From Prevotella ihumii (GTDB lineage Bacteria; Bacteroidota; Bacteroidia; Bacteroidales; Bacteroidaceae), in contig NZ_LT706987.1 of NCBI RefSeq assembly GCF_900155655.1, positions 3,078,767 through 3,142,766 on the forward strand: DNA of 64,000 nt, in the 5' to 3' direction. The position numbers and the translations under genes are program-made. Shown here piece by piece: positions 1 through 64,000 of this stretch. Under the pieces are notes generated by a model. The model made no database searches, was not told the DNA's origin, and saw only the letters and a list, made by a program, of their open reading frames with translations. The first letter of the stretch is position 1. Each line of letters opens with the position of its first letter.

Positions 1-147
1 CTCCCGTATGGTTTTATCCTTCTGGTTTACGAGACGGTTGAGACGGCTTATTTCGGTATCCTGGTCGGATACCTTCTTCTCCAACGAAGCAAATCTGTTT
101 TCTATCGTCTGGAGTACATCTGCCTTGTCTGTCACTTGCTCATTCAC
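1..147 (-). CDS. IS66-like transposase, N-terminal part (runs off window)
   Basis: The reading frame enters from beyond the left edge and its first 49 codons lie here. The start appears to be GTG (147) followed by Asn-Glu-Gln. The visible peptide is a charged heptad-like coiled coil (LEKKVSDQDTEISRLNRLVNQ), which matches the helical N-terminus of IS66-family TnpC in Bacteroidota. A TATATTTG -7 box lies only a few bases upstream, so the transcript would be nearly leaderless. The catalytic domain is outside the window, so the family call rests on the coiled coil alone. Confidence 0.5.
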   Translation of the reverse strand, partial: MNEQVTDKADVLQTIENRFASLEKKVSDQDTEISRLNRLVNQKDKTIRE

Positions 148-607
148 GCTACAAATATACTACGTAAATTCATTTCCTGCAAGAGTATTAGAAAACTTAA
201 ACAGTTGAGATACAGACTGTTAAATGTAATATGGCGACTTTTAACAAAGCCTACCCCAAGGCGTGTAGGGGACTATGTTGAGTCTCCGAAAATAGATACA
301 AAACACTGATACATAGGCGAATAAGCGTACTTTTGCTACCATCAAAAGGTATTTCCCGTCCTCTCGGGCAGCCGTTCGTTTACTATTTGGAGCGGTTAGT
401 TTTAACACTTCGGATTACTCTCTGATGGATTTACCATAGGGGTACTGAGTAGTTACATGATTTGGCAACAGTGCTAAATTCTGCAAATTGCATACGTTTG
501 CTTACCAAACAACTCTTTTGTCTGCAAAAATACAATATTTCTTTAAAATAGAATGCGAGAACCACGTTAAAAAATTATATATTGGAATAAAAGTGAGAAT
601 AATTCAT
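148..607. other. Gene-free region with hairpins
   Basis: No coding region could be supported here. The stretch holds a small inverted repeat (CCTAC at about 250 pairing with GTAGG at about 265) and a second one (CTTTTG/CAAAAG at about 332-350), and it may include the terminal region of the IS66-like element on the left. It does not resemble a tRNA, tmRNA or 6S RNA. Confidence 0.4.
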
Positions 608-615
608 TATCTTTG
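608..615 (+). promoter_or_regulatory. -7 box of the restriction-modification operon
   Basis: TATCTTTG fits the Bacteroidota sigma-ABfr -7 consensus TAnnTTTG. It lies 17 bp before the ATG of the HTH regulator, so the five-gene operon probably starts here with a short leader. Its position beside the regulator gene makes it the natural site for autoregulation, although no symmetrical operator is obvious. Confidence 0.65.
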
Positions 616-632
616 CAGAAAAATAAATTATT

Positions 633-830
633 ATGGATATTAATCGCTTGAAAATAGTACTTGTTGAAAAGAAAAGAACAAGCAAATGGTTGGCAGAACA
701 GTTAGGAGTGAATCCTTCTACTGTATCAAAGTGGTGTACGAATACATCGCAACCTCCATTAGAATCTATAATTAGTATATCGAAATTATTAAACGTTGAC
801 ATTAAAGAATTAATAAATAATTATGAGTAG
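633..830 (+). CDS. XRE-family HTH regulator (controller-like) of the R-M operon
   Basis: This 65-residue protein is little more than a Cro/CI helix-turn-helix. The motif runs from about residue 18 to 45, with WLAEQLGVNPSTVSKW as helices 2-3. It resembles the small XRE proteins that precede restriction-modification genes in Bacteroidota. Its stop codon overlaps the endonuclease start by eight bases, so translation is probably coupled and the protein is likely to time endonuclease expression. A truncated close relative lies at 50063-50173. Base composition is AT-rich, like the rest of the operon. Confidence 0.85.
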   Translation: MDINRLKIVLVEKKRTSKWLAEQLGVNPSTVSKWCTNTSQPPLESIISISKLLNVDIKELINNYE

Positions 831-1776
831 CAAAAGTAACGACCAAGGACGTGCTTACGAATACATTTGCTTGCTTTCTTTGCAGAATGCAATAAGTGCT
901 ATTCGTAAATCACAAATAATTCATAATAGCAGCTATGAAGCTGCTGAACACGCATGGAACACATTAAGTGTTGCAGAAAAAGCATTATATACATTGAGTG
1001 CGAAGTCAACTATTGATACAATATTTGCATTAGAACCAAATATTATAGAAGTTGATGACGATACCCTAAATTTATATATCCAAAGCGATGAACATGGTGA
1101 AGAAGCTGATGTTCGTGATATTATAATTAAACGTAAAGATATTATTTGGGAGATTGGACTAAGCATAAAGCACAATCACATGGCTGTAAAGCATAGTCGT
1201 TTAGCAAAAACTTTGGATTTTGGTCAAAAATGGTATGGAGTTAACTGTTCCGAAGAATATTGGAACGCTGTAAAGCCAACATTTGATTTTCTTGAAGTAG
1301 AAAAATCAAATGGAACTTACTTTAGAGATTTGAAATCTAAGGAAGATGATGTATATGTGCCATTATTGAAAGCTTTTATGCAAGAAGTAAAGACGCAAGT
1401 TGCGAACAATGCTGACATTCCTCGTAAACTGGTTGAATATTTACTCAGCAAATATGACTTTTACAAGGTTATTAGTATAGACAATAAAAGAGTTACCACA
1501 ATACAGTCATTCAACATGTATGGAACTTTAAACCAACCGAGCAAGAAGCTGAATCCGTCTTTAGAAGTTCCTGCAATGGAATTACCTACGACTTTACTTT
1601 ATATGGATTTCAAGCCTAAAAGTAAAACGACTGTAATAATGAGTTTCGATAACGGATGGCAGTTCTCATTCAGAATACATAACGCCAAAGATACGGTAGA
1701 ACCATCTTTGAAGTTTGATGTTCAGATTGTAGGAATGCCTCCTGCTGTAAATATAACTTTTAACTGTAAGTGGTAA
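823..1776 (+). CDS. HaeIII/NgoPII-type restriction endonuclease (GGCC)
   Basis: The 317 residues look collinear with R.HaeIII over the whole length, including an opening like SNxQGRAxE and the blocks SDxxGExxDVRDI, [11 protein letters not shown] and LDFGQKW. D96, E110 and K116 could form the PD-(D/E)XK metal site (D-x13-E-x5-K). The expected activity is cleavage of unmethylated GGCC. The gene overlaps the upstream regulator by eight bases and ends two bases before the first methyltransferase. The length is normal for the family and no frameshift is visible, so it is probably active. The specificity is inferred from family resemblance. Confidence 0.9.
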
Positions 1777-1778
1777 AT

Positions 1779-2789
1779 ATGAATTTGATTAGTCTTTTTT
1801 CTGGCGCTGGTGGTCTTGACAAAGGATTCCATAATGCAGGATTTCATACTGTTGTTGCCAATGAATTCGACAAAAAAATATGTCCAACATTTAAAGCTAA
1901 TTTTCCCGATACGAAATTGATTGAGGGAGATATTAGGAATATACCGTCAGATGCTTTTCCCGTCCATGTGACAGGTATAATTGGCGGACCGCCATGCCAG
2001 TCATGGAGTGAGGCTGGTTCATTAAAGGGCATTGAAGATGCCCGTGGTCAGTTGTTCTATGAGTATATCAGAATATTGCGTGATACCCAACCTTTGTTTT
2101 TTGTAGCAGAGAATGTGTCTGGTATGCTTGCCAAACGACATGCGACTGCTGTTAGTGGATTTATGGAGTTGTTTGATGAAGCAGGGTATGATGTTAATTT
2201 GAAAATGCTTAACGCTAATGACTATGATGTACCTGAAGACCGAGACCGTGTTTTCTACATTGGCTTTCGCAAGGATTTGCACATAGATGATTATGAATAC
2301 CCTAAGCCACAAGAGCATAAACCTACTTTACGTGAGGCTATTTGGGATTTGCAAGACACTGCAATACCTGCAAGAGAAAAGAACCATACAAATGGAAATG
2401 CTTGCGTGGTGCCAAACAATGAATATTTTACGGGTGCTTTCTCACCAATATTCATGTCACGTAATCGTGTAAGGTCATGGGACGAGCCAGGGTTTACAGT
2501 TCAAGCGAGTGGAAGACAATGCCAACTTCATCCGCAGGCACCTAAAATGATAAAGGTAGAAAAGAACTTGCAAAAATTTGTTGAAGGGAAAGAATATCTA
2601 TATAGAAGAATGACTGTCAGAGAGGTCGCTCGTGTTCAAAGTTTCCCTGATGATTTTAAGTTCATATATGATGAAGTGAATTATGGATACAAGATGATAG
2701 GTAACGCCGTCCCAGTCAATCTTGCGTACCATGTGGCATTAAGCATTATCGAAACTTTAAAACAACATAATATCAATATAGATAATTGA
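1779..2789 (+). CDS. DNA (cytosine-5) methyltransferase, M.HaeIII/M.NgoPII type
   Basis: This 336-residue enzyme shows the C5-methyltransferase motifs in order: motif I FSGAGG (residues 7-12), motif [10 protein letters not shown] with catalytic Cys73, motif VI ENV, motif VIII near the [10 protein letters not shown] block, and motif [11 protein letters not shown]. The target-recognition region ([14 protein letters not shown]) matches the GGCC enzymes M.HaeIII and M.NgoPII. ATG 1779 was chosen over the in-frame GTG nine bases upstream because it gives the conserved MNLISLF start. It should protect GGCC sites from the adjacent endonuclease, and its stop overlaps the second methyltransferase start as ATGA. 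Confidence 0.92.
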
Positions 2790-3769
2790 TGAATGTAATA
2801 TCACTATTTGCAGGATGTGGAGGTCTTGACCTTGGGTTTGAAAGGGCTGGTTTCAATGTGATTTGGGCAAATGAATGTGATTCTTCTATATTTGAAACAT
2901 ATAGAAAAAATCACCCAAATACCATGTTGAATACTGCCGATGTGCGCTTACTCAAAGACCAAGACATTCCTTCTTGCGATGGTGTTATTGGAGGTCCACC
3001 ATGCCAGGCATGGAGTGAAGGTGGCAAGCAACTTGGATTTGAAGACCCAAGAGGTCAGTTGTTTTTGGAGTATATCAGGATCGTAAACTTGAAAAAGCCA
3101 AAGTTCTTTGTCATTGAAAATGTGCAGGGAATACTTGAAGACAAACACAAGCAATCGTTGAAATTTATAATTGAAAGTTTACGATCTATTGGTTATTCAA
3201 TAAGTTATCAACTCTTAAACGCTGCAGACTTCAGAATTCCACAGGATAGATTAAGGGTTTTCTTCGTGGGAATACGAAATGACCTACAAAATACATTTGC
3301 TTTCCCGAATGCAATGTCTGGCAAAAAAGTGACTTTAAGAGAAGCTATTGGAGATATTATTGAGAAGCCAAGATTTTTCAATGAAGGAAAAGTCATGTCG
3401 GAACATCCAACAAGAAAGAATCATGATGTCTACACAGGAAGTTATGATGCAAAGTATATGGCACGCAATCGTGTTCGTTCTTGGAATGAGCAATCTTTTA
3501 CGATTCAAGCACAGGCAAGAAATGAGCCTCAACATCCACAGGCTCCAAAGATGCCTTATGTTAGTTCAAATGTTAGAATTTTTGCAAAAGGACGCGAGCA
3601 TCTTTATCGTCGTTTGAGCGTTCGGGAATGCGCAAGAATACAAACTTTTCCTGATAGTTTTGTGTTCATATATGATGACATAAAAGACGGATATAAAATG
3701 GTGGGTAATGCAGTACCGCCACGATTAGCCTATGCACTCGCTGTTCAAGTAAGAAAAGCTATGTGCTAA
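2789..3769 (+). CDS. Second DNA (cytosine-5) methyltransferase, different target region
   Basis: The protein has 326 residues and the same motif order as its neighbour: FAGCGG, GGPPCQAW with Cys71, ENVQG, QDRLRVFFVG and GYKMVGNAVP. It is clearly a paralogue, but the recognition segment reads QAQARNEPQHPQAP where the GGCC enzymes have [14 protein letters not shown]. This suggests a different or relaxed sequence specificity. The start overlaps the first methyltransferase stop (ATGA), so the two are translationally coupled. It may protect against the nuclease-like protein that follows rather than against the HaeIII-type enzyme. The partner assignment is inference. Confidence 0.9.
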   Translation: MNVISLFAGCGGLDLGFERAGFNVIWANECDSSIFETYRKNHPNTMLNTADVRLLKDQDIPSCDGVIGGPPCQAWSEGGKQLGFEDPRGQLFLEYIRIVNLKKPKFFVIENVQGILEDKHKQSLKFIIESLRSIGYSISYQLLNAADFRIPQDRLRVFFVGIRNDLQNTFAFPNAMSGKKVTLREAIGDIIEKPRFFNEGKVMSEHPTRKNHDVYTGSYDAKYMARNRVRSWNEQSFTIQAQARNEPQHPQAPKMPYVSSNVRIFAKGREHLYRRLSVRECARIQTFPDSFVFIYDDIKDGYKMVGNAVPPRLAYALAVQVRKAMC

Positions 3770-3797
3770 TAATTTTCAAAATGTAAACTTGTAAAAA

Positions 3798-4568
3798 ATG
3801 GAAGCAAATCGACAGAAACTTTCCGAATGGAATGCAATTAAAAATCTTATTCCAATAATAAACAATAAATTGGGAATTAATATCTCTATGTATGATAAAC
3901 AATATGAGGCAGAGATGCCTGATTTCATTTTCCATGATGAAAAAGGGTACTCCATAGGTGTTGAAGTCGTGGAATGCCATCCTTCTGTAAATATAAACAA
4001 GAAACGTAATGCGGTAGAGAGAAATACGTTCAAAAACAAAGTCTGTAACATAGTGCAAAAAAATATCTTCTTGGAAAGTATGACCAAAGAAAAGAAGTTA
4101 AACATTTTCATTGATAGATATAATTTTACAAATAAGGGAGATTTGGATGGAGATAAAGTAAAATTAACACCAGAAGCATTTGCTGAAGAAGTCGAAATCT
4201 ATTTAAGAAATATGTTTAATGGATTTATATATCCTACTAAGCATATTAAAAGAATTAAAGTTTGGGAGACACGTGGTAGAAACATAGTTCAATTCAATTC
4301 TATAGCTCGAAGGGATTCTGTACCTTGGCAAGATTTAGAAAAATGTATAGAATCTAAAAACAGCAAATACTCTATCTATCAAAAGAAAAACAAATGTGAT
4401 GAATATTGGCTTTGCATTTATCTTCCTTTTGAAGAGAATAAGCATCCTTATGAGGTGAGTAATGAGTTGCTTTCAGAAAATGCAAAACAAAAGGTTATGT
4501 CAAGTCCATTTAAATGTATTGTTGTAACATCGGTAATGCCTATAGATTTAGCGATACTAAAGGATTGA
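3798..4568 (+). CDS. Putative PD-(D/E)XK-like nuclease at the end of the R-M operon
   Basis: This 256-residue protein belongs to no family I can name with certainty. Residues near 35-58 read MPDFIF, then about 12 residues, then GVEVVECHP, which is the spacing of a PD-(D/E)XK core although the usual lysine is not in place. The rest is Lys/Asn-rich, with a conserved-looking DEYWLCIYLPF block near residue 215. It starts 28 bases after the second methyltransferase on the same strand and shares its AT-rich composition. A second restriction enzyme paired with that methyltransferase is plausible, but an unrelated cargo protein is also possible. Confidence 0.55.
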   Translation: MEANRQKLSEWNAIKNLIPIINNKLGINISMYDKQYEAEMPDFIFHDEKGYSIGVEVVECHPSVNINKKRNAVERNTFKNKVCNIVQKNIFLESMTKEKKLNIFIDRYNFTNKGDLDGDKVKLTPEAFAEEVEIYLRNMFNGFIYPTKHIKRIKVWETRGRNIVQFNSIARRDSVPWQDLEKCIESKNSKYSIYQKKNKCDEYWLCIYLPFEENKHPYEVSNELLSENAKQKVMSSPFKCIVVTSVMPIDLAILKD

Positions 4569-5110
4569 TAAAAATTAGATAAAAACGTAGAAAGCATTGG
4601 AATTAAATTGTTACTAACTTCAAATTGTTCGACTTGGGAGGAACAATTTCCCAACTAACATATTTCTTTTGGGGAGTTACCCAAAAGGTTTTGAGTAACT
4701 CAAAACATACCTTGCTGTGTCTTTATGGACACCATGTTTTGGCAAGAGTAAATCTAATACCATTGAAAACACTGCGGAGGTTCGCCCAGTGGATGGAGGC
4801 GCAAAGCCTCCAAGGAACGGCTCATTTTCTTTATGCTAAAGGATGAAAACGAAAAAAATCCCGAAGAATGAGTTTTCCTTGAATGCCATTCCTCGGGATG
4901 AACAAAAATGTATTCCTGCATGTCATACGTTTTATATGTCATACGATAAAAATGTAAAACGTATGGCATCAATGCATATATGCTTACACACTTCTTTGCA
5001 TGGATACTTCTTTATCAAATTGCAACTGCACTTCCATACGACAATGAATCAGTACGTCAATAAGTCAATACGGCAGCGAATCATCGAAGCGTCTAAAAAA
5101 GCGACCATTC
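4569..5110. other. Gene-free region with two strong inverted repeats
   Basis: Short open frames here have no recognisable content. Two hairpins stand out. One pairs ATCCCGAAGAATG with CATTCCTCGGGAT (about 4858-4899). The other pairs TGTCATACGTTTTA with TAAAACGTATGGCA (about 4921-4968) and carries an extra TCATACG copy in its loop. A smaller GGAGGC/GCCTCC hairpin lies near 4796-4811. None has a clear U-tract, so simple termination is not obvious. Confidence 0.5.
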
Positions 5111-5340
5111 TCAACTAAAGGAATTAGTCCCTCCATATAGTTGCAAGACAATGTTTGTTTTCTCTTTTGCTCCGTACAATCTCTTGATGATGGCATCACG
5201 AAGTTGTGCCGCACCATTAGAGTTTAGACGGAAGCAAATGGCAACAACCATAGGGAATCCATACAACGTTTGCCAAATACCCTTGGAAAGTTCTTCCCTT
5301 CGTTGGACTTCCGACATAGACAACATACCCTCTTTATATA

Positions 5341-6872
5341 GTCGACCCTCAAAAAGGCGACATCGCATTTTTCATATAGCCCTGCGGGAAGAATTGGTGT
5401 TGAAAATTTAATTCTTGTCTTCCACAGCACCACATAATCACTCTTTCAATTAGGCACAAAAGAAGCCTCATGGCTCTTTTGAAGTTAAATGCGGCAGCTG
5501 CAAGCATAACATTGATGGAGTCTCCGAAGAGACCCTTGTAGAAGTTCCTCCCCAACCGGTGGTCTGCCTTGCAGTGGCCAATGACAGGCTCTATTCCTGC
5601 CCGCTTGCGGAAGAGTTTGTGCTTTTTGTTCTTGGCGTACCGTGAGTCTGTTTTCTTGGGCGTGTCCGGAATTATGATTTGTGTCTGCCCACTCATGCTT
5701 TGTCCTCGGTATCCCCTGTCGCAGGCAAGTGTTTTTATTTTCCTGTCATACAGCCGCCTAACCTGCTCCATTGCCTTGTCTATCGTATGGCCGTCATACT
5801 CATTGCGGAATGACAGCGCACCGATGATGAGTCCGTCCCATAGTCTGACGATGGAGACCTTGTTGCCGAACTCGTACTTCTTGCCCTCTTTTCCCTTGCT
5901 GATACAAAGCACGTCTGGCTCGTGAAGCGAGTAGATCTTATGGCCGTCCAACCGCTCGCCGTTGACAAGCCTCATGCAGATGTCAATCCGCTTCTGGTAG
6001 GCATTTCTATCGGGCAGCAGGCGAAGCAGCTCCCTGAGCAATCTGCCCGCAATGGTGCGCATCCGCTTGTCGGCCTTCCTGACTTTGGCCTTGCTGTTCT
6101 TCCTGCCCCTGAAGCGCTGAACGAGCTTCAGTTCCTTTATCTCCTTGGCATAGCTCTGGCGGACCTTGAGGTTTTCCTTCTCCGCCACGCCGTGGCAAAA
6201 GTCTATCACCTTGTTCAGGAGTTTCGAGTCCGTGGGGAAGGTCACGTTCTTCTCCTGCACCGTCGTGTCGATGAATGCGGTATGCTCCGCATCGGGCTTG
6301 CGTCCACGTCCATCCTTGCCGTCTTTCCCCTGCATCTCCTCTTTTCTGTGATCGCCGATTAAAAGATTGATGCGGATGCTTTCCTTGAGTATCAGCTCCA
6401 TACCAGATTCACCGATGCGACGGCGGAACTCGACAAGCTCGGTGGGAACGCAGGGAGCGTCGGTGCGGAATGCCTCCATCCCGCAAAAATACTGGAAGTA
6501 GGCGTTCTCCGAGAACTGCTCCACGACGCTCTCGTCTGAAACGTCACGAAGGTGTTTCAAGATCAGCAGACCGACCATCAGACGGATGGGCTTGGCCATA
6601 CGGCCAGTGTCCTTGCTGTAAAGAGGGGCAAAAGACTGCTCAAACAGATCCCAATCGATCAGATTGGCTAACTTGTACAGGGAATTCTTGGGAGAGAGCA
6701 TTGTCTCAAGATCCCAGAATAATGATGCCTGACGGACTTTGGATGGAGATTTATACATCGTTGAATTGCAAGATTTTACTATACAAAGATACAAAACTTT
6801 GTAGAAATATGCAAGTTTGAGAACGATTATTTTATTGATAACCAGATGGTTAAATACTTTTCAAGGGGAGAC
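5341..6872 (-). mobile_element. IS5/IS1182-type insertion sequence, apparently complete
   Basis: The element is about 1.53 kb and is flanked by TATATA on both sides. Its ends are inverted repeats: the left begins GTCGACCCTCAAAAAGG and the right, reverse-complemented, begins GTCTCCCCTTGAAAAG. It carries one transposase gene reading leftward. The flanking palindromic TATATA makes the exact boundary uncertain by a few bases. The insertion is clean, because the host gene can be rejoined in frame. Confidence 0.8.
5349..6758 (-). CDS. IS5/IS1182-like DDE transposase
   Basis: This transposase of about 469 residues starts at the MYKSPSKV methionine; the in-frame codons upstream look like non-coding IS end. 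The N-terminal DUF772-like domain (LMVGLLILKHLRDVSDESVV) is followed by a DDE core. Candidate catalytic residues are D in FIDTTVQEK, D in LACDRGYRG and E in RAGIEPVIGHCK. The C-terminal codons run into the left inverted repeat, as is common in compact ISs. No frameshift is visible, so it is probably functional. Confidence 0.88.
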   Translation of the reverse strand: MYKSPSKVRQASLFWDLETMLSPKNSLYKLANLIDWDLFEQSFAPLYSKDTGRMAKPIRLMVGLLILKHLRDVSDESVVEQFSENAYFQYFCGMEAFRTDAPCVPTELVEFRRRIGESGMELILKESIRINLLIGDHRKEEMQGKDGKDGRGRKPDAEHTAFIDTTVQEKNVTFPTDSKLLNKVIDFCHGVAEKENLKVRQSYAKEIKELKLVQRFRGRKNSKAKVRKADKRMRTIAGRLLRELLRLLPDRNAYQKRIDICMRLVNGERLDGHKIYSLHEPDVLCISKGKEGKKYEFGNKVSIVRLWDGLIIGALSFRNEYDGHTIDKAMEQVRRLYDRKIKTLACDRGYRGQSMSGQTQIIIPDTPKKTDSRYAKNKKHKLFRKRAGIEPVIGHCKADHRLGRNFYKGLFGDSINVMLAAAAFNFKRAMRLLLCLIERVIMWCCGRQELNFQHQFFPQGYMKNAMSPF

Positions 6873-7016
6873 TATATATAGCTCGTATCACAGCATTGAG
6901 TTTCGGGGCAGTGATATAAAGCATATCAATCAACTCACTCTCATTCATCCACAAGTCCTCCAAGTTGGACGGAATGGAAAGCCTTCCATTGCCATCCACG
7001 GTGATTACAGTCCGTT

Positions 7017-8240
7017 TCATGCCATTCCTCCCATTACAGGCAAATGCCCCTTGATTCGACTTTCAAAGACAGATATGTCATGGTCAAGTTTTGTGCTTGT
7101 CACCTTGGCGTATATCTGTGTTGTGGTGATATTCGTGTGACCAAGAATCTTGCTCACGCTCTCTATCGGCATACCATACTCCAAGGCTAAAACTGCCCAA
7201 CTATGACGTGAGACATGAAATGATACATGCTTCTTTATACCACACATTGCAGCAACTTTCTTGATGCGCTTGTTAATGCTGTCAAGATTACCGATATTGA
7301 ACAAGTGGTTGTCTTTTCTGAAAGACTTGTATCTCTCAACAATCTGCATGGGAATATCCATCAGCTTGATTTGGAACGGTACGCCTGTCTTCTGACGCTT
7401 GGACACTATCCAAGGAGCACCGTTTACCATGCTGATGTTATCTTCCGTCAAGTTCTTGATGTCGATGAAAGCTATACCTGTCCAACTGCCAAAGATAAAA
7501 AGGTCTCTCGCAAATGCCATGTTGGGGTCTTCCAACTTTATCTCAGTCATGGCGGTAAGCTCGTCCAAGGTCAAGAACTCTCGTTCCTTGTGGTCTGGAT
7601 CAACGTGGTACATGGCAAACGGATTTCTCTGTATCTTGCCGTTGTAGTGTGCCGCCGTGACGATATGTTTCAGAGGTATGGAGTAAATCCAAATGGAGGA
7701 CTGCGCAAGCCCTACCACATTTTTCAAGTAAAGGCAATAGTCACGGATAAACTCCTCGGTAAGCTCATTCATGGACATATCGCTGCGCTTGTACTGATAC
7801 TTGATGAACTCGGCAACGTACTTTCTCACCACAAGATACTTGTTGTAAGTGTTCTTGGCTCTGTCCTTGCCTACACGTTTGGCAAAGGCAGCGTTCTCCT
7901 TGTCGAAAGCTCTGAGCAAGGTCTCGTATTCGGTGCCTATGCCTTGATAGGCGTTTCTCACCATTTCAGCAGTAACGAACGCCTCACGGTCGGAAAGTCG
8001 CTGGTAATGCTTGGCGATTTGAGCCTTGATGTTGTCAAGCGCAAAGTTCACCTCCTTGGCTTCCTTGCTCTTGCCAATGGCTCTGTTGCCCTTGGCATCC
8101 CAGATAGCCTTGGTCACGCTCTGCTTGCAACTGAACTGTGCGATTGTTCCGTTGATTGTCACTCGCCCCATGATTGGGACAATTCCATTTTTCTCCTTGC
8201 TTCCATTTACATAGAAGACTGTCTTGAAAGTGCATCTCAT
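7017..8240 (-). CDS. Tyrosine recombinase / integrase, CTnDOT-like
   Basis: The protein has 407 residues: an arm-binding domain (1-100), a SAM-like core-binding domain (about 110-215) and a C-terminal catalytic domain. Lys of KRQKTG, His and Arg of HVSRHSW, His of LGHTNI and Tyr of TQIYAKV are in place. The first catalytic Arg is replaced (TGIAFID), as in IntDOT and many Bacteroidota integrases. It would insert and excise the island at its left. A TAATTTTG -7 box lies about 24 bp upstream. The adjacent small HTH gene is disrupted, so excision control may be lost. Confidence 0.9.
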   Translation of the reverse strand: MRCTFKTVFYVNGSKEKNGIVPIMGRVTINGTIAQFSCKQSVTKAIWDAKGNRAIGKSKEAKEVNFALDNIKAQIAKHYQRLSDREAFVTAEMVRNAYQGIGTEYETLLRAFDKENAAFAKRVGKDRAKNTYNKYLVVRKYVAEFIKYQYKRSDMSMNELTEEFIRDYCLYLKNVVGLAQSSIWIYSIPLKHIVTAAHYNGKIQRNPFAMYHVDPDHKEREFLTLDELTAMTEIKLEDPNMAFARDLFIFGSWTGIAFIDIKNLTEDNISMVNGAPWIVSKRQKTGVPFQIKLMDIPMQIVERYKSFRKDNHLFNIGNLDSINKRIKKVAAMCGIKKHVSFHVSRHSWAVLALEYGMPIESVSKILGHTNITTTQIYAKVTSTKLDHDISVFESRIKGHLPVMGGMA

Positions 8241-8263
8241 AATTCTTACTTTTTTGTTCGGTG

Positions 8264-8271
8264 CAAAATTA
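8264..8271 (-). promoter_or_regulatory. -7 box of the integrase gene
   Basis: Read on the minus strand the site is TAATTTTG, matching TAnnTTTG. It lies about 24 bp before the integrase ATG. Confidence 0.55.
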
Positions 8272-8479
8272 AACTATGAGAGTTGCATGGCAAAACCAAA
8301 ACTTACGCAGAATGGAGAAGATTGAACCGCCACCGTTAAAAATGCTTATTAGGGCGTTTCCATTGGGTAATGATTTGAAAGCGTTTCTACTTCTCTAATC
8401 TGCTTTTTCCTCATTTCCTTGTCACTGCCAACTAAAGCCAACGACTGCCACAACCACTTGAAACTCAAACCAAATGCTC

Positions 8480-8629
8480 TATTTTGCTATTTTTTGCCTT
8501 TTTAGGCGTTCTTTTTGTTCAAAATGTAAGTTCGTTCAGTCGTGTAGCTCGCTACACTCCTTCACGCTCTTGCATTTTGACCTCAAGAATAAGCTCAAAA
8601 TCTAACAAAGCTAATTTATAGCACCAGCC
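8480..8629 (-). repeat. MITE-like repeat, type A, one end worn
   Basis: On the minus strand this begins GGCTGGTGCTATAAATTAGC and continues through GAGCTTATTCTTGAGG and the central hairpin GTGTAGC-GA-GCTACAC, matching the complete copy at 15236-15428. The far end is degenerate and the second terminal repeat is missing. Between the integrase and RlmD genes (8241-8758) I see no gene, only this element and the two promoters. Confidence 0.8.
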
Positions 8630-8733
8630 TATAAAGTGTAGTTTGCCAATAGGGCTAAGCAATGCCGTGAGGGCAATTCCCTCTTTCACCTTATTATATT
8701 ATAAGGATTGGAGAATGAACGAAAAAAAAGTAG

Positions 8734-8741
8734 TATCTTTG
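8734..8741 (+). promoter_or_regulatory. -7 box of rlmD
   Basis: TATCTTTG lies 18 bp before ATG 8759. It shows that the more upstream in-frame ATG at 8708 cannot be the start, because that codon precedes the promoter. Confidence 0.7.
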
Positions 8742-8758
8742 CACGCAAATACAAAAAT

Positions 8759-10186
8759 ATGAGCAGGAGAAAGAAACCATTACCTATTTTAGAGAATGTA
8801 GAGATAGAGGCAGTAGCAGCTGAAGGCAAATGTGTGGCACACGTCAACGATATGGTGGTATTCGTACCCTTTGTTGTTCCTGGCGATGTGGTCGACCTTC
8901 AGGTGCGCAAGAAGCGCAACAGCTATTGCGAAGCCACGGTTGTCCGCTTTGTAACTTATAGCCCTAAGCGCATCAAACCAGCGTGCGAACACTTCGGCAT
9001 CTGCGGTGGTTGCAAGTGGCAAAACCTACCTTACGAGGAACAACTCAAGGCTAAACAGCAACAAGTGGTTGACCAATTGACACGAATTGGTAAGATAGCC
9101 TTGCCCGAAATTACACCTATTATGGGTTCGCAACAGATATTCGAGTACCGCAACAAGCTGGAATTTGGCTGTTCTAATAAGCGTTGGTACACCAAAGAAG
9201 AACTTGAGGATCTCCCTGAAGGTGTAGGACTGGGCGAGGGCGCAATAGGTTTCCACATCACAGGAGCGTTCGACAAGATTTATCCTATCCAAAAGTGTGT
9301 CTTGATGGACGACTATTGCAACAAGGTGAGAAATGCTATTTATAGCTATGCGGTAGACAACGGACTCACATTCTACGACATTCGTGCGCAGCACGGCTTA
9401 CTCCGCGACCTTATGATACGCAATTCTAATACGGGCGAGTGGATGCTTCTTGTGCAATTCCATTACGATGAGGAGGGCGACCATCAGCGTGCAATGGGCT
9501 TGATGCAATACATTGCCGACCAATTCCCCGAGATTACAGCCTTGCTCTATGTAGACAATCAGAAGGGTAACGACACTTACAACGACCTCGACCTCACTGT
9601 TTTCAAGGGTAACGACCATATTTTTGAACTGATGGAAGACCTTCGCTACAAGGTAGGTCCAAAGAGTTTCTACCAAACCAATACCGAACAGGCTTACCAT
9701 CTGTACGATGTGGCTCGAAAATTTGCAGGTCTTACAGGTGAAGAACTCGTTTACGACCTTTACACAGGTACAGGTACGATAGCCAATTTCGTTGCCAAGA
9801 AGGCACGCAAAGTTGTTGGTATAGAGTATGTTCCTGAAGCTATTGAGGACGCAAAAGTAAATTCGGAGGTGAACAACATTACCAACACATTGTTCTATGC
9901 AGGCGATATGAAAGATATTCTTACCGATGATTTCGTACGCCAACACGGTCGCCCCGATGTTATCATTACCGACCCTCCACGTGCGGGAATGCACACCGAT
10001 GTTATCAATGTCATACTCAATGCCCACCCTAAGCGCATTGTTTACGTCAGCTGCAACCCTGCCACACAGGCGCGCGACCTTGCTTTGCTCGATACAGCCT
10101 ATAAGGTGGCAGCCGTTCAGCCTGTGGACATGTTCCCTCATACGCCACACGTTGAGAATGTAGTGTTGTTGGAAGAAAGAGTTTAA
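8759..10186 (+). CDS. rlmD: 23S rRNA (uracil-5-)-methyltransferase, RlmD/RumA type
   Basis: This 475-residue protein has a TRAM domain at about 10-65, the iron-sulfur motif CEHFGICGGC near residue 77 with a further Cys in IQKCVLM, and a Rossmann methyltransferase core with YDLYTGTGT as the SAM site. DPPRAG and the catalytic YVSCNPATQARDL lie near the end. It would methylate uridine in 23S rRNA; TrmA-type tRNA specificity is less likely because the TRAM and Fe-S parts are present. The start follows the promoter at 8734. It is convergent with the peroxidase gene, with a shared terminator between them. Confidence 0.9.
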   Translation: MSRRKKPLPILENVEIEAVAAEGKCVAHVNDMVVFVPFVVPGDVVDLQVRKKRNSYCEATVVRFVTYSPKRIKPACEHFGICGGCKWQNLPYEEQLKAKQQQVVDQLTRIGKIALPEITPIMGSQQIFEYRNKLEFGCSNKRWYTKEELEDLPEGVGLGEGAIGFHITGAFDKIYPIQKCVLMDDYCNKVRNAIYSYAVDNGLTFYDIRAQHGLLRDLMIRNSNTGEWMLLVQFHYDEEGDHQRAMGLMQYIADQFPEITALLYVDNQKGNDTYNDLDLTVFKGNDHIFELMEDLRYKVGPKSFYQTNTEQAYHLYDVARKFAGLTGEELVYDLYTGTGTIANFVAKKARKVVGIEYVPEAIEDAKVNSEVNNITNTLFYAGDMKDILTDDFVRQHGRPDVIITDPPRAGMHTDVINVILNAHPKRIVYVSCNPATQARDLALLDTAYKVAAVQPVDMFPHTPHVENVVLLEERV

Positions 10187-10296
10187 ACCCAAATAAAGCA
10201 TTTGTGGAAGTGTATTTTCATTATTTTACGCTCGTACAAATGCGCTAAAAAGATAGACCGATTAACCCAAATGCTTATTGGGGATTATCAAAAAAG

Positions 10297-10341
10297 AAAG
10301 GGTAAAAAGGCGAAGCACTGATGCTTACCTTTTTACCCTTT
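10297..10341. terminator. Bidirectional terminator between rlmD and the peroxidase gene
   Basis: AAAGGGTAAAAAGG pairs perfectly with CCTTTTTACCCTTT, and the interior AAGCA/TGCTT extends the stem. The A- and T-rich arms let it work for both convergent genes. Confidence 0.85.
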
Positions 10342-10366
10342 ATGTTTTATCTTATTTGCGTGCCTT

Positions 10367-10921
10367 TTATTCAGCCAAAAGCTTTTCTATTTCAGCTTGA
10401 ATGTTTTCTATTTTCTCTGTTGGTTCAAAACGTGCAACTACCATACCCTTCTTGTTGATAAGGAATTTTGTGAAGTTCCACTTGATGTCCGACTTAGCTT
10501 TGTAGTCTGGATCAGCTTCTGAGAGTATCTTGTCGAGAATAGGTGTGAGCTTGTGGCTTTCGTCCCAACCAGCAAAACCCTTCTGTTCTTTCAAGAAGGT
10601 GTAGAGTGGGTCGGCATCTTCACCATTCACCTTAATCTTCTTAAAGCGTGGGAACTCTGTACCATATTCCAACTTGCAGAACTCGTGAATGCTTTCGTCA
10701 GTACCAGGAGCTTGGTTGCCAAACTGATTGCAAGGGAAGTCTAATACCTCAAAACCCTGTGCGTGATACTTCTTGTATGTAGCTTCAAGCTCATCGTATG
10801 TAGGTGTGAAACCACACTTGGTAGCTGTGTTTACAATCAATAATACTTCGTTGCTAAACTCTTTCAAAGACACATCACCGCCTTTTCTATCTTTGACAGT
10901 GAAATCATAAACTGTTTTCAT
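10367..10921 (-). CDS. Glutathione peroxidase family protein
   Basis: The 184 residues show the thiol peroxidase signature: Cys in ATKCGFTPTY (about residue 37) in place of selenocysteine, DFPCNQFG with the catalytic Gln, and KWNFTKF with the catalytic Trp. It lacks a signal peptide and so is cytoplasmic. Bacterial Cys-type members usually work with thioredoxin rather than glutathione. A TATATTTG box (10965-10972) lies about 44 bp upstream, and the gene is monocistronic. Confidence 0.93.
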   Translation of the reverse strand: MKTVYDFTVKDRKGGDVSLKEFSNEVLLIVNTATKCGFTPTYDELEATYKKYHAQGFEVLDFPCNQFGNQAPGTDESIHEFCKLEYGTEFPRFKKIKVNGEDADPLYTFLKEQKGFAGWDESHKLTPILDKILSEADPDYKAKSDIKWNFTKFLINKKGMVVARFEPTEKIENIQAEIEKLLAE

Positions 10922-10964
10922 TTTCTTTTCTATTTTAATAATCTTCTACAATTTGTAGTAATTG

Positions 10965-10972
10965 CAAATATA
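10965..10972 (-). promoter_or_regulatory. -7 box of the peroxidase gene
   Basis: TATATTTG on the minus strand, followed by a leader of about 40 bases. Confidence 0.6.
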
Positions 10973-11079
10973 CGATTTATATTTTGAATTGCCCTAAACA
11001 AATATCTTAAAAGTCCTAAAATCTATTATAGATTTGATTTGCATCGTACTTAGAACTTTCAGTTTTTACTTTTAAGGAC

Positions 11080-11205
11080 GGTTCTATAAATTAGCTTTGT
11101 TACATTTTGAACCGAAAAGAAGCCAAAATAAGGTGCAAAGACGAAGAAAAGCATACATCTAAACGCTTTAAAAAGCCTTTGCGGTCTAACGACCGATTTG
11201 GGTTA
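11080..11205. repeat. Chimeric MITE-like repeat (type A left end, type B right end)
   Basis: The left end reads GGTTCTATAAATTAGCTTTG, the terminal repeat of type A elements. The right end is CTAACGACCGATTTGGGTTA, the terminal repeat of type B elements. The interior (GAAGCCAAAATAAGGTGCAA, then CTTTAAAAAGCCTTTGCGG) is shared with 57407-57600, but the central hairpin is deleted. The terminal TTA doubles as the stop codon of the downstream glycosylhydrolase gene. Confidence 0.75.
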
Positions 11206-12711
11206 GAGTTTCACCTTCTTTTGTTTTCCTACGCTTTCGTTACTCATTCTGTCTAATGCTGTAACTACGTAGATGTACTTTGTGTTTCCTTCTTTATAAT
11301 TGAGTTTGAGTGCGTTTGCTGTTGTTATGGCTACTATTCGTGCAGGATTGTCGGTGTCTATAGGTTCATCGGCTTCAAATTTGTACACCACATACTTCAC
11401 TGCTTCGTCGTCCCACGTTTTGCTTTTTGGAGCTTTCCACATGAGGTAATATCCTTTCTCTCTCCATCTTGCCTTTACCTTTCTTGGTTTTTTAGGTGCT
11501 TTGTCATCAATAAAGGGCATTAGGGGTTGTAGGGCTGGTGTGCGCCAGTAGTTGGTTCGTAGCATTGTAGCATAATTCCCAGGGTTGTCCACTACCGATG
11601 CAGCGTACCACAGCACTGTTCCTTGTACGCTTTCGGCCTGTTGGTGCAGTCTGTGCTTTGCTGGCAACTGGTGCGAACGTGGATTTTGTGGGTCTGCATT
11701 CTTTACCGTGCGCAATACGTCCTCGCCTATATAAAGCGGTCTGTTGGCAGCGTATCTGTTCCACCACTGTATCAATTCTTTGTAGTCGGCAGCCTTATTG
11801 CCTATCTCCCAATATATCTGTGGCACGCAATAGTCTATCCAACCATTGTTCACCCACTTGAGTACATCTGCATAGAGGTCGTCATAGTTTTGCAAGCCAT
11901 TGGTCTTACTGCCTATGTTAGGTGCGTTTTTCTGATTGCGATAGATGCCAAAAGGCGACACGCCAAACTTTACCCAAGGTTTTGTTTCGTGAATGGTTTC
12001 GGACAATTGTTTGATAAATCGGTCAACATTATCACGTCTCCAGTCTTGAATTTTTCCAAATCCTCCGCCGTAGTTGCTAAACTCTTTCACATCGGGAATG
12101 GTCTGTCCTTGGGCTGGATAGGGATAAAAGTAGTCGTCTATGTGCAGTCCGTCTACATCATATCGTGTAAGAATATCTTTGACGATGGTGCAGATGTAGT
12201 CTCTGTTTTCGGGTATTCCTGGGTTAAGTATCATCAGTCCATCGTACGAAAACACCTTTTGTGGTTCTTTCACAGCGATATGCGATATTGCCAATTGGTT
12301 GGTAGTTTTTGTTTTGGCTCTGTATGGATTTATCCAAGCGTGCAGTTCCATTCCTCTTTTGTGACATTGGTCTATCATCCATTGCAGTGGATCCCAATAA
12401 GGCGTAGGGGCTGTGCCTTGGCGTCCTGTAAGAAACTTGCTCCAAGGTTCGTATTTGCTGGGGTAGAGTGCATCACATTCGGCTCTTACTTGGAAGATGA
12501 TGGCATTTACGCCCATCTTTTGTAGTTCGTCAAGCTGATATGTGAGTGTGTTCTGCATCTTTTCGGTTCCAAGATTTTGAAACTGTCCGTTCACACATTG
12601 TATCCACGCGCCTCTAAACTCACGTTTCTTAGTAGGGTAGGCAGCTGCGATGGCATTGCATACGCTCCATACAAGGATTAATGTGAGTAGTGTTTTCTTG
12701 ATGAATTGCAT
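11203..12711 (-). CDS. Secreted family-10-like glycosylhydrolase (DUF187/GHL10)
   Basis: This 502-residue protein has an N-terminal signal peptide (cleavage near AIAA). It then has a TIM-barrel of the GHL10/YngK type: FRGAWIQCV, MGVNAIIFQVRAECDALY, MELHAWINPYR, DVDGLHIDDYFYP, VKFGVSPFGIYR and WIDYCVPQIYW. The last ~100 residues look like a fibronectin-III-like domain. The HIDDYFYP aspartates are likely active-site residues. The family is associated with envelope glycans, but the substrate is unknown. It is the last gene of an operon headed by a sigma-factor cluster. Its stop codon lies inside a repeat element. Confidence 0.85.
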   Translation of the reverse strand: MQFIKKTLLTLILVWSVCNAIAAAYPTKKREFRGAWIQCVNGQFQNLGTEKMQNTLTYQLDELQKMGVNAIIFQVRAECDALYPSKYEPWSKFLTGRQGTAPTPYWDPLQWMIDQCHKRGMELHAWINPYRAKTKTTNQLAISHIAVKEPQKVFSYDGLMILNPGIPENRDYICTIVKDILTRYDVDGLHIDDYFYPYPAQGQTIPDVKEFSNYGGGFGKIQDWRRDNVDRFIKQLSETIHETKPWVKFGVSPFGIYRNQKNAPNIGSKTNGLQNYDDLYADVLKWVNNGWIDYCVPQIYWEIGNKAADYKELIQWWNRYAANRPLYIGEDVLRTVKNADPQNPRSHQLPAKHRLHQQAESVQGTVLWYAASVVDNPGNYATMLRTNYWRTPALQPLMPFIDDKAPKKPRKVKARWREKGYYLMWKAPKSKTWDDEAVKYVVYKFEADEPIDTDNPARIVAITTANALKLNYKEGNTKYIYVVTALDRMSNESVGKQKKVKL

Positions 12712-12754
12712 ATTTTTTCTTCTTTATCTTGGTTTGTCTTCCTTTTTGTTCTTT

Positions 12755-13165
12755 TTATTTTGCTACGTTTTTGAAGTATTGTTTATGAAATCTGCGTTCT
12801 GCTTTCAGTGCCTCATTGAGCTTTGTAGCAGGTATGAGTTTCATCATTTTGTTGTGGTATTGTTGTTCTATTTGTTTTTTCTGTATGCGCAAATTATCGG
12901 TTTGAATGATGATGTTGCGTGCTTTGGCATCGTTTGCAGGTTTTGTTTTTTGCAGTTGTCGTATGCGTTGATGAATGTTTCGTTGTTTGTTTTGCATCTC
13001 TTCGAATAGTGGGAAGAAGCGTGCTGCCTCCTTATCGGTGAGATGTGCCGTTGCAATGATATGGTGTTTCAGTTCAGCCTTGAATTTTTCTGGGTCGAAC
13101 TTACATTGTGCGCTAATTGTGACAGCACAGATAGCTATGGTTAAGATAAGTGTTATTTTCTTCAT
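12755..13165 (-). CDS. Small periplasmic helical protein, Spy/CpxP-like
   Basis: The 136 residues begin with a signal peptide (about 19 residues, ending ISAQ). The rest is almost entirely charged helix, with HLTDKEAARFFPLFEEMQ resembling the LTxxQ-type repeats of Spy/CpxP. Proteins of this sort often sit beside sigma factor/anti-sigma pairs in Bacteroidota and may act as periplasmic chaperones or stress sensors. It is fourth in the sigma operon, 43 bases before the glycosylhydrolase. Assignment to a named family is tentative. Confidence 0.7.
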   Translation of the reverse strand: MKKITLILTIAICAVTISAQCKFDPEKFKAELKHHIIATAHLTDKEAARFFPLFEEMQNKQRNIHQRIRQLQKTKPANDAKARNIIIQTDNLRIQKKQIEQQYHNKMMKLIPATKLNEALKAERRFHKQYFKNVAK

Positions 13166-13204
13166 TGTCTTTCTGTTCTAATTTGTTTTTAGCCTTTATG
13201 CCCC

Positions 13205-13600
13205 TTAGTTTTCAGCAAGATATGCGTACATCTCGTCCTCGTCTATCATCATATATTCGGCTGCGTCCTCTATTTCTTGTTGTTTTTCTTTTTGTAGTAG
13301 CTCTTTCTTTGCTTTCTGCTGTTTAGCTATTTTGTTGCCTTGTGCTGTGTTATCCTTGCCATTTATTAGGTTGAGGGTAATTGTGGCACAAGCTATAAGC
13401 CCTACCACCGATGCTGCTACGAGTAGCGGACGCATACGTCTAATAGGTTTTATGGTAACCTTGGGCTGTTGTGCCTCTGCCTTTTCCTCCTCGGCAATGC
13501 GTGCGAATATTTGCTCCGATATGTTATCGAAGTAATGTTCGTCCACCTTGAAAGGTCTTTGGTTGCCGTATTGCGTTTTGAGCTGTTCTTCTAAGTCCAT
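13205..13600 (-). CDS. Single-pass membrane protein, probable anti-sigma factor
   Basis: The 131 residues have a cytoplasmic N-terminal part (1-60), one membrane helix (about 60-80, LLVAASVVGLIACATITLNL) and a Lys/Gln/Glu-rich tail. No zinc-binding ZAS motif is visible. The position directly after an ECF sigma gene and the single helix suggest a membrane anti-sigma factor, but this is inferred from context only. Confidence 0.6.
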   Translation of the reverse strand: MDLEEQLKTQYGNQRPFKVDEHYFDNISEQIFARIAEEEKAEAQQPKVTIKPIRRMRPLLVAASVVGLIACATITLNLINGKDNTAQGNKIAKQQKAKKELLQKEKQQEIEDAAEYMMIDEDEMYAYLAEN

Positions 13601-13682
13601 AGTAGCCTTAATCTATTGGGTTGTTTCTCTTGTTTGTATATATGATGTATCAACAATGCTAAGGTTTAATTGGTTTGGTGTT

Positions 13683-14234
13683 TTATTGATATTTTTTGAT
13701 GTATTCTGTTATTTTCTGTACTGCAATGTGGTACGATGCTTTGAGTGCTCCCTCGCTTGTTCCCAATATTTGGTGCATTTCGCTGTACTTTTTTTCGTCA
13801 TAATAGCGCATTATGAATACAGCTCGTTGTACTTCTGGTAGTGTAGCGATAGCCTCTTGCAGTAGGGCTTGGCCTCTATCTCCGTCAAAATATTCGTCCG
13901 ACATTAGTCGTTGTGCCACTCCGCTTTGTTCTTCGTCTATATTTGCTTTGTTAGTGGTCTTGTTCCGTCTCAGAAAGTCTAACGACTCGTTTATGGCTAT
14001 GCGGTATAGCCACGTTGATATTTTAGATTTTCCTTGAAATTCGGCAATGTTTTTCCACGCTTTTAGGAAGGTGTTTTGCAACACATCGTCAGCGTCATCG
14101 TGTGTGAGCACGAAACTTCTAATTTTCCAATATAGCGGTTTACTATATTCGTTTACCAATAGTGCAAATGCCTTTTGGCGTTGGTTTGGGTTTGCAAGCT
14201 GTTCTAATAGCTTTTCTTCATCTATTTGCCCCAC
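13683..14234 (-). CDS. ECF-type RNA polymerase sigma factor
   Basis: The 183 residues contain region 2 (residues 28-95: YWKIRSFVLTHDDADDVLQNTFLKAW, then STWLYRIAINESLDFLRR) and region 4 (about 125-175: LPEVQRAVFIMRYYDEKKYSEMHQILGTSEGALKASYHIA). The linker between them is short, as in ECF sigma factors. The start is GTG; no in-frame ATG exists nearby. It is the second gene of a five-gene cluster whose other members are envelope proteins, so it probably governs an envelope response. Confidence 0.92.
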   Translation of the reverse strand: MGQIDEEKLLEQLANPNQRQKAFALLVNEYSKPLYWKIRSFVLTHDDADDVLQNTFLKAWKNIAEFQGKSKISTWLYRIAINESLDFLRRNKTTNKANIDEEQSGVAQRLMSDEYFDGDRGQALLQEAIATLPEVQRAVFIMRYYDEKKYSEMHQILGTSEGALKASYHIAVQKITEYIKKYQ

Positions 14235-14268
14235 AAGTTATGGATATGGATAGCTGAATAAAAAAATC

Positions 14269-14580
14269 TTATCTTATAAATATTTTTCTCACAACGTTGC
14301 CCACCTTTACTATATAGCAGCCCCTTGGTAGGCCAAGGTTGTAGCGTTTGTCCTGTCCTTCTACCTTGATGCTCATTACTCTAACGCCTGTAACGTTGTA
14401 GATGTACAGCATTTCATCGTTAGCCCCTTCGATGTGCAACACAGAGCCCGAAACCGAGATGGTTACAGCGTTAAAATCTTGGTCGATAAGTTCCAATGAT
14501 GTTTTTGCCATTACTTCGTGAGGCATCACAAAGCTAATGGTAGCCAAAGCTAAGAGGAGTGTAAATATTTTCTTTTTCAT
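14269..14580 (-). CDS. Small secreted protein with T9SS-like sorting-domain fold
   Basis: The 103 residues begin with a signal peptide (about 25 residues, ending VMAK). The mature part ends with strands IYNVTGVRVMSIK, LPRGCYIVKVG and VRKIFIR, the pattern of a type IX secretion C-terminal domain. It is almost a stand-alone sorting domain without cargo. It heads the sigma-factor operon, with a TATCTTTG box about 86 bp upstream. Its role is unknown. Confidence 0.65.
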   Translation of the reverse strand: MKKKIFTLLLALATISFVMPHEVMAKTSLELIDQDFNAVTISVSGSVLHIEGANDEMLYIYNVTGVRVMSIKVEGQDKRYNLGLPRGCYIVKVGNVVRKIFIR

Positions 14581-14665
14581 ACCGCTATATTCTTTTATTG
14601 TTCATTGTCGTTGTGGGGGGAGATTTGGGCTTTCGCCTTATCCATTTCCACTATCTATTTGTATG

Positions 14666-14673
14666 CAAAGATA
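14666..14673 (-). promoter_or_regulatory. -7 box of the sigma-factor operon
   Basis: TATCTTTG on the minus strand, with a leader of about 80 bases before the first gene. The stretch 14681-15094 beyond it shows no supported gene. Confidence 0.6.
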
Positions 14674-15094
14674 CAATTTTTATTTCATCAGGTGATATAT
14701 ATGATTATATTTAGAGCGTTTTTTTAATATAATTTAAAGCTTTCCGCCCTCCCTTTTCTCTACTATTTATACACATCTCTCGTTAACAAAGCTATTGCCA
14801 AAAGAAGCTCTCTTTTGAAATAGATATTAATGTGAGCAAAGCCCCTACACTTTGCCGTGTATAGAAAATTTGAAATTCCCATAACGGAACTAATTTTTAA
14901 GTTATTCAAGATGAGTATAAACAATTGCTTTTTTCGGTCTGTGTGTTGTGTTGAGAACGCCTTATTATTTCTTCCGAAATACACAATACATCATCTTTAT
15001 GGGCTGGTTATAAATAGAACAATCTGCCGAACGATAAAATGTCTGTTCCCGTATTTGTAAGCTGTTGGTTATAAGTGTGTTATGTTTTTGATGT

Positions 15095-15200
15095 AAAACA
15101 TATATGTTTGACAATGCAAAAGCTATATGTTTTGCCCTATCAAAGTTGAACTTTGACCGTGTCAAACCTATATGTTTTGCTTTCCGAAAGTTGTGCTTTT
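15095..15200. repeat. Array of five short palindromes at a 22-23 bp period
   Basis: Five units follow one another: AAACATATATGTTT, AAAGCTATATGTTTT, AAAGTTGAACTTT, AAACCTATATGTTTT and GAAAGTTGTGCTTT. They are separated by spacers of 6-9 bp with differing sequence. Two recur exactly in intergenic arrays at 39253 and 53764. Confidence 0.8.
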
Positions 15201-15235
15201 ACAACGTGGTAATAAATAGGCGAATGTTCTATTTG

Positions 15236-15428
15236 GGCTGGTTCTATAAATTAGCTTTGTTAGATTTTGAGCTTATTTTTGAGGTCAAAATGCAAGAGCG
15301 TGAAGGAGTGTAGCGAGCTACACGACTGAACGAACTTACATTTTGAACCAGAAAGGAGCCAAAAGATAACAAAACGTATTTCATAAAAATTTAATGACGA
15401 TATGCGGTGGTAATTTATAGAACCAGCC
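15236..15428. repeat. Complete MITE-like element, type A
   Basis: The 193-bp element has inverted ends GGCTGGTTCTATAAATTA and TAATTTATAGAACCAGCC. Its centre is the hairpin GTGTAGC-GA-GCTACAC. It has no coding capacity. It lies upstream of mtgA and is the reference copy for those at 8480, 11080, 35219 and 53386. Confidence 0.9.
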
Positions 15429-15474
15429 TTTGACGATTAACGTTTCTTTTGCTCCGTATTTCATCTCTTTTTTG

Positions 15475-15482
15475 TAACTTTG
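15475..15482 (+). promoter_or_regulatory. -7 box of mtgA
   Basis: TAACTTTG ends eight bases before the ATG, implying a very short leader or none. Confidence 0.65.
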
Positions 15483-15489
15483 CAGCATT

Positions 15490-16173
15490 ATGTTGAAGAA
15501 GATTTTTAAATATATTCGCTGGATAGTCGCAATGCTATTTATTTCGTCTATCTTGGCAGTTGTGGCTTATCGGTTTATCCCCGTTTACTTCACACCGCTG
15601 ATGTTTTCGCGCTGTTTTGATCAGATAGACAAGGGCGAAGATGTGAAACTTTACCATACGTGGATACCGCTTGCGGAGATGCCAAAGTCGATGCCCGTAG
15701 CTGTGATAGCGAGCGAAGACCAACGCTTTTTGCAGCATCACGGCTTTGATTATCAAGCCATTGAGGCTGCGGCACTTGACCATTTGGAAGGCGGCAAAAA
15801 GTTGCGTGGAGGTAGCACCATTTCGCAGCAAACTGCCAAGAATGTGTTTCTATGGCAAGGGCGTTCGTGGGTGCGCAAAGGCTTAGAGGCTTATTTCACG
15901 TTTTTGATAGAAATCCTTTGGAGCAAGGAACGCATAATGGAGGTGTACCTCAACTCGATAGAGATGGGCGACGGCATCTATGGTGTGCAAGCTGTGGCAG
16001 AGCAAAACTTTGATGTAGATGCGAAAAATCTTACCCGAAGCGATTGTGCGCTTATTGCTGCCACACTGCCCAATCCTCGCCGCTTCTCGTCTAAAACCCC
16101 TGGCCCATATATGCGCAAGCGTCTCCGCCAAGTGGAGCAACAGATGCGTCACATACCTGCTTTTAAACCATAA
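15490..16173 (+). CDS. mtgA: Monofunctional peptidoglycan glycosyltransferase
   Basis: The 227 residues contain one N-terminal membrane helix (about 11-32) and a GT51 domain. Motifs visible are SEDQRFLQHHGFD with the catalytic Glu, GGSTISQQTAKN, LEAYFTFLIEILWSKERIMEVYLN and a final LPNPRRFSP-like block. It polymerises lipid II into glycan strands on the outer face of the inner membrane. There is no transpeptidase domain, so it is not a class A PBP. The helicase gene follows after nine bases, probably in the same transcript. Confidence 0.93.
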   Translation: MLKKIFKYIRWIVAMLFISSILAVVAYRFIPVYFTPLMFSRCFDQIDKGEDVKLYHTWIPLAEMPKSMPVAVIASEDQRFLQHHGFDYQAIEAAALDHLEGGKKLRGGSTISQQTAKNVFLWQGRSWVRKGLEAYFTFLIEILWSKERIMEVYLNSIEMGDGIYGVQAVAEQNFDVDAKNLTRSDCALIAATLPNPRRFSSKTPGPYMRKRLRQVEQQMRHIPAFKP

Positions 16174-16182
16174 GATTGTAAG

Positions 16183-18690
16183 ATGGAAAACGAAAAGATA
16201 ACGCAACTGTTGACACAGTTGAACGACAATCAGCGTGCAGCTGTAGCGTATTGCAGCGGGGCATCGTTGGTTATTGCTGGAGCAGGGTCGGGCAAGACAC
16301 GTGTGCTGACCTACAAGATAGCCTATCTCATTTTGTCGGGCGTACCGCCTTATCGTATTCTTGCGCTCACCTTTACCAATAAGGCAGCAAAGGAGATGAA
16401 GGCACGTATAGCAACGTTGGTAGAGGGCGAGGCGGCACGTAGCCTATATATGGGTACGTTCCACTCTGTTTTTTCACGCATATTGCGTGTTGAGGCGCAT
16501 CACATAGGCTATAATGGCAACTTTACCATATATGATGAAACCGACTCACGCTCGTTGCTCAAGACCATTGTCAAAGCTATGGGGTTGGACGATAAATTGT
16601 ACAAGCCTGCCACAGTACACGGGCGCATATCAATGGCTAAAAACAATCTTGTTTCGCCCGTAGCTTATGCCAACGACCCCTCCATAAAAGAGCGCGACCG
16701 CTTTGCTAAAATATCGGCTATGCCACAGATATATGAGGCTTATCAAGCTCGATTGCGCCAAGCCAACGCAATGGATTTTGACGATTTGCTCTATAATACC
16801 TATCGCTTGTTGAAAGAAAATGCGGAGGTACGGGCTAAGTATGCTGCCCACTTCCAATACATCTTGGTAGACGAGTATCAAGACACCAACTTTGTGCAAG
16901 TGGAGATTGTAAAACTCTTGGCGCAAGAACACCAACGTGTGTGTGTGGTGGGCGACGACTATCAGAGCATTTACTCGTTCCGTGGGGCTAATATCGACAA
17001 TATCTTAGGTTTCCAAAACGCATTCGACAAGGTACAAGTGTTCAAGTTGGAACGCAATTACCGCTCGACACAAAAGATAGTGGAAGCTGCCAATTCGCTA
17101 ATGAAGCACAACGCACAGCAAATTCCAAAAGACGTATATTCTAAGGAGAGCGAGGGCAGACGGATAAGTTACAAACCTTGTTACAGCGACAAGGAGGAGG
17201 CAATGGTGGTAACAAAGGAGATAAACCGATTGCGCCGAGGAGAGGGGTATGATTATGATAATTTTGCAATACTCTATCGCACCAATGCCCAAAGTCGTAG
17301 CTTTGAGGACGAATTTCGTAAAAATGCTGTACCTTATAAGGTATATGGTGGACTTTCGTTTTACCAGCGTAAGGAGATAAAAGACATTATTGCCTACTTC
17401 CGATTGGTGGCAAATCCTAACGATGAAGAGGCTTTTAAGCGCATTGTAAACTATCCTGCACGTGGCATTGGCGAAACCACTGTGGCTAAAGTGGTGATGT
17501 GTGCCACAGAAAACAAGGTGAGTTTGTGGGAGGCAGTAACCAAGGCTGAATACTACGGACTGAATGTGAGCAAAGCCACACTGAATAAGTTGAAGGCTTT
17601 TGCCGACCTTATCACCTCCTTTATCCAGCAATTGGCAGTAACAGACGCCTACACCTTAGGTTCGGAAATTATCACACAGAGCGGTATTGCAGCCGACTTG
17701 AACAAGGGGTCTGAGCCTGACGACCTTGCAAGGCGTGAGAATATGGAAGAGTTTCTTGCAGGTTTGCAAGCCTTTGTTGACGAGAATAGCGAGACAGGGC
17801 GTGAGGGCGAAACCTTCCTTACCGACTATCTGCAAGAAGTAGCCTTGTATTCCGATTTGGATAAGGCGGACGATGATGCACCAAAGGTTACACTGATGAC
17901 CATTCACGCTGCAAAGGGATTGGAGTTTCCTGTGGTGTTTGTGGTGGGATTGGAGGAAAACATCTTCCCAAGTATGATGTCGGTAGGGTCGAGAAGAGCG
18001 ATAGAAGAGGAACGCCGCCTGCTTTATGTAGCCATAACACGTGCGGAGAAATTGTGCTATCTCACCAATTGTAAGAACCGCTATCGTTTTGGTAAGATGG
18101 AGTTTAACAACCCCAGTCGCTTCCTACGAGATATAGACCCACGTTATTTGGATACCGATGAGGCTTTTGCAGCGGTGCAGAGTAGCGGCAGAATGCCTTG
18201 GGATAAGCCTTCGGGAGGCGATAACTTTCGCGATTATGAGCCTAACAAACCTTACACGGGCAGTAGGTCGTGGGGGCAAGACAGCGGACGAATGGGGGGC
18301 AGATGGCAGAACGACAATCCTGTGGCATCGCAGTTTAAGGCTGACCCACAACCTAAGATAACGCAGCGAAAAGTGGCTGAACAGGCAGTAGACCCATTGT
18401 CGGCACGTACCAAGGCGCAACTCTTGCGTGAAGGAGGTAACTTCCGTAAACTTTCTTCTGCTATTGCGAATGGCGGACGAACCTTGTCTGCACCTTCCGA
18501 AACAAATGGCGGAGGCGCAGCAATGGTAAACGGACTGAAAGAAGGGGTCATGATAGAGCATCAACGCTTCGGCGTTGGCAAGGTGTTAGCACTTGAGGGG
18601 GTAGGCGAAAATGCAAAAGCCACGGTGGAATTTCGCAATGCTGGCACAAAGCAGTTGTTGCTGAAGTTTGCGAAATTTAAGGTGCTGTAA
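16183..18690 (+). CDS. ATP-dependent DNA helicase PcrA/UvrD/Rep type
   Basis: The 835 residues show superfamily 1A motifs: Q motif LNDNQRAAV, Walker A AGAGSGKT (33-39), motif Ia LTFTNKAAKEM, Walker B VDEYQDTN, motif III GDDYQSIYSFRGA, motif IV ERNYRST, motif V TIHAAKGLEF and motif VI RRLLYVAITRAE. The C-terminal ~170 residues are a low-complexity linker and a small domain (HQRFGVGKVLALEG), typical of PcrA. It works in repair and replication restart. It follows mtgA closely and ends in front of a GTCGGAC repeat tract. Confidence 0.93.
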   Translation: MENEKITQLLTQLNDNQRAAVAYCSGASLVIAGAGSGKTRVLTYKIAYLILSGVPPYRILALTFTNKAAKEMKARIATLVEGEAARSLYMGTFHSVFSRILRVEAHHIGYNGNFTIYDETDSRSLLKTIVKAMGLDDKLYKPATVHGRISMAKNNLVSPVAYANDPSIKERDRFAKISAMPQIYEAYQARLRQANAMDFDDLLYNTYRLLKENAEVRAKYAAHFQYILVDEYQDTNFVQVEIVKLLAQEHQRVCVVGDDYQSIYSFRGANIDNILGFQNAFDKVQVFKLERNYRSTQKIVEAANSLMKHNAQQIPKDVYSKESEGRRISYKPCYSDKEEAMVVTKEINRLRRGEGYDYDNFAILYRTNAQSRSFEDEFRKNAVPYKVYGGLSFYQRKEIKDIIAYFRLVANPNDEEAFKRIVNYPARGIGETTVAKVVMCATENKVSLWEAVTKAEYYGLNVSKATLNKLKAFADLITSFIQQLAVTDAYTLGSEIITQSGIAADLNKGSEPDDLARRENMEEFLAGLQAFVDENSETGREGETFLTDYLQEVALYSDLDKADDDAPKVTLMTIHAAKGLEFPVVFVVGLEENIFPSMMSVGSRRAIEEERRLLYVAITRAEKLCYLTNCKNRYRFGKMEFNNPSRFLRDIDPRYLDTDEAFAAVQSSGRMPWDKPSGGDNFRDYEPNKPYTGSRSWGQDSGRMGGRWQNDNPVASQFKADPQPKITQRKVAEQAVDPLSARTKAQLLREGGNFRKLSSAIANGGRTLSAPSETNGGGAAMVNGLKEGVMIEHQRFGVGKVLALEGVGENAKATVEFRNAGTKQLLLKFAKFKVL

Positions 18691-18726
18691 GGCTGAACTA
18701 TTGTTTTTTTTTATGGCTTTTTAGTG

Positions 18727-18786
18727 GTTTTGTCGGACCTGTCGGACCTGTCGGACTTGTCCGACCCGTCCGACCCGTCCGACAGA
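18727..18786. repeat. GTCGGAC/GTCCGAC tract between convergent genes
   Basis: Three GTCGGAC units are followed by three GTCCGAC units at a 9-bp period. As the two are reverse complements, the tract folds into a hairpin. It sits between the converging helicase and patatin genes, so it could serve as a terminator. The AACCCAAATCGG ends seen elsewhere are missing. Confidence 0.85.
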
Positions 18787-18797
18787 ATCGATTAACC

Positions 18798-19646
18798 CTA
18801 TTCTTTAAAGTACGCCTTTATTGCTTCCAACTTTTCCATTGCAGCCGCTCTGCCAAGTTCGTAGGTGTGTTGCATATCGTCAGGATTGTGCGATATTCGC
18901 CCTATTGATAATGTTTCTTTTGGTCTGATTACAAGTGCGTTGCCAGCTTCTTCCTGTTGACGTACGTATAAGGTTTCCGCATTGTACATATTGTGTCGGT
19001 TTGCCATAGCCTCAATCATGCGTGGATAATGTCTTAACGACCATTTTATAAGCGGCATCATTGAAACAGGCTTTTTCACATAATCTAAAGGTTGGGTAAG
19101 AATAACGAGGTTGCGGTCGTACCCCTGTTGCTCGAAGAATTGCAAAGGAATAGAGTCGGTCATTCCACCATCGAGCAAGCGTTTGCCATTGAGGCGTACA
19201 ATCTTCGAAATCATTGGCATAGAGGCAGACGCACGTATGTATTCCAACATTTCATAGTTGGCTTCCATCAAGCATTTGTATTCTGCTTTACCCGTTCCTA
19301 CGTTTGATACCACTGCCCAAAACTCCATTGGATTGTTGTTGTAGGCTTCAAAGTCGAACTTGTCAAGTTGGGTTGGGATATGATGGTAATCGTACTCGCC
19401 GCCGAAGAAATCGCCTGTAAGCAATAGCGAACGATAAGAGGCGTAACGCCAATCCTTGGCAAAACGCTTGTTGTAACGTATGACCCTGCCTATTTGTCCC
19501 GACTTGATATTGCAGCCGAAAGCAGCACCTGCCGATACGCCAACGATGCCATCAAAGGTGATGCCCTGTTCCATTAATACATCTGTAATACCTGCCGAAA
19601 ACAAGCCACGCATTGCACCTCCCTCTAATACTAATCCTTTTTTCAT
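18798..19646 (-). CDS. Patatin-like phospholipase family protein
   Basis: The start was set at MKKGLVLEGG, giving about 282 residues; an upstream in-frame stretch lies across the promoter. Motifs are the oxyanion loop LEGGAMRGLFSAG, the nucleophile GVSAG and the catalytic DGG of LLDGGMTDS, forming the Ser-Asp dyad. There is no signal peptide. It is predicted to be a cytoplasmic acyl-ester hydrolase acting on lipids; the substrate is unknown. The C-terminal part follows the YjjU-like bacterial patatin pattern. Confidence 0.88.
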   Translation of the reverse strand: MKKGLVLEGGAMRGLFSAGITDVLMEQGITFDGIVGVSAGAAFGCNIKSGQIGRVIRYNKRFAKDWRYASYRSLLLTGDFFGGEYDYHHIPTQLDKFDFEAYNNNPMEFWAVVSNVGTGKAEYKCLMEANYEMLEYIRASASMPMISKIVRLNGKRLLDGGMTDSIPLQFFEQQGYDRNLVILTQPLDYVKKPVSMMPLIKWSLRHYPRMIEAMANRHNMYNAETLYVRQQEEAGNALVIRPKETLSIGRISHNPDDMQHTYELGRAAAMEKLEAIKAYFKE

Positions 19647-19652
19647 ACGCAC

Positions 19653-19660
19653 AAAGGTAC
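19653..19660 (-). promoter_or_regulatory. -7 box of the patatin gene
   Basis: TACCTTTG on the minus strand ends six bases before the chosen ATG. This supports the shorter start and points to a leaderless or near-leaderless message. Confidence 0.55.
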
Positions 19661-19839
19661 GGCTTTTTGCGCAGAGCAAATAAAAGATGGGTATAAAAAG
19701 TAGAGATGGGAAAACAAATTAATAGTGCAAAAATCACAAAAACACCTGTATTTTTGTATTAATTGCGCTTGTCTTAGGGGTAAAATATAATTATTAGAAA
19801 AATTAACACTTATAATTTGTAATATGTTCAATTCGGCTT

Positions 19840-19847
19840 TATCTTTG
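19840..19847 (+). promoter_or_regulatory. -7 box of the rubredoxin gene
   Basis: TATCTTTG lies 42 bp before the rubredoxin ATG. Confidence 0.65.
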
Positions 19848-19889
19848 TAGCGAATAAAGAAATAGAACAATTTAAATACAAAAAACATT

Positions 19890-20054
19890 ATGAAGAAATA
19901 TGAATGTGAAACCTGTGGTTATGTATATGACCCAGAAGTAGGTGATCCAGACGGTGGTATCGCACCAGGTACAGCTTTTGAAGATATTCCTGAAGATTGG
20001 GTTTGCCCTCTTTGTGGAGTTGGTAAGGACGATTTCGTAGTAGTAGAAGAGTAA
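19890..20054 (+). CDS. Rubredoxin
   Basis: The 54-residue protein has both knuckles of the Fe(Cys)4 site: [10 protein letters not shown] near the start and [11 protein letters not shown] near the end. The conserved [20 protein letters not shown] stretch lies between them. It is a cytoplasmic one-electron carrier, probably feeding rubrerythrin- or peroxidase-type oxygen defence in this anaerobe. It is monocistronic with its own promoter. A long AACCCAAATCGG-ended repeat follows. Confidence 0.97.
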
Positions 20055-20151
20055 TCTTTTTCAAATCACAGAATATACTAAGGAGAGTAGGTCAGTAATG
20101 GCTTACTCTTTTTTCTGTGCTTTGATTGGCGGAAAATGGTGTGTTGAGGAG

Positions 20152-20272
20152 TTAAACCCAAATCGGTCGTCGGACTTGTCGGACCAGTCGGACTTGTCGG
20201 ACGTGTCAGACGTGTCGGACGTGTCAGACAAGTCCGACTGGTCCGACAAGTCCGACGACCGATTTGGGTTAA
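20152..20272. repeat. GTCSGAC repeat with full AACCCAAATCGG inverted ends
   Basis: The ends read TTAAACCCAAATCGGTCGTC and, inverted, GACGACCGATTTGGGTTAA. Inside are twelve 9-bp units that change from GTCGGAC/GTCAGAC to GTCCGAC, making one long imperfect palindrome. As 9 bp is a multiple of three, the + frame reads Ser-Asp-X repeats, but there is no sign that this is translated. It lies between the converging rubredoxin and LolA genes. Confidence 0.9.
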
Positions 20273-20287
20273 AAAGCTAACCTCTTG

Positions 20288-20899
20288 CTATCTTAAATCG
20301 ATAACTTCAGCCGATGGTGCATCACTTTGTTTGAAGCGGAATGTATTATCGCTCTGATTTACAGCACGGAAGTTGCGTATGCTGATGGTAGTCCACTTGC
20401 CGCCTTGCAACATCTTTATCTGTGTGGGCTGATAGTTCTTCGCCACCTTTATATATAGTTGTTGTACGCTGCGCGAACGGTTTGTGGCTTTGAGCGTAAT
20501 GTTGTAGGTTGCGCCTGCTTTTTGCATACTCATTGTGTACCCCGACTTGTACATTGTGATGAACGAGTAGGGGTTCATTGCCATTCGTTGTGCCTCGGTT
20601 GGGGTAGAAACATTCACCTCGTTGGTGCTTTTCATATAGCTCCATTGGGTTCTGCCGTCAAACCAGACGGTGGCTTGAGGTGTTACTGCCTTGAATTTAC
20701 TTCCCTTGATGGCAAGTTTGCCTGAGGTTGTGCCGTAGCCTCCGCCCGATATAGTGAAGTTGGCAGATGCACCGCCACGGCGTCCTACTACGCTTGCTAC
20801 CTTATTTAATACGGCTTTCGCCTGTGCGGCAGATTGTGCAAACGCACTTGTACAGAGCAATAATGCTATGGCAAGAATAATATTTTTCTTTGTTTTCAT
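20288..20899 (-). CDS. LolA-like outer-membrane lipoprotein carrier protein
   Basis: The 203 residues have a signal peptide ending in SAFAQ, followed by a beta-rich half-barrel fold. Blocks such as GKLAIKGSKFKAVTPQATVWFDGRTQW and the NPYSFITMY segment match the Bacteroidota LolA-like family. It should ferry lipoproteins through the periplasm. It lies just downstream of ftsK, the usual arrangement in this phylum. A GTCSGAC repeat separates the two. Confidence 0.85.
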   Translation of the reverse strand: MKTKKNIILAIALLLCTSAFAQSAAQAKAVLNKVASVVGRRGGASANFTISGGGYGTTSGKLAIKGSKFKAVTPQATVWFDGRTQWSYMKSTNEVNVSTPTEAQRMAMNPYSFITMYKSGYTMSMQKAGATYNITLKATNRSRSVQQLYIKVAKNYQPTQIKMLQGGKWTTISIRNFRAVNQSDNTFRFKQSDAPSAEVIDLR

Positions 20900-20922
20900 A
20901 CGTCTTGAAGTTTTTATTAGAT

Positions 20923-21004
20923 CAGTCGGACCAGTCGGACCAGTCGGACCAGTCAGACCAGTCAGACTAGTCAGACGTGTCCGACAAGTCCGACAGGTCT
21001 GACA
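20923..21004. repeat. GTCGGAC tract between ftsK and the LolA gene
   Basis: About nine 9-bp units run from GTCGGACCA to GTCCGACAA. The bounding AACCCAAATCGG ends are absent. Unlike most copies it lies between two genes read in the same direction, and may reduce read-through from ftsK. Confidence 0.85.
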
Positions 21005-21034
21005 TTTCTGATGGGCTAAAGCTCTAATTATATT

Positions 21035-23467
21035 TTACGTTCGATGAAGGGTGGCGAACAAAGCCTCTAAGCTAACCTCGTCGCCTATCAATACTTCACG
21101 AGGCTTTGAACCTTGGGCTGCACCTACGATACCAGCCTTTTCCATCTGGTCCATTAGTCGTCCAGCTCTGTTATAGCCTATTGCAAAGCGTCTTTGTATC
21201 ATACTCGTTGACCCTTGTTGGTTTAAGACAATGGCACGAGCTGCCTCTTCGAAGAGTGGGTCTATATTTTGATCGTCCAAACCACCACCAGCAACGCTTC
21301 CGTCTTCGGCCAGTGGTTCAGGAATTTCCAATGGTGCGACTGGTCCTGGTTGGTCGGCAATAAACTTAGTGACGTTCTCTACCTCTGGTGTATCTACAAA
21401 TGCACACTGCACACGTATAGGCTCGCCACCGTTAAGGTAGAGCATATCGCCTCGTCCAACAAGCTGTTGAGCTCCAGGACGGTCGAGAATAATGCGTGAG
21501 TCCATCATCGCTCCCACACGGAAAGCAATGCGTCCTGGGAAGTTGGCTTTGATGTTACCTGTAATGATTGAGGTAGTTGGACGCTGTGTAGCGATAATCA
21601 TATGAATACCTACGGCACGTGCCAACTGTGCAATACGGGTGATAGGCATCTCTATTTCCTTACCCGCAGTGAGAATAAGGTCTCCAAACTCGTCGATGAT
21701 GACTACCATATAAGGCATAAACTCGTGACCATCGGTGAGGCGGAGCTGATGTGTGAGAAACTTTTTGTTGTATTCCTTGATGTTGCGAGCACCTGCTGCC
21801 TTGAGCATATCATAACGTTTGTCCATCAAGACACAGAGACCTTTAAGCGTTTTCACCACCTTTTGCACGTCAGTGATGATAGGTTCGTCCTCGTTCTCTT
21901 CCACTGCCGCCATAAAAGGTTTGGCAATGGGGGCGTAAACACTAAATTCCACCTTCTTAGGGTCGACTAAGACGATTTTTAAGTCGTTCGGGTGTTTCTT
22001 ATAGAGTAATGATGTGATGATAGCATTTAGACCTACTGACTTTCCTTGACCCGTAGCACCTGCCACAAGGAGGTGAGGTATCTTAGCCAAGTCTACCATA
22101 TATACATCATTGGTGATGGTTTTTCCCAAGGCAATGGGCAGCTCCATTGTGCTATCTTGGAACTTTCGTGAGTTCAAGATAGAATACATCGACACGATAG
22201 ATGGTTTTGCGTTTGGCACTTCTATACCAATTGTGCCCTTTCCAGGCATCGGTGCGATGATACGAATACCAATGGCAGCAAGGCTGAGTGCAATATCATC
22301 CTCAAGATTTTTTATCTTTGAAATTCTCACACCTTGAGCTGGCGTAATCTCGTAGAGCGTAATGGTAGGACCAACGGTGGCTCTAATGCTTCTGATTTGT
22401 ACACCGAAGTCGCTCAAGACCTTGATAATGCGGTTCTTATTCGCCTCTAACTCTTCTTTATCAACATAGTTTACTTGTTTGTCAGAATCGTATTCTTTGA
22501 GCAAACTAAGTGTTGGATACTTCCATTTGGTGAAAGGTTCGTGTGGGTTGATTGGTGTAGAGAGGTCGGAAGTGTTGGCTACTGTCTTGCCTGAGGCTTG
22601 TTCCTCTTGCTTTGGCATATTAACGGTCATGCCCACAGCCTCGTTCTTTTCTTTTCTAACCTTTGCCTCTTTCACAGCCAATTGCGATTCCTCTGTAACG
22701 TTATCCTCTAAAAATTCGACCGTTTGAGGTTCAACGCTAAGAAAGTCTTCCACTTCTTTTTCGTCCCCAATGATGGTTTCGGGAGTTTCTGTAGATTGAT
22801 TTCCATTGTGTCGAACCACGGTAAACTTCACCTTATCGCGCAAGTATCCCACAGGATTGAGCATCTTTCGGATAATGGTGATGGTTTCTGAAGTGAGGTA
22901 AGTGAGAAAGGCTATCATCACAATACTCAACAATGCGATGAGCCCGGGCGAACCAATCATATTCTCTACCGTTTCTACAATATACGCACCATGGTCGCCT
23001 CCAGGGTTAAAGATTTGCTCGCCCATCAATGGCGTAAAGGCTTTTGAGAACGTAATGGAGCACCAAATCATCGTCAAAGCTGAACCGAAAAACCATTTCC
23101 ATAGCCGTATTTTTTCGTAAGCCTTGATAAGTTTTACACCACAGATGGTAATATAGAAAGGAATGATGAATGCTGCCAATCCAAAACAACGTGCGATGAG
23201 GAAGTAAGACAACAATGCGCCCACCGACCCACAATCGTTTTGAAATTCTTTGGTCGTATTTTGTATCTCCCCTGGACGAAGCGACATTACCAAACTTTGG
23301 TCGGCTTGACCTGTAGAAAGATAACTGAAAAATGCAATATAGATATAAAGGGCAAGACAGAGGAGTACCAATCCAAATACAAATCCAGTCTTGTCATTGA
23401 TAATATAATTGAGTCCGAGCGCTTCACTAAATGTCTTAGATTTCTGCTCCTTTTTTTTCTTTGCCAT
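21035..23467 (-). CDS. ftsK: DNA translocase FtsK/SpoIIIE
   Basis: The protein has about 810 residues. Four or five membrane helices fill roughly residues 20-205, then comes a short acidic linker (to about 310). The motor follows with Walker A GATGQGKSVG (about 470), Walker B VVIIDEFGDL and IIATQRPTTSIITG. The C-terminal 65 residues are the winged-helix gamma domain. It pumps chromosomes through the septum and aids dimer resolution. The linker is short compared with E. coli FtsK, as usual for Bacteroidota. Start ATG 23467 is used rather than an in-frame TTG before it. Confidence 0.95.
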   Translation of the reverse strand: MAKKKKEQKSKTFSEALGLNYIINDKTGFVFGLVLLCLALYIYIAFFSYLSTGQADQSLVMSLRPGEIQNTTKEFQNDCGSVGALLSYFLIARCFGLAAFIIPFYITICGVKLIKAYEKIRLWKWFFGSALTMIWCSITFSKAFTPLMGEQIFNPGGDHGAYIVETVENMIGSPGLIALLSIVMIAFLTYLTSETITIIRKMLNPVGYLRDKVKFTVVRHNGNQSTETPETIIGDEKEVEDFLSVEPQTVEFLEDNVTEESQLAVKEAKVRKEKNEAVGMTVNMPKQEEQASGKTVANTSDLSTPINPHEPFTKWKYPTLSLLKEYDSDKQVNYVDKEELEANKNRIIKVLSDFGVQIRSIRATVGPTITLYEITPAQGVRISKIKNLEDDIALSLAAIGIRIIAPMPGKGTIGIEVPNAKPSIVSMYSILNSRKFQDSTMELPIALGKTITNDVYMVDLAKIPHLLVAGATGQGKSVGLNAIITSLLYKKHPNDLKIVLVDPKKVEFSVYAPIAKPFMAAVEENEDEPIITDVQKVVKTLKGLCVLMDKRYDMLKAAGARNIKEYNKKFLTHQLRLTDGHEFMPYMVVIIDEFGDLILTAGKEIEMPITRIAQLARAVGIHMIIATQRPTTSIITGNIKANFPGRIAFRVGAMMDSRIILDRPGAQQLVGRGDMLYLNGGEPIRVQCAFVDTPEVENVTKFIADQPGPVAPLEIPEPLAEDGSVAGGGLDDQNIDPLFEEAARAIVLNQQGSTSMIQRRFAIGYNRAGRLMDQMEKAGIVGAAQGSKPREVLIGDEVSLEALFATLHRT

Positions 23468-23542
23468 CAACGATTTCTTTATTTATGTGCAAAAGTAGTA
23501 AAAAATAACCATATACTCGGATATAATTTCAGAAGTTTTTTC

Positions 23543-23550
23543 TAATTTTG
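23543..23550 (+). promoter_or_regulatory. -7 box of the exonuclease-methyltransferase-tilS operon
   Basis: TAATTTTG lies about 19 bp before ATG 23570. Confidence 0.55.
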
Positions 23551-23569
23551 CAAATCGAAACAAGTAGAA

Positions 23570-24241
23570 ATGATAACTAAATTATTTAACAAATTCGATA
23601 AGAAGCGTATTCCTGAATTGCCTCGAGTATTATTTCCAGGACGTATTGTTGTGGTACTCAACGAGGCAGAGGCCGAGAAAGCAGTGAATTACTTGCTCGC
23701 TTCCGACATCATAGGTATAGATACAGAAACTCGCCCTGTGTTTCGCAAAGGTCAGCATCACAAGGTGGCGTTGCTTCAAGTGGCTACACGAGATATATGC
23801 TTTCTGTTTCGGCTTAATATCATTGGTGTTCCGCCTTGCCTCATTAGGTTGTTGGAAGACAAAACTGTAACAAAAGTGGGTTTATCGCTCCACGACGACT
23901 TTATGATGTTGCAAAAGCGAGTGTCTTTTAACAAGGGAAAATTCATTGATTTACAGGATATTGCGAAAGACTTTGGTATAGAAGACCTTAGTTTGCAAAA
24001 GCTCTATGCCAACCTTTTTCACGAGCGTATAGCCAAGCGAGAACAACTGTCCAATTGGGAAGCTCCAATTCTACTTGACAAACAAAAGAATTATGCTGCA
24101 ACAGATGCGTGGGCTTGTATTATGATATACGAACGACTGATGCTGTTGAAGCAAACCAATAGTTACGAAATAATAAAGGTGGCAGAGCCAGAACCTCAAC
24201 AAGAAGTTGCGAAAAATGAGGGTGAAGCACCTGCACAATGA
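23570..24241 (+). CDS. DEDDy 3'-5' exonuclease domain protein (RNase D-like)
   Basis: The 223 residues form one exonuclease domain. Motifs are Exo I IGIDTETRP, Exo II GLSLHDDFMML and Exo III YAATDAWACIMIYERL with the DEDDy tyrosine. No HRDC domains are present, so it is shorter than RNase D. It probably trims RNA 3' ends. It heads a tight operon: the methyltransferase gene starts 18 bases later. The last ~25 residues are a Glu/Pro/Gln-rich tail. Confidence 0.9.
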   Translation: MITKLFNKFDKKRIPELPRVLFPGRIVVVLNEAEAEKAVNYLLASDIIGIDTETRPVFRKGQHHKVALLQVATRDICFLFRLNIIGVPPCLIRLLEDKTVTKVGLSLHDDFMMLQKRVSFNKGKFIDLQDIAKDFGIEDLSLQKLYANLFHERIAKREQLSNWEAPILLDKQKNYAATDAWACIMIYERLMLLKQTNSYEIIKVAEPEPQQEVAKNEGEAPAQ

Positions 24242-24259
24242 CAATAGAAAGGCAAAGAA

Positions 24260-25468
24260 ATGTACAAACAGATATATTTAAAGAAAGGTAAGGAAGACAG
24301 CCTATTGCGCAAGCACCCTTGGGTGTTCTCTGGTGCGATTGCAGGAATGGACGATGGTATCGAAGAGGGCGAAGTGGTGCGTGTGTTGACACGTAGTGGC
24401 GACTTCATAGGTGTGGGTCATTACCAAATAGGAAGCATCACTGTACGTATTCTTTCGTTCAGCGATGTGAAGATAGATGCCCATTTTTGGGAAAGCCGAC
24501 TTGCTGCTGCCTTAGCTGTGCGAGAGGCCATAGGCGTGGTCAGACCTGAAGAAAGCGTTGCCAATAAGTCGTTGACCATCAATAATACTTACCGACTTGT
24601 ACACGGAGAGGGCGACAACTTGCCAGGACTGATTGTAGATGTGTACGACAAAACCTGTGTGGTTCAGGCACACTCGGTAGGTATGCACGTGTTCAGACAC
24701 GACATCGCAAATGCGCTCAAGGCTGTTATGGGCGACAGAATTGAAAGTATATATTACAAGAGCGAGACCACACTGCCTTTCAAAGCCGACCTCGGACAAG
24801 AAAACGGATTTATTCTTGGCAAGACAGACAATAACGTTGCGATAGAGAATGGTCTAAAGTTCCACATCGACTGGTTGAAAGGTCAAAAGACAGGCTTCTT
24901 TGTTGATCAACGTGAAAACCGCAGTTTGTTAGAGTTTTATGCTAAAGGACGCAGCGTGCTAAATATGTTCTGCTACACAGGAGGTTTCTCTGTTTACGCT
25001 ATGCGTGGAGGTGCCGAATTGGTTCACTCGGTAGACAGTTCGGCAAAGGCTGTGGAACTGACCAATGCCAATATAGCTCTGAACTTCCCTAACGACACCC
25101 GTCACGCCGCATACTGCGAAGATGCTTTCAAATACCTCGATGCCAATAACGACAAATACGACCTTATTGTGCTCGACCCACCTGCTTTTGCCAAGCATCG
25201 TTCGGCATTAAAGAATGGTTTACGTGGCTATACTCGTCTCAATGTGAAGGGCTTTGAGAAGATAAAGAAGGGTGGTATTCTCTTCACATTTAGCTGTTCA
25301 CAAGTTGTTACCAAGGAACAATTCCGTCAAGCAGTATTCACCGCAGCGGCACAAACAGGACGAAAGGTGCGCATACTGCACCAAATTCATCAGCCTGCCG
25401 ACCACCCGATCAATATCTATCACCTTGAGGGCGAATATCTAAAGGGATTGGTTCTGTATGTGGAATAA
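24260..25468 (+). CDS. Class I SAM-dependent rRNA methyltransferase, RlmI-like
   Basis: The 402 residues begin with a PUA domain (about 1-80: GKEDSLLRKHPWVFSGAI). The methyltransferase fold shows FFVDQRENR, VLNMFCYTGGFSVYAMRGGA as the SAM loop, and VLDPPAFAK as the catalytic NPPY-like motif. It is expected to make 5-methylcytosine in 23S rRNA as RlmI does. The length is that of the family. The end overlaps tilS by 11 bases. Confidence 0.9.
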   Translation: MYKQIYLKKGKEDSLLRKHPWVFSGAIAGMDDGIEEGEVVRVLTRSGDFIGVGHYQIGSITVRILSFSDVKIDAHFWESRLAAALAVREAIGVVRPEESVANKSLTINNTYRLVHGEGDNLPGLIVDVYDKTCVVQAHSVGMHVFRHDIANALKAVMGDRIESIYYKSETTLPFKADLGQENGFILGKTDNNVAIENGLKFHIDWLKGQKTGFFVDQRENRSLLEFYAKGRSVLNMFCYTGGFSVYAMRGGAELVHSVDSSAKAVELTNANIALNFPNDTRHAAYCEDAFKYLDANNDKYDLIVLDPPAFAKHRSALKNGLRGYTRLNVKGFEKIKKGGILFTFSCSQVVTKEQFRQAVFTAAAQTGRKVRILHQIHQPADHPINIYHLEGEYLKGLVLYVE

Positions 25469-26840
25469 GGTAGAACAATACATCAAGGAGCATCAATTGC
25501 TCAACAAACAACAACGCTACATTGTTGGTCTCTCAGGTGGGGCTGACAGTGTAGCGTTGTTGGTTTTATTACACAAGCTCGGCTACCAAGTTGAGGCTGC
25601 ACATTGTAATTTCAAACTACGAGGCAAGGAAAGCGAAAGAGACGAAGAATACTGCAAGAAACTCTGTCATCAGTTGGCTCTGCCTATACATATTGTGCAT
25701 TTCGATACAGCTGTTTATGCCGAATTGCATAAGGTGAGTATTGAGATGGCTGCACGCAAATTGCGCTATCGCTATTTCGAACAATTGCGAAAGGATATTC
25801 ACGCTTCGGGCATCTGTATAGCCCATCATCGTGACGACTCCATCGAAACCATCTTGATGAACATCGTACGTGGCACAGGACTAAAAGGACTGATGGGCAT
25901 ACGTCCACGCAATGGTTACATTCTCCGACCCTTGCTCTGTTGTACACGTAACGAAATAGAAGCCTACGTGCAAGATGTTGGAATAGAATACGTTACCGAT
26001 AGTTCGAATATGGTGGACGATGTGAAACGAAACAAGGTGCGCCTGAATGTTGTTCCTCAACTCAAAACGCTCAATCCCTCGTTTGATGAGGCAATGATGA
26101 AGATGGTAAACCACGTTGAGGAGGCAGAAAAGATAATCCACCAATCTATCTATACCGCCTTGCAAACAATGGTGTGTGTGGAAGGAGATATGCCGTTGTG
26201 GTTAGAAACCTTAAAGCAGGGTAGGGGAAGTGTGACTTTGCCCAACTTCACGTTGCGTATAGACAAACTCACCGCATACGTTTCGCCCGAATACCTTTTA
26301 TATTATGTGCTTTCGCCCTATGGATTTAACGCCACACAGACCGAACTTATCGCCCAATCGCTTACTGGGCAAACGGGTAAATCGTGGGTGTCCGACCATT
26401 TTGAGGTTGTAATAGACAGAACCCAACTCCTTGTTGCTAAGCGTGAAACTGTGCAGCAAAAGGCGATGAAAATTCCTGAAACGGGCAAATACATTTACTC
26501 CGAAGCATTGTCTATCCGCATTACAGAAGAACAAGTTGATGAAGGTTTCGAAATTCCTAAAGCATTGCATACCATTGCTTTAGACAAGCAAAAGGTTGCT
26601 TTTCCCCTCCTTCTTCGCCCCATTAAGCAAGGCGACCGCTTTACGCCCTTTGGTATGCGTGGCTCAAAGCTCGTTTCCGACTTCCTCACCGACCAAAAAG
26701 TAGATGCGCTCACTAAGCGCAAACAATTGGTTTTGGTAGATGCTATGGATACTATACTTTGGGTTGTGGGCAGACGAATGAGCGATAAAGCAAGGATAGG
26801 CAGCGCAACAAAAGCCGTTTACCGCTTAGTGGTAGAATAA
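25458..26840 (+). CDS. tilS: tRNA(Ile)-lysidine synthetase
   Basis: The 460 residues have the PP-loop SGGADSVALLVLLH near residue 25, followed by AAHCNFKLRG, CIAHHRDDSIETILMNIVRGTGLKGL and a C-terminal TilS domain (FTPFGMRGSKLVSDFLTDQKV). It modifies C34 of the minor Ile tRNA to lysidine and is essential. Translation is coupled to the preceding methyltransferase by an 11-base overlap. A GTCCGAC tract lies directly after its stop. Confidence 0.95.
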   Translation: MWNKVEQYIKEHQLLNKQQRYIVGLSGGADSVALLVLLHKLGYQVEAAHCNFKLRGKESERDEEYCKKLCHQLALPIHIVHFDTAVYAELHKVSIEMAARKLRYRYFEQLRKDIHASGICIAHHRDDSIETILMNIVRGTGLKGLMGIRPRNGYILRPLLCCTRNEIEAYVQDVGIEYVTDSSNMVDDVKRNKVRLNVVPQLKTLNPSFDEAMMKMVNHVEEAEKIIHQSIYTALQTMVCVEGDMPLWLETLKQGRGSVTLPNFTLRIDKLTAYVSPEYLLYYVLSPYGFNATQTELIAQSLTGQTGKSWVSDHFEVVIDRTQLLVAKRETVQQKAMKIPETGKYIYSEALSIRITEEQVDEGFEIPKALHTIALDKQKVAFPLLLRPIKQGDRFTPFGMRGSKLVSDFLTDQKVDALTKRKQLVLVDAMDTILWVVGRRMSDKARIGSATKAVYRLVVE

Positions 26841-26867
26841 AGAAAAGATTATCAGATAAGTTTTGAC

Positions 26868-26916
26868 TAGTCTGACTAGTCCGACCCGTCCGACCCGTCC
26901 GACCCGTCCGACAGAA
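26868..26916. repeat. Short GTCCGAC tract after tilS
   Basis: Five units at a 9-bp period, from GTCTGACTA to GTCCGACAG, without the palindromic partner arm and without AACCCAAATCGG ends. It is a partial member of the family. Confidence 0.8.
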
Positions 26917-26943
26917 TAAAAAACAAAAAGTAAATACAAAACT

Positions 26944-27456
26944 ATGGCTATTATAAAATCAGCAAGAGGAAAGTCGCCAAAATGGGGCGAACGTTGTTAT
27001 TTCTCAGAAAATGCCACATTGGCTGGCGACATTACGATGGGCGACGATTGCTCCGTGTGGTTTGGTGCGGTATTGCGTGCCGATGTAGATGCTATTCGTA
27101 TGGGTTCGCAAGTGAATGTGCAAGATTTGGCGTGCATACACCAATCGGAAGGACATCCCGTAATTATAGAAGATGGCACAAGCATTGGTCATTCGGCTGT
27201 AATCCACGCAGCCACCATTCGCAAGAATGCCCTCGTAGGTATGAATGCCACCGTGTTAGACGATGTCGAAGTGGGCGAAAACTCGGTTGTGGCAGCAGGT
27301 GCAGTAGTGCTTCAAGGCACAATTATTCCTCCTAACGAGATATGGGGCGGTATTCCTGCACGCCGCATCAAGGCTGCCAAAGCAGGTCAATCACGCCTTT
27401 ATGCTGACCATTATCTTTATATAAAGAAGTGGTACGAGGAGGAAGAAAGTGAATAA
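26944..27456 (+). CDS. Gamma-class carbonic anhydrase-like hexapeptide-repeat protein
   Basis: The 170 residues form a left-handed beta-helix of hexapeptide repeats from about residue 15 to 135. Histidines in IHQSEGHP and GHSAVIHA fit the zinc ligands of the gamma-carbonic anhydrase/YrdA group. No signal peptide is present. Catalytic activity in this branch is often unproven. It lies after tilS and 32 bases before mcrB, but it differs in base composition from the latter and is probably not functionally linked. Confidence 0.9.
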   Translation: MAIIKSARGKSPKWGERCYFSENATLAGDITMGDDCSVWFGAVLRADVDAIRMGSQVNVQDLACIHQSEGHPVIIEDGTSIGHSAVIHAATIRKNALVGMNATVLDDVEVGENSVVAAGAVVLQGTIIPPNEIWGGIPARRIKAAKAGQSRLYADHYLYIKKWYEEEESE

Positions 27457-27488
27457 ATAGCAGCTGAAAATAACCTAATCAATACTAT

Positions 27489-29582
27489 ATGGCATTAGAA
27501 AACATTGAAGAGTATCAATATGTAGAAAGCAGAGTAGAAGTTGTGAAAAATATCTATTCGTTTTATTCTTATCTCAAGAGCGAAGATGAAAAAGAAAGAA
27601 ATTGGGCAATAAATTATCTTAATAGTGCCATTCTTTTTGTTGTTGAGACATTTGGAGATACTTTATTATTTGCTCCTTGTTGTTATTGTGGGTTTAAGAA
27701 TAATTCGATGGAAGCTTATTCTAAAGTTTCTCGGTTTAGACAAGAGGCAAAAGATAATTTAATAAATCATAATTTATATTCTGAAATCAAAGATGAAACC
27801 ATTCTCGCTAAATTTAATATTTTCATTAAAGAATTTGGTGTAGCTGAAAAACAAAATAGTTTTTTAATTCCTAATGGACTAAAAGTAAGTGATTTACTTT
27901 CTTCTCATCAATCTTATTTTATTTGTCCAACACATTGTAGTGGACAAAAGCCAAAAGCTTGGAAAAGCTTCTTGGACAATAATATTATGGCAATAGGTTG
28001 GAAAAATAAAGATTATACCAATTTTACACCAGATGAAATTGCAAATGAATATGAACATAGTGATAAAAAGGCTATTGGACCTTTCAGATTGATGAAGCAA
28101 ATTAAAAGTGGCGACATTGTTTGCTGTACGAATAACAATCATGGCATTTTTGGTATTGGTGTGGCATTATCGTCTTATAAATATAAAGAGAATATACATT
28201 ATGCAGGTAGCAAAGAAAATATGAAGTGCTACTATTCTCATTATGTAGATGTTGCGTGGCTTTGTTATGCAAAGCGTGGCTATATGCGGACTAACCTTTT
28301 TAATGTGAAAAAAGCTGAAAAACAATGGACTCCTCATGGAACATTGAGTGTAAAGAATTATATTCCTCATTACATAAAAGATTATCTTTTGAGGGCAAGA
28401 ACTACTAACGATGTAGAAAATAAAAATGATGAAACAGCAGAAAATGTTCTTCTGTTGCGAGACTTGCTTTTAAAAAATCATAATCTTGTCCTCACAGGCG
28501 CACCCGGTACTGGTAAAACCTACTTAGCGAAAGCGATAGCAAAGGCAATGAATGATGAAGAGGGAGTAACGAATGAAATGGAAATGGTACAATTCCACCC
28601 CTCATACGACTACACCGACTTCGTAGAAGGATTGCGCCCAAAAGAAGATGATAATGGTAATATAGGTTTTGAACGCAAGGACGGAGTGTTTAAAACATTC
28701 TGTAAAAAGGCACTTAAAGAAAATAACTTTGAAAGTAATTTTGATGAAATTTACCAACAATATATAGACATTCTTCTTGATGAAGAAGAACGTGAGCTTA
28801 AAACGCTTGTGCATCATAAACCATTCAGAATTACTGTTAATTCAAAAAATAATATTACGGTTTATACTTCTAAAACACAATTTGTAGTGTTAAAAGAAGT
28901 GATTAGACAATATATTGAGGAAGGAAACATTGTTGATTGGAAACCTTATGCTACTGCTATTGGCGAAGATATACGTGCTACTTTTCCTGAATTGCGTGTT
29001 AAGGAGAACTGCAACAATATAGAAAAGAATTATATTTTCATCATTGATGAAATCAATCGTGGCGATATATCTAAAATCTTTGGCGAGCTATTTTTCTCTA
29101 TCGACCCTAATTATCGTGGCATAGAAGGAAGGGTTACTACCCAATATCAAGATTTAGTGCCTGAAGGCGATGTGTTCAAAGAAGGCTTCTTTGTACCCGA
29201 AAATGTTTATATCATAGGTACAATGAACGACATTGACCGCAGTGTGGAGAGTATGGATTTTGCAATGCGCCGCCGCTTTACGTGGAAAGAAATCACAGCC
29301 GATATGAGTGCAGAGAATATGGATATTACGGGCGATGTGCGCCGTGCGATGGACAACCTTAACGTTGCTATTCTTGAAACCGAAGGTTTGAGCAGTGCAT
29401 TCCAAATAGGCGGAGCATACTTTAAGGACGTTACCAATTTGGAGGATTTGTGGAATTTGCACCTTGAAAGTCTATTGCACGAATATCTAAGAGGAATGTC
29501 CGATGCAGAAAGCAAGTTAGAAAAGTTGAAAAAAGCCTACTTTACACAAACCGATGGCGAGGATACGAACGACGGACAATAA
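27489..29582 (+). CDS. mcrB: McrB-type AAA+ GTPase with EVE-like recognition domain
   Basis: The 697 residues divide into an N-terminal part of unknown fold (1-140, with CCYCG near residue 60), an EVE/PUA-like domain (about 148-300: WKSFLDNNIMAIGWKN to GIFGIGVAL) and an AAA+ motor. Motor motifs are GAPGTGKT (about 337-344), IFIIDEINRGDISKIFGELFF, the McrB-type IGTMNDIDRS and MRRRFTWKE. It would bind modified DNA through the N-terminal domains and drive McrC cleavage. The 5' half and the motor insertion are markedly more AT-rich than the rest. It overlaps mcrC by 29 bases. Confidence 0.9.
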   Translation: MALENIEEYQYVESRVEVVKNIYSFYSYLKSEDEKERNWAINYLNSAILFVVETFGDTLLFAPCCYCGFKNNSMEAYSKVSRFRQEAKDNLINHNLYSEIKDETILAKFNIFIKEFGVAEKQNSFLIPNGLKVSDLLSSHQSYFICPTHCSGQKPKAWKSFLDNNIMAIGWKNKDYTNFTPDEIANEYEHSDKKAIGPFRLMKQIKSGDIVCCTNNNHGIFGIGVALSSYKYKENIHYAGSKENMKCYYSHYVDVAWLCYAKRGYMRTNLFNVKKAEKQWTPHGTLSVKNYIPHYIKDYLLRARTTNDVENKNDETAENVLLLRDLLLKNHNLVLTGAPGTGKTYLAKAIAKAMNDEEGVTNEMEMVQFHPSYDYTDFVEGLRPKEDDNGNIGFERKDGVFKTFCKKALKENNFESNFDEIYQQYIDILLDEEERELKTLVHHKPFRITVNSKNNITVYTSKTQFVVLKEVIRQYIEEGNIVDWKPYATAIGEDIRATFPELRVKENCNNIEKNYIFIIDEINRGDISKIFGELFFSIDPNYRGIEGRVTTQYQDLVPEGDVFKEGFFVPENVYIIGTMNDIDRSVESMDFAMRRRFTWKEITADMSAENMDITGDVRRAMDNLNVAILETEGLSSAFQIGGAYFKDVTNLEDLWNLHLESLLHEYLRGMSDAESKLEKLKKAYFTQTDGEDTNDGQ

Positions 29583-30879
29583 TTGTGGAACTCCGATAGA
29601 CAGCACGGCTGTTGCCGACTTGTTGCCTTATAGCGGTGTGAAGATTGCCGAAATCAACTCCGACCTACACCCAGACGTGCTTATCTTTCCGCAATGCTTG
29701 GGCTGTAAAAATGGCGACGAGATAGAGCAATCGGTCATTTATCGTGTGGTGGGCAAGGAGCTGCATACTACCAACATTGCAGGTTTTCTTAGCATTGGCA
29801 ACACGCAGATGGCTATAAGTTCACGTTTTACACAGGAGAGCGACAAAGACTATTTCCTTCACTATCTGCTGCAACGAGTAATGGGTATAAACATCGTAGA
29901 TTTTAAAGCGCAAAGCGACAAAGAAAACATTTACGATCTTTTGCCCTATCTTTTTCCGCATCTCTTGCTCAATGCCTTACAACAAGGTATTTACAAGGAA
30001 TATTGCACCCGCAATTACAACGACAGCAAGGTGAAAGGCACTGTTGATATAGCTCGCCATATCAAGCTTAATCAGCCTTTTCGGGGCAATATAGCCTATC
30101 GAGTGCGAGAATACGCATACGACAACCGCATCACTCAACTTATAAGATACACCATTGAGCATATTTCGCGAGGAATGTCGAAGGCGGTATTGCATAGCAA
30201 CAAAGAAATAGAAGCGGCGGTGAAAACCATTCAGCAAGCCACTCCTTCGTACGATGGCAAGTCGTTGCAGCGTGTGCTTGGTGCAAATATGCGTTCTGTT
30301 GGGCAACCCTATTTTTCTCATTATATCCCTTTACAACGTTTATGCTTAATGATATTGCGCCATAGCCGAGTGTCGTTTGGCACAGACGCACAGCAGCTTA
30401 AAGGAATACTCTTTGATGTGGCGTGGCTTTGGGAAGAACATCTTGCCCTGTTGCTTCGTCCTAAGGGCTTTAAACATCCTCAAAACAGGTCAGGAAAAGG
30501 CGGTATGGACGTTTTTTCATCACTTACCGATGCAATACCGAATAAGCGTTTCTATCCTGACTTTTGGAAAGAGGGTGTTATACTTGATGCAAAATATAAA
30601 CGAATGGAAAAAGAAGAAGGGCGATACAGCATTGGTGCAGCCGACCTTCATCAGCTTATTTCTTATCTTTACATCACTCGTTCCACTTGTGGAGGCTTCG
30701 TTCTCCCCTCTACAAGGCAAACGGCTTTGTACGATTATGGCTGTTTGCAAGGCTATGGAGGCAACATTTCTCTTTTATCGCTTCGTATTCCGCAAACTGC
30801 CAATACCTTTGATGAATTTGAAAAGCAAATGAAAGTTGAGGAAGAAAAGTTGAAAGCGAGTTTGCAAAATATAGCGTAA
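29554..30879 (+). CDS. mcrC: McrC-type endonuclease subunit
   Basis: The 441 residues have a PD-(D/E)XK nuclease core with FYPDFWKEG and VILDAKYKRM near residue 335, followed by YSIGAADLHQLISYLYIT. It cannot cut alone; the McrB ring activates it. ATG 29554 gives a 29-base overlap with mcrB, so production of the two is coupled. Base composition matches the host more closely than the front of mcrB. A bidirectional terminator follows. Confidence 0.9.
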   Translation: MARIRTTDNNCGTPIDSTAVADLLPYSGVKIAEINSDLHPDVLIFPQCLGCKNGDEIEQSVIYRVVGKELHTTNIAGFLSIGNTQMAISSRFTQESDKDYFLHYLLQRVMGINIVDFKAQSDKENIYDLLPYLFPHLLLNALQQGIYKEYCTRNYNDSKVKGTVDIARHIKLNQPFRGNIAYRVREYAYDNRITQLIRYTIEHISRGMSKAVLHSNKEIEAAVKTIQQATPSYDGKSLQRVLGANMRSVGQPYFSHYIPLQRLCLMILRHSRVSFGTDAQQLKGILFDVAWLWEEHLALLLRPKGFKHPQNRSGKGGMDVFSSLTDAIPNKRFYPDFWKEGVILDAKYKRMEKEEGRYSIGAADLHQLISYLYITRSTCGGFVLPSTRQTALYDYGCLQGYGGNISLLSLRIPQTANTFDEFEKQMKVEEEKLKASLQNIA

Positions 30880-30921
30880 ACGAAGATAATTGGATTACAA
30901 ACATTTTAGAGAATACGATAT

Positions 30922-30950
30922 AAAAAAAGGAGCTTTAAAGCTCCCTTTTT
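30922..30950. terminator. Bidirectional terminator between mcrC and yebC
   Basis: GGAGCTTTAAAGCTCC is flanked by an A-tract on the left and a T-tract on the right, and so serves both converging genes. Confidence 0.88.
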
Positions 30951-30976
30951 ATTTCTGTAAATCCATACGGAGCGTT

Positions 30977-31705
30977 TTACTCCACTGGCTTCATATTCGT
31001 ATAAACATTTTGTACATCGTCGAAGTCTTCGAGCTTTTCAATCATCTTGTCGATTGTTTCACGTTGTTCGTCGGTTACGTCCTTGAGGTCGTTAGGAATA
31101 CGGGTAAATTCGGCAGAAGTGATCTCAAAACCATTGTCTTCTAAGTGCTTTTGTATTTCGCCAAAGCTGGTAGGTTCGCCATAGATGGTGATTTCGTTTT
31201 CTTCTTCGTCTTGATCAAACTCGTCTTCTACACCATAGTCGATAAGGTCGAGGATGAGTTCTTCCATATCCAATCCGTCTTTCATCTTGAAGGTGAATAC
31301 AGCCTTGTGGTCGAAAAGGAATGCCAACGAACCTTGTGTGCCGAGTGTTCCGTTGAACTTATTGAATACCGAGCGCACATCGCCCACGGTGCGGGTGGTG
31401 TTGTCGGTCAATGTGTCTACAAAGATTGCTATTCCGTGAGGGCCGTATCCTTCGTATGGCACTTCTTTGTAGTCGCTTGTGTCCTTACCCATTGCGTTCT
31501 TTATGGCACGCAGGATATTGTCTTTTGGCATATTCTCGCGCTTGCAAGTTGCGATAATAGCACGCAAACGTGGGTTGGTTTCGGGTTCAGGACCACCAGC
31601 CTTAACAGCAATAGCAATTTCCTTACCCAATTTTGTAAATGTACGAGCCATGTGGCCCCATCTTTTTAGCTTTGCAGCCTTACGATATTCAAATGCTCTT
31701 CCCAT
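30977..31705 (-). CDS. YebC/PmpR family protein
   Basis: The 242 residues start with MGRAFEYRKAAKLKRW and carry the family hallmarks NPRLRAIIATCKRENMPKDNI and EGYGPHGIAIFVDTLTDNTTRT. The C-terminal part is acidic (EDEFDQDEEENE). It is a three-domain protein known as a DNA-binding regulator or, in some members, a factor easing polyproline translation. It lies 13 bases after pheT on the same strand, so the two probably share a transcript. Confidence 0.93.
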   Translation of the reverse strand: MGRAFEYRKAAKLKRWGHMARTFTKLGKEIAIAVKAGGPEPETNPRLRAIIATCKRENMPKDNILRAIKNAMGKDTSDYKEVPYEGYGPHGIAIFVDTLTDNTTRTVGDVRSVFNKFNGTLGTQGSLAFLFDHKAVFTFKMKDGLDMEELILDLIDYGVEDEFDQDEEENEITIYGEPTSFGEIQKHLEDNGFEITSAEFTRIPNDLKDVTDEQRETIDKMIEKLEDFDDVQNVYTNMKPVE

Positions 31706-31718
31706 TGGAATTGTGTAT

Positions 31719-34187
31719 TTAGCGGAGTTCTGCTCCGAGTTTTGTTGTTATGTTTTTAATTAATTTCTGCATTATGGCATCAATTGCCTTGTCGTTCAGG
31801 GTCTTTGTTTCGTCCTGAAGTATGAAGTTTACTGCGTAACTCTTCTTGCCTTCGGGGAGGTTTTTGCCCTCGTAAACGTCGAATAGTTCTACCTTTTTCA
31901 AGAGTTTCTTTTCGGTCTGGCGTGCTATCTCCTCTATTTGTGCAAAGGCTACGCTGCTATCGAGGAGGAGGGCAAGGTCGCGACTTACATTTGGATATTT
32001 TGAAATCTCTTGAAACGCTAACTTATTCTTGCGAATGGCCTTCATTATGGCTGTCCAGTTTAGGTCGGCATAGTAAACTGGTTGGGCAATGTCCATCTTC
32101 TTTAAGAGTTTGTGGCTCAAGATACCCATTTCTACCACTACTTTTCCTGCACGTGTTTTGAGTGCGAGTGCCTTGTCGAAGATGTTGTTATCCGATGTTT
32201 CGCTTACTAATGTGCCTTGTGCCAAGCCCAATCGGCGGAGAATATGCTCTACATAGGCTTTGAGTTCGTAGAAGCTTGTGTCCTCATCGGCGTGTGCCCA
32301 CGACCCTTGTACTCGCTTACCTGTTACCCAGAGTGCGAGGTGATAGGTTTGGTTGTATGCCTTGATAGGACTTTCCTCTGTCCATTTCTCTTGTTCGTAT
32401 TTGTAGGTATTGCCCACTTCAAAGAACTTTAGGTTTTGTGCCTTGCGGTTCACGTTGCGACGAATGCTTTCCAAACCCCCAAAAAGCAAGGTTTGACGCA
32501 TCACGCCAAGGTCGCTCGATAGTGGGTTCATCACCTTTACGGTTTGTTCCCAAGGGTAAGCATTGAGTTCGGCACCCTCGTAATAAGACGAAGCCGTGAG
32601 CGAGTTGTTCAATATTTCATTAAATCCAGCACCCACAAGTTGCTCGCTAATGATGTCTTCCTTGTGATAGTTCTTGTCTGCCTCTTCAGCAATGGTGAGC
32701 GACGACTTGAGTTCGGTAGGGATTTCTACATTATTATATCCATAGATACGCAAAATGTCTTCCACTACGTCGCAAGGGCGTTGCACGTCTACACGATATG
32801 GAGGAACGATGAGGTCGATCCCTTCAGCGTCTTCTTTCACAATCTCCATTTCAAGACTTGTGGCAATGCTCTTGATGGTATCTGCTCCCAATTGTTTTCC
32901 TATCAAGCGGTCGCAATATTCATAGTTCAAGCGCACAGGGAAACCCTCCATCTTTGTAGGATATTCGTCACGGATTTCCATACTTACCTTACCGCCTGCC
33001 AACTCTTTGCAAAGAATAGCTGCTTGTTTCAACGCATAGATAGTGCCGTTAGGGTCGATACCACGTTCGAAACGGAAACTTGAATCGGTAGATAAGCCGT
33101 GACGGCGTGCGCTCTTGCGAATCCACGTTGGGTGGAAGTAAGCACTTTCTAATACCACGTCTTTTGTATTCTCGTATGTTCCGCTACCTTTTCCCCCGAA
33201 TACACCAGCAATACACATTGGCTCTTCGGCATTACAGATAGCAAGGTCGTGTTCGCCTAAGGTGTGTTCTTCGCCATCAAGTGTAACAAATTTCTTTCCT
33301 TCGTTCTTATCTTTCACAACGATTTGCTTACCTGTTACCATCGCTGCATCGAAGCAGTGCATAGGTTGTCCGTAAGCCATCATTACATAATTGGTAATAT
33401 CTACAATGTTATTGATAGGTCGAACGCCAATGACATTGAGCTTGTCTTTCAACCATTGTGGACTTTCTTTCACCTCACAATCGGTAATGCTCAAACAAGC
33501 ATAGCGGCGGCAAGCCTCCGTATTCTCTATCTTCACATCAATGGTGAGGTCGTTATTGTCTACTGCGAACTTGTTGCAGTCAGGACGGTGCAACGATGTT
33601 TCATAACCATTCTGCTTCAACCACGCATAAAGGTCACGAGCTACACCATAATGGCTCAACGCATCGGCACGATTGGCCGTGATGTCTATCTCTACGATCC
33701 AGTCGCTATCTATCTGATAGTATTCAGCAGCGGGCATACCCACTTGTGCATCTTCAGGCAGAACAATAATACCGTCGTGGCTTGTTCCCACACCTATTTC
33801 GTCTTCTGCACAAATCATACCCAAGCTCTCTACGCCTCTCAGCTTGCTTTTCTTAATGGTAAAGCTATCCTCGCCATCGTACAACACACAACCTAAGTCG
33901 GCAACAATTACCTTCTGACCAGCAGCTACATTTGCCGCACCACATACTATCTGTTGTGGCTCGTCCTTACCCAGGTCTACCGTTGTTATGTGCAAATGGT
34001 CAGAGTTAGGGTGTGCTTCGCAAGTAAGCACCTTGCCCACATAAAGCCCCTTTAGTCCGCCACGGATAGTTTCCACTTCTTCCACGCTTCCTACTTCCAA
34101 TCCCGTTGATGTTAGCGCAGCTGCCAACTCCTCTGGAGTAAGGTTGAAGTCCACGTATTCTTTAAGCCATTTGTATGAAATATTCAT
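31719..34187 (-). CDS. pheT: Phenylalanyl-tRNA synthetase beta subunit
   Basis: The 822 residues have the full bacterial layout: a tRNA-binding OB domain (about 40-155), B3/B4 editing (about 210-390), B5 (about 400-475), the catalytic-like core, and a C-terminal FDX-ACB domain (about 728-820: FQEISKYPNVSRDLALLLD). It forms the alpha2-beta2 enzyme with PheS, which is not in this window. A TAATTTTG box (34242-34249) lies about 55 bp upstream. Confidence 0.96.
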   Translation of the reverse strand: MNISYKWLKEYVDFNLTPEELAAALTSTGLEVGSVEEVETIRGGLKGLYVGKVLTCEAHPNSDHLHITTVDLGKDEPQQIVCGAANVAAGQKVIVADLGCVLYDGEDSFTIKKSKLRGVESLGMICAEDEIGVGTSHDGIIVLPEDAQVGMPAAEYYQIDSDWIVEIDITANRADALSHYGVARDLYAWLKQNGYETSLHRPDCNKFAVDNNDLTIDVKIENTEACRRYACLSITDCEVKESPQWLKDKLNVIGVRPINNIVDITNYVMMAYGQPMHCFDAAMVTGKQIVVKDKNEGKKFVTLDGEEHTLGEHDLAICNAEEPMCIAGVFGGKGSGTYENTKDVVLESAYFHPTWIRKSARRHGLSTDSSFRFERGIDPNGTIYALKQAAILCKELAGGKVSMEIRDEYPTKMEGFPVRLNYEYCDRLIGKQLGADTIKSIATSLEMEIVKEDAEGIDLIVPPYRVDVQRPCDVVEDILRIYGYNNVEIPTELKSSLTIAEEADKNYHKEDIISEQLVGAGFNEILNNSLTASSYYEGAELNAYPWEQTVKVMNPLSSDLGVMRQTLLFGGLESIRRNVNRKAQNLKFFEVGNTYKYEQEKWTEESPIKAYNQTYHLALWVTGKRVQGSWAHADEDTSFYELKAYVEHILRRLGLAQGTLVSETSDNNIFDKALALKTRAGKVVVEMGILSHKLLKKMDIAQPVYYADLNWTAIMKAIRKNKLAFQEISKYPNVSRDLALLLDSSVAFAQIEEIARQTEKKLLKKVELFDVYEGKNLPEGKKSYAVNFILQDETKTLNDKAIDAIMQKLIKNITTKLGAELR

Positions 34188-34241
34188 TTATTATAGATAT
34201 TTTATTTATTCAAAGTTTGAGGCTACTCTATAAGTAACGTG

Positions 34242-34249
34242 CAAAATTA
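34242..34249 (-). promoter_or_regulatory. -7 box of pheT-yebC
   Basis: TAATTTTG on the minus strand, about 55 bp before the pheT ATG. The gap to the next gene holds only this site, a GTCCGAC repeat and the promoter at 34500. Confidence 0.55.
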
Positions 34250-34342
34250 CTAATTTTCATCTACATACGCAAATGATAAGGGGGCAATTTGGATATATAA
34301 GATTAGTGCAACGCTGCTAAATTCATACATTCTTTTAAATCA

Positions 34343-34416
34343 AATCGGTCGTCCGACCAGTCCGACCAGTCCGACCAGTCCGACCAGTCCGACAGGTCTA
34401 ACGACCGATTTAGGTT
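34343..34416. repeat. GTCCGAC repeat with AAATCGGTCG ends, between divergent genes
   Basis: The ends are TCAAATCGGTCGTC and, inverted, TAACGACCGATTTAGGTTA. Five GTCCGACCA/G units lie between. This copy is exceptional because it sits between divergent genes upstream of both promoters, so it cannot serve as a terminator for either. Confidence 0.85.
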
Positions 34417-34499
34417 AAGCCTTTGCACATAAGTCAAAGGTTTACTTATATGCTGCAACTTTTTTTTGCTATTTGTTTGCATAACTTTAAAAAGATGTT

Positions 34500-34507
34500 T
34501 AACTTTG
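34500..34507 (+). promoter_or_regulatory. -7 box of the CD225-DUF2752-TM2 operon
   Basis: TAACTTTG lies 30 bp before ATG 34538. Confidence 0.65.
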
Positions 34508-34537
34508 CGAATATACTAATTCATTAAACAAAAAAAT

Positions 34538-34855
34538 ATGGACGAAACAATGCAATTTAATAACCCAGAAGTTGGAAATAATAGTTCAACTCCAATGCCT
34601 CCAAAGCCAGACAACTACTTGATTTTAGCAATACTTACAACTGCTTGTTGTTGTTTGCCAATCGGAATTTATGCCATAATTTTGGCAAATAGAGTAAATA
34701 CTTACTACTTTGCAAAGCAATACGATTTAGCAGTACTGACAGCTCGTGAAGCAAAAAAATGGAGTATTATCGGAATTGTTGCAGGCATTGTTTTTATGTC
34801 GGCTTATTGGGGCATCTACGGCGTAGCAGTCTTCAGTATGCTCGACATTTTATGA
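34538..34855 (+). CDS. CD225/dispanin-family membrane protein
   Basis: The 105 residues have a polar N-terminus followed by two membrane helices (about 29-50 and 77-103). The pattern NYLILAILTTACCCLPIGIYAIILANRVNTYY matches the CD225/dispanin fold, with three cysteines at the membrane face. The bacterial role is unknown. The stop overlaps the next gene as ATGA, which makes co-translation with the DUF2752 protein likely. Confidence 0.85.
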   Translation: MDETMQFNNPEVGNNSSTPMPPKPDNYLILAILTTACCCLPIGIYAIILANRVNTYYFAKQYDLAVLTAREAKKWSIIGIVAGIVFMSAYWGIYGVAVFSMLDIL

Positions 34856-35232
34856 AAAAATTGAAAAAGTTTGCTATTCTTGTTGGTATTCTAACAATAG
34901 GAGTGGGGTTATACTATTTTAACCCTACTCAATGTTGGTTTGCTCCAAAATGCCCTGTTAAATTACTAACGGGTTGGAGTTGTCCAGCTTGTGGAATGCA
35001 ACGATTTATACATGCGCTTTTGCATGGAAATTTTAAAGAGGCAATTAATTACAATTATTATTTACTTTATGTTTTGCCTTATTTGTCATCCCTTTGCGGC
35101 ATAGCAATGATGCCAGCGGGACCGAAAAAAGAAACTTTAGAAAAAATAGTGCAACATCGGTATGTTATTTGGACATACATTGTAACTTTTTTTATATGGT
35201 TTTTGATAAGAAATTTATGGCTGGATCTATAA
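34852..35232 (+). CDS. DUF2752 membrane protein, end supplied by a MITE
   Basis: The 126 residues include membrane helices at about 7-24, 62-80 and 100-122. The family motif CPVKLLTGWSCPACGMQR lies near residue 33-50, with paired cysteines. The last four codons and the TAA stop lie inside the terminal repeat of the MITE at 35219, so the original C-terminus was probably longer or different. The family has no established function but is found beside TM2 and CD225 proteins in Bacteroidota. Confidence 0.85.
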   Translation: MKKLKKFAILVGILTIGVGLYYFNPTQCWFAPKCPVKLLTGWSCPACGMQRFIHALLHGNFKEAINYNYYLLYVLPYLSSLCGIAMMPAGPKKETLEKIVQHRYVIWTYIVTFFIWFLIRNLWLDL

Positions 35233-35348
35233 AATTAGCTTTGTTAGATTTTGAGCTTATTTTTGAATAAAAAAGAAGCCAAAAGATAACAAAACGTATT
35301 TCATAAAAATTTAATGACTATATGCGGTGGTAATTTATAGAACCAGCC
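35219..35348. repeat. MITE-like element, type A, internally deleted
   Basis: The ends are GGCTGGATCTATAAAATTAG and TAATTTATAGAACCAGCC. About 60 bp including the central hairpin is missing relative to 15236-15428. It has entered a three-gene operon, replaced the end of the DUF2752 frame and left the TM2 gene 19 bp beyond its right end. Confidence 0.88.
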
Positions 35349-35366
35349 TTATATCATATATAAGCA

Positions 35367-35705
35367 ATGGACGAAAACAAAATCGATCAATTATTAATGA
35401 TTTATGGCGCCAAACTGCCCTTTGAATCAATAGAAATGGTGCGAGATTATTTAAGAACAACCGACCCTTCCAACATAAATTTGAAATTTACGATGATGAA
35501 GGACCCAACCCTATCAATTATTCTTTCTGTCTTACTCGGACAAATAGGGGTAGATAGAATTTATATTGGTGATACTCTTTATGGTATTTTGAAATTAATC
35601 ACCTGTGGCGGATTTGGCATTTGGTGGATAGTAGACCTCTTCCTTATCATGGACGCAACAAAGCAAAAGAATTTGGAAGTGCTATTAGGAACCAATATGT
35701 ATTGA
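35367..35705 (+). CDS. TM2 domain-containing protein
   Basis: The 112 residues have a soluble N-terminal part (1-45) and a TM2 domain (about 50-98). The latter has two helices joined by the signature GQIGVDRIYIGDTLYGILKL and GGFGIWWIVDLFLI. The role in bacteria is unknown. No promoter is seen within the MITE, so it probably depends on the upstream promoter at 34500. Confidence 0.9.
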   Translation: MDENKIDQLLMIYGAKLPFESIEMVRDYLRTTDPSNINLKFTMMKDPTLSIILSVLLGQIGVDRIYIGDTLYGILKLITCGGFGIWWIVDLFLIMDATKQKNLEVLLGTNMY

Positions 35706-35799
35706 TAAAAACGCAAAAGCTAAGCTATTTGCGAAAATCCTAACATATAGCTAAAACGGCAATTTAGCCTGCAAGTTACAAAACGAAGTGCAACGGGTC

Positions 35800-35916
35800 T
35801 CAGCTTCCTGCTGAGATAGCAGCTCCGCCCAACTGCCACAGGCATCTGCCTGAACCACTACTACATCAATGGACACGGATCTCCCAGCCATGAGATGATC
35901 TGTGTCCATTTTATTT
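35800..35916 (+). terminator. Structured region ending in a terminator-like hairpin
   Basis: ATGGACACGGATC and GATCTGTGTCCAT pair over 13 bp and are followed by TTTTATTTT, a reasonable terminator for the TM2 operon. Small hairpins (CTCAGC/GCTGAG, CAGGCA/TGCCTG) lie just before it. The GC-rich look is unlike the flanking DNA. Confidence 0.55.
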
Positions 35917-35939
35917 TCATACCATTGTCGAGGGGGACA

Positions 35940-35990
35940 TAAACCCAAATCGGTCGTTAGCCCGCAAAGGCTTTTTAAAGGGTTTAGATG
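35940..35990. repeat. Type B repeat end fragment
   Basis: AACCCAAATCGGTCGTTAGC followed by GCAAAGGCTTTTTAAAG matches the inverted right end of the elements at 11080 and 57407. The element stops abruptly where the intron-like sequence begins. Confidence 0.75.
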
Positions 35991-36213
35991 TGTCCGAAAG
36001 GAGCTCTCTATCCAAGACGATAGGACGGAATCCGACAATAGGATAGAAGTGACGTTGCTCAAAGGGACAGCTGAAAACAACTTTCCACACACCGTGAGGT
36101 GTAAAAGTACGAAACCGCTGTATGCCGAACGGCACGTACGGTGGTGTGGGAGGTAGGTAAATGTGAAAGTAGGAGGTAACTGCCTTTCATGAATAACATT
36201 TACCTCCTACCCG
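35991..36213 (+). ncRNA. Group II intron 3' remnant (domains V-VI)
   Basis: The stretch ACCGCTGTATGCCGAACGGC followed by ACGTACGGTGGT (about 36115-36147) has the layout of intron domain V: AC/GT-paired stem, bulge and GAA tetraloop-like cap. Immediately after, GGTAGGTAAATGT pairs with ACATTTACCTCCTACC (about 36150-36210) as domain VI. The element ends in GAC. There is no reverse-transcriptase frame, so it is a dead or ORF-less relic. The 5' limit is uncertain. Confidence 0.7.
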
Positions 36214-36226
36214 ACTCTGCGTTTGC

Positions 36227-38464
36227 TTATTTATATTGGAAAGTCATAAACTTCGTATTGATAGGGCGTAAGTAGCCCTTTGTGTCAGATGATCGAGATG
36301 TGTAGTTTGAGAAATCTGCATAATCATAATATGCACCAGTCTTACCATCAATAACTCGCCCCTCTCTAAATGAAATTTCCTTAGCAGCATTTTTCGCTGT
36401 AAAATTACTTACAGGACCTACAAAATAACCCGCAGTAAAAGGACGATTCTTTGGGTCTGCTGATGCAGCATACGTTAAACCACTGAACGGTGCATTCTTC
36501 AATGTCATCGTGCGCGTAACTATGGTTTTTCCATAATTTCCGAACATACTCTCTGGATTTTTATCATCATCGTTATGTCCAATTTCTTTTAAAAGCTCTT
36601 CTGTTGTCTGATACATACCTTCATATAACTTCATAAACAAAGGACCTAAATAAATAGTTTTTACCTCCATTTGGTCCGTATCGTTATTAGTCTTAGAATA
36701 ATAATATTTCATGAGGCAGAAATGTTTTGAGCCTTTTGTTTGGGCTTCATTTTCAAAGAAACGCAAAGCATATACATACTTGTTGTTCGGATATTCCGCA
36801 TTTGTAGCAGCGTCGCCACCTGGGAAGCGTTGATACACACTGTAATATGGATAATTAGTGCCATCGCCAAAGGTTACACTTTCCTTTGCCTTAGCTTTAT
36901 CATAAGTAGCAGAACCACCTTCTGACCAATCATACGAACCGTCATTAAAGTTCTTTGTATGCTCGTTATTTTGGTCGTTTGTTAAGAACATGCCTGTCCA
37001 TTGTTCCTTAGTAGGAAGCTGCCAAGTGTTGTTTTTGCTTGCGCTATTCTGTGCAAAAGTTTTAGCCCAAGTACCATATTGGGCATAATCTTTAGTATTA
37101 TTCTTACACCAGGTTGGCTTGTCGTTATTATAATCATAATTATAGAGATTATCTTGTGCCATTTGCTCTGCTGGCAGTACTTCACGCTGCTTAATTCTGA
37201 TAGGGCATTTTATAAATGTACCCAATTTATTAGTGAAGTCGTCTTGCAACACCTTAGCCAACACCCAGTCCATATTAGGAGCTGCGGTCAAGCCTTTGGC
37301 TACCATATCGTCAAAGTTTGCATCGCTGGTGTAAACGTACTTATATGTGCTATTGTATGGAGCGCTTAATGGTTTTGCCTCGGTATTGTCAAGTTCAAGA
37401 TAGAAACCTGTACGTGAAGGGATAGAACCCGCAGGTTTCATTACGTTGGTCCAAATCAGAATTGTGCGATAGGTATTATCGCTTTTATATTGCAAAGATT
37501 TTTCGGAATCTAATTTAAACGCATCTCCAAACTGCCAACTCCTTCTCATCCACTTTCCTGTTGCATCTTTTTTAGCTCCTGTTTCTTCTGAAACTTCATA
37601 TGTCCACTTGAATGCTTCATATTTGTTATTGTCTAACTTAGGCAAGCCATTAGAGCTCAAGTCGTAAACAGAGCTGGTTGCCAATGTTGTAGATTGTAAA
37701 GAAAGGAGGTTTAGTGCTAAATTATATTTCGTATCATTCTTTACTAATACTTTCATCAACATTCCTTGCGCTTTGAAGTGGATATTGTCGATATTGCTAA
37801 AAGTTTTGGTATCGGTTACTGGTGCCAACTTTGTCCAAGTTGAAAGGAAAGGAATATGATAATTTTGCTGTGTATCAAGGTTGCTACTGGTTCCTTCGTC
37901 ATTTGAATTAAACTCAGCTGCAAATCCCTTACATGTCATGGTCTTTTTCTGTTCATCAAAAGCACCGCCAATCATTCCGAGCATGTACCATTGGTCGCCA
38001 GGGTTAATCTTAATATCTTGATTTGTAGGGGTAAGCGTTATCTTACCATCACAGATAATCTTTATATTCTCTGTTAATTCTTGCGTTTTTTGTGCTGGGT
38101 CTTGCTTAAATATTACTTTACCATACATTTCTGTGCCATCTTCAAGAGCCTTTGTTGTAGGATTGTAGCGTTTAAAAACGCATGTAGCTTGAACTGTTTT
38201 CTCGTTATTGGCGTCTTCGTTAAGTGTGAAGAATGGAACTTTTTGTTTATATTGTAATTGTAAACCACGTGATGAAGGGTCGCCACTCGGCATTTCTTGC
38301 CCAGCAGTAGCTTCTAAATGCACATTCATTGTTATGGTTTTAGTTTGCTGTTGCTCTTGATTTGGGGTGTCAGCAACCAGCTCATCGCTGCTACAGCTAC
38401 CAAAAGTAAAAGCTGCAAGTACAGCAGTAATGCCTATAAGCAATGTCTTTTTTGTTGTTTTCAT
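36227..38464 (-). CDS. Large surface lipoprotein, fimbrillin-like
   Basis: The 745 residues start with a lipoprotein signal peptide whose lipobox is FTFGSC, with Cys24 as the lipid anchor followed by SSDE. The mature protein is rich in Asn, Thr, Lys and aromatic residues and appears all-beta. It resembles the fimbrillin-like lipoproteins of Bacteroidota, but no domain can be fixed by eye. It follows the 52-residue gene by 56 bases and shares its promoter and long leader. It is probably exposed on the cell surface. Confidence 0.65.
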   Translation of the reverse strand: MKTTKKTLLIGITAVLAAFTFGSCSSDELVADTPNQEQQQTKTITMNVHLEATAGQEMPSGDPSSRGLQLQYKQKVPFFTLNEDANNEKTVQATCVFKRYNPTTKALEDGTEMYGKVIFKQDPAQKTQELTENIKIICDGKITLTPTNQDIKINPGDQWYMLGMIGGAFDEQKKTMTCKGFAAEFNSNDEGTSSNLDTQQNYHIPFLSTWTKLAPVTDTKTFSNIDNIHFKAQGMLMKVLVKNDTKYNLALNLLSLQSTTLATSSVYDLSSNGLPKLDNNKYEAFKWTYEVSEETGAKKDATGKWMRRSWQFGDAFKLDSEKSLQYKSDNTYRTILIWTNVMKPAGSIPSRTGFYLELDNTEAKPLSAPYNSTYKYVYTSDANFDDMVAKGLTAAPNMDWVLAKVLQDDFTNKLGTFIKCPIRIKQREVLPAEQMAQDNLYNYDYNNDKPTWCKNNTKDYAQYGTWAKTFAQNSASKNNTWQLPTKEQWTGMFLTNDQNNEHTKNFNDGSYDWSEGGSATYDKAKAKESVTFGDGTNYPYYSVYQRFPGGDAATNAEYPNNKYVYALRFFENEAQTKGSKHFCLMKYYYSKTNNDTDQMEVKTIYLGPLFMKLYEGMYQTTEELLKEIGHNDDDKNPESMFGNYGKTIVTRTMTLKNAPFSGLTYAASADPKNRPFTAGYFVGPVSNFTAKNAAKEISFREGRVIDGKTGAYYDYADFSNYTSRSSDTKGYLRPINTKFMTFQYK

Positions 38465-38520
38465 TTGCTCTTTATGTTCTTTAATTTACTTTTTTTTAAT
38501 GCGTTTACTTCTATTCAACT

Positions 38521-38679
38521 TTATTCTCCTTCAGCGAAATCGTCGTCTGGGTCTCCCACAACTCCTCCGTTGGTAAAGCCTTCTACGTCTCCATGCTTAC
38601 TCCCTGCAAGTAAGTCATTTTCATGATTTACTAAAACAACAGTAGCTTTGGGTGCTACATACTCTTTTTTACTTACCAT
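38521..38679 (-). CDS. Conserved 52-residue acidic small protein
   Basis: The frame runs MVSKKEYVAPKATVVLVNHE and ends DPDDDFAEGE. The N-terminal KKEYVAPKATVV with a following hydrophobic strand and an acidic Gly/Asp tail resembles the 50-60-residue proteins encoded ahead of surface lipoproteins in Prevotella. It has no signal peptide. It lies first in the operon with the 745-residue lipoprotein and follows a leader of about 165 bases. Its function is unknown. It is below the size many gene callers accept. Confidence 0.75.
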   Translation of the reverse strand: MVSKKEYVAPKATVVLVNHENDLLAGSKHGDVEGFTNGGVVGDPDDDFAEGE

Positions 38680-38704
38680 ATTAATTTGTTTTTTGTTAAA
38701 AATA

Positions 38705-38945
38705 TTTTTCTTTACCTCAATACCGCAGCACTATTATGAATTAAATATTTTAAGTGTCTGAGCAACAATAAGTTGCTTAGGGTTTATTATGTCAGAATTT
38801 TCACTTATCTTAGTGTTGCAAAATCAAACAAGCAAAAATCTGATGTGATATGGCAAAGTTACAAATTAAATCTGAATAACTCACTCATTTTGAGAATTAT
38901 TTTCGGGTTATGGAGCAATTTTACTCTACGGTTCGATTTATCGAG
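38705..38945 (-). promoter_or_regulatory. Promoter and leader A, homologous to leader B at 52955
   Basis: On the minus strand a TAACTTTG -7 box (38854-38861) is followed by a leader of about 165 bases. It shares long blocks with the region in front of the 52929 gene, such as GATAAGTGAAAATTCTGACA and, upstream of the box, GAGTTATTCAGATTTAATTT. The conserved part covers sequence both upstream and downstream of the box. Confidence 0.75.
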
Positions 38946-38999
38946 TTCCGTATCGCGGTAAGGGTTGCTTGTGGAGCTCGATAAATCGAACCCCTACAT

Positions 39000-39148
39000 T
39001 AAACCCAAATCGGACTCGTCCGACCCGTCCGACTTGTCGGACTTGTCTGACTTGTCGGACTTGTCTGACTTGTCTGACTTGTCGGACACGTCTGACACGT
39101 CCGACCCGTCCGACTGGTCCGACTGGGCTAACGACCGATTTGGGTTAA
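39000..39148. repeat. GTCSGAC repeat with AACCCAAATCGG ends
   Basis: The left end is TTAAACCCAAATCGGAC and the right end AACGACCGATTTGGGTTAA. About thirteen 9-bp units lie between, mostly GTCGGACTT and GTCTGACTT on the left and GTCCGACNN on the right. It sits downstream of the S16 gene. Confidence 0.9.
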
Positions 39149-39252
39149 ACGCCAGACGGGTTGTGGATATTTAGAACAATTCTGCCAAAGGCTACAACGT
39201 GTGAAAACGTATCCACAACTCATTGATAATAAAAGGCTCGCATACTCGTTCT

Positions 39253-39337
39253 AAAACATATATGTTTCACCACCCCAAACATATATGTTTTACCGTCTCA
39301 AAGTTGAACTTTGACAACACCAAACATCAACTTTTGG
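39253..39337. repeat. Palindrome array, second locus
   Basis: Units are AAACATATATGTTT twice, AAAGTTGAACTTT once and a decayed AAACATCAACTTTT, at about 22-24 bp spacing. The order of palindrome types matches the array at 15095. Confidence 0.8.
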
Positions 39338-39393
39338 AAGCTAAAGGTATAACGATGATATGCCAAAGGGTAATGAGTGGAAATACAGAACAA

Positions 39394-39426
39394 AAAAAAG
39401 ATGCACCCACAAGCGTGCATCTTTTT
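39394..39426 (-). terminator. Terminator of the S16 gene
   Basis: AAAAGATGCAC pairs with GTGCATCTTTT across an 8-base loop, with a U-run in the direction of the S16 transcript. Confidence 0.85.
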
Positions 39427-39446
39427 GTTTTGTTGAAGTATGAAAT

Positions 39447-39995
39447 TTATGCTTCAGCTGGTGTTTCTTCAGCTTCCTGAGCTGGTGCTTCTGCTTCAGC
39501 AGCTGCTGCCTGAGCAGCTTCAGCCTCAGCTTGTGCAGCAGCCTTCTTTTCAGCTACTTTCTGAGCAATTGCTTCATTTGCCTTCTTTTCTGCTTCGAGT
39601 GCCTTTGCTGCATTAGCCTTCTTCTCATCAGCAGTCTTCTTTTCCAAAGCCTCTACAGCTGCTGTCTTACCGCTTTTCCAAGCGTCATACTTCTGCTGAC
39701 AAGTTGCTTCGTCGAATGCGCCCTTCTTCACACCACCGCGGAGGTGCTTCATCATATACACACCTTCGCCCTTGAGCAAGTTGCGTACTGTGTCTGTAGG
39801 CTGAGCACCTGTCTCAACCCAGTAAAGGGCACGGTCGAAATTCAAATCTACTGTGGCAGGATTGGTGTTAGGATTGTAAGTACCAACCTTCTCAATAAAT
39901 TTACCATCACGTGGTGCACGAACGTCAGCGATTACGATGCTATATACAGCATAGCCTTTACGACCACCGCGTTGCAATCTGATTTTTGTTGCCAT
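39447..39995 (-). CDS. rpsP: 30S ribosomal protein S16 with long C-terminal tail
   Basis: The first ~80 residues are canonical S16 ([20 protein letters not shown] to [20 protein letters not shown]). The following ~100 residues are an Ala/Lys/Glu-rich helix ending in [14 protein letters not shown]. Such tails are normal for Bacteroidota S16; elsewhere the protein ends near residue 85. It is monocistronic here with its own terminator. Confidence 0.96.
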
Positions 39996-40128
39996 AATTT
40001 TGTTTTTATATTTTAATTAGGTTTGAATTTAATGCTATTATCTCGTAATAGCGACTGCAAAATTACAACTTTCTTTTCTAACTACCAAACTATCTGAACA
40101 TTATATCGCTTTCGATACGGATAAAAAA

Positions 40129-40160
40129 CAAAAAAGGTGCACATTGCGTAGCAATATACA
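40129..40160. terminator. Terminator-like hairpin after the zinc-ribbon gene
   Basis: AAGGTGCACATTGC pairs with GCAATATACACCTT with one or two mismatches. It lies between the divergent S16 start and the end of the zinc-ribbon gene and could stop the latter transcript. Confidence 0.6.
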
Positions 40161-40167
40161 CCTTATT

Positions 40168-40276
40168 TATCCCAAATCGGTCGTTAGACCAGTCCGACCA
40201 GTCCGACCAGTCGGACCAGTCTGACCGGTCTGACCAGTCCGACTATTCCGACTGGTCTAATGACCGATTTGGGTTT
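40168..40276. repeat. GTCSGAC repeat with CCCAAATCGG ends
   Basis: The ends are TCCCAAATCGGTCGTTAGAC and its inverted form AATGACCGATTTGGG. About eight units lie between, changing orientation near the middle. It abuts the end of the zinc-ribbon gene. Confidence 0.9.
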
Positions 40277-40297
40277 ATATATATGTCTCTTATCTGT

Positions 40298-41671
40298 TTA
40301 TTCCGTTTCAGTTGGCTTTGCTGGGGCTGCTTGTTGCACCCAGTTGATAGAAACGATGCGTTTGTCTTGCACCTTGGCTTGGATTGCAAATCGTTTAGAC
40401 GACTTTCCGCCCTCGCGTTCTATTACCAATTGGGCAGGTATCTTTATGGTTTGCATCACCGACCCATCGTCCATCTTGTCGGTTGTGGCTGCTGTTGTGC
40501 TGCCCAAATGCCAATTGACGCTCTTTACATCGGCTTGGTAAAGTCGCTCACGCATATAGGTTGCTACATCTTTGGTGGTAGCTCCACTTGCTCCAAGAAA
40601 GCTGAATTGGGTTGCCACTACTGCGGCTATCTTTTCTGTACTCTTGGTGTTGATGCCTCGCAAGAAGTCGCGCACTAAGCTTTCGGCTACACGCTGTTCG
40701 TCGGGCGATGAGGTATTGTCTAACAACACCTTCAGTTTCTCGTCGGCTTCCTTATTGTGTACACCGTTAGGATATTTCTCTTTGTACCCCAAATACGATG
40801 CTTCGTTATCCAGTCGGGTGGCTTCTGCCCACGCCAATTCGTCTATTCGCTTTACTATTTCAGCCTTATGCACGGTTTTGGGATGACCTGCAAGATAGCT
40901 TTCGTAGGTAGTTATGTTGTTGGCTTTCAATACTTCTTCCCAGTCAGCGTTCTCTTGTTTCAGCTTCTGCACCTGTGCTTTCACGGCTCTCAGATGGGCT
41001 ATTGGCGCATTGCTGTGGTCGTTAAGATAGGTGTTCATTACTTCTATATCGTTGCTACTCATTGCCGTTTCGTAGGCTTCGGCTTCGTTGCTTGTATTGC
41101 TTTTCTTATTGTAAAGGAATACAAAGAGTGCTGCCGTGAGGAGTGCCAATAGTACCGAGACAAGGAGCGGTAGGTGGTTGTTGTTCTTTTCTTTATCGGT
41201 TTCGGTAGGTGTGGGGTCTTGGGTTAGGGATTGTGCCACAAGCGGTTCGGCTACCACTTCTTGGGTTGTGGGCGCTTCTTCCGCAATGACTTGTTGGGGA
41301 GCAGTAGGGGGTGGGGTGGGGAAGGGTTCGGTATCTTTCTCCACTTCTATATTTTCGGTAGGCTGTGGGGTTGGCGTTTCCTCTATAATAAAATCCACAA
41401 TCTGTCCTGTTGCTACCGTTGTTGACTCGTGATAGTCGGTCGTTTTAACTGCCTCTGTTTGCCGATCCTTAGGCGTTTCCTCTACTTTGGGTGCTTCGTT
41501 GTGTGACTCTTCTGTGCAATGGCAATTGGGACAAATAATATCTTCTTTAAGATATATTTCTCCACAATGCGAACACTTGGTGATGTGGCCTGCTATTTCT
41601 ACTCCACAACTTGGGCATACAGGAGCTTTATCGCTCACTTGATGCCCACATTCAGGACACTTTATAATCAT
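40298..41671 (-). CDS. Zinc-ribbon membrane protein with NTF2-like tail
   Basis: The 457 residues start with two zinc ribbons: CPECGHQVSDKAPVCPSCG and CSHCGEIYLKEDIICPNCH. A long Pro/Thr/Glu linker follows (about 55-165), then one membrane helix (LPLLVSVLLALLTAALFVFL, about 172-191), a helical section and a C-terminal domain (about 350-455) that may be NTF2-like. The cytoplasmic ribbons and the outer tail suggest a signalling or scaffold role, but no function is known. Confidence 0.75.
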   Translation of the reverse strand: MIIKCPECGHQVSDKAPVCPSCGVEIAGHITKCSHCGEIYLKEDIICPNCHCTEESHNEAPKVEETPKDRQTEAVKTTDYHESTTVATGQIVDFIIEETPTPQPTENIEVEKDTEPFPTPPPTAPQQVIAEEAPTTQEVVAEPLVAQSLTQDPTPTETDKEKNNNHLPLLVSVLLALLTAALFVFLYNKKSNTSNEAEAYETAMSSNDIEVMNTYLNDHSNAPIAHLRAVKAQVQKLKQENADWEEVLKANNITTYESYLAGHPKTVHKAEIVKRIDELAWAEATRLDNEASYLGYKEKYPNGVHNKEADEKLKVLLDNTSSPDEQRVAESLVRDFLRGINTKSTEKIAAVVATQFSFLGASGATTKDVATYMRERLYQADVKSVNWHLGSTTAATTDKMDDGSVMQTIKIPAQLVIEREGGKSSKRFAIQAKVQDKRIVSINWVQQAAPAKPTETE

Positions 41672-41729
41672 TGAATCTTATAATTTATTTAGTTTTTATT
41701 GTGTCTATTTCCTTTATTTACAGCACGTT

Positions 41730-42437
41730 TTACCGTTTCCGATTGTATCTTATTTCTCGCATACTGTGGCGTCCTATCAGTCTACTCTTGTCTACATAGC
41801 CTCGTACGCCATTAATGCTGCCCTTACCCGTGTACTGCCAAGCAAAGATGTCTCGACCATCGTTCAGTTGTGGTTCGCGTCCGTTGTATTGGGCAATGAA
41901 TAGTTTGTAACCATCTAATGAACCTGAAAGGTGCTTGTTGTAGAAGTTGGTGTAGGTGTAAACCAAGGGGCGAACGCCGTATTCTTGGGTCATCAGCTCA
42001 AGAAAGGTGTTGAGACTATCGCGCAAAGCATAATCGCTTAGTCCCCCAGTGGTTTCTATATCTACCATCGGAATAAGGTCTTGGTCTTGTGGACGACATT
42101 GTGCACGGAAGTTTCTGAGTTGTTCTATCTGTGGGGTACGTGGTCGATAGAAGTGATACGACCCTACTTTCATTCTGTGGCGTTGTGCCGCCCGAATATT
42201 TTCGTAATAGCGTTTGTCTATAATGGTGCTACCCTCTGTGGCTTTAAGATAGACATAATAAAGTTTGTGATTGCTGTTTTCGGCTACCGTTTCCCACCAC
42301 ACATCGCCTTGGTAATGGCTCATATCAAGGCCGTGTATGTGATTGCACGTATCTTCACACTGAATACTATATTGCGCTTTCGCTGAACTTACGAAAGCTA
42401 TACACAAATATAAAAATATAATCCACTTCTTTATCAT
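41730..42437 (-). CDS. GH25 family lysozyme (secreted)
   Basis: Starting at ATG 42437, the protein has about 235 residues with a signal peptide ending near SSAKA. The GH25 fold shows HGLDMSHYQGDVWW, KATEGSTIIDKRYYENI, GSYHFYRP, PMVDIETTGG with the catalytic Asp/Glu, and FIAQYNGREP. It should cleave peptidoglycan in the periplasm or outside. The upstream TTG in frame lies within the promoter box and is not a start. Confidence 0.9.
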   Translation of the reverse strand: MIKKWIIFLYLCIAFVSSAKAQYSIQCEDTCNHIHGLDMSHYQGDVWWETVAENSNHKLYYVYLKATEGSTIIDKRYYENIRAAQRHRMKVGSYHFYRPRTPQIEQLRNFRAQCRPQDQDLIPMVDIETTGGLSDYALRDSLNTFLELMTQEYGVRPLVYTYTNFYNKHLSGSLDGYKLFIAQYNGREPQLNDGRDIFAWQYTGKGSINGVRGYVDKSRLIGRHSMREIRYNRKR

Positions 42438-42443
42438 ATCTTG

Positions 42444-42451
42444 CAAAGATA
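42444..42451 (-). promoter_or_regulatory. -7 box of the GH25 gene, near-leaderless
   Basis: TATCTTTG ends only six bases before the ATG, so transcription would begin at or within the start codon region. Confidence 0.6.
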
Positions 42452-42530
42452 CAATTAATAATCCATATATGGAAAAGATAGATTTTTATTTAGCCAAATT
42501 TAAGGTGGGTTTTATTCATGATCACTGATA

Positions 42531-42622
42531 AACCCAAATCGGTCGTCGGACTTGTCGGACCAGTCTGACCAGTCTGACCAGTCGGACCAGTCAGACAAGT
42601 CGGACCAGTCGGACCAGTCTGA
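42531..42622. repeat. GTCGGAC repeat, one AACCCAAATCGG end
   Basis: The left end is TAAACCCAAATCGGTCGTCG, followed by about nine GTCGGAC or GTCTGAC units that run directly into the stop codon of the Nfn-like gene. The second end is missing, as if the gene side had been trimmed. Confidence 0.88.
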
Positions 42623-44941
42623 CTATTTCAGCAATGCTGCACCCATACTCTTGGCAGCCTTTCGACCGTCACCCATTGCAAGAACAACGGTAGCAGGTCC
42701 GTGAACGATATCGCCACCTGCATAGATTTCAGGGTTAGAACTTTGCATTTCTTCGTTTACAACGATGGTGTCTTTCCAACCTAATTCAAGTCCTTCTATC
42801 GACTTAGGTACAAGCGAGTTAGGTAATACACCTACTGCCACAATGGCTTGGTCGCACACCAACTCGATAGTCTTTCCTGTTTTCTTAGGCGAACGGCGTC
42901 CGCTCTCGTCTGGTTCGCCAAGTTCCATCACGTCAAGGATAACACCCTTTACCTTGCCTTCTTCATCGGTGAGGTACTCTTTTGGATTGTGCAAGGTGAG
43001 GAAATTGATGCCTTCTTCTTTTGCTTCACGTATTTCTACCTGACCAGCTGGCATTTCTTCTTCCGAACGACGATATACTACCGTAACCTCTGCACCCAAG
43101 CGTTTCGCTGTTCGGCACGAGTCCATGGCTGTGTTACCACCACCAATGATGATGACTTTCTTGCCTAAGAAGATTGGCGTTTCGCTTTCTGGATTGGCTG
43201 CGTCCATCAAGTTGAGGCGTGTAAGATATTCGTTGCTCGACATAATATTGATAGCGTTCTCACCAGGGATACCCATAAAGTTTGGCACACCTGCACCCGA
43301 ACCTACGAAAAAGCCCTTGAAACCATTTGCACGCAACTCGTCTATGGTAACTGTTTTGCCAACAATAATGTCGGTTTGGAAATGAACGCCTGCACGTCTG
43401 AGGTTTTCTATTTCTACATCAACAATGCGGTTAGGCAAGCGGAATTCGGGAATACCATATTTCAAAACACCACCCAACTCATGCAAAGCTTCGAATACAT
43501 AAACATCAAAGCCTTGTTTTGCCATATCGCCCGCAAAGCTCAATCCTGCAGGGCCTGACCCCACAACAGCTACCTTAATGCCATTGGCAGGTGCAACCTC
43601 GATAGGTGTAATATTGCCGCTCTCTCTTTCATAGTCGGCAATAAAACGTTCCAAGTTGCCAATTGCTACTGCTTCGCTCTTCATCTTCAAGTGAATACAG
43701 CTGCCCTCGCATTGTTTTTCTTGTGGACAAACACGACCACAGATAGCAGGGAGCGAAGATGTAGATTTCAAAACTTTAGCCGCATTGAGTATATCGCCAC
43801 GTTCTATATTCTTAATAAAGCTTGGAATGTCGTTATGAACAGGACAACCTTGCACACAAGTAGGCTTAGCACAGTCTAAACAGCGATGTGCTTCGTTGAT
43901 AGCCATATCCAATGTTAACCCCTTACTTACTTCCTCCATACGTGTTGTAGCACGATAGGTAGGGTCGAGCATTGGCATTTCTACACGCTTAATTGCAGTG
44001 CGCTCTTTGGGTTTCATAGCCTTGCGCAATGCTTGACGCCACTCCGCATCTCTGTCGGTTATCATTTCGAGGGTTTCCTCGTTGTGGGTAATGCCTTCAA
44101 AGGCTGCGCTATCGGTTTTGTTTTCTTTGTTCAGCAGACCTATATCTTGGCGTTTTACACCCTTAGAAACCTGTGTTCGCTTGATCACTTCGTCCCAGTT
44201 TACTGCATTGCCATCAAATTCTGGGCCATCAATACATACAAATTTAGTGCGTTCGCCCACAGTGATACGACACGCTCCGCACATACCTGCACCGTCTAAC
44301 ATAATGGTATTGAGGTAGATGCTATTCGCTATATTGCGTTCTTTAGCAAGGGTAGACACAGCTTGCATCATCTTTGGTGAACCAAAAACATAGACTTTGT
44401 CCACTTGTTCACGACCCATTACTTGCGCTACACCCATCACAGCTGCGCCTGCATTGCCCATTGAGCCATCTTCGGTCATAACGATAACCTCGTCAGCAAC
44501 AGCCTTAGCCTCATCAGCCATAATGATTTGTTCCTTTGTAGCTCCCGAAAGCACTGCAACGACCTTGTTTCCAACTGCTTTTAATGCTTCCATAACAGGC
44601 AGCAAGGCTGCATTGCCAAGGGTTTCGCCTGCACAAACTACGGTACCAAAGTTTTCTATCTTAGAAGGAGAACCCAATGGTCCAACGATGTCGGCTACAT
44701 TGTCGTTTTCAGAAAGTTGACTTAGCTTAGTTGAAGATACGCTGTTGGCTTGCAGAATAATAGATATTGATCCACGTGACGGGTCTACCTTTGTAATGTT
44801 ATAAGGCATACGTGCACTCTTTTCGTCTACACGAATAATTACAAAGTTGCCAGCTCTGCAACTGCGTGCAATCTGTGGTGCTTCTACTTCTAAGCAATAC
44901 ACATCGTTTGCGAATTGCTCTTTGCGGAGAATCTTGTTCAT
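42623..44941 (-). CDS. Fused NfnB/NfnA-like flavoprotein (FNR-type plus GltD-like)
   Basis: The 772 residues combine two electron-transfer proteins. Residues 1-275 are a ferredoxin-reductase-like module with RMPYNITKVD for FAD and a 2Fe-2S site (DGAGMCGACRITVGERTKFVC). Residues 290-772 are a GltD-like module with two 4Fe-4S motifs (CLDCAKPTCVQGCPVHNDIP; CGRVCPQEKQCEGSC) and two dinucleotide sites (GSGPAGLSFAG; IGGGNTAMDS). It resembles NADH-dependent ferredoxin:NADP+ oxidoreductase or sulfide dehydrogenase. The fusion is common in Bacteroidota, where it is often labelled glutamate synthase small subunit. Confidence 0.88.
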   Translation of the reverse strand: MNKILRKEQFANDVYCLEVEAPQIARSCRAGNFVIIRVDEKSARMPYNITKVDPSRGSISIILQANSVSSTKLSQLSENDNVADIVGPLGSPSKIENFGTVVCAGETLGNAALLPVMEALKAVGNKVVAVLSGATKEQIIMADEAKAVADEVIVMTEDGSMGNAGAAVMGVAQVMGREQVDKVYVFGSPKMMQAVSTLAKERNIANSIYLNTIMLDGAGMCGACRITVGERTKFVCIDGPEFDGNAVNWDEVIKRTQVSKGVKRQDIGLLNKENKTDSAAFEGITHNEETLEMITDRDAEWRQALRKAMKPKERTAIKRVEMPMLDPTYRATTRMEEVSKGLTLDMAINEAHRCLDCAKPTCVQGCPVHNDIPSFIKNIERGDILNAAKVLKSTSSLPAICGRVCPQEKQCEGSCIHLKMKSEAVAIGNLERFIADYERESGNITPIEVAPANGIKVAVVGSGPAGLSFAGDMAKQGFDVYVFEALHELGGVLKYGIPEFRLPNRIVDVEIENLRRAGVHFQTDIIVGKTVTIDELRANGFKGFFVGSGAGVPNFMGIPGENAINIMSSNEYLTRLNLMDAANPESETPIFLGKKVIIIGGGNTAMDSCRTAKRLGAEVTVVYRRSEEEMPAGQVEIREAKEEGINFLTLHNPKEYLTDEEGKVKGVILDVMELGEPDESGRRSPKKTGKTIELVCDQAIVAVGVLPNSLVPKSIEGLELGWKDTIVVNEEMQSSNPEIYAGGDIVHGPATVVLAMGDGRKAAKSMGAALLK

Positions 44942-44984
44942 GTCTTATTAGGTTAAAAATGATTTAAATCGTTTTTGTAATTTT

Positions 44985-45003
44985 GTTTTATAGAACCAGC
45001 CTA
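44985..45003. repeat. Type A repeat terminal fragment
   Basis: TTTATAGAACCAGCC matches the right end of the type A element and is all that remains here. Confidence 0.55.
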
Positions 45004-45054
45004 TAAGGTCTCGGGGCACTCCTTTTCCCCATAATATCAGATTGTAGTGATTGG

Positions 45055-45114
45055 AAAAGAGAAGCGCAAATCCCACCTTATATATATATTAGCGCACGTT
45101 TACGCTTCTCTTTT
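45055..45114 (-). terminator. Terminator of serS
   Basis: AAAAGAGAAGCG and CGCTTCTCTTTT pair over 12 bp around a loop of about 36 bases with a TA-rich centre. The long loop is unusual and the symmetric arms work in either direction. Confidence 0.7.
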
Positions 45115-45137
45115 ATGTTTTTAGGTTATATGTTGTC

Positions 45138-46427
45138 TTAGAAATTCTTATCGTCAAGCATATCGAAACCACAATAAGGAACGAGTGCTTTTGGCACACG
45201 GATACCCTCAGGAGTTTGATAGTTCTCGATGATAGCTGCCACGATACGAGGCAAAGCCAATGCCGAACCATTCAGCGTATGGCAAAGTTCTATCTTCTTA
45301 TCCTCTGCCTTGCGATAACGACAGTGCAAGCGATTGGCCTGATAGCTCTCAAAGTTGGAAACCGAACTTACCTCCAACCAGCGTTCTTGGGCTGCACTCC
45401 ACACCTCAAAGTCGTAACAAATGGCTGATGTGAAACTCATATCGCCACCACAAAGACGAAGAATGTGGTAAGGCAACTCCAACTTCTGAAGCAAGCCCTC
45501 TACGTGGGTGAGCATCTCATTGAGCGACTCGTACGAGTGTTGTGGCGTGTCGATACGCACAATTTCTACCTTATCAAATTGGTGCAAGCGGTTCAAACCA
45601 CGTACATCCTTACCATAACTACCTGCTTCACGGCGGAAACAAGACGAGTAAGCACAACGCTTGATAGGCAAGTCTTTCTCGTCAAGAATTTCATCACGGA
45701 AGATATTGGTTACAGGAACCTCAGCAGTAGGAATTAAGTAGAGGTCGTCTGTCTGTGCGTGATACATCTGTCCTTCCTTGTCGGGCAACTGTCCTGTGCC
45801 TAAGCCTGATGCCTGATTGACAAGCAATGGAGGTTGTACTTCTAAGTAGCCGCTCTTGCGCGCTTCTTCCAAGAAGAATGCTTCCAATGCACGCTGAAGA
45901 CGAGCCATCTTGCCAATATAGATTGGGAAGCCTGCACCCGTTACTTTCACACCAAGATCGAAGTCTACGAGGTTGTACTTCTTACACAAATCCCAATGGC
46001 AAAGCACTTCGCCCTCCAAAGAAGGCATCTCTCCACCCTCTTTTACGATAACATTGTCGCTTGCGTCACGACCTTCAGGCACGTCAGCATTAGCAATATT
46101 AGGAATGGTGAGCAACACTTCGGTCATATCCTGTTGTGCCTTATCCATTTCCTCTTGCAAGGTTTTGTCGGCTTGCTTTAGCTCTGCCACCTTGTTTTTT
46201 ATGTCGTTAGCCTCGTCTTTCTTGCCTTCTTTCATCAAGCCACCTATCTGCTTGGCAAGTAGGTTTTGCTGCTGCTTGTTGCTATCCAACTTCTGTTGGC
46301 ATTCACGACGCTGCTTGTCGAATTCTAAAACTTTGTCAATAGCCTCTTTCGCACCTGCAAAGTGCTTCTTCTCGAGACCTTTTATTACACGTTCCGTTTC
46401 TTCGTTGATAAGCTTTAATGTAAGCAT
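45138..46427 (-). CDS. serS: Seryl-tRNA synthetase
   Basis: The 429 residues have the N-terminal coiled-coil arm (about 27-100) and a class II core. Visible motifs are TAEVPVTNIFRDE, CFRREAGSYGKDVRGLNRLHQF (motif 2) and LNGSALALPRIVAAIIENYQ (motif 3). It charges tRNA-Ser and is essential. A TAACTTTG box lies about 35 bp upstream (about 46461-46468). Confidence 0.97.
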   Translation of the reverse strand: MLTLKLINEETERVIKGLEKKHFAGAKEAIDKVLEFDKQRRECQQKLDSNKQQQNLLAKQIGGLMKEGKKDEANDIKNKVAELKQADKTLQEEMDKAQQDMTEVLLTIPNIANADVPEGRDASDNVIVKEGGEMPSLEGEVLCHWDLCKKYNLVDFDLGVKVTGAGFPIYIGKMARLQRALEAFFLEEARKSGYLEVQPPLLVNQASGLGTGQLPDKEGQMYHAQTDDLYLIPTAEVPVTNIFRDEILDEKDLPIKRCAYSSCFRREAGSYGKDVRGLNRLHQFDKVEIVRIDTPQHSYESLNEMLTHVEGLLQKLELPYHILRLCGGDMSFTSAICYDFEVWSAAQERWLEVSSVSNFESYQANRLHCRYRKAEDKKIELCHTLNGSALALPRIVAAIIENYQTPEGIRVPKALVPYCGFDMLDDKNF

Positions 46428-46754
46428 ATACTCTTAAAGGTTTAATGTTCTTATTTGGTCAACAAAGTTACAAAAAATTATTCTATCAGCATTGGAAATC
46501 AGCCATTAATCTATAATTTACGAACAGATTGTTTGAGAAATGGCTCATTTCATCGAATATTGTACAGAAAGAAAAACATAAGGGTGGCTATTTGCAATGT
46601 GTGCATAGCGTTTCAAGACCTTAGCGGTTAGAAAGAAAAGATAAGCACAAATAGCAGCAGAACCTTAGGCTTCAAAAAAGACAATGGGTGAGAACAAGCC
46701 TTTTGCTTGCTCCCACCCATAGGGGTATCTAAAATATTTTCTTATGCTACGTTT
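46428..46754. other. Intergenic region between serS and the porin gene
   Basis: The region holds the serS promoter (TAACTTTG, about 46461-46468) and, at its far end, the hairpin that ends the porin transcript. I see nothing in the ~200 bases between them. Confidence 0.5.
46684..46723 (-). terminator. Terminator of the porin-like gene
   Basis: TGGGTGAGAACAAGC pairs with GCTTGCTCCCACCCA, one or two bulges, followed in the minus direction by TTGTCTTTTTT. Confidence 0.75.
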
Positions 46755-48344
46755 TTAGAAGGTATAGCCCAATGTTAACAACAATTGACCTTGATTGTTT
46801 TCAATCTTGGTTGCACCTGTGGTGTTGCTGAAAGGTATTTCCACATCCTTTTGGGTCTTCTTGTCCTTCATTGTTACCGAGCCTACCATATTAGAGAATG
46901 GGTAGAAATCGCCCTTTTGCGCTGAGTATTGGTAAGCCAAGTCGACAGAGAAATGCTTTACCTTATAACCTACACCGAGGGTAAACCTATTGATTGCGTC
47001 CCAATTGGTGAAATCGGTAGTTGACGAATAATAAGTACCTGGTGAGAAAATAGTTGGGTCTTTTTGGCGATCCTTGTTATACTTTCCGCTTACATAGTTG
47101 TAACCTGCACGCAACGAAAGGTTCTTAACAGGCTTGTATTCTGCACCTATCTTGAGTGTGCTTACACCTTTCAATGTGTTCTTGGTGTGATTGTTCATAT
47201 TCACATCAGGACTTGTCGATTCGTATGTGCTGCCTGTGTAGTAGTCTACTTCCACACCATCGTTGATGCGCGTATTGATAGTGCTGTGGTCTTCGTACTC
47301 GTACGTCAAACCGAAAGCAAGGTAATTGCCAACCGTGTGACCCAACGAGAAGCCAAAACGCCAAGGTGTCCAAATCTTAAAGTCGTATGCTTCAGCCGCT
47401 TTCGCACGCTTTGAAGAGCCACCCACAGTAGTACCATTCTCAAGATAAGTTGCATTCTCTGTGCGAAGGTCGTACCAAGTAGGCGACTTCACATAAGCAC
47501 CCAAACGGAATGGAGACTCAGCTATGGGGCGAACAATAACGCCTGCTGTAACATCAAAACCTGTACCTGTAATGCAACGCTCGTCAGCCACATCTATAAA
47601 GCCTCGATTATTGGCTAATGCCTCCTTGTACGATGTGGTTCTATCATAGTGTACATCCTTCATTCCAAAGGTCAAGCCAAGGAATACACGCTCGTCAATA
47701 TTGGTACTAAAACTGAAGTCGTAATTGGCAATATAACCCGTGTTGGCACGAAGCATATCGAACGAACTTGCTGGGTAATCGTATAGTCGGCCGCCCTCCT
47801 TTGCATCAGGCAGTACCGATGTGCGGTAAAGGTGGTCTATCTGACTGTATGTAGGGTCGTTTTTCTCAAAACCGCTGCCCAACAGAGCCTTGATATACGA
47901 CTGACTATTCTGCGAACTTGAAGTATTGGCATTTGATGCTTCAAAATTGCCTGCTGCACTAAGCACATAATTAAAGTTTCTACCTTTGCTATAGTTGAAA
48001 CCGAAGTTTAATGGTATGCCGTTCATCTTAGGCCTATACACAAAGCCTATTTGGTCGAAACTTGCGTTGGTCTTACTGCCATTAGCAAAATTACGTCCGT
48101 TGCTTTGCATCAGCAGACTACCAGTAGCAAAGATAGAGCTGTGTCTATTCAGACCTAAACCTGCAGGGTTTGAACCGATAGTAGAAATATCTGCGCCGAG
48201 GGCTTCCAAAGCTCCACCCATACCCACATATCGAGCCGTACCATTAAGGTCGTGGTCGGTAAGTCGAGCATTTTCGTAAGTTTCTTGTGCTGCTGCTGGC
48301 AGAGAAAGCAAGGTCGCTACCAGCAAATAATATTGCATCTTCAT
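46755..48344 (-). CDS. FadL/OmpP1-like outer-membrane protein
   Basis: The 529 residues begin with a signal peptide (ending PAAAQE). The N-terminal part LNGTARYVGMGGALEALGADISTIGSNPAGLGL is the hallmark of the OMPP1/FadL-like family in Bacteroidota. The rest shows alternating amphipathic strands ending in LLTLGYTF with a terminal Phe, as in outer-membrane barrels. It probably moves hydrophobic molecules across the outer membrane. It follows the Gly/Tyr-rich protein gene by 57 bases. Confidence 0.85.
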   Translation of the reverse strand: MKMQYYLLVATLLSLPAAAQETYENARLTDHDLNGTARYVGMGGALEALGADISTIGSNPAGLGLNRHSSIFATGSLLMQSNGRNFANGSKTNASFDQIGFVYRPKMNGIPLNFGFNYSKGRNFNYVLSAAGNFEASNANTSSSQNSQSYIKALLGSGFEKNDPTYSQIDHLYRTSVLPDAKEGGRLYDYPASSFDMLRANTGYIANYDFSFSTNIDERVFLGLTFGMKDVHYDRTTSYKEALANNRGFIDVADERCITGTGFDVTAGVIVRPIAESPFRLGAYVKSPTWYDLRTENATYLENGTTVGGSSKRAKAAEAYDFKIWTPWRFGFSLGHTVGNYLAFGLTYEYEDHSTINTRINDGVEVDYYTGSTYESTSPDVNMNNHTKNTLKGVSTLKIGAEYKPVKNLSLRAGYNYVSGKYNKDRQKDPTIFSPGTYYSSTTDFTNWDAINRFTLGVGYKVKHFSVDLAYQYSAQKGDFYPFSNMVGSVTMKDKKTQKDVEIPFSNTTGATKIENNQGQLLLTLGYTF

Positions 48345-48401
48345 AATTATAAAATTTATTTAGACGTTATGAATTTCCGATAATTGTGTATGCTTTGGGG
48401 C

Positions 48402-49361
48402 TTATCTGTGTCCGCCAAAGCCACCACTGCCGCCCGAACGTGAACCGCCAAAGCTGCCACCTGATGGACGTGAGCCACCAAACGAGCCTGAACCAAACGA
48501 ACGTGGAGTAGTATTCATACGTGGTGTATTGAAGTCGTTGTAGCGTTGATTAAATCTATTGTTATACGAACGGTTGCGATTGTCAATGCGCACATCACGG
48601 CGATTGAGATTGCCAAAGCTATTTGTATTTCTACGTTGGTTATAGTAGCCACTGCCACGATTGATTACTGCACCTCTGTGTCCACCAAACTGATTTGGCG
48701 AATAGCTGCCGCTGCCAGCCCAGTGGTTTTGTGTGCCCGTGCGTCCGCTGTAATAACCATAGCGAGGCGCCCAATAGTATCCATAGTAAGGACGGCTGTA
48801 ATAGAAGCTGTCGTAATAGTATGGATAGCCGTAATAGCCATAGTAGTGCCAAGGGCGGCGATAGCCATAATAGCCGTAGTATCCGCCATAGCCATAATAC
48901 CAAGGGTCGTAGAAGTCGTCAAACCAAGGGTCGTAGAAGCCCATTCTATAATAATAAGGTGAAGGATAACACCAAGAGCCGTAATAGCCATAACCATAAA
49001 AACCATCAAAACGGCTCATTCGGCGACTAAATCTGTAATCGTCCATATCGTTATAGTAGTAGCTGTCAGCCATATACACCGTATCTATACCAAACGAGCC
49101 ATCGTAGGTGCGGAAACGAATAATGTCGTTGCCCAATGAATCGCTACCAATACGCTTGTATGTGCCTGGTACACGATAGCGACGATTGTAATCGTTTTCC
49201 GACTTATTGATACCTCCATAATAAGTAGGCGATTCGGCTACATCGTCGCCAACATTCTTTTCTACCTTAGGAGAAGGTGTAAAATACAAATCATCGTCTT
49301 GTGCTAAGAGCGATGTTGGCAGTACACCCAATAAGATTGCAAATAAAATAAATCTTTTCAT
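48402..49361 (-). CDS. Secreted Tyr/Gly/Arg-rich low-complexity protein
   Basis: The 319 residues have a signal peptide (ending LLAQ). After an ordered region (about 20-100) comes a Tyr/Gly/Trp-rich section (about 115-205, GYYGYYGYRRPWHYYGYYGY-like) with over half aromatic or Gly residues. A basic Asn/Arg section and a final Gly/Ser/Phe tail (SGGSFGGSRSGGSGGFGGHR) follow. The pattern resembles adhesive or phase-separating proteins. No enzyme motif is present. A GGAGGT ribosome site lies before the start. Confidence 0.75.
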   Translation of the reverse strand: MKRFILFAILLGVLPTSLLAQDDDLYFTPSPKVEKNVGDDVAESPTYYGGINKSENDYNRRYRVPGTYKRIGSDSLGNDIIRFRTYDGSFGIDTVYMADSYYYNDMDDYRFSRRMSRFDGFYGYGYYGSWCYPSPYYYRMGFYDPWFDDFYDPWYYGYGGYYGYYGYRRPWHYYGYYGYPYYYDSFYYSRPYYGYYWAPRYGYYSGRTGTQNHWAGSGSYSPNQFGGHRGAVINRGSGYYNQRRNTNSFGNLNRRDVRIDNRNRSYNNRFNQRYNDFNTPRMNTTPRSFGSGSFGGSRPSGGSFGGSRSGGSGGFGGHR

Positions 49362-49480
49362 ATTGTTACCTCCAATTGTTTTTTTTATGTATTGTTTTTG
49401 TGCTATTGCATCATTTGCTTATCCGTCTGTGCTGTGGATTTAGTTGACTGAACATTAGGAATCTGCTTACCCCAACCGCT

Positions 49481-49679
49481 TCATTCAAGTTTGTCCCCTC
49501 ACGTCTAAGGTGCAACAAGTCATTCAAGTTTGTCCCCCCACGTCTAAGGTGCAACAAGTCATTCAAGTTTGTCCCCCCTCACGTCTAAGGTGCAACAAGT
49601 CATTCAAGTTTGTCCCCCCTCACGTCTAAGGTGCAACAAGGCTGTTAAGTTTGTCCCCTCACGTCTAAGGAGCAACAAG
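49481..49679. repeat. Five-copy tandem repeat of 39-41 bp
   Basis: The unit begins TCATTCAAGTTTGTCCCC and ends ACGTCTAAGGTGCAACAAG. Units 1-2 are 39 bp, units 3-4 are 41 bp because of CCCCCCTC runs, and unit 5 has diverged at its start. It lies between the probable promoter (49762) and the start of the Tyr/Gly-rich gene, that is, in that gene's leader RNA. Confidence 0.92.
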
Positions 49680-49761
49680 TCTGTTTTTACTTTCCTCCAC
49701 CTCGTACCAAAATATGTGTTTTGTATTATTGTGCAGTTAGTGAAGTTTTTGCATTATGATG

Positions 49762-49769
49762 CAAATATA
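49762..49769 (-). promoter_or_regulatory. Probable -7 box of the 49361 gene
   Basis: TATATTTG on the minus strand is the best match upstream of the Tyr/Gly-rich gene. It would give a leader of nearly 400 bases carrying the five tandem repeats. Confidence 0.45.
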
Positions 49770-49852
49770 ATAATACTCTTTCTGCAAAAGTACGGATTTT
49801 CCCTAACTTAGAATAGGATTTCCCTATTTTTTTGCAGAAAATAAGTAGCTTT

Positions 49853-49987
49853 AACCCAAATCGGTCGTCGGACTTGTCGGACCAGTCAGACCCGTCCGAC
49901 TGGTCCGACTGGTCCGACTGGTCCGACTGGTCTGACTGGTCTGACTGGTCCGACTGGTCCGACAAGTCTAACGACCGATTTGGGTTA
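49853..49987. repeat. GTCSGAC repeat with complete AACCCAAATCGG ends
   Basis: The ends are TTAACCCAAATCGGTCGTCG and the inverted CTAACGACCGATTTGGGTTAA. About twelve 9-bp units lie inside, with GTCGGAC on the left and GTCCGACTG on the right. It is upstream of both flanking genes. Confidence 0.9.
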
Positions 49988-50062
49988 AAAAAAGTTGTTG
50001 TAAGTTGATGATTATCCAATTATAATTATTAAATTTGCATTAAACGCAATGAAAAAGAGAAA

Positions 50063-50173
50063 ATGGAAGACTTAAATCGCATAAAAGTAGTGTTAGTAGA
50101 GAAAAAAAGAACCAATAAATGGTTGGCAGAGCAGTTAGGAAAAGATCCTGTGTCTTTTCCTGAAAAAAGTTGA
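50063..50173 (+). pseudogene. XRE-type HTH gene truncated by an IS3-like element
   Basis: The first 29 codons (MEDLNRIKVVLVEKKRTNKW, then LAEQLGKDP) closely match the R-M regulator at 633. After that the frame passes into IS DNA and stops at 50173. Its own TAAATTTG -7 box lies at 50030-50037. It is a relic of a second R-M or similar operon whose other genes are gone. Confidence 0.85.
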
Positions 50174-50565
50174 CTCTAAAAAGTCAACATAATGTTTAAG
50201 TACAACTGTACAAAGCGTAACCTTTATTATAATAAAGTTATTGCTTTACATTTCGAAAAAGGCTACGGTCATTCACATATAGCCAAACTTATTCCTGTAA
50301 GTGAGAAAACAATCTCACGTTGGATTTGTATCTTTGCAGAGGAGAATCAGCTAAGACAATCAATGAAAGAAAAAAAATCATCAGCCCGTATATCAGGCTC
50401 AGCGTCCTCAGAAAACTCAGAGGATCTGTTATCTCTTCGTCGTGAGCTTAAAGCGTTAAAGGAGGAACTTGCAGCAGCATCATTACGTGCTGATGCTTAT
50501 GACGAGATGATTAATGTTGCAGAAAAGCAATTTAATATCTCTATCCGAAAAAAACTGGCGCCAAA
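50149..50565 (+). mobile_element. IS3-like element, left part only
   Basis: The element begins TGTGTCTTTTCCTGAAAAAA, typical of an IS3-family terminus, directly at the break in the HTH gene. It carries orfA but no orfB. The right part was lost when another decayed IS became joined at about 50565. Confidence 0.7.
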
Positions 50566-50584
50566 CGGTGAAGAACCTGCATGA
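50192..50584 (+). CDS. IS3-family OrfA-like protein, altered C-terminus
   Basis: The 130-residue frame has an HTH (GHSHIAKLIPVSEKTISRW, about 28-46) and a Leu-rich coiled coil (about 80-105), as in IS3 OrfA. It ends FNISIRKK followed by LAPNGEEPA, where relatives continue with a Lys/Gly-rich tail, so the last ~9 residues come from the joined DNA. With no OrfB it cannot make a transposase. Confidence 0.75.
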   Translation: MFKYNCTKRNLYYNKVIALHFEKGYGHSHIAKLIPVSEKTISRWICIFAEENQLRQSMKEKKSSARISGSASSENSEDLLSLRRELKALKEELAAASLRADAYDEMINVAEKQFNISIRKKLAPNGEEPA

Positions 50585-50589
50585 CAAGT

Positions 50590-51165
50590 CCTCTCGTCTC
50601 TATCCAGTCGAGAGACCTTGTCAGCTGTTTGGCGTAACTATGGTCTGCTAATTTATTTCTTTCATACAACCTTGTGGTGTGGGTAATCTCCTTCCCCAGA
50701 TAGGTCTTGTCGGCCTGTATCTCCTTGGGCAACATGCCGAAACGCTTTTTGTAGAGTTCCAGCTGCATGCCGAGGTCGGATGATTCGTTATAGGCGTCCC
50801 AGCTGACAAGGTTCACTTAGGTGTAACCGCTCACGATGCTGGCACCGATTTTCGCACCGAACTCAACCGTGACCTTCGCCTTGCCGCTGACAATGGGACG
50901 GAGATGCGGCTGGTAGATGCTGCTGATGCGGTCGGCACATCTGCGGACGTTCTGCTCGAACATCATTTTTTGCTGTTCATACATCTTGAACGCTGCCTGA
51001 AGACATTTGTAGTCATGGCGGCTGAAGCAAGCTCCGCAAGCATCAGGGTCAGCATGTAGAAGAAGTCATGGTCGAGTCGCTTGCGAACAAGGACGAACAA
51101 CTCTGGAACGAATACCGGCTTTTCCGTAATTTCATTGCGATTCTTGAATGTTTTAACATCCAAAG
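50590..51165 (-). pseudogene. Decayed IS1182-like transposase
   Basis: Read leftward, fragments match the intact transposase at 57750. PVFVPELFVLVRKRL fits the N-terminal domain, and RISSIYQPHLRPIVSGKAK, VEFGAKIGASIVSGYT and SWDAYNES fit the centre. An in-frame stop follows SGYT and large internal parts are missing. A matching terminal repeat (TAGGGTCTACTAATTAAC) lies at about 51230-51252. Confidence 0.8.
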
Positions 51166-51323
51166 GTAGTCAGTTTAGGCGAATTGACCAAATTTTATAC
51201 AACATAAATAGTTAATTGTTAGATAGTTATAGTTAATTAGTAGACCCTAACTACCTTACAGATGTCACTCAGATTCTGACCTCCAAGGCCTGTACTACTT
51301 GAACGTATCATACACGAACATCT

Positions 51324-51512
51324 CTATTTTGCTATTCCTTTCGGCATAGCTTGATTCTGAATACGGCCGTCCTTCTGTATGTACGCACAGGTACGGTAGT
51401 CGCTGTTTTGAACGCGCTGTGCCGATGCGGAGAGCGAGAGGGCAAGACCTAACACCACTGCTGCCATGCGAAGGCTGAAGTGCTTACGGCTGAAAAGATA
51501 AGTTGATGTCAT
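51324..51512 (-). CDS. Short secreted protein, contracted beta-flower-like
   Basis: The 62 residues begin with a signal peptide ending near SASAQ. The mature part RVQNSDYRTCAYIQKDGRIQ resembles one repeat of the '5-fold beta-flower' proteins of Bacteroidota, which carry about five such repeats. Only one is present, so it may be a contracted remnant of a longer gene. It is surrounded by transposon debris. Family placement is from memory and not certain. Confidence 0.45.
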   Translation of the reverse strand: MTSTYLFSRKHFSLRMAAVVLGLALSLSASAQRVQNSDYRTCAYIQKDGRIQNQAMPKGIAK

Positions 51513-51620
51513 ACTAAGTTATTTTTAATTGTTATACAAATGGTACAATTCACATCCTTTTCCCACCGTGACACTTAACATTGGGCTCGGTTGGGGCAGC
51601 TCGCAGCTGACTCTTGATGT

Positions 51621-51822
51621 TTATCCCAAATCGTCATTAGACCAGTTTAGGGCTTGTCTATCTATTTACCGAAACTTATGAGATGTCTTTTTGCCTTATT
51701 TTGGCTTTATTTTACCTATATCGGCAGTCACATAGCCCGCTATGCTTCTTTGATATATGCAAAATAAATCTCAAAATAAGCTCAAAAAATACATTCTCAT
51801 TCTAACGACCGATTTGGGTTTA
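51621..51822. repeat. MITE-like element, type B
   Basis: The ends are ATCCCAAATCGTCATTAGAC and CTAACGACCGATTTGGGTTT. The interior has the hairpin CATAGC-CC-GCTATG and blocks shared with 53189-53387. The TAA stop of the 369-residue gene lies at its right end. Confidence 0.88.
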
Positions 51823-52929
51823 ATCTCTCTGCTTCTTTATTTGTTCGTGCTTGATTCTTTCGTCTAAAGAAGGAATATAGATGTCGAACGATTCGTTAAA
51901 GATAAACTGATGCGTTTTGTACAATTCACAAGCATCTCCCGAGAGTGTTGTATATCTATAGTTTGCTGTACTTACTGGTTTTATATAATCAGCCATCAAT
52001 TTGCAAAATGGTGCGAATTTCAGTGCACTGTAGTCAGGTACAAAGCTATCATAGAGAATGCAACAAAGCAAGCCAAAACTCTTAGCCGTCTTTCTACCAA
52101 AGATAGTGTTAAAATCATCAGACCGCGTTGATTTTCCGTGATAGGCATTGCGAATATTGGATATTACCTTCTTTAGGAATTCAAGCTTTTCCTTTGGATT
52201 ATCAATCTGCACTAATTGATAATTACCATCGATTTTTTCTTCTCGTACAGGACTTGAAGCTCCAGACAGTATAGCAAACTTCTCTGAAAAATCTTCTGCT
52301 TTCTTGCAGTGTCCGGCAACCTCCCGCAAAAATTTGAGCACATCACGTGATTGGTATAAGCGCACACTCATATTGCGCATCAGCGTATTCGAAATGGATG
52401 CGCTAAAAGTCTCGGCTATATCTTCCATCACTGGGCGTAATGTTTCTACAGCCCTTTCTTCTTCTTCATATTGTACACGAGCAGCAGGCATAAAGCGATG
52501 TCTTGGAATAAGCCAAAGCAGATAATATCCTATGTCTAAGACCTTCTCACGCTGCTCATCGGATAAATACGAACTTTCGCCAACAATGTCGATAGCCTCC
52601 TTTAGCTCTTTAGCCATACTATAAACTTTTATTCCTGGGATATGGATAATCAGACTATTGGTTTTTACAGATGGACCCATAAACATCGAATAGGCACTCA
52701 ACCACTTTGGGTACTCTTCGGGCAGGCACTCGTGGAGCTGTCTACTTACCTTTTCTGCAATCATCTTTTCCGTAGGAATATCTTCCATTCCCGCTTCTTT
52801 TATTTTAAGTAAAAGGCCTAACGAATATGGATCACCATTTCTTTCGATAAAACGAAAAGTCTTCTCTTCACCCGTATCGGGATTTTTATAGAAGAATCGA
52901 TAAACACAAAGTTCAGTATCTTGAATCAT
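51820..52929 (-). CDS. Conserved hypothetical protein, 369 residues
   Basis: I do not recognise this protein. It has no signal peptide or membrane helix and looks alpha-helical and soluble. Features are RFFYKNPDTGEEKTFRFIER near the start, a central RHRFMPAARVQYEEEERAVE and NAYHGKSTRSDDFNTIFGRK near residue 290. It has its own promoter and a leader homologous to that of the 38679 gene. Its stop codon lies within a type B repeat. Confidence 0.7.
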   Translation of the reverse strand: MIQDTELCVYRFFYKNPDTGEEKTFRFIERNGDPYSLGLLLKIKEAGMEDIPTEKMIAEKVSRQLHECLPEEYPKWLSAYSMFMGPSVKTNSLIIHIPGIKVYSMAKELKEAIDIVGESSYLSDEQREKVLDIGYYLLWLIPRHRFMPAARVQYEEEERAVETLRPVMEDIAETFSASISNTLMRNMSVRLYQSRDVLKFLREVAGHCKKAEDFSEKFAILSGASSPVREEKIDGNYQLVQIDNPKEKLEFLKKVISNIRNAYHGKSTRSDDFNTIFGRKTAKSFGLLCCILYDSFVPDYSALKFAPFCKLMADYIKPVSTANYRYTTLSGDACELYKTHQFIFNESFDIYIPSLDERIKHEQIKKQRD

Positions 52930-52954
52930 AGTAGGTTATTTTATCCTTAATTCT

Positions 52955-53165
52955 GCAACACTATTATAAATTAAACTTTTTAAGTACCTGAGCAACAAAA
53001 AGCTCTTGCTTTGGCAAGCGGCAGAGCCGAGCGGCTCAGGATTTTGCCATGTCAGATTTTTCACTTATCTTAGTGTTGCAAAAAAAAGAGAATCCGACAA
53101 TAGATATGGCAAAGATACAAATTAAATCTGAAAAACTCACTCCTTTTGAGGGATTATTTTCGGGT
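52955..53165 (-). promoter_or_regulatory. Promoter and leader B, homologous to leader A at 38705
   Basis: A TATCTTTG box (53110-53117) is followed by about 175 bases of leader. Blocks shared with leader A lie on both sides of the box. Leader B has an extra ~40 bases rich in GAGCCGCTCGGCTC and GCTTGCCAAAGCAAGAGC followed by TTTTTG, which could fold as an attenuator. Confidence 0.75.
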
Positions 53166-53188
53166 CATAGAGCAATTTGACTCCACAT

Positions 53189-53421
53189 TATCCCAAATCG
53201 GTCGTTAGAATGAGAATGTATTTTGCGATTATGTTGAGTTTTATTTTGTATATATCAAAGGAGCATAGCGGGCTATGTGACTGCAGATATAGGTAAAATA
53301 AAGCCAAAATAAGACAAAAGACAGCTCATAAGTTTCAAAAAGAATAAAGTAAGCACCTAAACTGGTCTAATGACGATTTGGGTTTAATGACGATATGCGG
53401 TGGTAATTTATAGCACCAGCC
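53189..53421. repeat. Type B MITE-like element joined to a type A end
   Basis: The type B part (53189-53387) begins TATCCCAAATCGGTCGTTAG, has the hairpin CATAGC-GG-GCTATG and ends TGACGATTTGGGTTTAA. Directly following is a type A right end (ATGACGATATGCGGTGGTAA then TTTATAGCACCAGCC). The join suggests one family inserted within the other. Confidence 0.85.
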
Positions 53422-53763
53422 TTAAAAGAATAACCCGTTGGCGGAATTATTTTTTAGCTACTATACCAATTGTTATCTTATTCGATAGATAGCGTATTTC
53501 TCTTTTATCTTTTTCTCTTTTTCCGTTTTACTTCGGATAAGTGTTAAATACAAGGGTCATAATTCTCGTATATGCGTTGAAAAGAAGCGTGATACACAAA
53601 AGTGGCATAAATGGGTGTGCAATTGTATACTGTTGATTGACAATGAGTAATGAGTAAACAGTAAAAAGTGTGCAAGAATACACTGCTTAGATTGCGGAAA
53701 TATAGAACGAATAAAGGAAGAATGTGAACAAGAAAAGTGTTATTAAGTGGTGTTTCAGAAGGT

Positions 53764-53847
53764 AAAAGTAGAACTTTAGCTTTGCCAAACATCAATGTTG
53801 AGGAGGTAAGACATATATGTTTGGCATTGTCAAAGTTGAACTTTGGC
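53764..53847. repeat. Palindrome array, third locus
   Basis: Units are AAAGTAGAACTTT, AAACATCAATGTT, ACATATATGTTT and AAAGTTGAACTTT with 7-11-bp spacers. The remainder of 53422-54113 has no gene I can support. Confidence 0.75.
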
Positions 53848-54113
53848 TTTCTATACTATTAATAAAGGAGATTTGGAATATATAATAAGAAATATCAAAC
53901 AATTCTATTTGGGAAATTAAAATGTTAAATCAATATAACAGCAAAACCCATAGGGTTTATTGCACTTAGTTTTGTAACTTGCAAATTGAACTTGTTTCCG
54001 TACCGTTACCCAATGATAAAAACATAAAAAATATTTTTCAAAAAGTATACTTTTCTTCCTCATTATTAGCTAAATACCAATTTTTAGGTATTGTGCATTT
54101 TTAGGTAAAGTTC

Positions 54114-54121
54114 TACTTTTG
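54114..54121 (+). promoter_or_regulatory. -7 box of the T9SS cargo gene
   Basis: TACTTTTG lies about 45 bp before ATG 54166. Confidence 0.55.
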
Positions 54122-54165
54122 TAGCGTTAATTTAATCTGTAGTATTCACTAAAAAACAGACAAAA

Positions 54166-57021
54166 ATGAAAATTTTTAAAGTAATGATTGCAACCTGTGT
54201 GTTGCTTTTAGGTTGTGTGTTACAGACACATGCAGCCGACAAAATGTTATTTAAGGTTACTTCTGCTAAGGGCAAAGGCAAAATGATTTTTCCAAGTATG
54301 ACCATAGCCAGTGGGAAGAAGTGCAGAATCAGAGTTGATGAGGGCGATGGAAAAATCATTGATTTCAAGCTAAGTAGCTATTCTTCAGTTGAATTGAAAG
54401 GCGAAACCGTAACTTTTTATTGCGACCACCCAGAATATATAACGTTTATCAATGCAAGCTTCTCTAAAGCTACTGCATTAGATTTTAGTGGTGCTGTTGG
54501 TTGTAAGGAAATAAATATGTTTGTAAACGAGCTTCCAGCCAAGTCTATGGCAGCTTGTATGGCATCGCTTCCAAAGACCACTGACGGAAAAATAACAGTA
54601 AAAAATTTCACTAACACAAACGATAAAAGCGTTATTTATAAGTCGCATGTGGCTACTGCTAAGGAAAAAGGCTGGACTGTTTATGCTTTTTCGGATGTTG
54701 TAGAGAAGAAAGCACCATACGAAGGCGAGGCTGACCCTGTAGCACCTCCTGTTGTTCAGAAAGAAAAGATGTTATTCAAGATTACTTCTGCTAAGGGTAA
54801 AGGTAAAATGATTTATCCAAGTATGACTATAACTGATGGAAAAAATTGTAAAATTAAGGTTGATGAGGGCGATGGAAAAATCGTTGATTTTACATTAAAT
54901 AAGTATTCTTCTGTTTCCTTGAAAGGCGAAACCGTAACTTTTTATTGCGACCACCCAGAGTATATAACGTTTATCAATGCAAGTTTCTCTAAAGCTACTG
55001 CATTAGATTTTAGTGGTGCTGTTGGTTGCAAGGAGATAAATATATTTGTAAACGAGCTTTCAGCTGAGGCTATGGCAGCTTGTATGGCATCGCTTCCTAA
55101 GACTACGAGTGGTGTAATAACTGCAAAATGTTTTACCAACACCAATGATAAAAACGTTATTTATAAGTCGCATGTGGCTACTGCTAAGGAAAAAGGCTGG
55201 ACTGTTTATGCTTTTTCGGGTTCAGTTGGAAATAAACAACCATACGAAGGCGAAAATGAGGGCGGAACTATAACCGAAGAACCAAATGTAACGATGAAAT
55301 CATCTGGCGATGCTATAGTGTTGAAGGTAAAAGGTACAGGTAAAATGGAATGGACTACGCAAGGTGGCGAGAAACAGGACCTCATTGCGGGGATTAATTT
55401 CCTCAATGGTGTGAAGAACAAACAAGTATTGCTCACAGGAGATTTTACTGAAATGGTATGTTTTCAGAGCGACCTTACCGAATTGGAAATTAAGAAAGCA
55501 CCTAATCTTGTTTACCTAAACTGCTGTGCCAATCGTCTTAATGAAAATGCAATGAAGAAGCTTGTAGCAAGTCTTCCTGACAATAACAATATAGAAAAGC
55601 GATTGGTAGCAATTGACACGAAGAACGAATACGAAGGAAACTATCTTTCCGACAATTTGGTTGCCGATGCGATTAAGAAAAATTGGAAAGTATTGGATTG
55701 GAATGGAGGTGAACCTACTCCTTATAAAGCACCTGTCCCAGCTATTATGATTAGCACCTTAAAGCAGAAAGGCGACATGATGCAAATGGCATTCAAGGGC
55801 AAAGGAAAGCTGATGCTTGATATGGGCGATGGAAACCTTGTAAAGGTGGACAACGAAGATAATATCTACGAACTCAAGGGAACCTATATTCATGTTTACG
55901 GAGAAGTGGAAATTGCTGACCTTAGCAATGTTGCTGCAACGGCAATAGATGCAACAAATGCAGCGGTATTAAAGGAATTGGATTGCTCGTTGAACCGACT
56001 TGATGATGCGGCTTTCACACGTTTTGTAGCAAGTCTTGTAACTTGTCCGAAATCTGCAAAAGGAAAAATTATTGCAATTGATAGTGATAATGCAGCTGAA
56101 CGCAATGTTGTAAGCAAAACCAATGTGGCATTGCTTTTGAAAAAGAATTGGCAAGTATTTGCTAATACCACTAATGGTTTGAAGGAATATGCAGGTATAG
56201 CCGTAACACCTAAAGAGCCATTGGCAGTAAAGATGCAAACCACACTCGAAAAAGGTAAAGAAATAAAAATATTTGCTGAAGGAACAACTGATTTATGGGC
56301 AGATATGGGCGATGAGGTACTTGTACACCTTAGCAAAACTGGCCACAATACACTTATTGTAAAGGATAAAGAAATAAAAATATACGGCAATCTTACATGG
56401 TTCTCTGTTCAAGAAGCAAGCTTAACCAATTTTGAACTTGTTAAAGCACCAAATCTTTTAAGTCTTTTTGTGAACAAAAACAATCTTGAAATGCTTGATG
56501 TTTCAGCAGCAACAAAGTTGGAGTTTTTAAATTGTGCTGATAATAATATTAAGGGGAAGGCTATGGACGCACTCGTAGAGTCGCTTACCGATGCTACAGG
56601 CTATAAGCGTAAAGCACAACTCTATATTATAGATAGTACCACCAAGGGCGAAAAAGATAATATTGCCACCCAAGAGCAATGCAAGAAAGCTACCGATAAG
56701 GGTTGGGAAGTAAGAGACTTCAATGGTGGACAAGACAATAAACCTATCTATGAAGGTGAAGGTGTAGTTCCAAACGGAATAAGCAGTTTAAGTGCTACCA
56801 AGGCTCGAATTTATACCAACCCAAATAGTAAGCAAATATTTGTAGAATATCCTGTCGCTAAACTCCGTACCATTGATGTTTATTCTATTGACGGACGAAA
56901 GATGGAAACACGCATACATACTGATAATATCAATAATACAACCATTGATTGCACCCAATTACAAGAAGGATTGTATATTGTTCGTGTAGGTGAATACTCA
57001 CAAAAGGTAATGATAAAATAA
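54166..57021 (+). CDS. T9SS cargo with five tandem LRR-like modules
   Basis: The 951 residues have a signal peptide (1-24, ending THAA) and five modules of about 150-185 residues. They cover roughly 25-185, 200-365, 375-525, 530-690 and 700-870. Each has an opening beta element (MLFKVTSAKGKGKM-like), a short leucine-rich-repeat-like core and a closing KKNWKV/KGWTVYxF strand ending in YxGE. Modules 1 and 2 are nearly identical at DNA level. The last 70 residues are a type IX sorting domain (IYTNPNSKQIFVEYP to LYIVRVGEYSQKVMIK). It is expected on the cell surface or released. Confidence 0.88.
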   Translation: MKIFKVMIATCVLLLGCVLQTHAADKMLFKVTSAKGKGKMIFPSMTIASGKKCRIRVDEGDGKIIDFKLSSYSSVELKGETVTFYCDHPEYITFINASFSKATALDFSGAVGCKEINMFVNELPAKSMAACMASLPKTTDGKITVKNFTNTNDKSVIYKSHVATAKEKGWTVYAFSDVVEKKAPYEGEADPVAPPVVQKEKMLFKITSAKGKGKMIYPSMTITDGKNCKIKVDEGDGKIVDFTLNKYSSVSLKGETVTFYCDHPEYITFINASFSKATALDFSGAVGCKEINIFVNELSAEAMAACMASLPKTTSGVITAKCFTNTNDKNVIYKSHVATAKEKGWTVYAFSGSVGNKQPYEGENEGGTITEEPNVTMKSSGDAIVLKVKGTGKMEWTTQGGEKQDLIAGINFLNGVKNKQVLLTGDFTEMVCFQSDLTELEIKKAPNLVYLNCCANRLNENAMKKLVASLPDNNNIEKRLVAIDTKNEYEGNYLSDNLVADAIKKNWKVLDWNGGEPTPYKAPVPAIMISTLKQKGDMMQMAFKGKGKLMLDMGDGNLVKVDNEDNIYELKGTYIHVYGEVEIADLSNVAATAIDATNAAVLKELDCSLNRLDDAAFTRFVASLVTCPKSAKGKIIAIDSDNAAERNVVSKTNVALLLKKNWQVFANTTNGLKEYAGIAVTPKEPLAVKMQTTLEKGKEIKIFAEGTTDLWADMGDEVLVHLSKTGHNTLIVKDKEIKIYGNLTWFSVQEASLTNFELVKAPNLLSLFVNKNNLEMLDVSAATKLEFLNCADNNIKGKAMDALVESLTDATGYKRKAQLYIIDSTTKGEKDNIATQEQCKKATDKGWEVRDFNGGQDNKPIYEGEGVVPNGISSLSATKARIYTNPNSKQIFVEYPVAKLRTIDVYSIDGRKMETRIHTDNINNTTIDCTQLQEGLYIVRVGEYSQKVMIK
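54240..55250 (+). repeat. Near-identical direct repeat of ~500 bp inside the T9SS gene
   Basis: The first module (about 54240-54720) and the second (about 54766-55250) share long identical stretches, for example around CATAACGTTT-like segments at 54440 and 54963 and the TCGCATGTGGCTACTGCTAA blocks at 54642 and 55167. Later modules are only protein-level relatives. Recent duplication or gene conversion is likely. Confidence 0.85.
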
Positions 57022-57128
57022 AAAATTATTGTTGTCAGCTAAACACAAGAAGTCGGTTTGAACCCATTGTTATTCAATAAATTCAAATAAACTTCTGCAT
57101 TCCAAGCCCTCATGCGCATATGTGTGAG

Positions 57129-57406
57129 GGCTATTTTTCTGCTTCGTCAGCCTCCGGTGGGCGCTCCAGAATGGCAGCCAATGCCTCCTCCCAGTCTTTT
57201 TCGGGATGCTCAAGGAATCCCTTCACATCGATGTAGTACATCAGCATGATTCTGACGATGGTGGCAAGTCCAGAGAAGCTTCATAAGCGGCTGACGCCCT
57301 TTTGCAGTAGCGTAATGAGTAGATTGGCGATGAGCGTTACCCAAACTTGTTTCTTGATGGCGTTGGCACTCTCTCCGTAGAAGTATCTGAGTGGGAAATT
57401 CTGCTT
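57129..57406 (-). pseudogene. C-terminal remnant of an IS4-family transposase
   Basis: Leftward reading gives QNFPLRYFYGESANAIKKQV, then WVTLIANLLITLLQKGVSRL, a TGA stop, then FSGLATIVRIMLMYYIDVKG and a final PEADEAEK stop. This is the tail of the Bacteroides IS4-type transposases, with an in-frame stop and no front part. The type B repeat at 57407 cuts it off. Confidence 0.8.
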
Positions 57407-57600
57407 TATCCTAAATCGGTCGTTAGACTTCTTCGAGATTTGCGAGCTTATTTTGAGCTATTTTTGGTTGTTTTTGAAGACGTTTAGCGAGCTAAACAAC
57501 TGAAAAAACAAACGAAAAGAGCCAAAATAAGGTGCAAAGACGAAGAAAAGCATAACATCTAAACGCTTTAAAAAGCCTTTGCGGGCTAATGACCTCTAAG
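57407..57600. repeat. MITE-like element, type B, divergent
   Basis: It starts TTATCCTAAATCGGTCGTTA and has the hairpin GTTTAGC-GA-GCTAAAC and the block GCCAAAATAAGGTGCAAAGA. Its right end has decayed to GGGCTAATGACC. It truncates the IS4 remnant. Confidence 0.82.
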
Positions 57601-57638
57601 TTTGCAGAAGAATGCGACGCAGTCGCATAAACATTAAA

Positions 57639-59296
57639 TAGTGTTTACTGAATAATTTATAACTCTCTGATATTTAAGTTTATATAACTTTATTTCTTTG
57701 TTTGTTTAACAAAAAAATCGTACCTTTATATAGTTAAATCCATAGCAAGATGAAGTTTTACGCTCCAAAATACAAGCAACTTGACCTCGGTTTGCTCCGC
57801 TCATCCCTTGATGAGTTGGACAAGACAAACCGATGGGTGGCTCTCGGTGACCTTCTTCCATGGACAGAACTTGAGAAGGAATACAACTCAAGGTTGGACA
57901 ATCAGAAGAAAGGTGCAGGGAACAAGCCGGCACGCATGATTCTCGGCGCAATGATTATCAAGCACAAACTAAACCTAAGTGATGTCGAGACCATCGAGAT
58001 TATCAGAGAGAGTCCCTATATGCAGTACTTTTGTGGATTGCATGGGTTCACCGACAAGCCTATATTCGACCCAAGCCTATTCGTCACGATACGCAAGCGA
58101 ATCTCAGAGGAAGAACTAAACAAGATGACAGTCAAGCTTCTCGACAAGCAGAAGCGCCTTCTTGTAGAGAAACGCAAGCGTGAGGAAGAAGAGGCGAAGA
58201 AGAATGATGAGGAACCACCGACTCTAAAACCAGAGGATCCGAATGCCGCTTCCTTCACCGACTCAAAAGGTCGCGAGCACAAGGGAGTGCTGAAGATTGA
58301 TGCTACCTGTGCCGATGCAGAGATGCGTTATCCTGTTGACGTTGATATAATACATGATGGTTGCCGCAAGGTTACCGATTATATTATAAAGGTGTGCGAT
58401 ATGTTTGAGCTGCACAAGCCACGAACGAACTACAAGCATGCACGTCAGGCATACCTTCAACTTGTCAAGAAAGCCAAGAAGAAAGGCAAGATGGTGCGTG
58501 GTACTATCGGGTTGATGCTCAACCACTTGCGCAAGGATATCCGCATCTTAATGAACTTGCTTGCAAAGAACAAGACGTACTACGAGAGCCTATTCCTATA
58601 TGAGAAACGCACCTTGACTGCCATCCTCAAGATGTACCATCAGCAGGAGGAGATGTACAGATCAAAGACTCATACTTGTGCAAACCGCATACTGAGCATC
58701 TTTCAGCCACACGTCCGTGCCATTGTCCGTGGAAAGGCTAAGGCAAGGACTGAGTTCGGGGCCAAGATAGGTGCAAGCATAGTCGAGGGCTATACGTTCA
58801 TCGACCACCACAGTTGGGATGCCTACAACGAAAGCCAGGACCTCTTGCTACAGATTCAACTTTTCAAAGAACGCTTCGGCTATCTTCCGGCCACCATCCT
58901 TGCGGATAAGATTTACCTGAACAGGTCAAACCGAGATATACTTGAGGATTTTGAAATCCATTCATACTGCAAACCGTTAGGGCGACCACCGAAGGATTCT
59001 CCTTCAGATGAGATGAAATCCAGAATGGCCAAAGCCATCGGGGAACGCAATGAAATCGAATGCTCATTCGGTACTGGCAAGAGAATCTATCGAGCCAATG
59101 ACATAAGAGCCAAGCTTCCAGATACAGCACGATGCTGGACAGGAATGTGCTACTTCGTTAAAAACGTGATGAAGTTCCTGAAGGAACTTTGTCTTGCCCT
59201 GACCGAAATCTGGCGTTTTTTCATCATTATTGTCACTATGAGGGTCTATGTCTGCTACCCTCTGTCGGTGAAAAGATAATAATTCAGCAGACCCTA
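57639..59296 (+). mobile_element. IS1182-like insertion sequence
   Basis: The left end reads TAGTGTTTACTGAATAATTT and the right end, inverted, reads TAGGGTCTGCTGAATTATTA. The element carries one transposase. It lies in the 3' end of another transposase gene, of which a short piece remains at 59300-59370. Confidence 0.75.
57750..59279 (+). CDS. IS1182-like DDE transposase
   Basis: The 509 residues begin MKFYAPKYKQLDLG, with a DUF772-like N-terminal domain (about 60-125: ARMILGAMIIKHKLNLSDVE). The DDE core has LKIDATCADAEM, ILADKIYLNRSNRDIL and RNEIECSFGTGKR. A Lys/Glu-rich insertion lies at about 130-165. The terminal ~20 residues run into the right inverted repeat. It appears intact. It is homologous to the decayed copy at 50590. 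Confidence 0.88.
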   Translation: MKFYAPKYKQLDLGLLRSSLDELDKTNRWVALGDLLPWTELEKEYNSRLDNQKKGAGNKPARMILGAMIIKHKLNLSDVETIEIIRESPYMQYFCGLHGFTDKPIFDPSLFVTIRKRISEEELNKMTVKLLDKQKRLLVEKRKREEEEAKKNDEEPPTLKPEDPNAASFTDSKGREHKGVLKIDATCADAEMRYPVDVDIIHDGCRKVTDYIIKVCDMFELHKPRTNYKHARQAYLQLVKKAKKKGKMVRGTIGLMLNHLRKDIRILMNLLAKNKTYYESLFLYEKRTLTAILKMYHQQEEMYRSKTHTCANRILSIFQPHVRAIVRGKAKARTEFGAKIGASIVEGYTFIDHHSWDAYNESQDLLLQIQLFKERFGYLPATILADKIYLNRSNRDILEDFEIHSYCKPLGRPPKDSPSDEMKSRMAKAIGERNEIECSFGTGKRIYRANDIRAKLPDTARCWTGMCYFVKNVMKFLKELCLALTEIWRFFIIIVTMRVYVCYPLSVKR

Positions 59297-59299
59297 ATT

Positions 59300-59370
59300 A
59301 GTAGGATTGTCAAAGAACTCATTGGCTGGCAGCCTAAGGCTGCTCATCTTTTCTGTTTTCATACGCTTTG
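59300..59370 (+). pseudogene. Transposase C-terminal scrap, relative of the 59775 gene
   Basis: LISRIVKELIGWQPKAA matches the last residues of the transposase at 59775 (KLISHTIKELFGWQRKAA). The front of that copy is absent, evidently displaced by the IS1182-like element on the left. Confidence 0.75.
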
Positions 59371-59460
59371 ATGTTTTGTGGCAAAATTACCAAATTCAAA
59401 GCTTTCATCACTTATGCAGAAAACTGCCGACCGTAGCAACAGCCACACATGCGAAAATAA

Positions 59461-59525
59461 TTCAGTTACCAAATATTACTCCATCGTTACCTATGGCAAA
59501 ATTGGGTAACGGTTTGGTAACTGAA
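59461..59525. repeat. Nested inverted repeat with four GTTACC half-sites
   Basis: TTCAGTTACCAAA pairs with TTTGGTAACTGAA, and within it CGTTACC pairs with GGTAACG. The four GTTACC half-sites form two nested symmetric pairs. The rest of 59371-59774 has no gene. Confidence 0.7.
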
Positions 59526-59679
59526 CTTCTGCCTAAATCTGCATATTCCTGCCCTCTACAAACAGTGCAGTCTTATGCAAACCGTTCCGTTTCCTCCTCA
59601 TTATCAGTCGATTTACATCAACTTCGATTTTTCTTCATTTTCTTTGGATCAATACTTCGTTAATTCCAATGTAATCGTT

Positions 59680-61050
59680 TGAAAATGAGAGAGTTAATTA
59701 ACTTAATATAACTAATAAAATTTGGGCAAGTGGCTGATTATCAGTAACTTTATAGTAGCAAAAACATAAAGCAAATGACATCAGAACCACTCGACCAATA
59801 TACAGAAATCTGCAGAGATGCCATCAAAAGCTCATCTGCAAAATTAGGCAAAACTTTTGAGAATCTACTCTTGGAAATACTCTTATTGTACATGGCGATA
59901 CAAAGAAAGATAAATTTCACTCAAATGGAGCGTTACGGCACCCATTGCGAGCAGACCTACAGAACGAATTTCAACCGCAGCCGGGCTAAGTGCATCAACT
60001 GGGTTAAGTTCAACCTCTCCCTTTCCCGGCGTTATCTGAACATGGACGGACTGTTGGCTATAGCCATAGATCCGAGCTACATCAGTAAGTCAGGCAAGAA
60101 GACTCCGCATGTTGGTACTTTCTGGTCCGGCTGTGCAGGTTCCATGAAACACGGACTTGAAATCATGGGACTTGCCCTTGTCGATGTCTACGCCAACAAC
60201 TGTATGATGCTTCGTGCCCATCAAACCCCTTCTACAAGAGAGTTGAAACTGCGTAGCATGACTCTTGTGCAGCATTACATTGCCGTCATCAAACGCTACA
60301 GGAAAGAATTGTTGAAGGTCACCGATATTGTTGTCGCTGATGCTTTCTTCTCTATCCGTCCGTTTGTGGAGGGAATCAAGGAGCAAGGCTTTCATCTTGT
60401 CAGCCGTTTCAGGGATACGGCGAGCCTATACTATGTGTACACGGGACCTCGTTCCAATAAGCCCGGGCGTCCCAAAACACTTGACGGGAAAATCAATTAC
60501 AAGAAACTCGACCTCATGCGTATGGCGAAGATGCATATCGAAGGACTTGAAGGCACAGCCTACACACTCATTGCCTATTCAAAGGCACTGAAGCAGAAAG
60601 TGCGTCTTGTCATTTGGGTGATGCCGAACAGCAAGCACAAGCTTTTCTTCTCCACAAAGACATCCATGTCGGGTGAGGAAGTATTGCGCACATACCGCTC
60701 AAGATTCCAAATCGAGTTTTGCTTCCGTGATGCCAAGCAGTATACCGGACTCGCGCATTGCCAGGCAAGGCACAAGAATCAGTTGGACTTCTCCTACAAC
60801 GCATCATTCGCATCACAGAATGTGGCAAAGGTGATGATGAAGGAAAACGGGCTACCGTATTCCATGGCTTCTTTCAAGGAGCTCATAGCGAGCACATACA
60901 TTGCAAAATTAATTTTCGACAGGTGTCGGAGCATACCGAACCGAAAGTTAATTAGTCATACTATCAAAGAACTCTTTGGCTGGCAGAGGAAAGCTGCGTA
61001 GCAATTATCTCAAATTTTAACGAACTATTGTTGGATAGTTGCACGGTAAA
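59680..61050 (+). mobile_element. IS4-like element, ends approximate
   Basis: One transposase gene is flanked by partly matching sequences: AACTAATAAAATTTGGGC near 59710 and, inverted, AGTTCGTTAAAATTTGAG near 61020. These may be the terminal repeats, but I could not find a target duplication. Confidence 0.45.
59775..61001 (+). CDS. DDE transposase, IS4/IS701-like
   Basis: The 408 residues have AIAIDPSYISKSGKKTPHVG, IVVADAFFS and RFQIEFCFRDAKQYTGLAHC as the likely D-D-E core with the YREK-like spacing of IS4-type enzymes. The C-terminus is KELFGWQRKAA. The frame is intact. A scrap of a second copy precedes it at 59300. The subfamily is not fixed. Confidence 0.82.
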   Translation: MTSEPLDQYTEICRDAIKSSSAKLGKTFENLLLEILLLYMAIQRKINFTQMERYGTHCEQTYRTNFNRSRAKCINWVKFNLSLSRRYLNMDGLLAIAIDPSYISKSGKKTPHVGTFWSGCAGSMKHGLEIMGLALVDVYANNCMMLRAHQTPSTRELKLRSMTLVQHYIAVIKRYRKELLKVTDIVVADAFFSIRPFVEGIKEQGFHLVSRFRDTASLYYVYTGPRSNKPGRPKTLDGKINYKKLDLMRMAKMHIEGLEGTAYTLIAYSKALKQKVRLVIWVMPNSKHKLFFSTKTSMSGEEVLRTYRSRFQIEFCFRDAKQYTGLAHCQARHKNQLDFSYNASFASQNVAKVMMKENGLPYSMASFKELIASTYIAKLIFDRCRSIPNRKLISHTIKELFGWQRKAA

Positions 61051-61115
61051 ATAATAGGTTTTGGACCTCGAAACAATAGGTTTTGAAGCTCAAAACAATG
61101 GGTTTTAAAATGGGC
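61048..61115. repeat. Three short direct repeats upstream of the receptor gene
   Basis: AATAATAGGTTTTGGACCTC, AACAATAGGTTTTGAAGCTC and AACAATGGGTTTTAAAATGG follow one another at about 21-23 bp. They resemble the palindrome arrays in spacing but not in sequence. The rest of 61116-61377 shows no gene. Confidence 0.6.
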
Positions 61116-61377
61116 TAAAATAGCGTTTGTTCTAAATTTCATAAATTTCGGATACCTAAATAATGTAGACTTGTAAGGGAAAACTACATATTCAAAACTG
61201 AAAAATACAGCATGACAAAATTAAATAATCGTGTTTTAAAACCTTAATAGTATTGTTTTAAAAACAAAATAGGCAATAATATCATTAAAGCGTAGTTGTT
61301 TTAGCGTTACTTTTTACAAATCATTATCTATTCTAAAATCATAAATTTTGAGTATTGCCATAATGTTCCCATTATAG

Positions 61378-61385
61378 TAATTTTG
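61378..61385 (+). promoter_or_regulatory. -7 box of the SusC-like gene
   Basis: TAATTTTG lies 37 bp before ATG 61422. An in-frame ATG at 61395 lies only nine bases after it, so the later ATG with AGAGG before it is preferred. Confidence 0.6.
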
Positions 61386-61421
61386 CAATTCTAAATGAGT
61401 GAATTAGCTACAGAGGTTATA

Positions 61422-64000
61422 ATGACACTAAGAAATCGAACGAACAAGTATGGTTTTCTCGCCATATCTTCTCTCTTTTTGAATCTTTCCTGTTTTGCAC
61501 AAACAGGCAAAGACACACTTTCTGTACGCGAAGAAACACTCGATGAGGTTATCGTTACAGGCTATGTTAATAAACCAAAGGAAATATATACAGGTTCGGT
61601 TTTTACCATTGATAGCAAAACACTCAAGAGTCAGGTCAATACAAACCTATTGGAACTGATAAAAAACAATGTTCCTGGTTTTGAATTAACACCTAATAAT
61701 AACTTTGGAGCTGACCCTAACAAGTTGCCCGATATGGTAATTCGTGGGCGAAGCAGCTTTATTGAGGGCGACCGCACTAATCTTCCACTGTTCATTCTTG
61801 ATGGTGTAGAAGTTGATGTGCGTGTAGTTTTCAATTTGAAACCCTCTACCATTTCTCAAATATCGGTTTTAAAAGATGCGGCAGCCACAACCTATTATGG
61901 TTCAAAAGCAGCCAATGGTGTCATTGTCATAACCTCTTTGCCTACTCGCATCGGCAAATTAGATGTCGATTATACCAATCGTTTTCAAATAAGTGTAGCC
62001 GATTTATCGGATTATAACCTCCTCAATGCAGCCGAAAAGTTAGAGTTTGAGCGCAAAGCTGGCTTGTACGGCAATTTCACAGGTAGCAGCGATATAGACG
62101 TAAAACGCCAAAAAGATTATTACGAAAAGTTGGATAGAGTAAAGGCAGGCATCAATACAAATTGGCTGAAAATACCTTTGCGCACAGGATTGACACAAAC
62201 CCACAACGTGAACGTTATGGGTGGTACGCCACTTTTCCGCTATACGCTCATGGCAGGTATTAACGATGTGCGAGGCGTTATGGACAAAAGCGACCGCCGA
62301 GATGCTTCCGTTAGAGTGAATTTAACCTACGGCGATTTCTCAAAATTATTCTTGCAATACACAGCACGCATAGAAAGTGGACAAAGCCATGACGTTCCTT
62401 ACGGAAGTTTTGCCGATTATGCCCAATTAAATCCTTATGATGCGCCTTACAATAACCACGGCGAACTCAATACGGAATTGGCTTTTGGCATGGCTAATCC
62501 CATTTACGAAAAGACCCTTTCCAGCTATATTGAACAGAAAAGCAGAGTAATTTCCAACAGTGCTAAACTGCGTTGGAACGTTGTAAAACATTTGCGTTTG
62601 GAAGGAACAATAGCTTTGACCCAAACACAAAACGATAATGAAACATTCTTTTCGCCACGCTCCGTAAAATTTAATTATACCGACAAGGCAAAACGTGGAA
62701 GTTTTGACATTCTGCACAGCAATGCTACTGATTTTTCTGCCAATGTTTTTGCAGTTTGGTCAAAGGCTTTTAAGGCTCATCAAGTAATTGCTACATTGGG
62801 ATTGAACCTTCAAGCAACTGAAAATGAAAGCAATGGCTTTACGGCAATAGGCATACTTTCCGACAAAATAGACCACGCTTCGCAAGCAGCAGCCTTTGCC
62901 GAAGGCAGCACACCAAAGGGCGGAAAAGACAAAGCGAGAATGTTTGGCGGCTATTTGAATGTGCAATATATCTTTGAAAACAAATATTTTATTGACGCAT
63001 CGTTCCGCCGTGAAGGTTCGTCAAAGTTTGGAACATCAGAGCGTTACGCCCCTTTTAGTATGGTAGCCTTAGGTTGGAATTTACACAAAGAGCGTTTTTT
63101 GGAGAATACACCCATTAACTTACTGAAAATCAGAACCAGTATTGGCACTGTGGGCAACGTTAGTTTCAGTCCGTATCAAGCCCAATTAGCCTACCGCTAC
63201 CACGCCAATTACATTTATAACAATGAAATTGGAGCTATGCCTGTGGCTTTGGTCAATCCAAATTTGAAATGGGAACGCACCACAAAAGCCAATTTCGGAT
63301 TAGACTTTAGTTTGTTTGCCGACCGCCTTAGTGGGTCTTTCGATATTTATAAGAATACAACCAACAATTTGGTAATGACCGTTTCTAAACCGCTGCATAC
63401 AGGTTTTGCCAATGCAAAAGAAAACTTAGGGCAAATACGCAATAGTGGTTACGAGTTGTCTTTGCGTGGTAGAATCATAGATGGTAAGTTTTGGGGACTG
63501 AACGCATACGTTACGGCAAGCCACAACCGCAACCGCATTGTGAAAATAAGCGATTATTTAAGAAATCAGAATGCAGAAAACACAAAGCAATCTAACAAAT
63601 TGCCTGTTGCTATATATGCTGAAGGCGAGTCGCTTACAGCCTTAAAGGTAATGCGTTCGGCTGGTATCAATCCTGCAAATGGAAAAGAAATATTTGTTGT
63701 GAAAGACGGAAAGCAAACCTATACTTACAATTATAACGACCGAATTGTAGTTGGCGACCTAACTCCAACCCTGCAAGGCGCATTCGGTTTGGCTGCCAAT
63801 GCTGGCAATTTCAGTCTGTCGGTATCGTTTACCTATCGTTTAGGAGCTACCATTTACAACGCAACATTGGCAAACAAGGTGGAAGGCATCAATCCAATGC
63901 ACAATGTAGACCGAAGAGCGTTCTACAATCGTTGGCAAACTCCTGGCGATAAGGCACTTTATAAGCATATTGCAGCGCAAGAGATAACCCCTCCTACATC
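61422..64000 (+). CDS. SusC/RagA-family TonB-dependent receptor (open at window end)
   Basis: About 860 codons lie in the window. A signal peptide (ending SCFAQ) is followed by the TonB-box-like DEVIVTGY at about residue 47, the plug (about 55-170: VPGFELTPNN, DMVIRGRSSF, ISVLKDAAATTYYGSKAANG) and barrel strands, including the SusC-type FEDKYF-like ENKYFIDASFRREGSSKFG and VNPNLKWERTTKANFGLD. The usual ~80-residue carboxypeptidase-regulatory-like domain before the plug is missing. It imports a glycan or peptide ligand with a SusD lipoprotein, presumably encoded beyond the window. Confidence 0.93.
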   Translation, partial: MTLRNRTNKYGFLAISSLFLNLSCFAQTGKDTLSVREETLDEVIVTGYVNKPKEIYTGSVFTIDSKTLKSQVNTNLLELIKNNVPGFELTPNNNFGADPNKLPDMVIRGRSSFIEGDRTNLPLFILDGVEVDVRVVFNLKPSTISQISVLKDAAATTYYGSKAANGVIVITSLPTRIGKLDVDYTNRFQISVADLSDYNLLNAAEKLEFERKAGLYGNFTGSSDIDVKRQKDYYEKLDRVKAGINTNWLKIPLRTGLTQTHNVNVMGGTPLFRYTLMAGINDVRGVMDKSDRRDASVRVNLTYGDFSKLFLQYTARIESGQSHDVPYGSFADYAQLNPYDAPYNNHGELNTELAFGMANPIYEKTLSSYIEQKSRVISNSAKLRWNVVKHLRLEGTIALTQTQNDNETFFSPRSVKFNYTDKAKRGSFDILHSNATDFSANVFAVWSKAFKAHQVIATLGLNLQATENESNGFTAIGILSDKIDHASQAAAFAEGSTPKGGKDKARMFGGYLNVQYIFENKYFIDASFRREGSSKFGTSERYAPFSMVALGWNLHKERFLENTPINLLKIRTSIGTVGNVSFSPYQAQLAYRYHANYIYNNEIGAMPVALVNPNLKWERTTKANFGLDFSLFADRLSGSFDIYKNTTNNLVMTVSKPLHTGFANAKENLGQIRNSGYELSLRGRIIDGKFWGLNAYVTASHNRNRIVKISDYLRNQNAENTKQSNKLPVAIYAEGESLTALKVMRSAGINPANGKEIFVVKDGKQTYTYNYNDRIVVGDLTPTLQGAFGLAANAGNFSLSVSFTYRLGATIYNATLANKVEGINPMHNVDRRAFYNRWQTPGDKALYKHIAAQEITPPT

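Follow-up and report, generated by a model that had tools for sequence, protein, structure and literature searches.

The window, by which we mean the whole 64,000-nucleotide stretch of Prevotella ihumii DNA that was analysed, carries two segments (38,715-38,929 and 52,945-53,192) that proved homologous to each other when aligned on the minus strand, the outward direction, TAnnTTTG box included. A genome search with the 53 kb copy recovered the 38 kb copy at 72% identity (E 9.7e-36), and together with the alignment this confirmed the original prediction of two homologous promoter-leaders sharing a -7 box. Both segments are IS left ends. The features of the locus are listed below.

36227..38464, minus strand: 745-residue lipoprotein-like gene, in an operon with the small protein; 64% orthologue in the relative G010
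38521..38679, minus strand: gene of a 52-residue small protein, starting 35 bases from the IS terminus; orthologue in G010
38715..38929, minus strand: decayed left end of a type A IS1380-family element, positions 1-215 (blastn against the intact 1,592-bp copy, 80%), facing the small-protein/lipoprotein operon
38715..38729, plus strand: left terminal inverted repeat, diverged, CCTCAATACCGCAGC
38806..38813, plus strand: putative inward transposase -7 box TATCTTAG, promoter role predicted
38850..38879, plus strand: transposase-start relic, MAKLQIKSE and then a stop; intact homologue MAKIHIKSEKLTPFGG
38854..38861, minus strand: outward -7 box TAACTTTG, of the Bacteroidetes form TAnnTTTG
51820..52929, minus strand: 369-residue gene, starting 15 bases from the IS terminus
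52945..53192, minus strand: decayed left end of a type A IS1380-family element, positions 1-221 with a 29-base insert (blastn 75%, gapped), facing the 369-residue gene
52945..52959, plus strand: left terminal inverted repeat, CCTTAATTCTGCAAC
53005..53033, minus strand: 29-base insert with two short stems
53066..53073, plus strand: candidate -7 box TATCTTAG for inward transcription of the transposase, TTTG lying 19 bases before it; promoter role predicted
53106..53180, plus strand: transposase-start relic, MAKIQIKSEKLTPFEGLFSGHRAI and then a stop
53110..53117, minus strand: outward -7 box TATCTTTG

Each copy covers only the first 215 or 221 element positions, runs into an early stop after the transposase start codon, and gave no right end when one was searched for; they are thus remnants and not elements. 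In both, the first transposase codons, read on the opposite strand, make up the '-7 box' TAnnTTTG, and the abrupt 3' edge of the shared 'leader' is the IS terminus. The sequence originally described as a 165-175-base leader is indeed shared, but the distance from box to terminus is 139 bases in the 38 kb copy and 165 bases in the 53 kb copy, with a sharp end at the terminus. From there, the start codons follow after 35 bases (small-protein ATG, 38,679) and 15 bases (369-residue gene, 52,929).

Neither the 745-residue nor the 369-residue gene had a match in Pfam or NCBIfam, and the small protein was compared with both collections over the first 50 of its 52 residues. Among the 100 genus genomes searched, the 369-residue gene was present in one, the source genome itself. 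The small-protein/lipoprotein operon has an orthologous counterpart in G010 (70% identity over 2,562 columns) from which the IS segment is absent: homology ends at window position 38,709, and the IS terminus lies at 38,715.

The parent element is still intact in the same genome. Three identical type A copies of 1,592 bp encode a 428-aa transposase that scored 331 bits against NF033539 (IS1380 family; cut-off 180) and also exceeded the cut-off of PF13701, and they are bounded by the terminal inverted repeats CCTTAATTCCGCAAC / CCTCAAATCCGCAAC. The transposase type, the inverted repeats and a short target duplication place the parent in the IS1380 family. The type B transposase reached 264 bits against the same NF033539 cut-off of 180. 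Among type B copies that have a right end of their own, 8 of 9 were flanked by exact 5-bp target duplications; among type A copies with two ends the figure was 4 of 11, the three intact ones included, and the other 7 lacked an exact duplication.

The search for further copies that the original prediction had proposed was productive, with 42 matches to the 53 kb copy at E ≤ 1; the lack of copies named there among the refuting observations was not borne out. Of the matches, 22 span at least 143 of the 261 query bases, and another 2 are short pieces of the 3' part. Two diverged subfamilies account for 16 of the remaining 18, type B for 12 and type C for 4, while the last two, at 682 kb and 1,833 kb, were not counted as copies. 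The TAnnTTTG box was present in 41 of 43 left ends in this genome, and a junction at element position 221 recurred in 8 copies. The copies near 3.0 Mb, like those at 807 kb, are non-independent, which counts against our preferred explanation.

The two ends of the element differ in their orientation to genes. A pattern search gave 55 hits; 53 of them served as element ends, left or right, and the other two, with 3 mismatches and outside the families, were dropped. Of the right ends, 12 of the 14 type A right ends found entered the orientation test. Under a simple ORF rule (at least 100 aa, longest first, within 3 kb) by which small genes are missed, 36 of 45 left ends faced a gene start in this genome, compared with 4 of the 26 right ends tested (Fisher p 1.8e-7). 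The faced start was no more than 80 bases away in 22 of the 36 cases, and one left end lies 71 bases upstream of a cas12a gene. Solo left ends also outnumbered solo right ends (13 vs 3, p 0.021); the solo right end at 2,498,388 has a left fragment 5 kb off in matching orientation, and pairing the two would give 12 vs 2 (p 0.013). No Pfam family was common to the ten faced genes tested.

Several observations count against a promoter role. No gene start was faced by 9 of the 45 left ends, and the facing bias was weaker and not significant in other genomes (44 of 65 left vs 34 of 66 right ends, p 0.075; 80 related loci from named genomes, with 11 duplicate rows and data-less rows removed before the test). 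Of the 78 readable starts in those genomes, counting duplicates, 34 had an inexact outward box (23 ATGGCGAAGATA, 9 ATGGCAAAGAAA and 2 ATGGTAAAGGTA). Both window copies do carry an outward-promoter motif facing a gene start, but the -33 element upstream of the box, as read from the sequence, is poor. A sigma-70 scan was uninformative for Bacteroidetes.

Taking these results together, we consider it very likely that both segments derive from one IS1380-family element as solo, decayed left ends that now serve as outward promoters of both genes. At each site an element would have inserted shortly before the start codon, separating the gene from its native promoter, a history that for the 53 kb copy is inferred; loss or replacement of the transposase and the right end would have followed. 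The TAnnTTTG box, facing outward and lying over the first transposase codons on the opposite strand, would then drive the gene behind it across some 140-165 bases of IS DNA, although outward transcription, its strength and its use by both genes are predictions. In our best reading the left ends would be mobile outward promoters, some of them kept as promoter-side remnants. The proposal of one regulatory cassette for two operons thus survives in part: the cassette is repeated elsewhere in the genome and probably supplies a promoter to unrelated genes, but an evolved shared leader is unsupported; the segment is an IS left end that includes the first transposase codons on the opposite strand.

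The left ends might instead be inert IS debris, their orientation reflecting insertion-site preference. The outward -7 box is partly forced by coding MAK(I/V/L), and the poor -33 element, the nine left ends that face no gene start and the weaker bias elsewhere all fit such a reading. We nevertheless regard it as unlikely in view of the contrast between left and right ends in facing gene starts, the excess of solo left ends, the gaps of just 35 and 15 bases between terminus and start codon, and the metatranscriptome support for outward IS614 transcription in the available part of PMC7260799. A miniature non-autonomous derivative (MITE), itself mobilised and carrying the promoter, is suggested by three copies near 3.0 Mb composed of left 221 + 17 + right ~69 positions (308-337 bp in total) and by the recurrent junction at position 221. 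Yet none of these three short copies has an exact 5-bp target duplication, no more than 7 kb separates them, and no right end was found for either window copy; we find this explanation quite improbable. A free-standing MITE had first been suggested by the inverted TGCAACACTA / TAGTGTTGC motif, and was dropped as a general explanation since transposase codons and an intact element were found.

The original prediction also raised the possibility of an RNA switch, that is, a leader RNA sensing a signal and regulating a regulon. A 4-bp hairpin with one covarying pair (UA 15, UG 4, CG 3, GC 1; n=23), a CCTGAGC...GCTCAGG stem whose place, by eye, is taken in subfamilies B and C by different stems, and a terminator-like stem within the 53 kb copy speak for it. 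However, Rfam at gathering scores gave only two matches in the whole window, both outside the segments; relaxing the threshold to E ≤ 1 gave one chance-level match (16.9 bits, gathering 42) for the 53 kb segment and none for the 38 kb segment. Folding the leader alignment, as had been proposed, gave a weak RNAalifold consensus of -3.44 kcal/mol with covariation in 1 of 10 predicted pairs (23 of 41 distinct left ends). The conserved block is moreover an IS end probably containing the transposase promoter, and the ten faced genes tested share no Pfam family. A riboswitch or attenuator was rejected on the Rfam and RNAalifold results, and we hold a true RNA switch to be extremely improbable. A broader proposal is that one IS family has extensively rewired the genome, with dozens of left ends, some of about 200 bp, replacing the native promoters of unrelated genes (the lipoprotein operon, cas12a, a P-type ATPase, a WYL regulator), and with conserved stems that originally protected the transposase from read-through conferring shared post-transcriptional control; we regard it as unlikely.

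Outward promoters at IS ends are an already known kind of system. The closest named relatives found were IS613, ISBf12 and IS612, with IS613 the nearest. IS613 on B. fragilis pBFUK1 has a transposase 94.4% identical to that of the intact element, and its left end is 92% identical to the intact copy, 75% to the 38 kb copy and 85% to the 53 kb copy. Its left-end terminus lies 12 bases ahead of the ATG of cfiA2 (carbapenem resistance), similarly close to a gene as in the window; IS613 retains a full-length transposase gene, whereas the window copies are promoter-side remnants before other genes. According to the available part of PMC7260799, which concerns Bacteroides, IS614 of B. caccae (1,596 bp) has a putative outward promoter near its 5' end, antisense to the transposase, and the gene downstream rose 3-8 fold over the neighbour upstream at the 4 co-oriented loci that were examined. 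IS614 resembles the intact element in its near-identical length and putative outward promoter; its outward transcription is supported by metatranscriptomics, whereas that from the left ends in the window is predicted. In the accessible text of PMC9330008, a table pairs IS612-IS616 and IS942 with cfiA, under what appears to be an IS1380 heading, and ISEcp1, also of the IS1380 family, likewise provides an outward promoter from an IS element; ISEcp1 differs in its hosts and its E. coli-type promoter sequence. Prokaryotic mobile promoters, as mentioned in the available portion of PMC9208149, similarly place the same promoter-bearing repeat ahead of unrelated genes, but in the present case an intact parent IS persists in the genome alongside its remnants. 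Among the papers listed by the literature searches, titles and abstract openings showed no earlier account in Prevotella, and the available part of PMC11448248 contains a single mention of an IS1380-family transposase and none of a promoter.

What looked like an RNA-switch candidate is thereby a transposon remnant, and the case is a warning to check for an IS whenever promoter-leaders recur in Bacteroidales. Should the left ends indeed act as promoters, one IS family has set the expression of many genes here, beyond resistance genes.

The additional hairpin noted in the second copy is present, as the 29-base insert with its short stems, but it is common to other copies in the genome: a 31-mer had 12 genome matches with at most 3 mismatches. 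A scan called one stem within the insert, a terminator-like stem of 5 pairs at 53018-53005 on the minus strand.

Pairwise alignment revealed two mutually homologous segments, which are decayed IS left ends reading outward:

38,715-38,929, minus strand: 38 kb copy, preceding the small-protein/lipoprotein operon (52- and 745-residue genes)
52,945-53,192, minus strand: 53 kb copy, preceding the 369-residue gene

When the 53 kb copy was used as query, 42 matches were found in the P. ihumii genome at E<=1, and 22 of them, including the 38 kb copy (72% identity, E 9.7e-36), spanned at least 143 of the 261 query bases. Hence the homology of the two promoter-leaders proposed in the original prediction was borne out, and further genomic copies do exist. 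Alignment of the 22 copies showed that their common part terminates at ...GCGGAATTAAGG, with small variants, and that the flanks beyond it diverge. The other 20 matches comprised two short 3' fragments and 18 sequences, of which 16 were read and assigned to the IS1380-family subfamilies type B (12) and type C (4).

The strand opposite the presumed promoter encodes a protein start, MAKIQIKSEKLTPF, and a similar start continues into a transposase, whole or broken, in the type B and C copies. The type B element is 1,605 bp long with a 433-aa reading frame in intact copies, and exact 5-bp target duplications surround eight of the nine copies for which an own-type right end was found. The type A element (1,592 bp, 428-aa transposase) occurs in three identical copies, all bordered by an exact 5-bp duplication. 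With the NCBIfam IS1380 model (cut-off 180), the type A transposase scored 331 bits and that of type B 264 bits; the two are 48% identical, and type A also hit PF01609 and PF13701. The type A element is the parent of the 38 kb and 53 kb copies, which map onto its positions 1-215 and 1-221, respectively, and whose transposase relics contain early stops. These left ends are new instances of an already known kind of element.

In a set of 60 genomes, P. ihumii and its relatives, 26 had a match (E<=0.001) to the left end at 53 kb, and they represent 3 of the 25 genera. Scanning of named genomes gave 304 confirmed stretches; the 80 of these listed include Bacteroides fragilis, B. faecalis, Phocaeicola, Leyella, Segatella copri and Prevotella. 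The nearest relatives named in plasmid records were IS613 (94.4%), ISBf12 (93.0%) and IS612 (81.4%). In pBFUK1 the IS613 transposase is oriented away from cfiA2, whose ATG lies 12 bases beyond the left end of the IS. With this left end, the intact type A element of P. ihumii shares 92% identity, the 53 kb copy 85% (185/217) and the 38 kb copy 75% (161/214).

The 745-residue protein was present at E<=1e-20 in 2 of 100 genus genomes, P. ihumii and its relative G010 (64%), and the latter carries the small-protein and lipoprotein genes in matching order, with 70% identity across 2,562 columns. By blastn, the match with G010 stops at 38,709, whereas the IS terminus is at 38,715, six bases away, and no IS segment lies at the orthologous G010 locus, which therefore demonstrates an IS insertion at the 38 kb site. 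The upstream TATATTTG in G010 could be the native promoter, judging from its sequence. The 369-residue gene was found in P. ihumii only (1/100 genus genomes, E<=1e-10).

A plausible course of events would start with insertion of the IS a few bases upstream of the start codon, as the G010 comparison establishes at 38 kb and as would also apply at 53 kb. Transposase and right end were then lost, as shown within the extent of the right-end search, and the outward TAnnTTTG box may now initiate transcripts of the neighbour genes, by analogy with IS613-cfiA2 and IS614, the latter a precedent for outward transcription in a passage of PMC7260799.

Of 43 left ends (two short fragments left out), 41 carried TAnnTTTG; both ends lacking it are type A, and one of them misses that region. 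The motif is complementary to transposase codons 1-4, therefore coding accounts for part of its conservation. Among the loci listed elsewhere, 78 readable starts (duplicates included, counts dominated by a few multi-copy genomes) gave 44 TAnnTTTG, 23 ATGGCGAAGATA, 9 ATGGCAAAGAAA and 2 ATGGTAAAGGTA. The B. fragilis promoter consensus is TTTG / TAnnTTTG according to a passage of PMC9330008; a well-spaced good TTTG was absent upstream of the outward box. Within the 'leader', the 53 kb copy has an inward pair, TTTG-19 bases-TATCTTAG, probably the transposase promoter, a role that would explain the conserved AAGATAAGTG block.

Orientation was compared between 45 left ends (24 type A, 15 type B, 6 type C) and 26 right ends (12 type A, 14 type B), an end being scored as facing when the first ORF of at least 100 aa read outward from the IS, in the direction in which the outward box would transcribe. 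A gene start was faced by 36/45 left ends (A 17/24, B 14/15, C 5/6) and 4/26 right ends (A 2/12, B 2/14), with Fisher p of 1.8e-7 for all types together, 0.0039 within type A and 2.2e-5 within type B; the copies are partly non-independent, as three near 3.0 Mb have common flanks and one gene is faced by both left ends at 807 kb. The start lay within 80 bases of the IS terminus in 22 of the 36. Among the loci listed for other genomes (80 of 304, minus 11 duplicates and rows without data), 44/65 left and 34/66 right ends were facing (p 0.075), thus it is in the P. ihumii genome that the strong bias is seen. Selection for activating insertions would fit this bias, as would loss of harmful ones. 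Eleven of the 14 type A right ends were paired by position with left ends; solo type A ends numbered 13 left vs 3 right (p 0.021), or 12 vs 2 (p 0.013) with one distant pair merged.

A Pfam search (E 1e-4) covered ten of the 36 facing genes. Seven gave matches, namely WYL, DUF389, ABC transporter, ASCH, LuxR-type (under its cut-off), heavy-metal P-type ATPase and Cas12a (REC1, Cpf1 REC2 and RuvC), and three gave none. At locus L040 (G000:C1:1553500-1559700) of the P. ihumii genome, the cas12a start lies 71 bases beyond a type C left end.

The suggestion of an RNA switch was not supported, as Rfam returned no credible match for the 38 kb or 53 kb segment and covariation was weak. With 23 left ends picked from 41 distinct ones, the RNAalifold consensus had 10 pairs, one covarying, at an energy of -3.44 kcal/mol. 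Support for leader stems that would regulate expression ends at this weak covariation. By eye, CCTGAGC...GCTCAGG forms a stem whose counterparts in types B and C differ in sequence, and the inward promoter can be enclosed by a GTCAGA/TCTGAC pairing. Some other IS mask the transposase start in read-through transcripts, and our guess by analogy is that this pairing could hide it here.

Further repeats and RNA elements were observed in the window:

36113-36215: group II intron match, 43 bits; no adjoining intron-protein reading frame was evident among ORFs listed from 34,000 on
51513-51625, minus strand: SAM-I-IV riboswitch, 48.6 bits, immediately followed by a 62-residue reading frame and, at some distance, by a transposase-like fragment; the gene that it usually controls may be absent
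53005-53033: 29-base insert, which neither the intact type A copy nor the left end of IS613 contains; several other genus genomes gave short matches to it (near query 158-193), and it could thus be a small repeat in its own right
20157-20268, 40171-40273, 49855-49984 and from 53192: CCCAAATCGGTC(G/A)TTAG repeat, whose inverted ends enclose arrays of the 9-base unit GTCSGACNN, bordered by TTAA or TTTA

The CCCAAATCGGTC(G/A)TTAG sequence is interspersed and very abundant, with 398 occurrences in the genome at <=1 mismatch and not one in reversed controls. A minisatellite within a MITE is described for Porphyromonas gingivalis in PMC4596501. IS homology is cut at exactly position 221 in eight type A remnants (window 53192; G000 loci L041, L042, L044, L045, L051), and in seven of them the CCCAAATCGG repeat starts immediately, once with a one-base variant.
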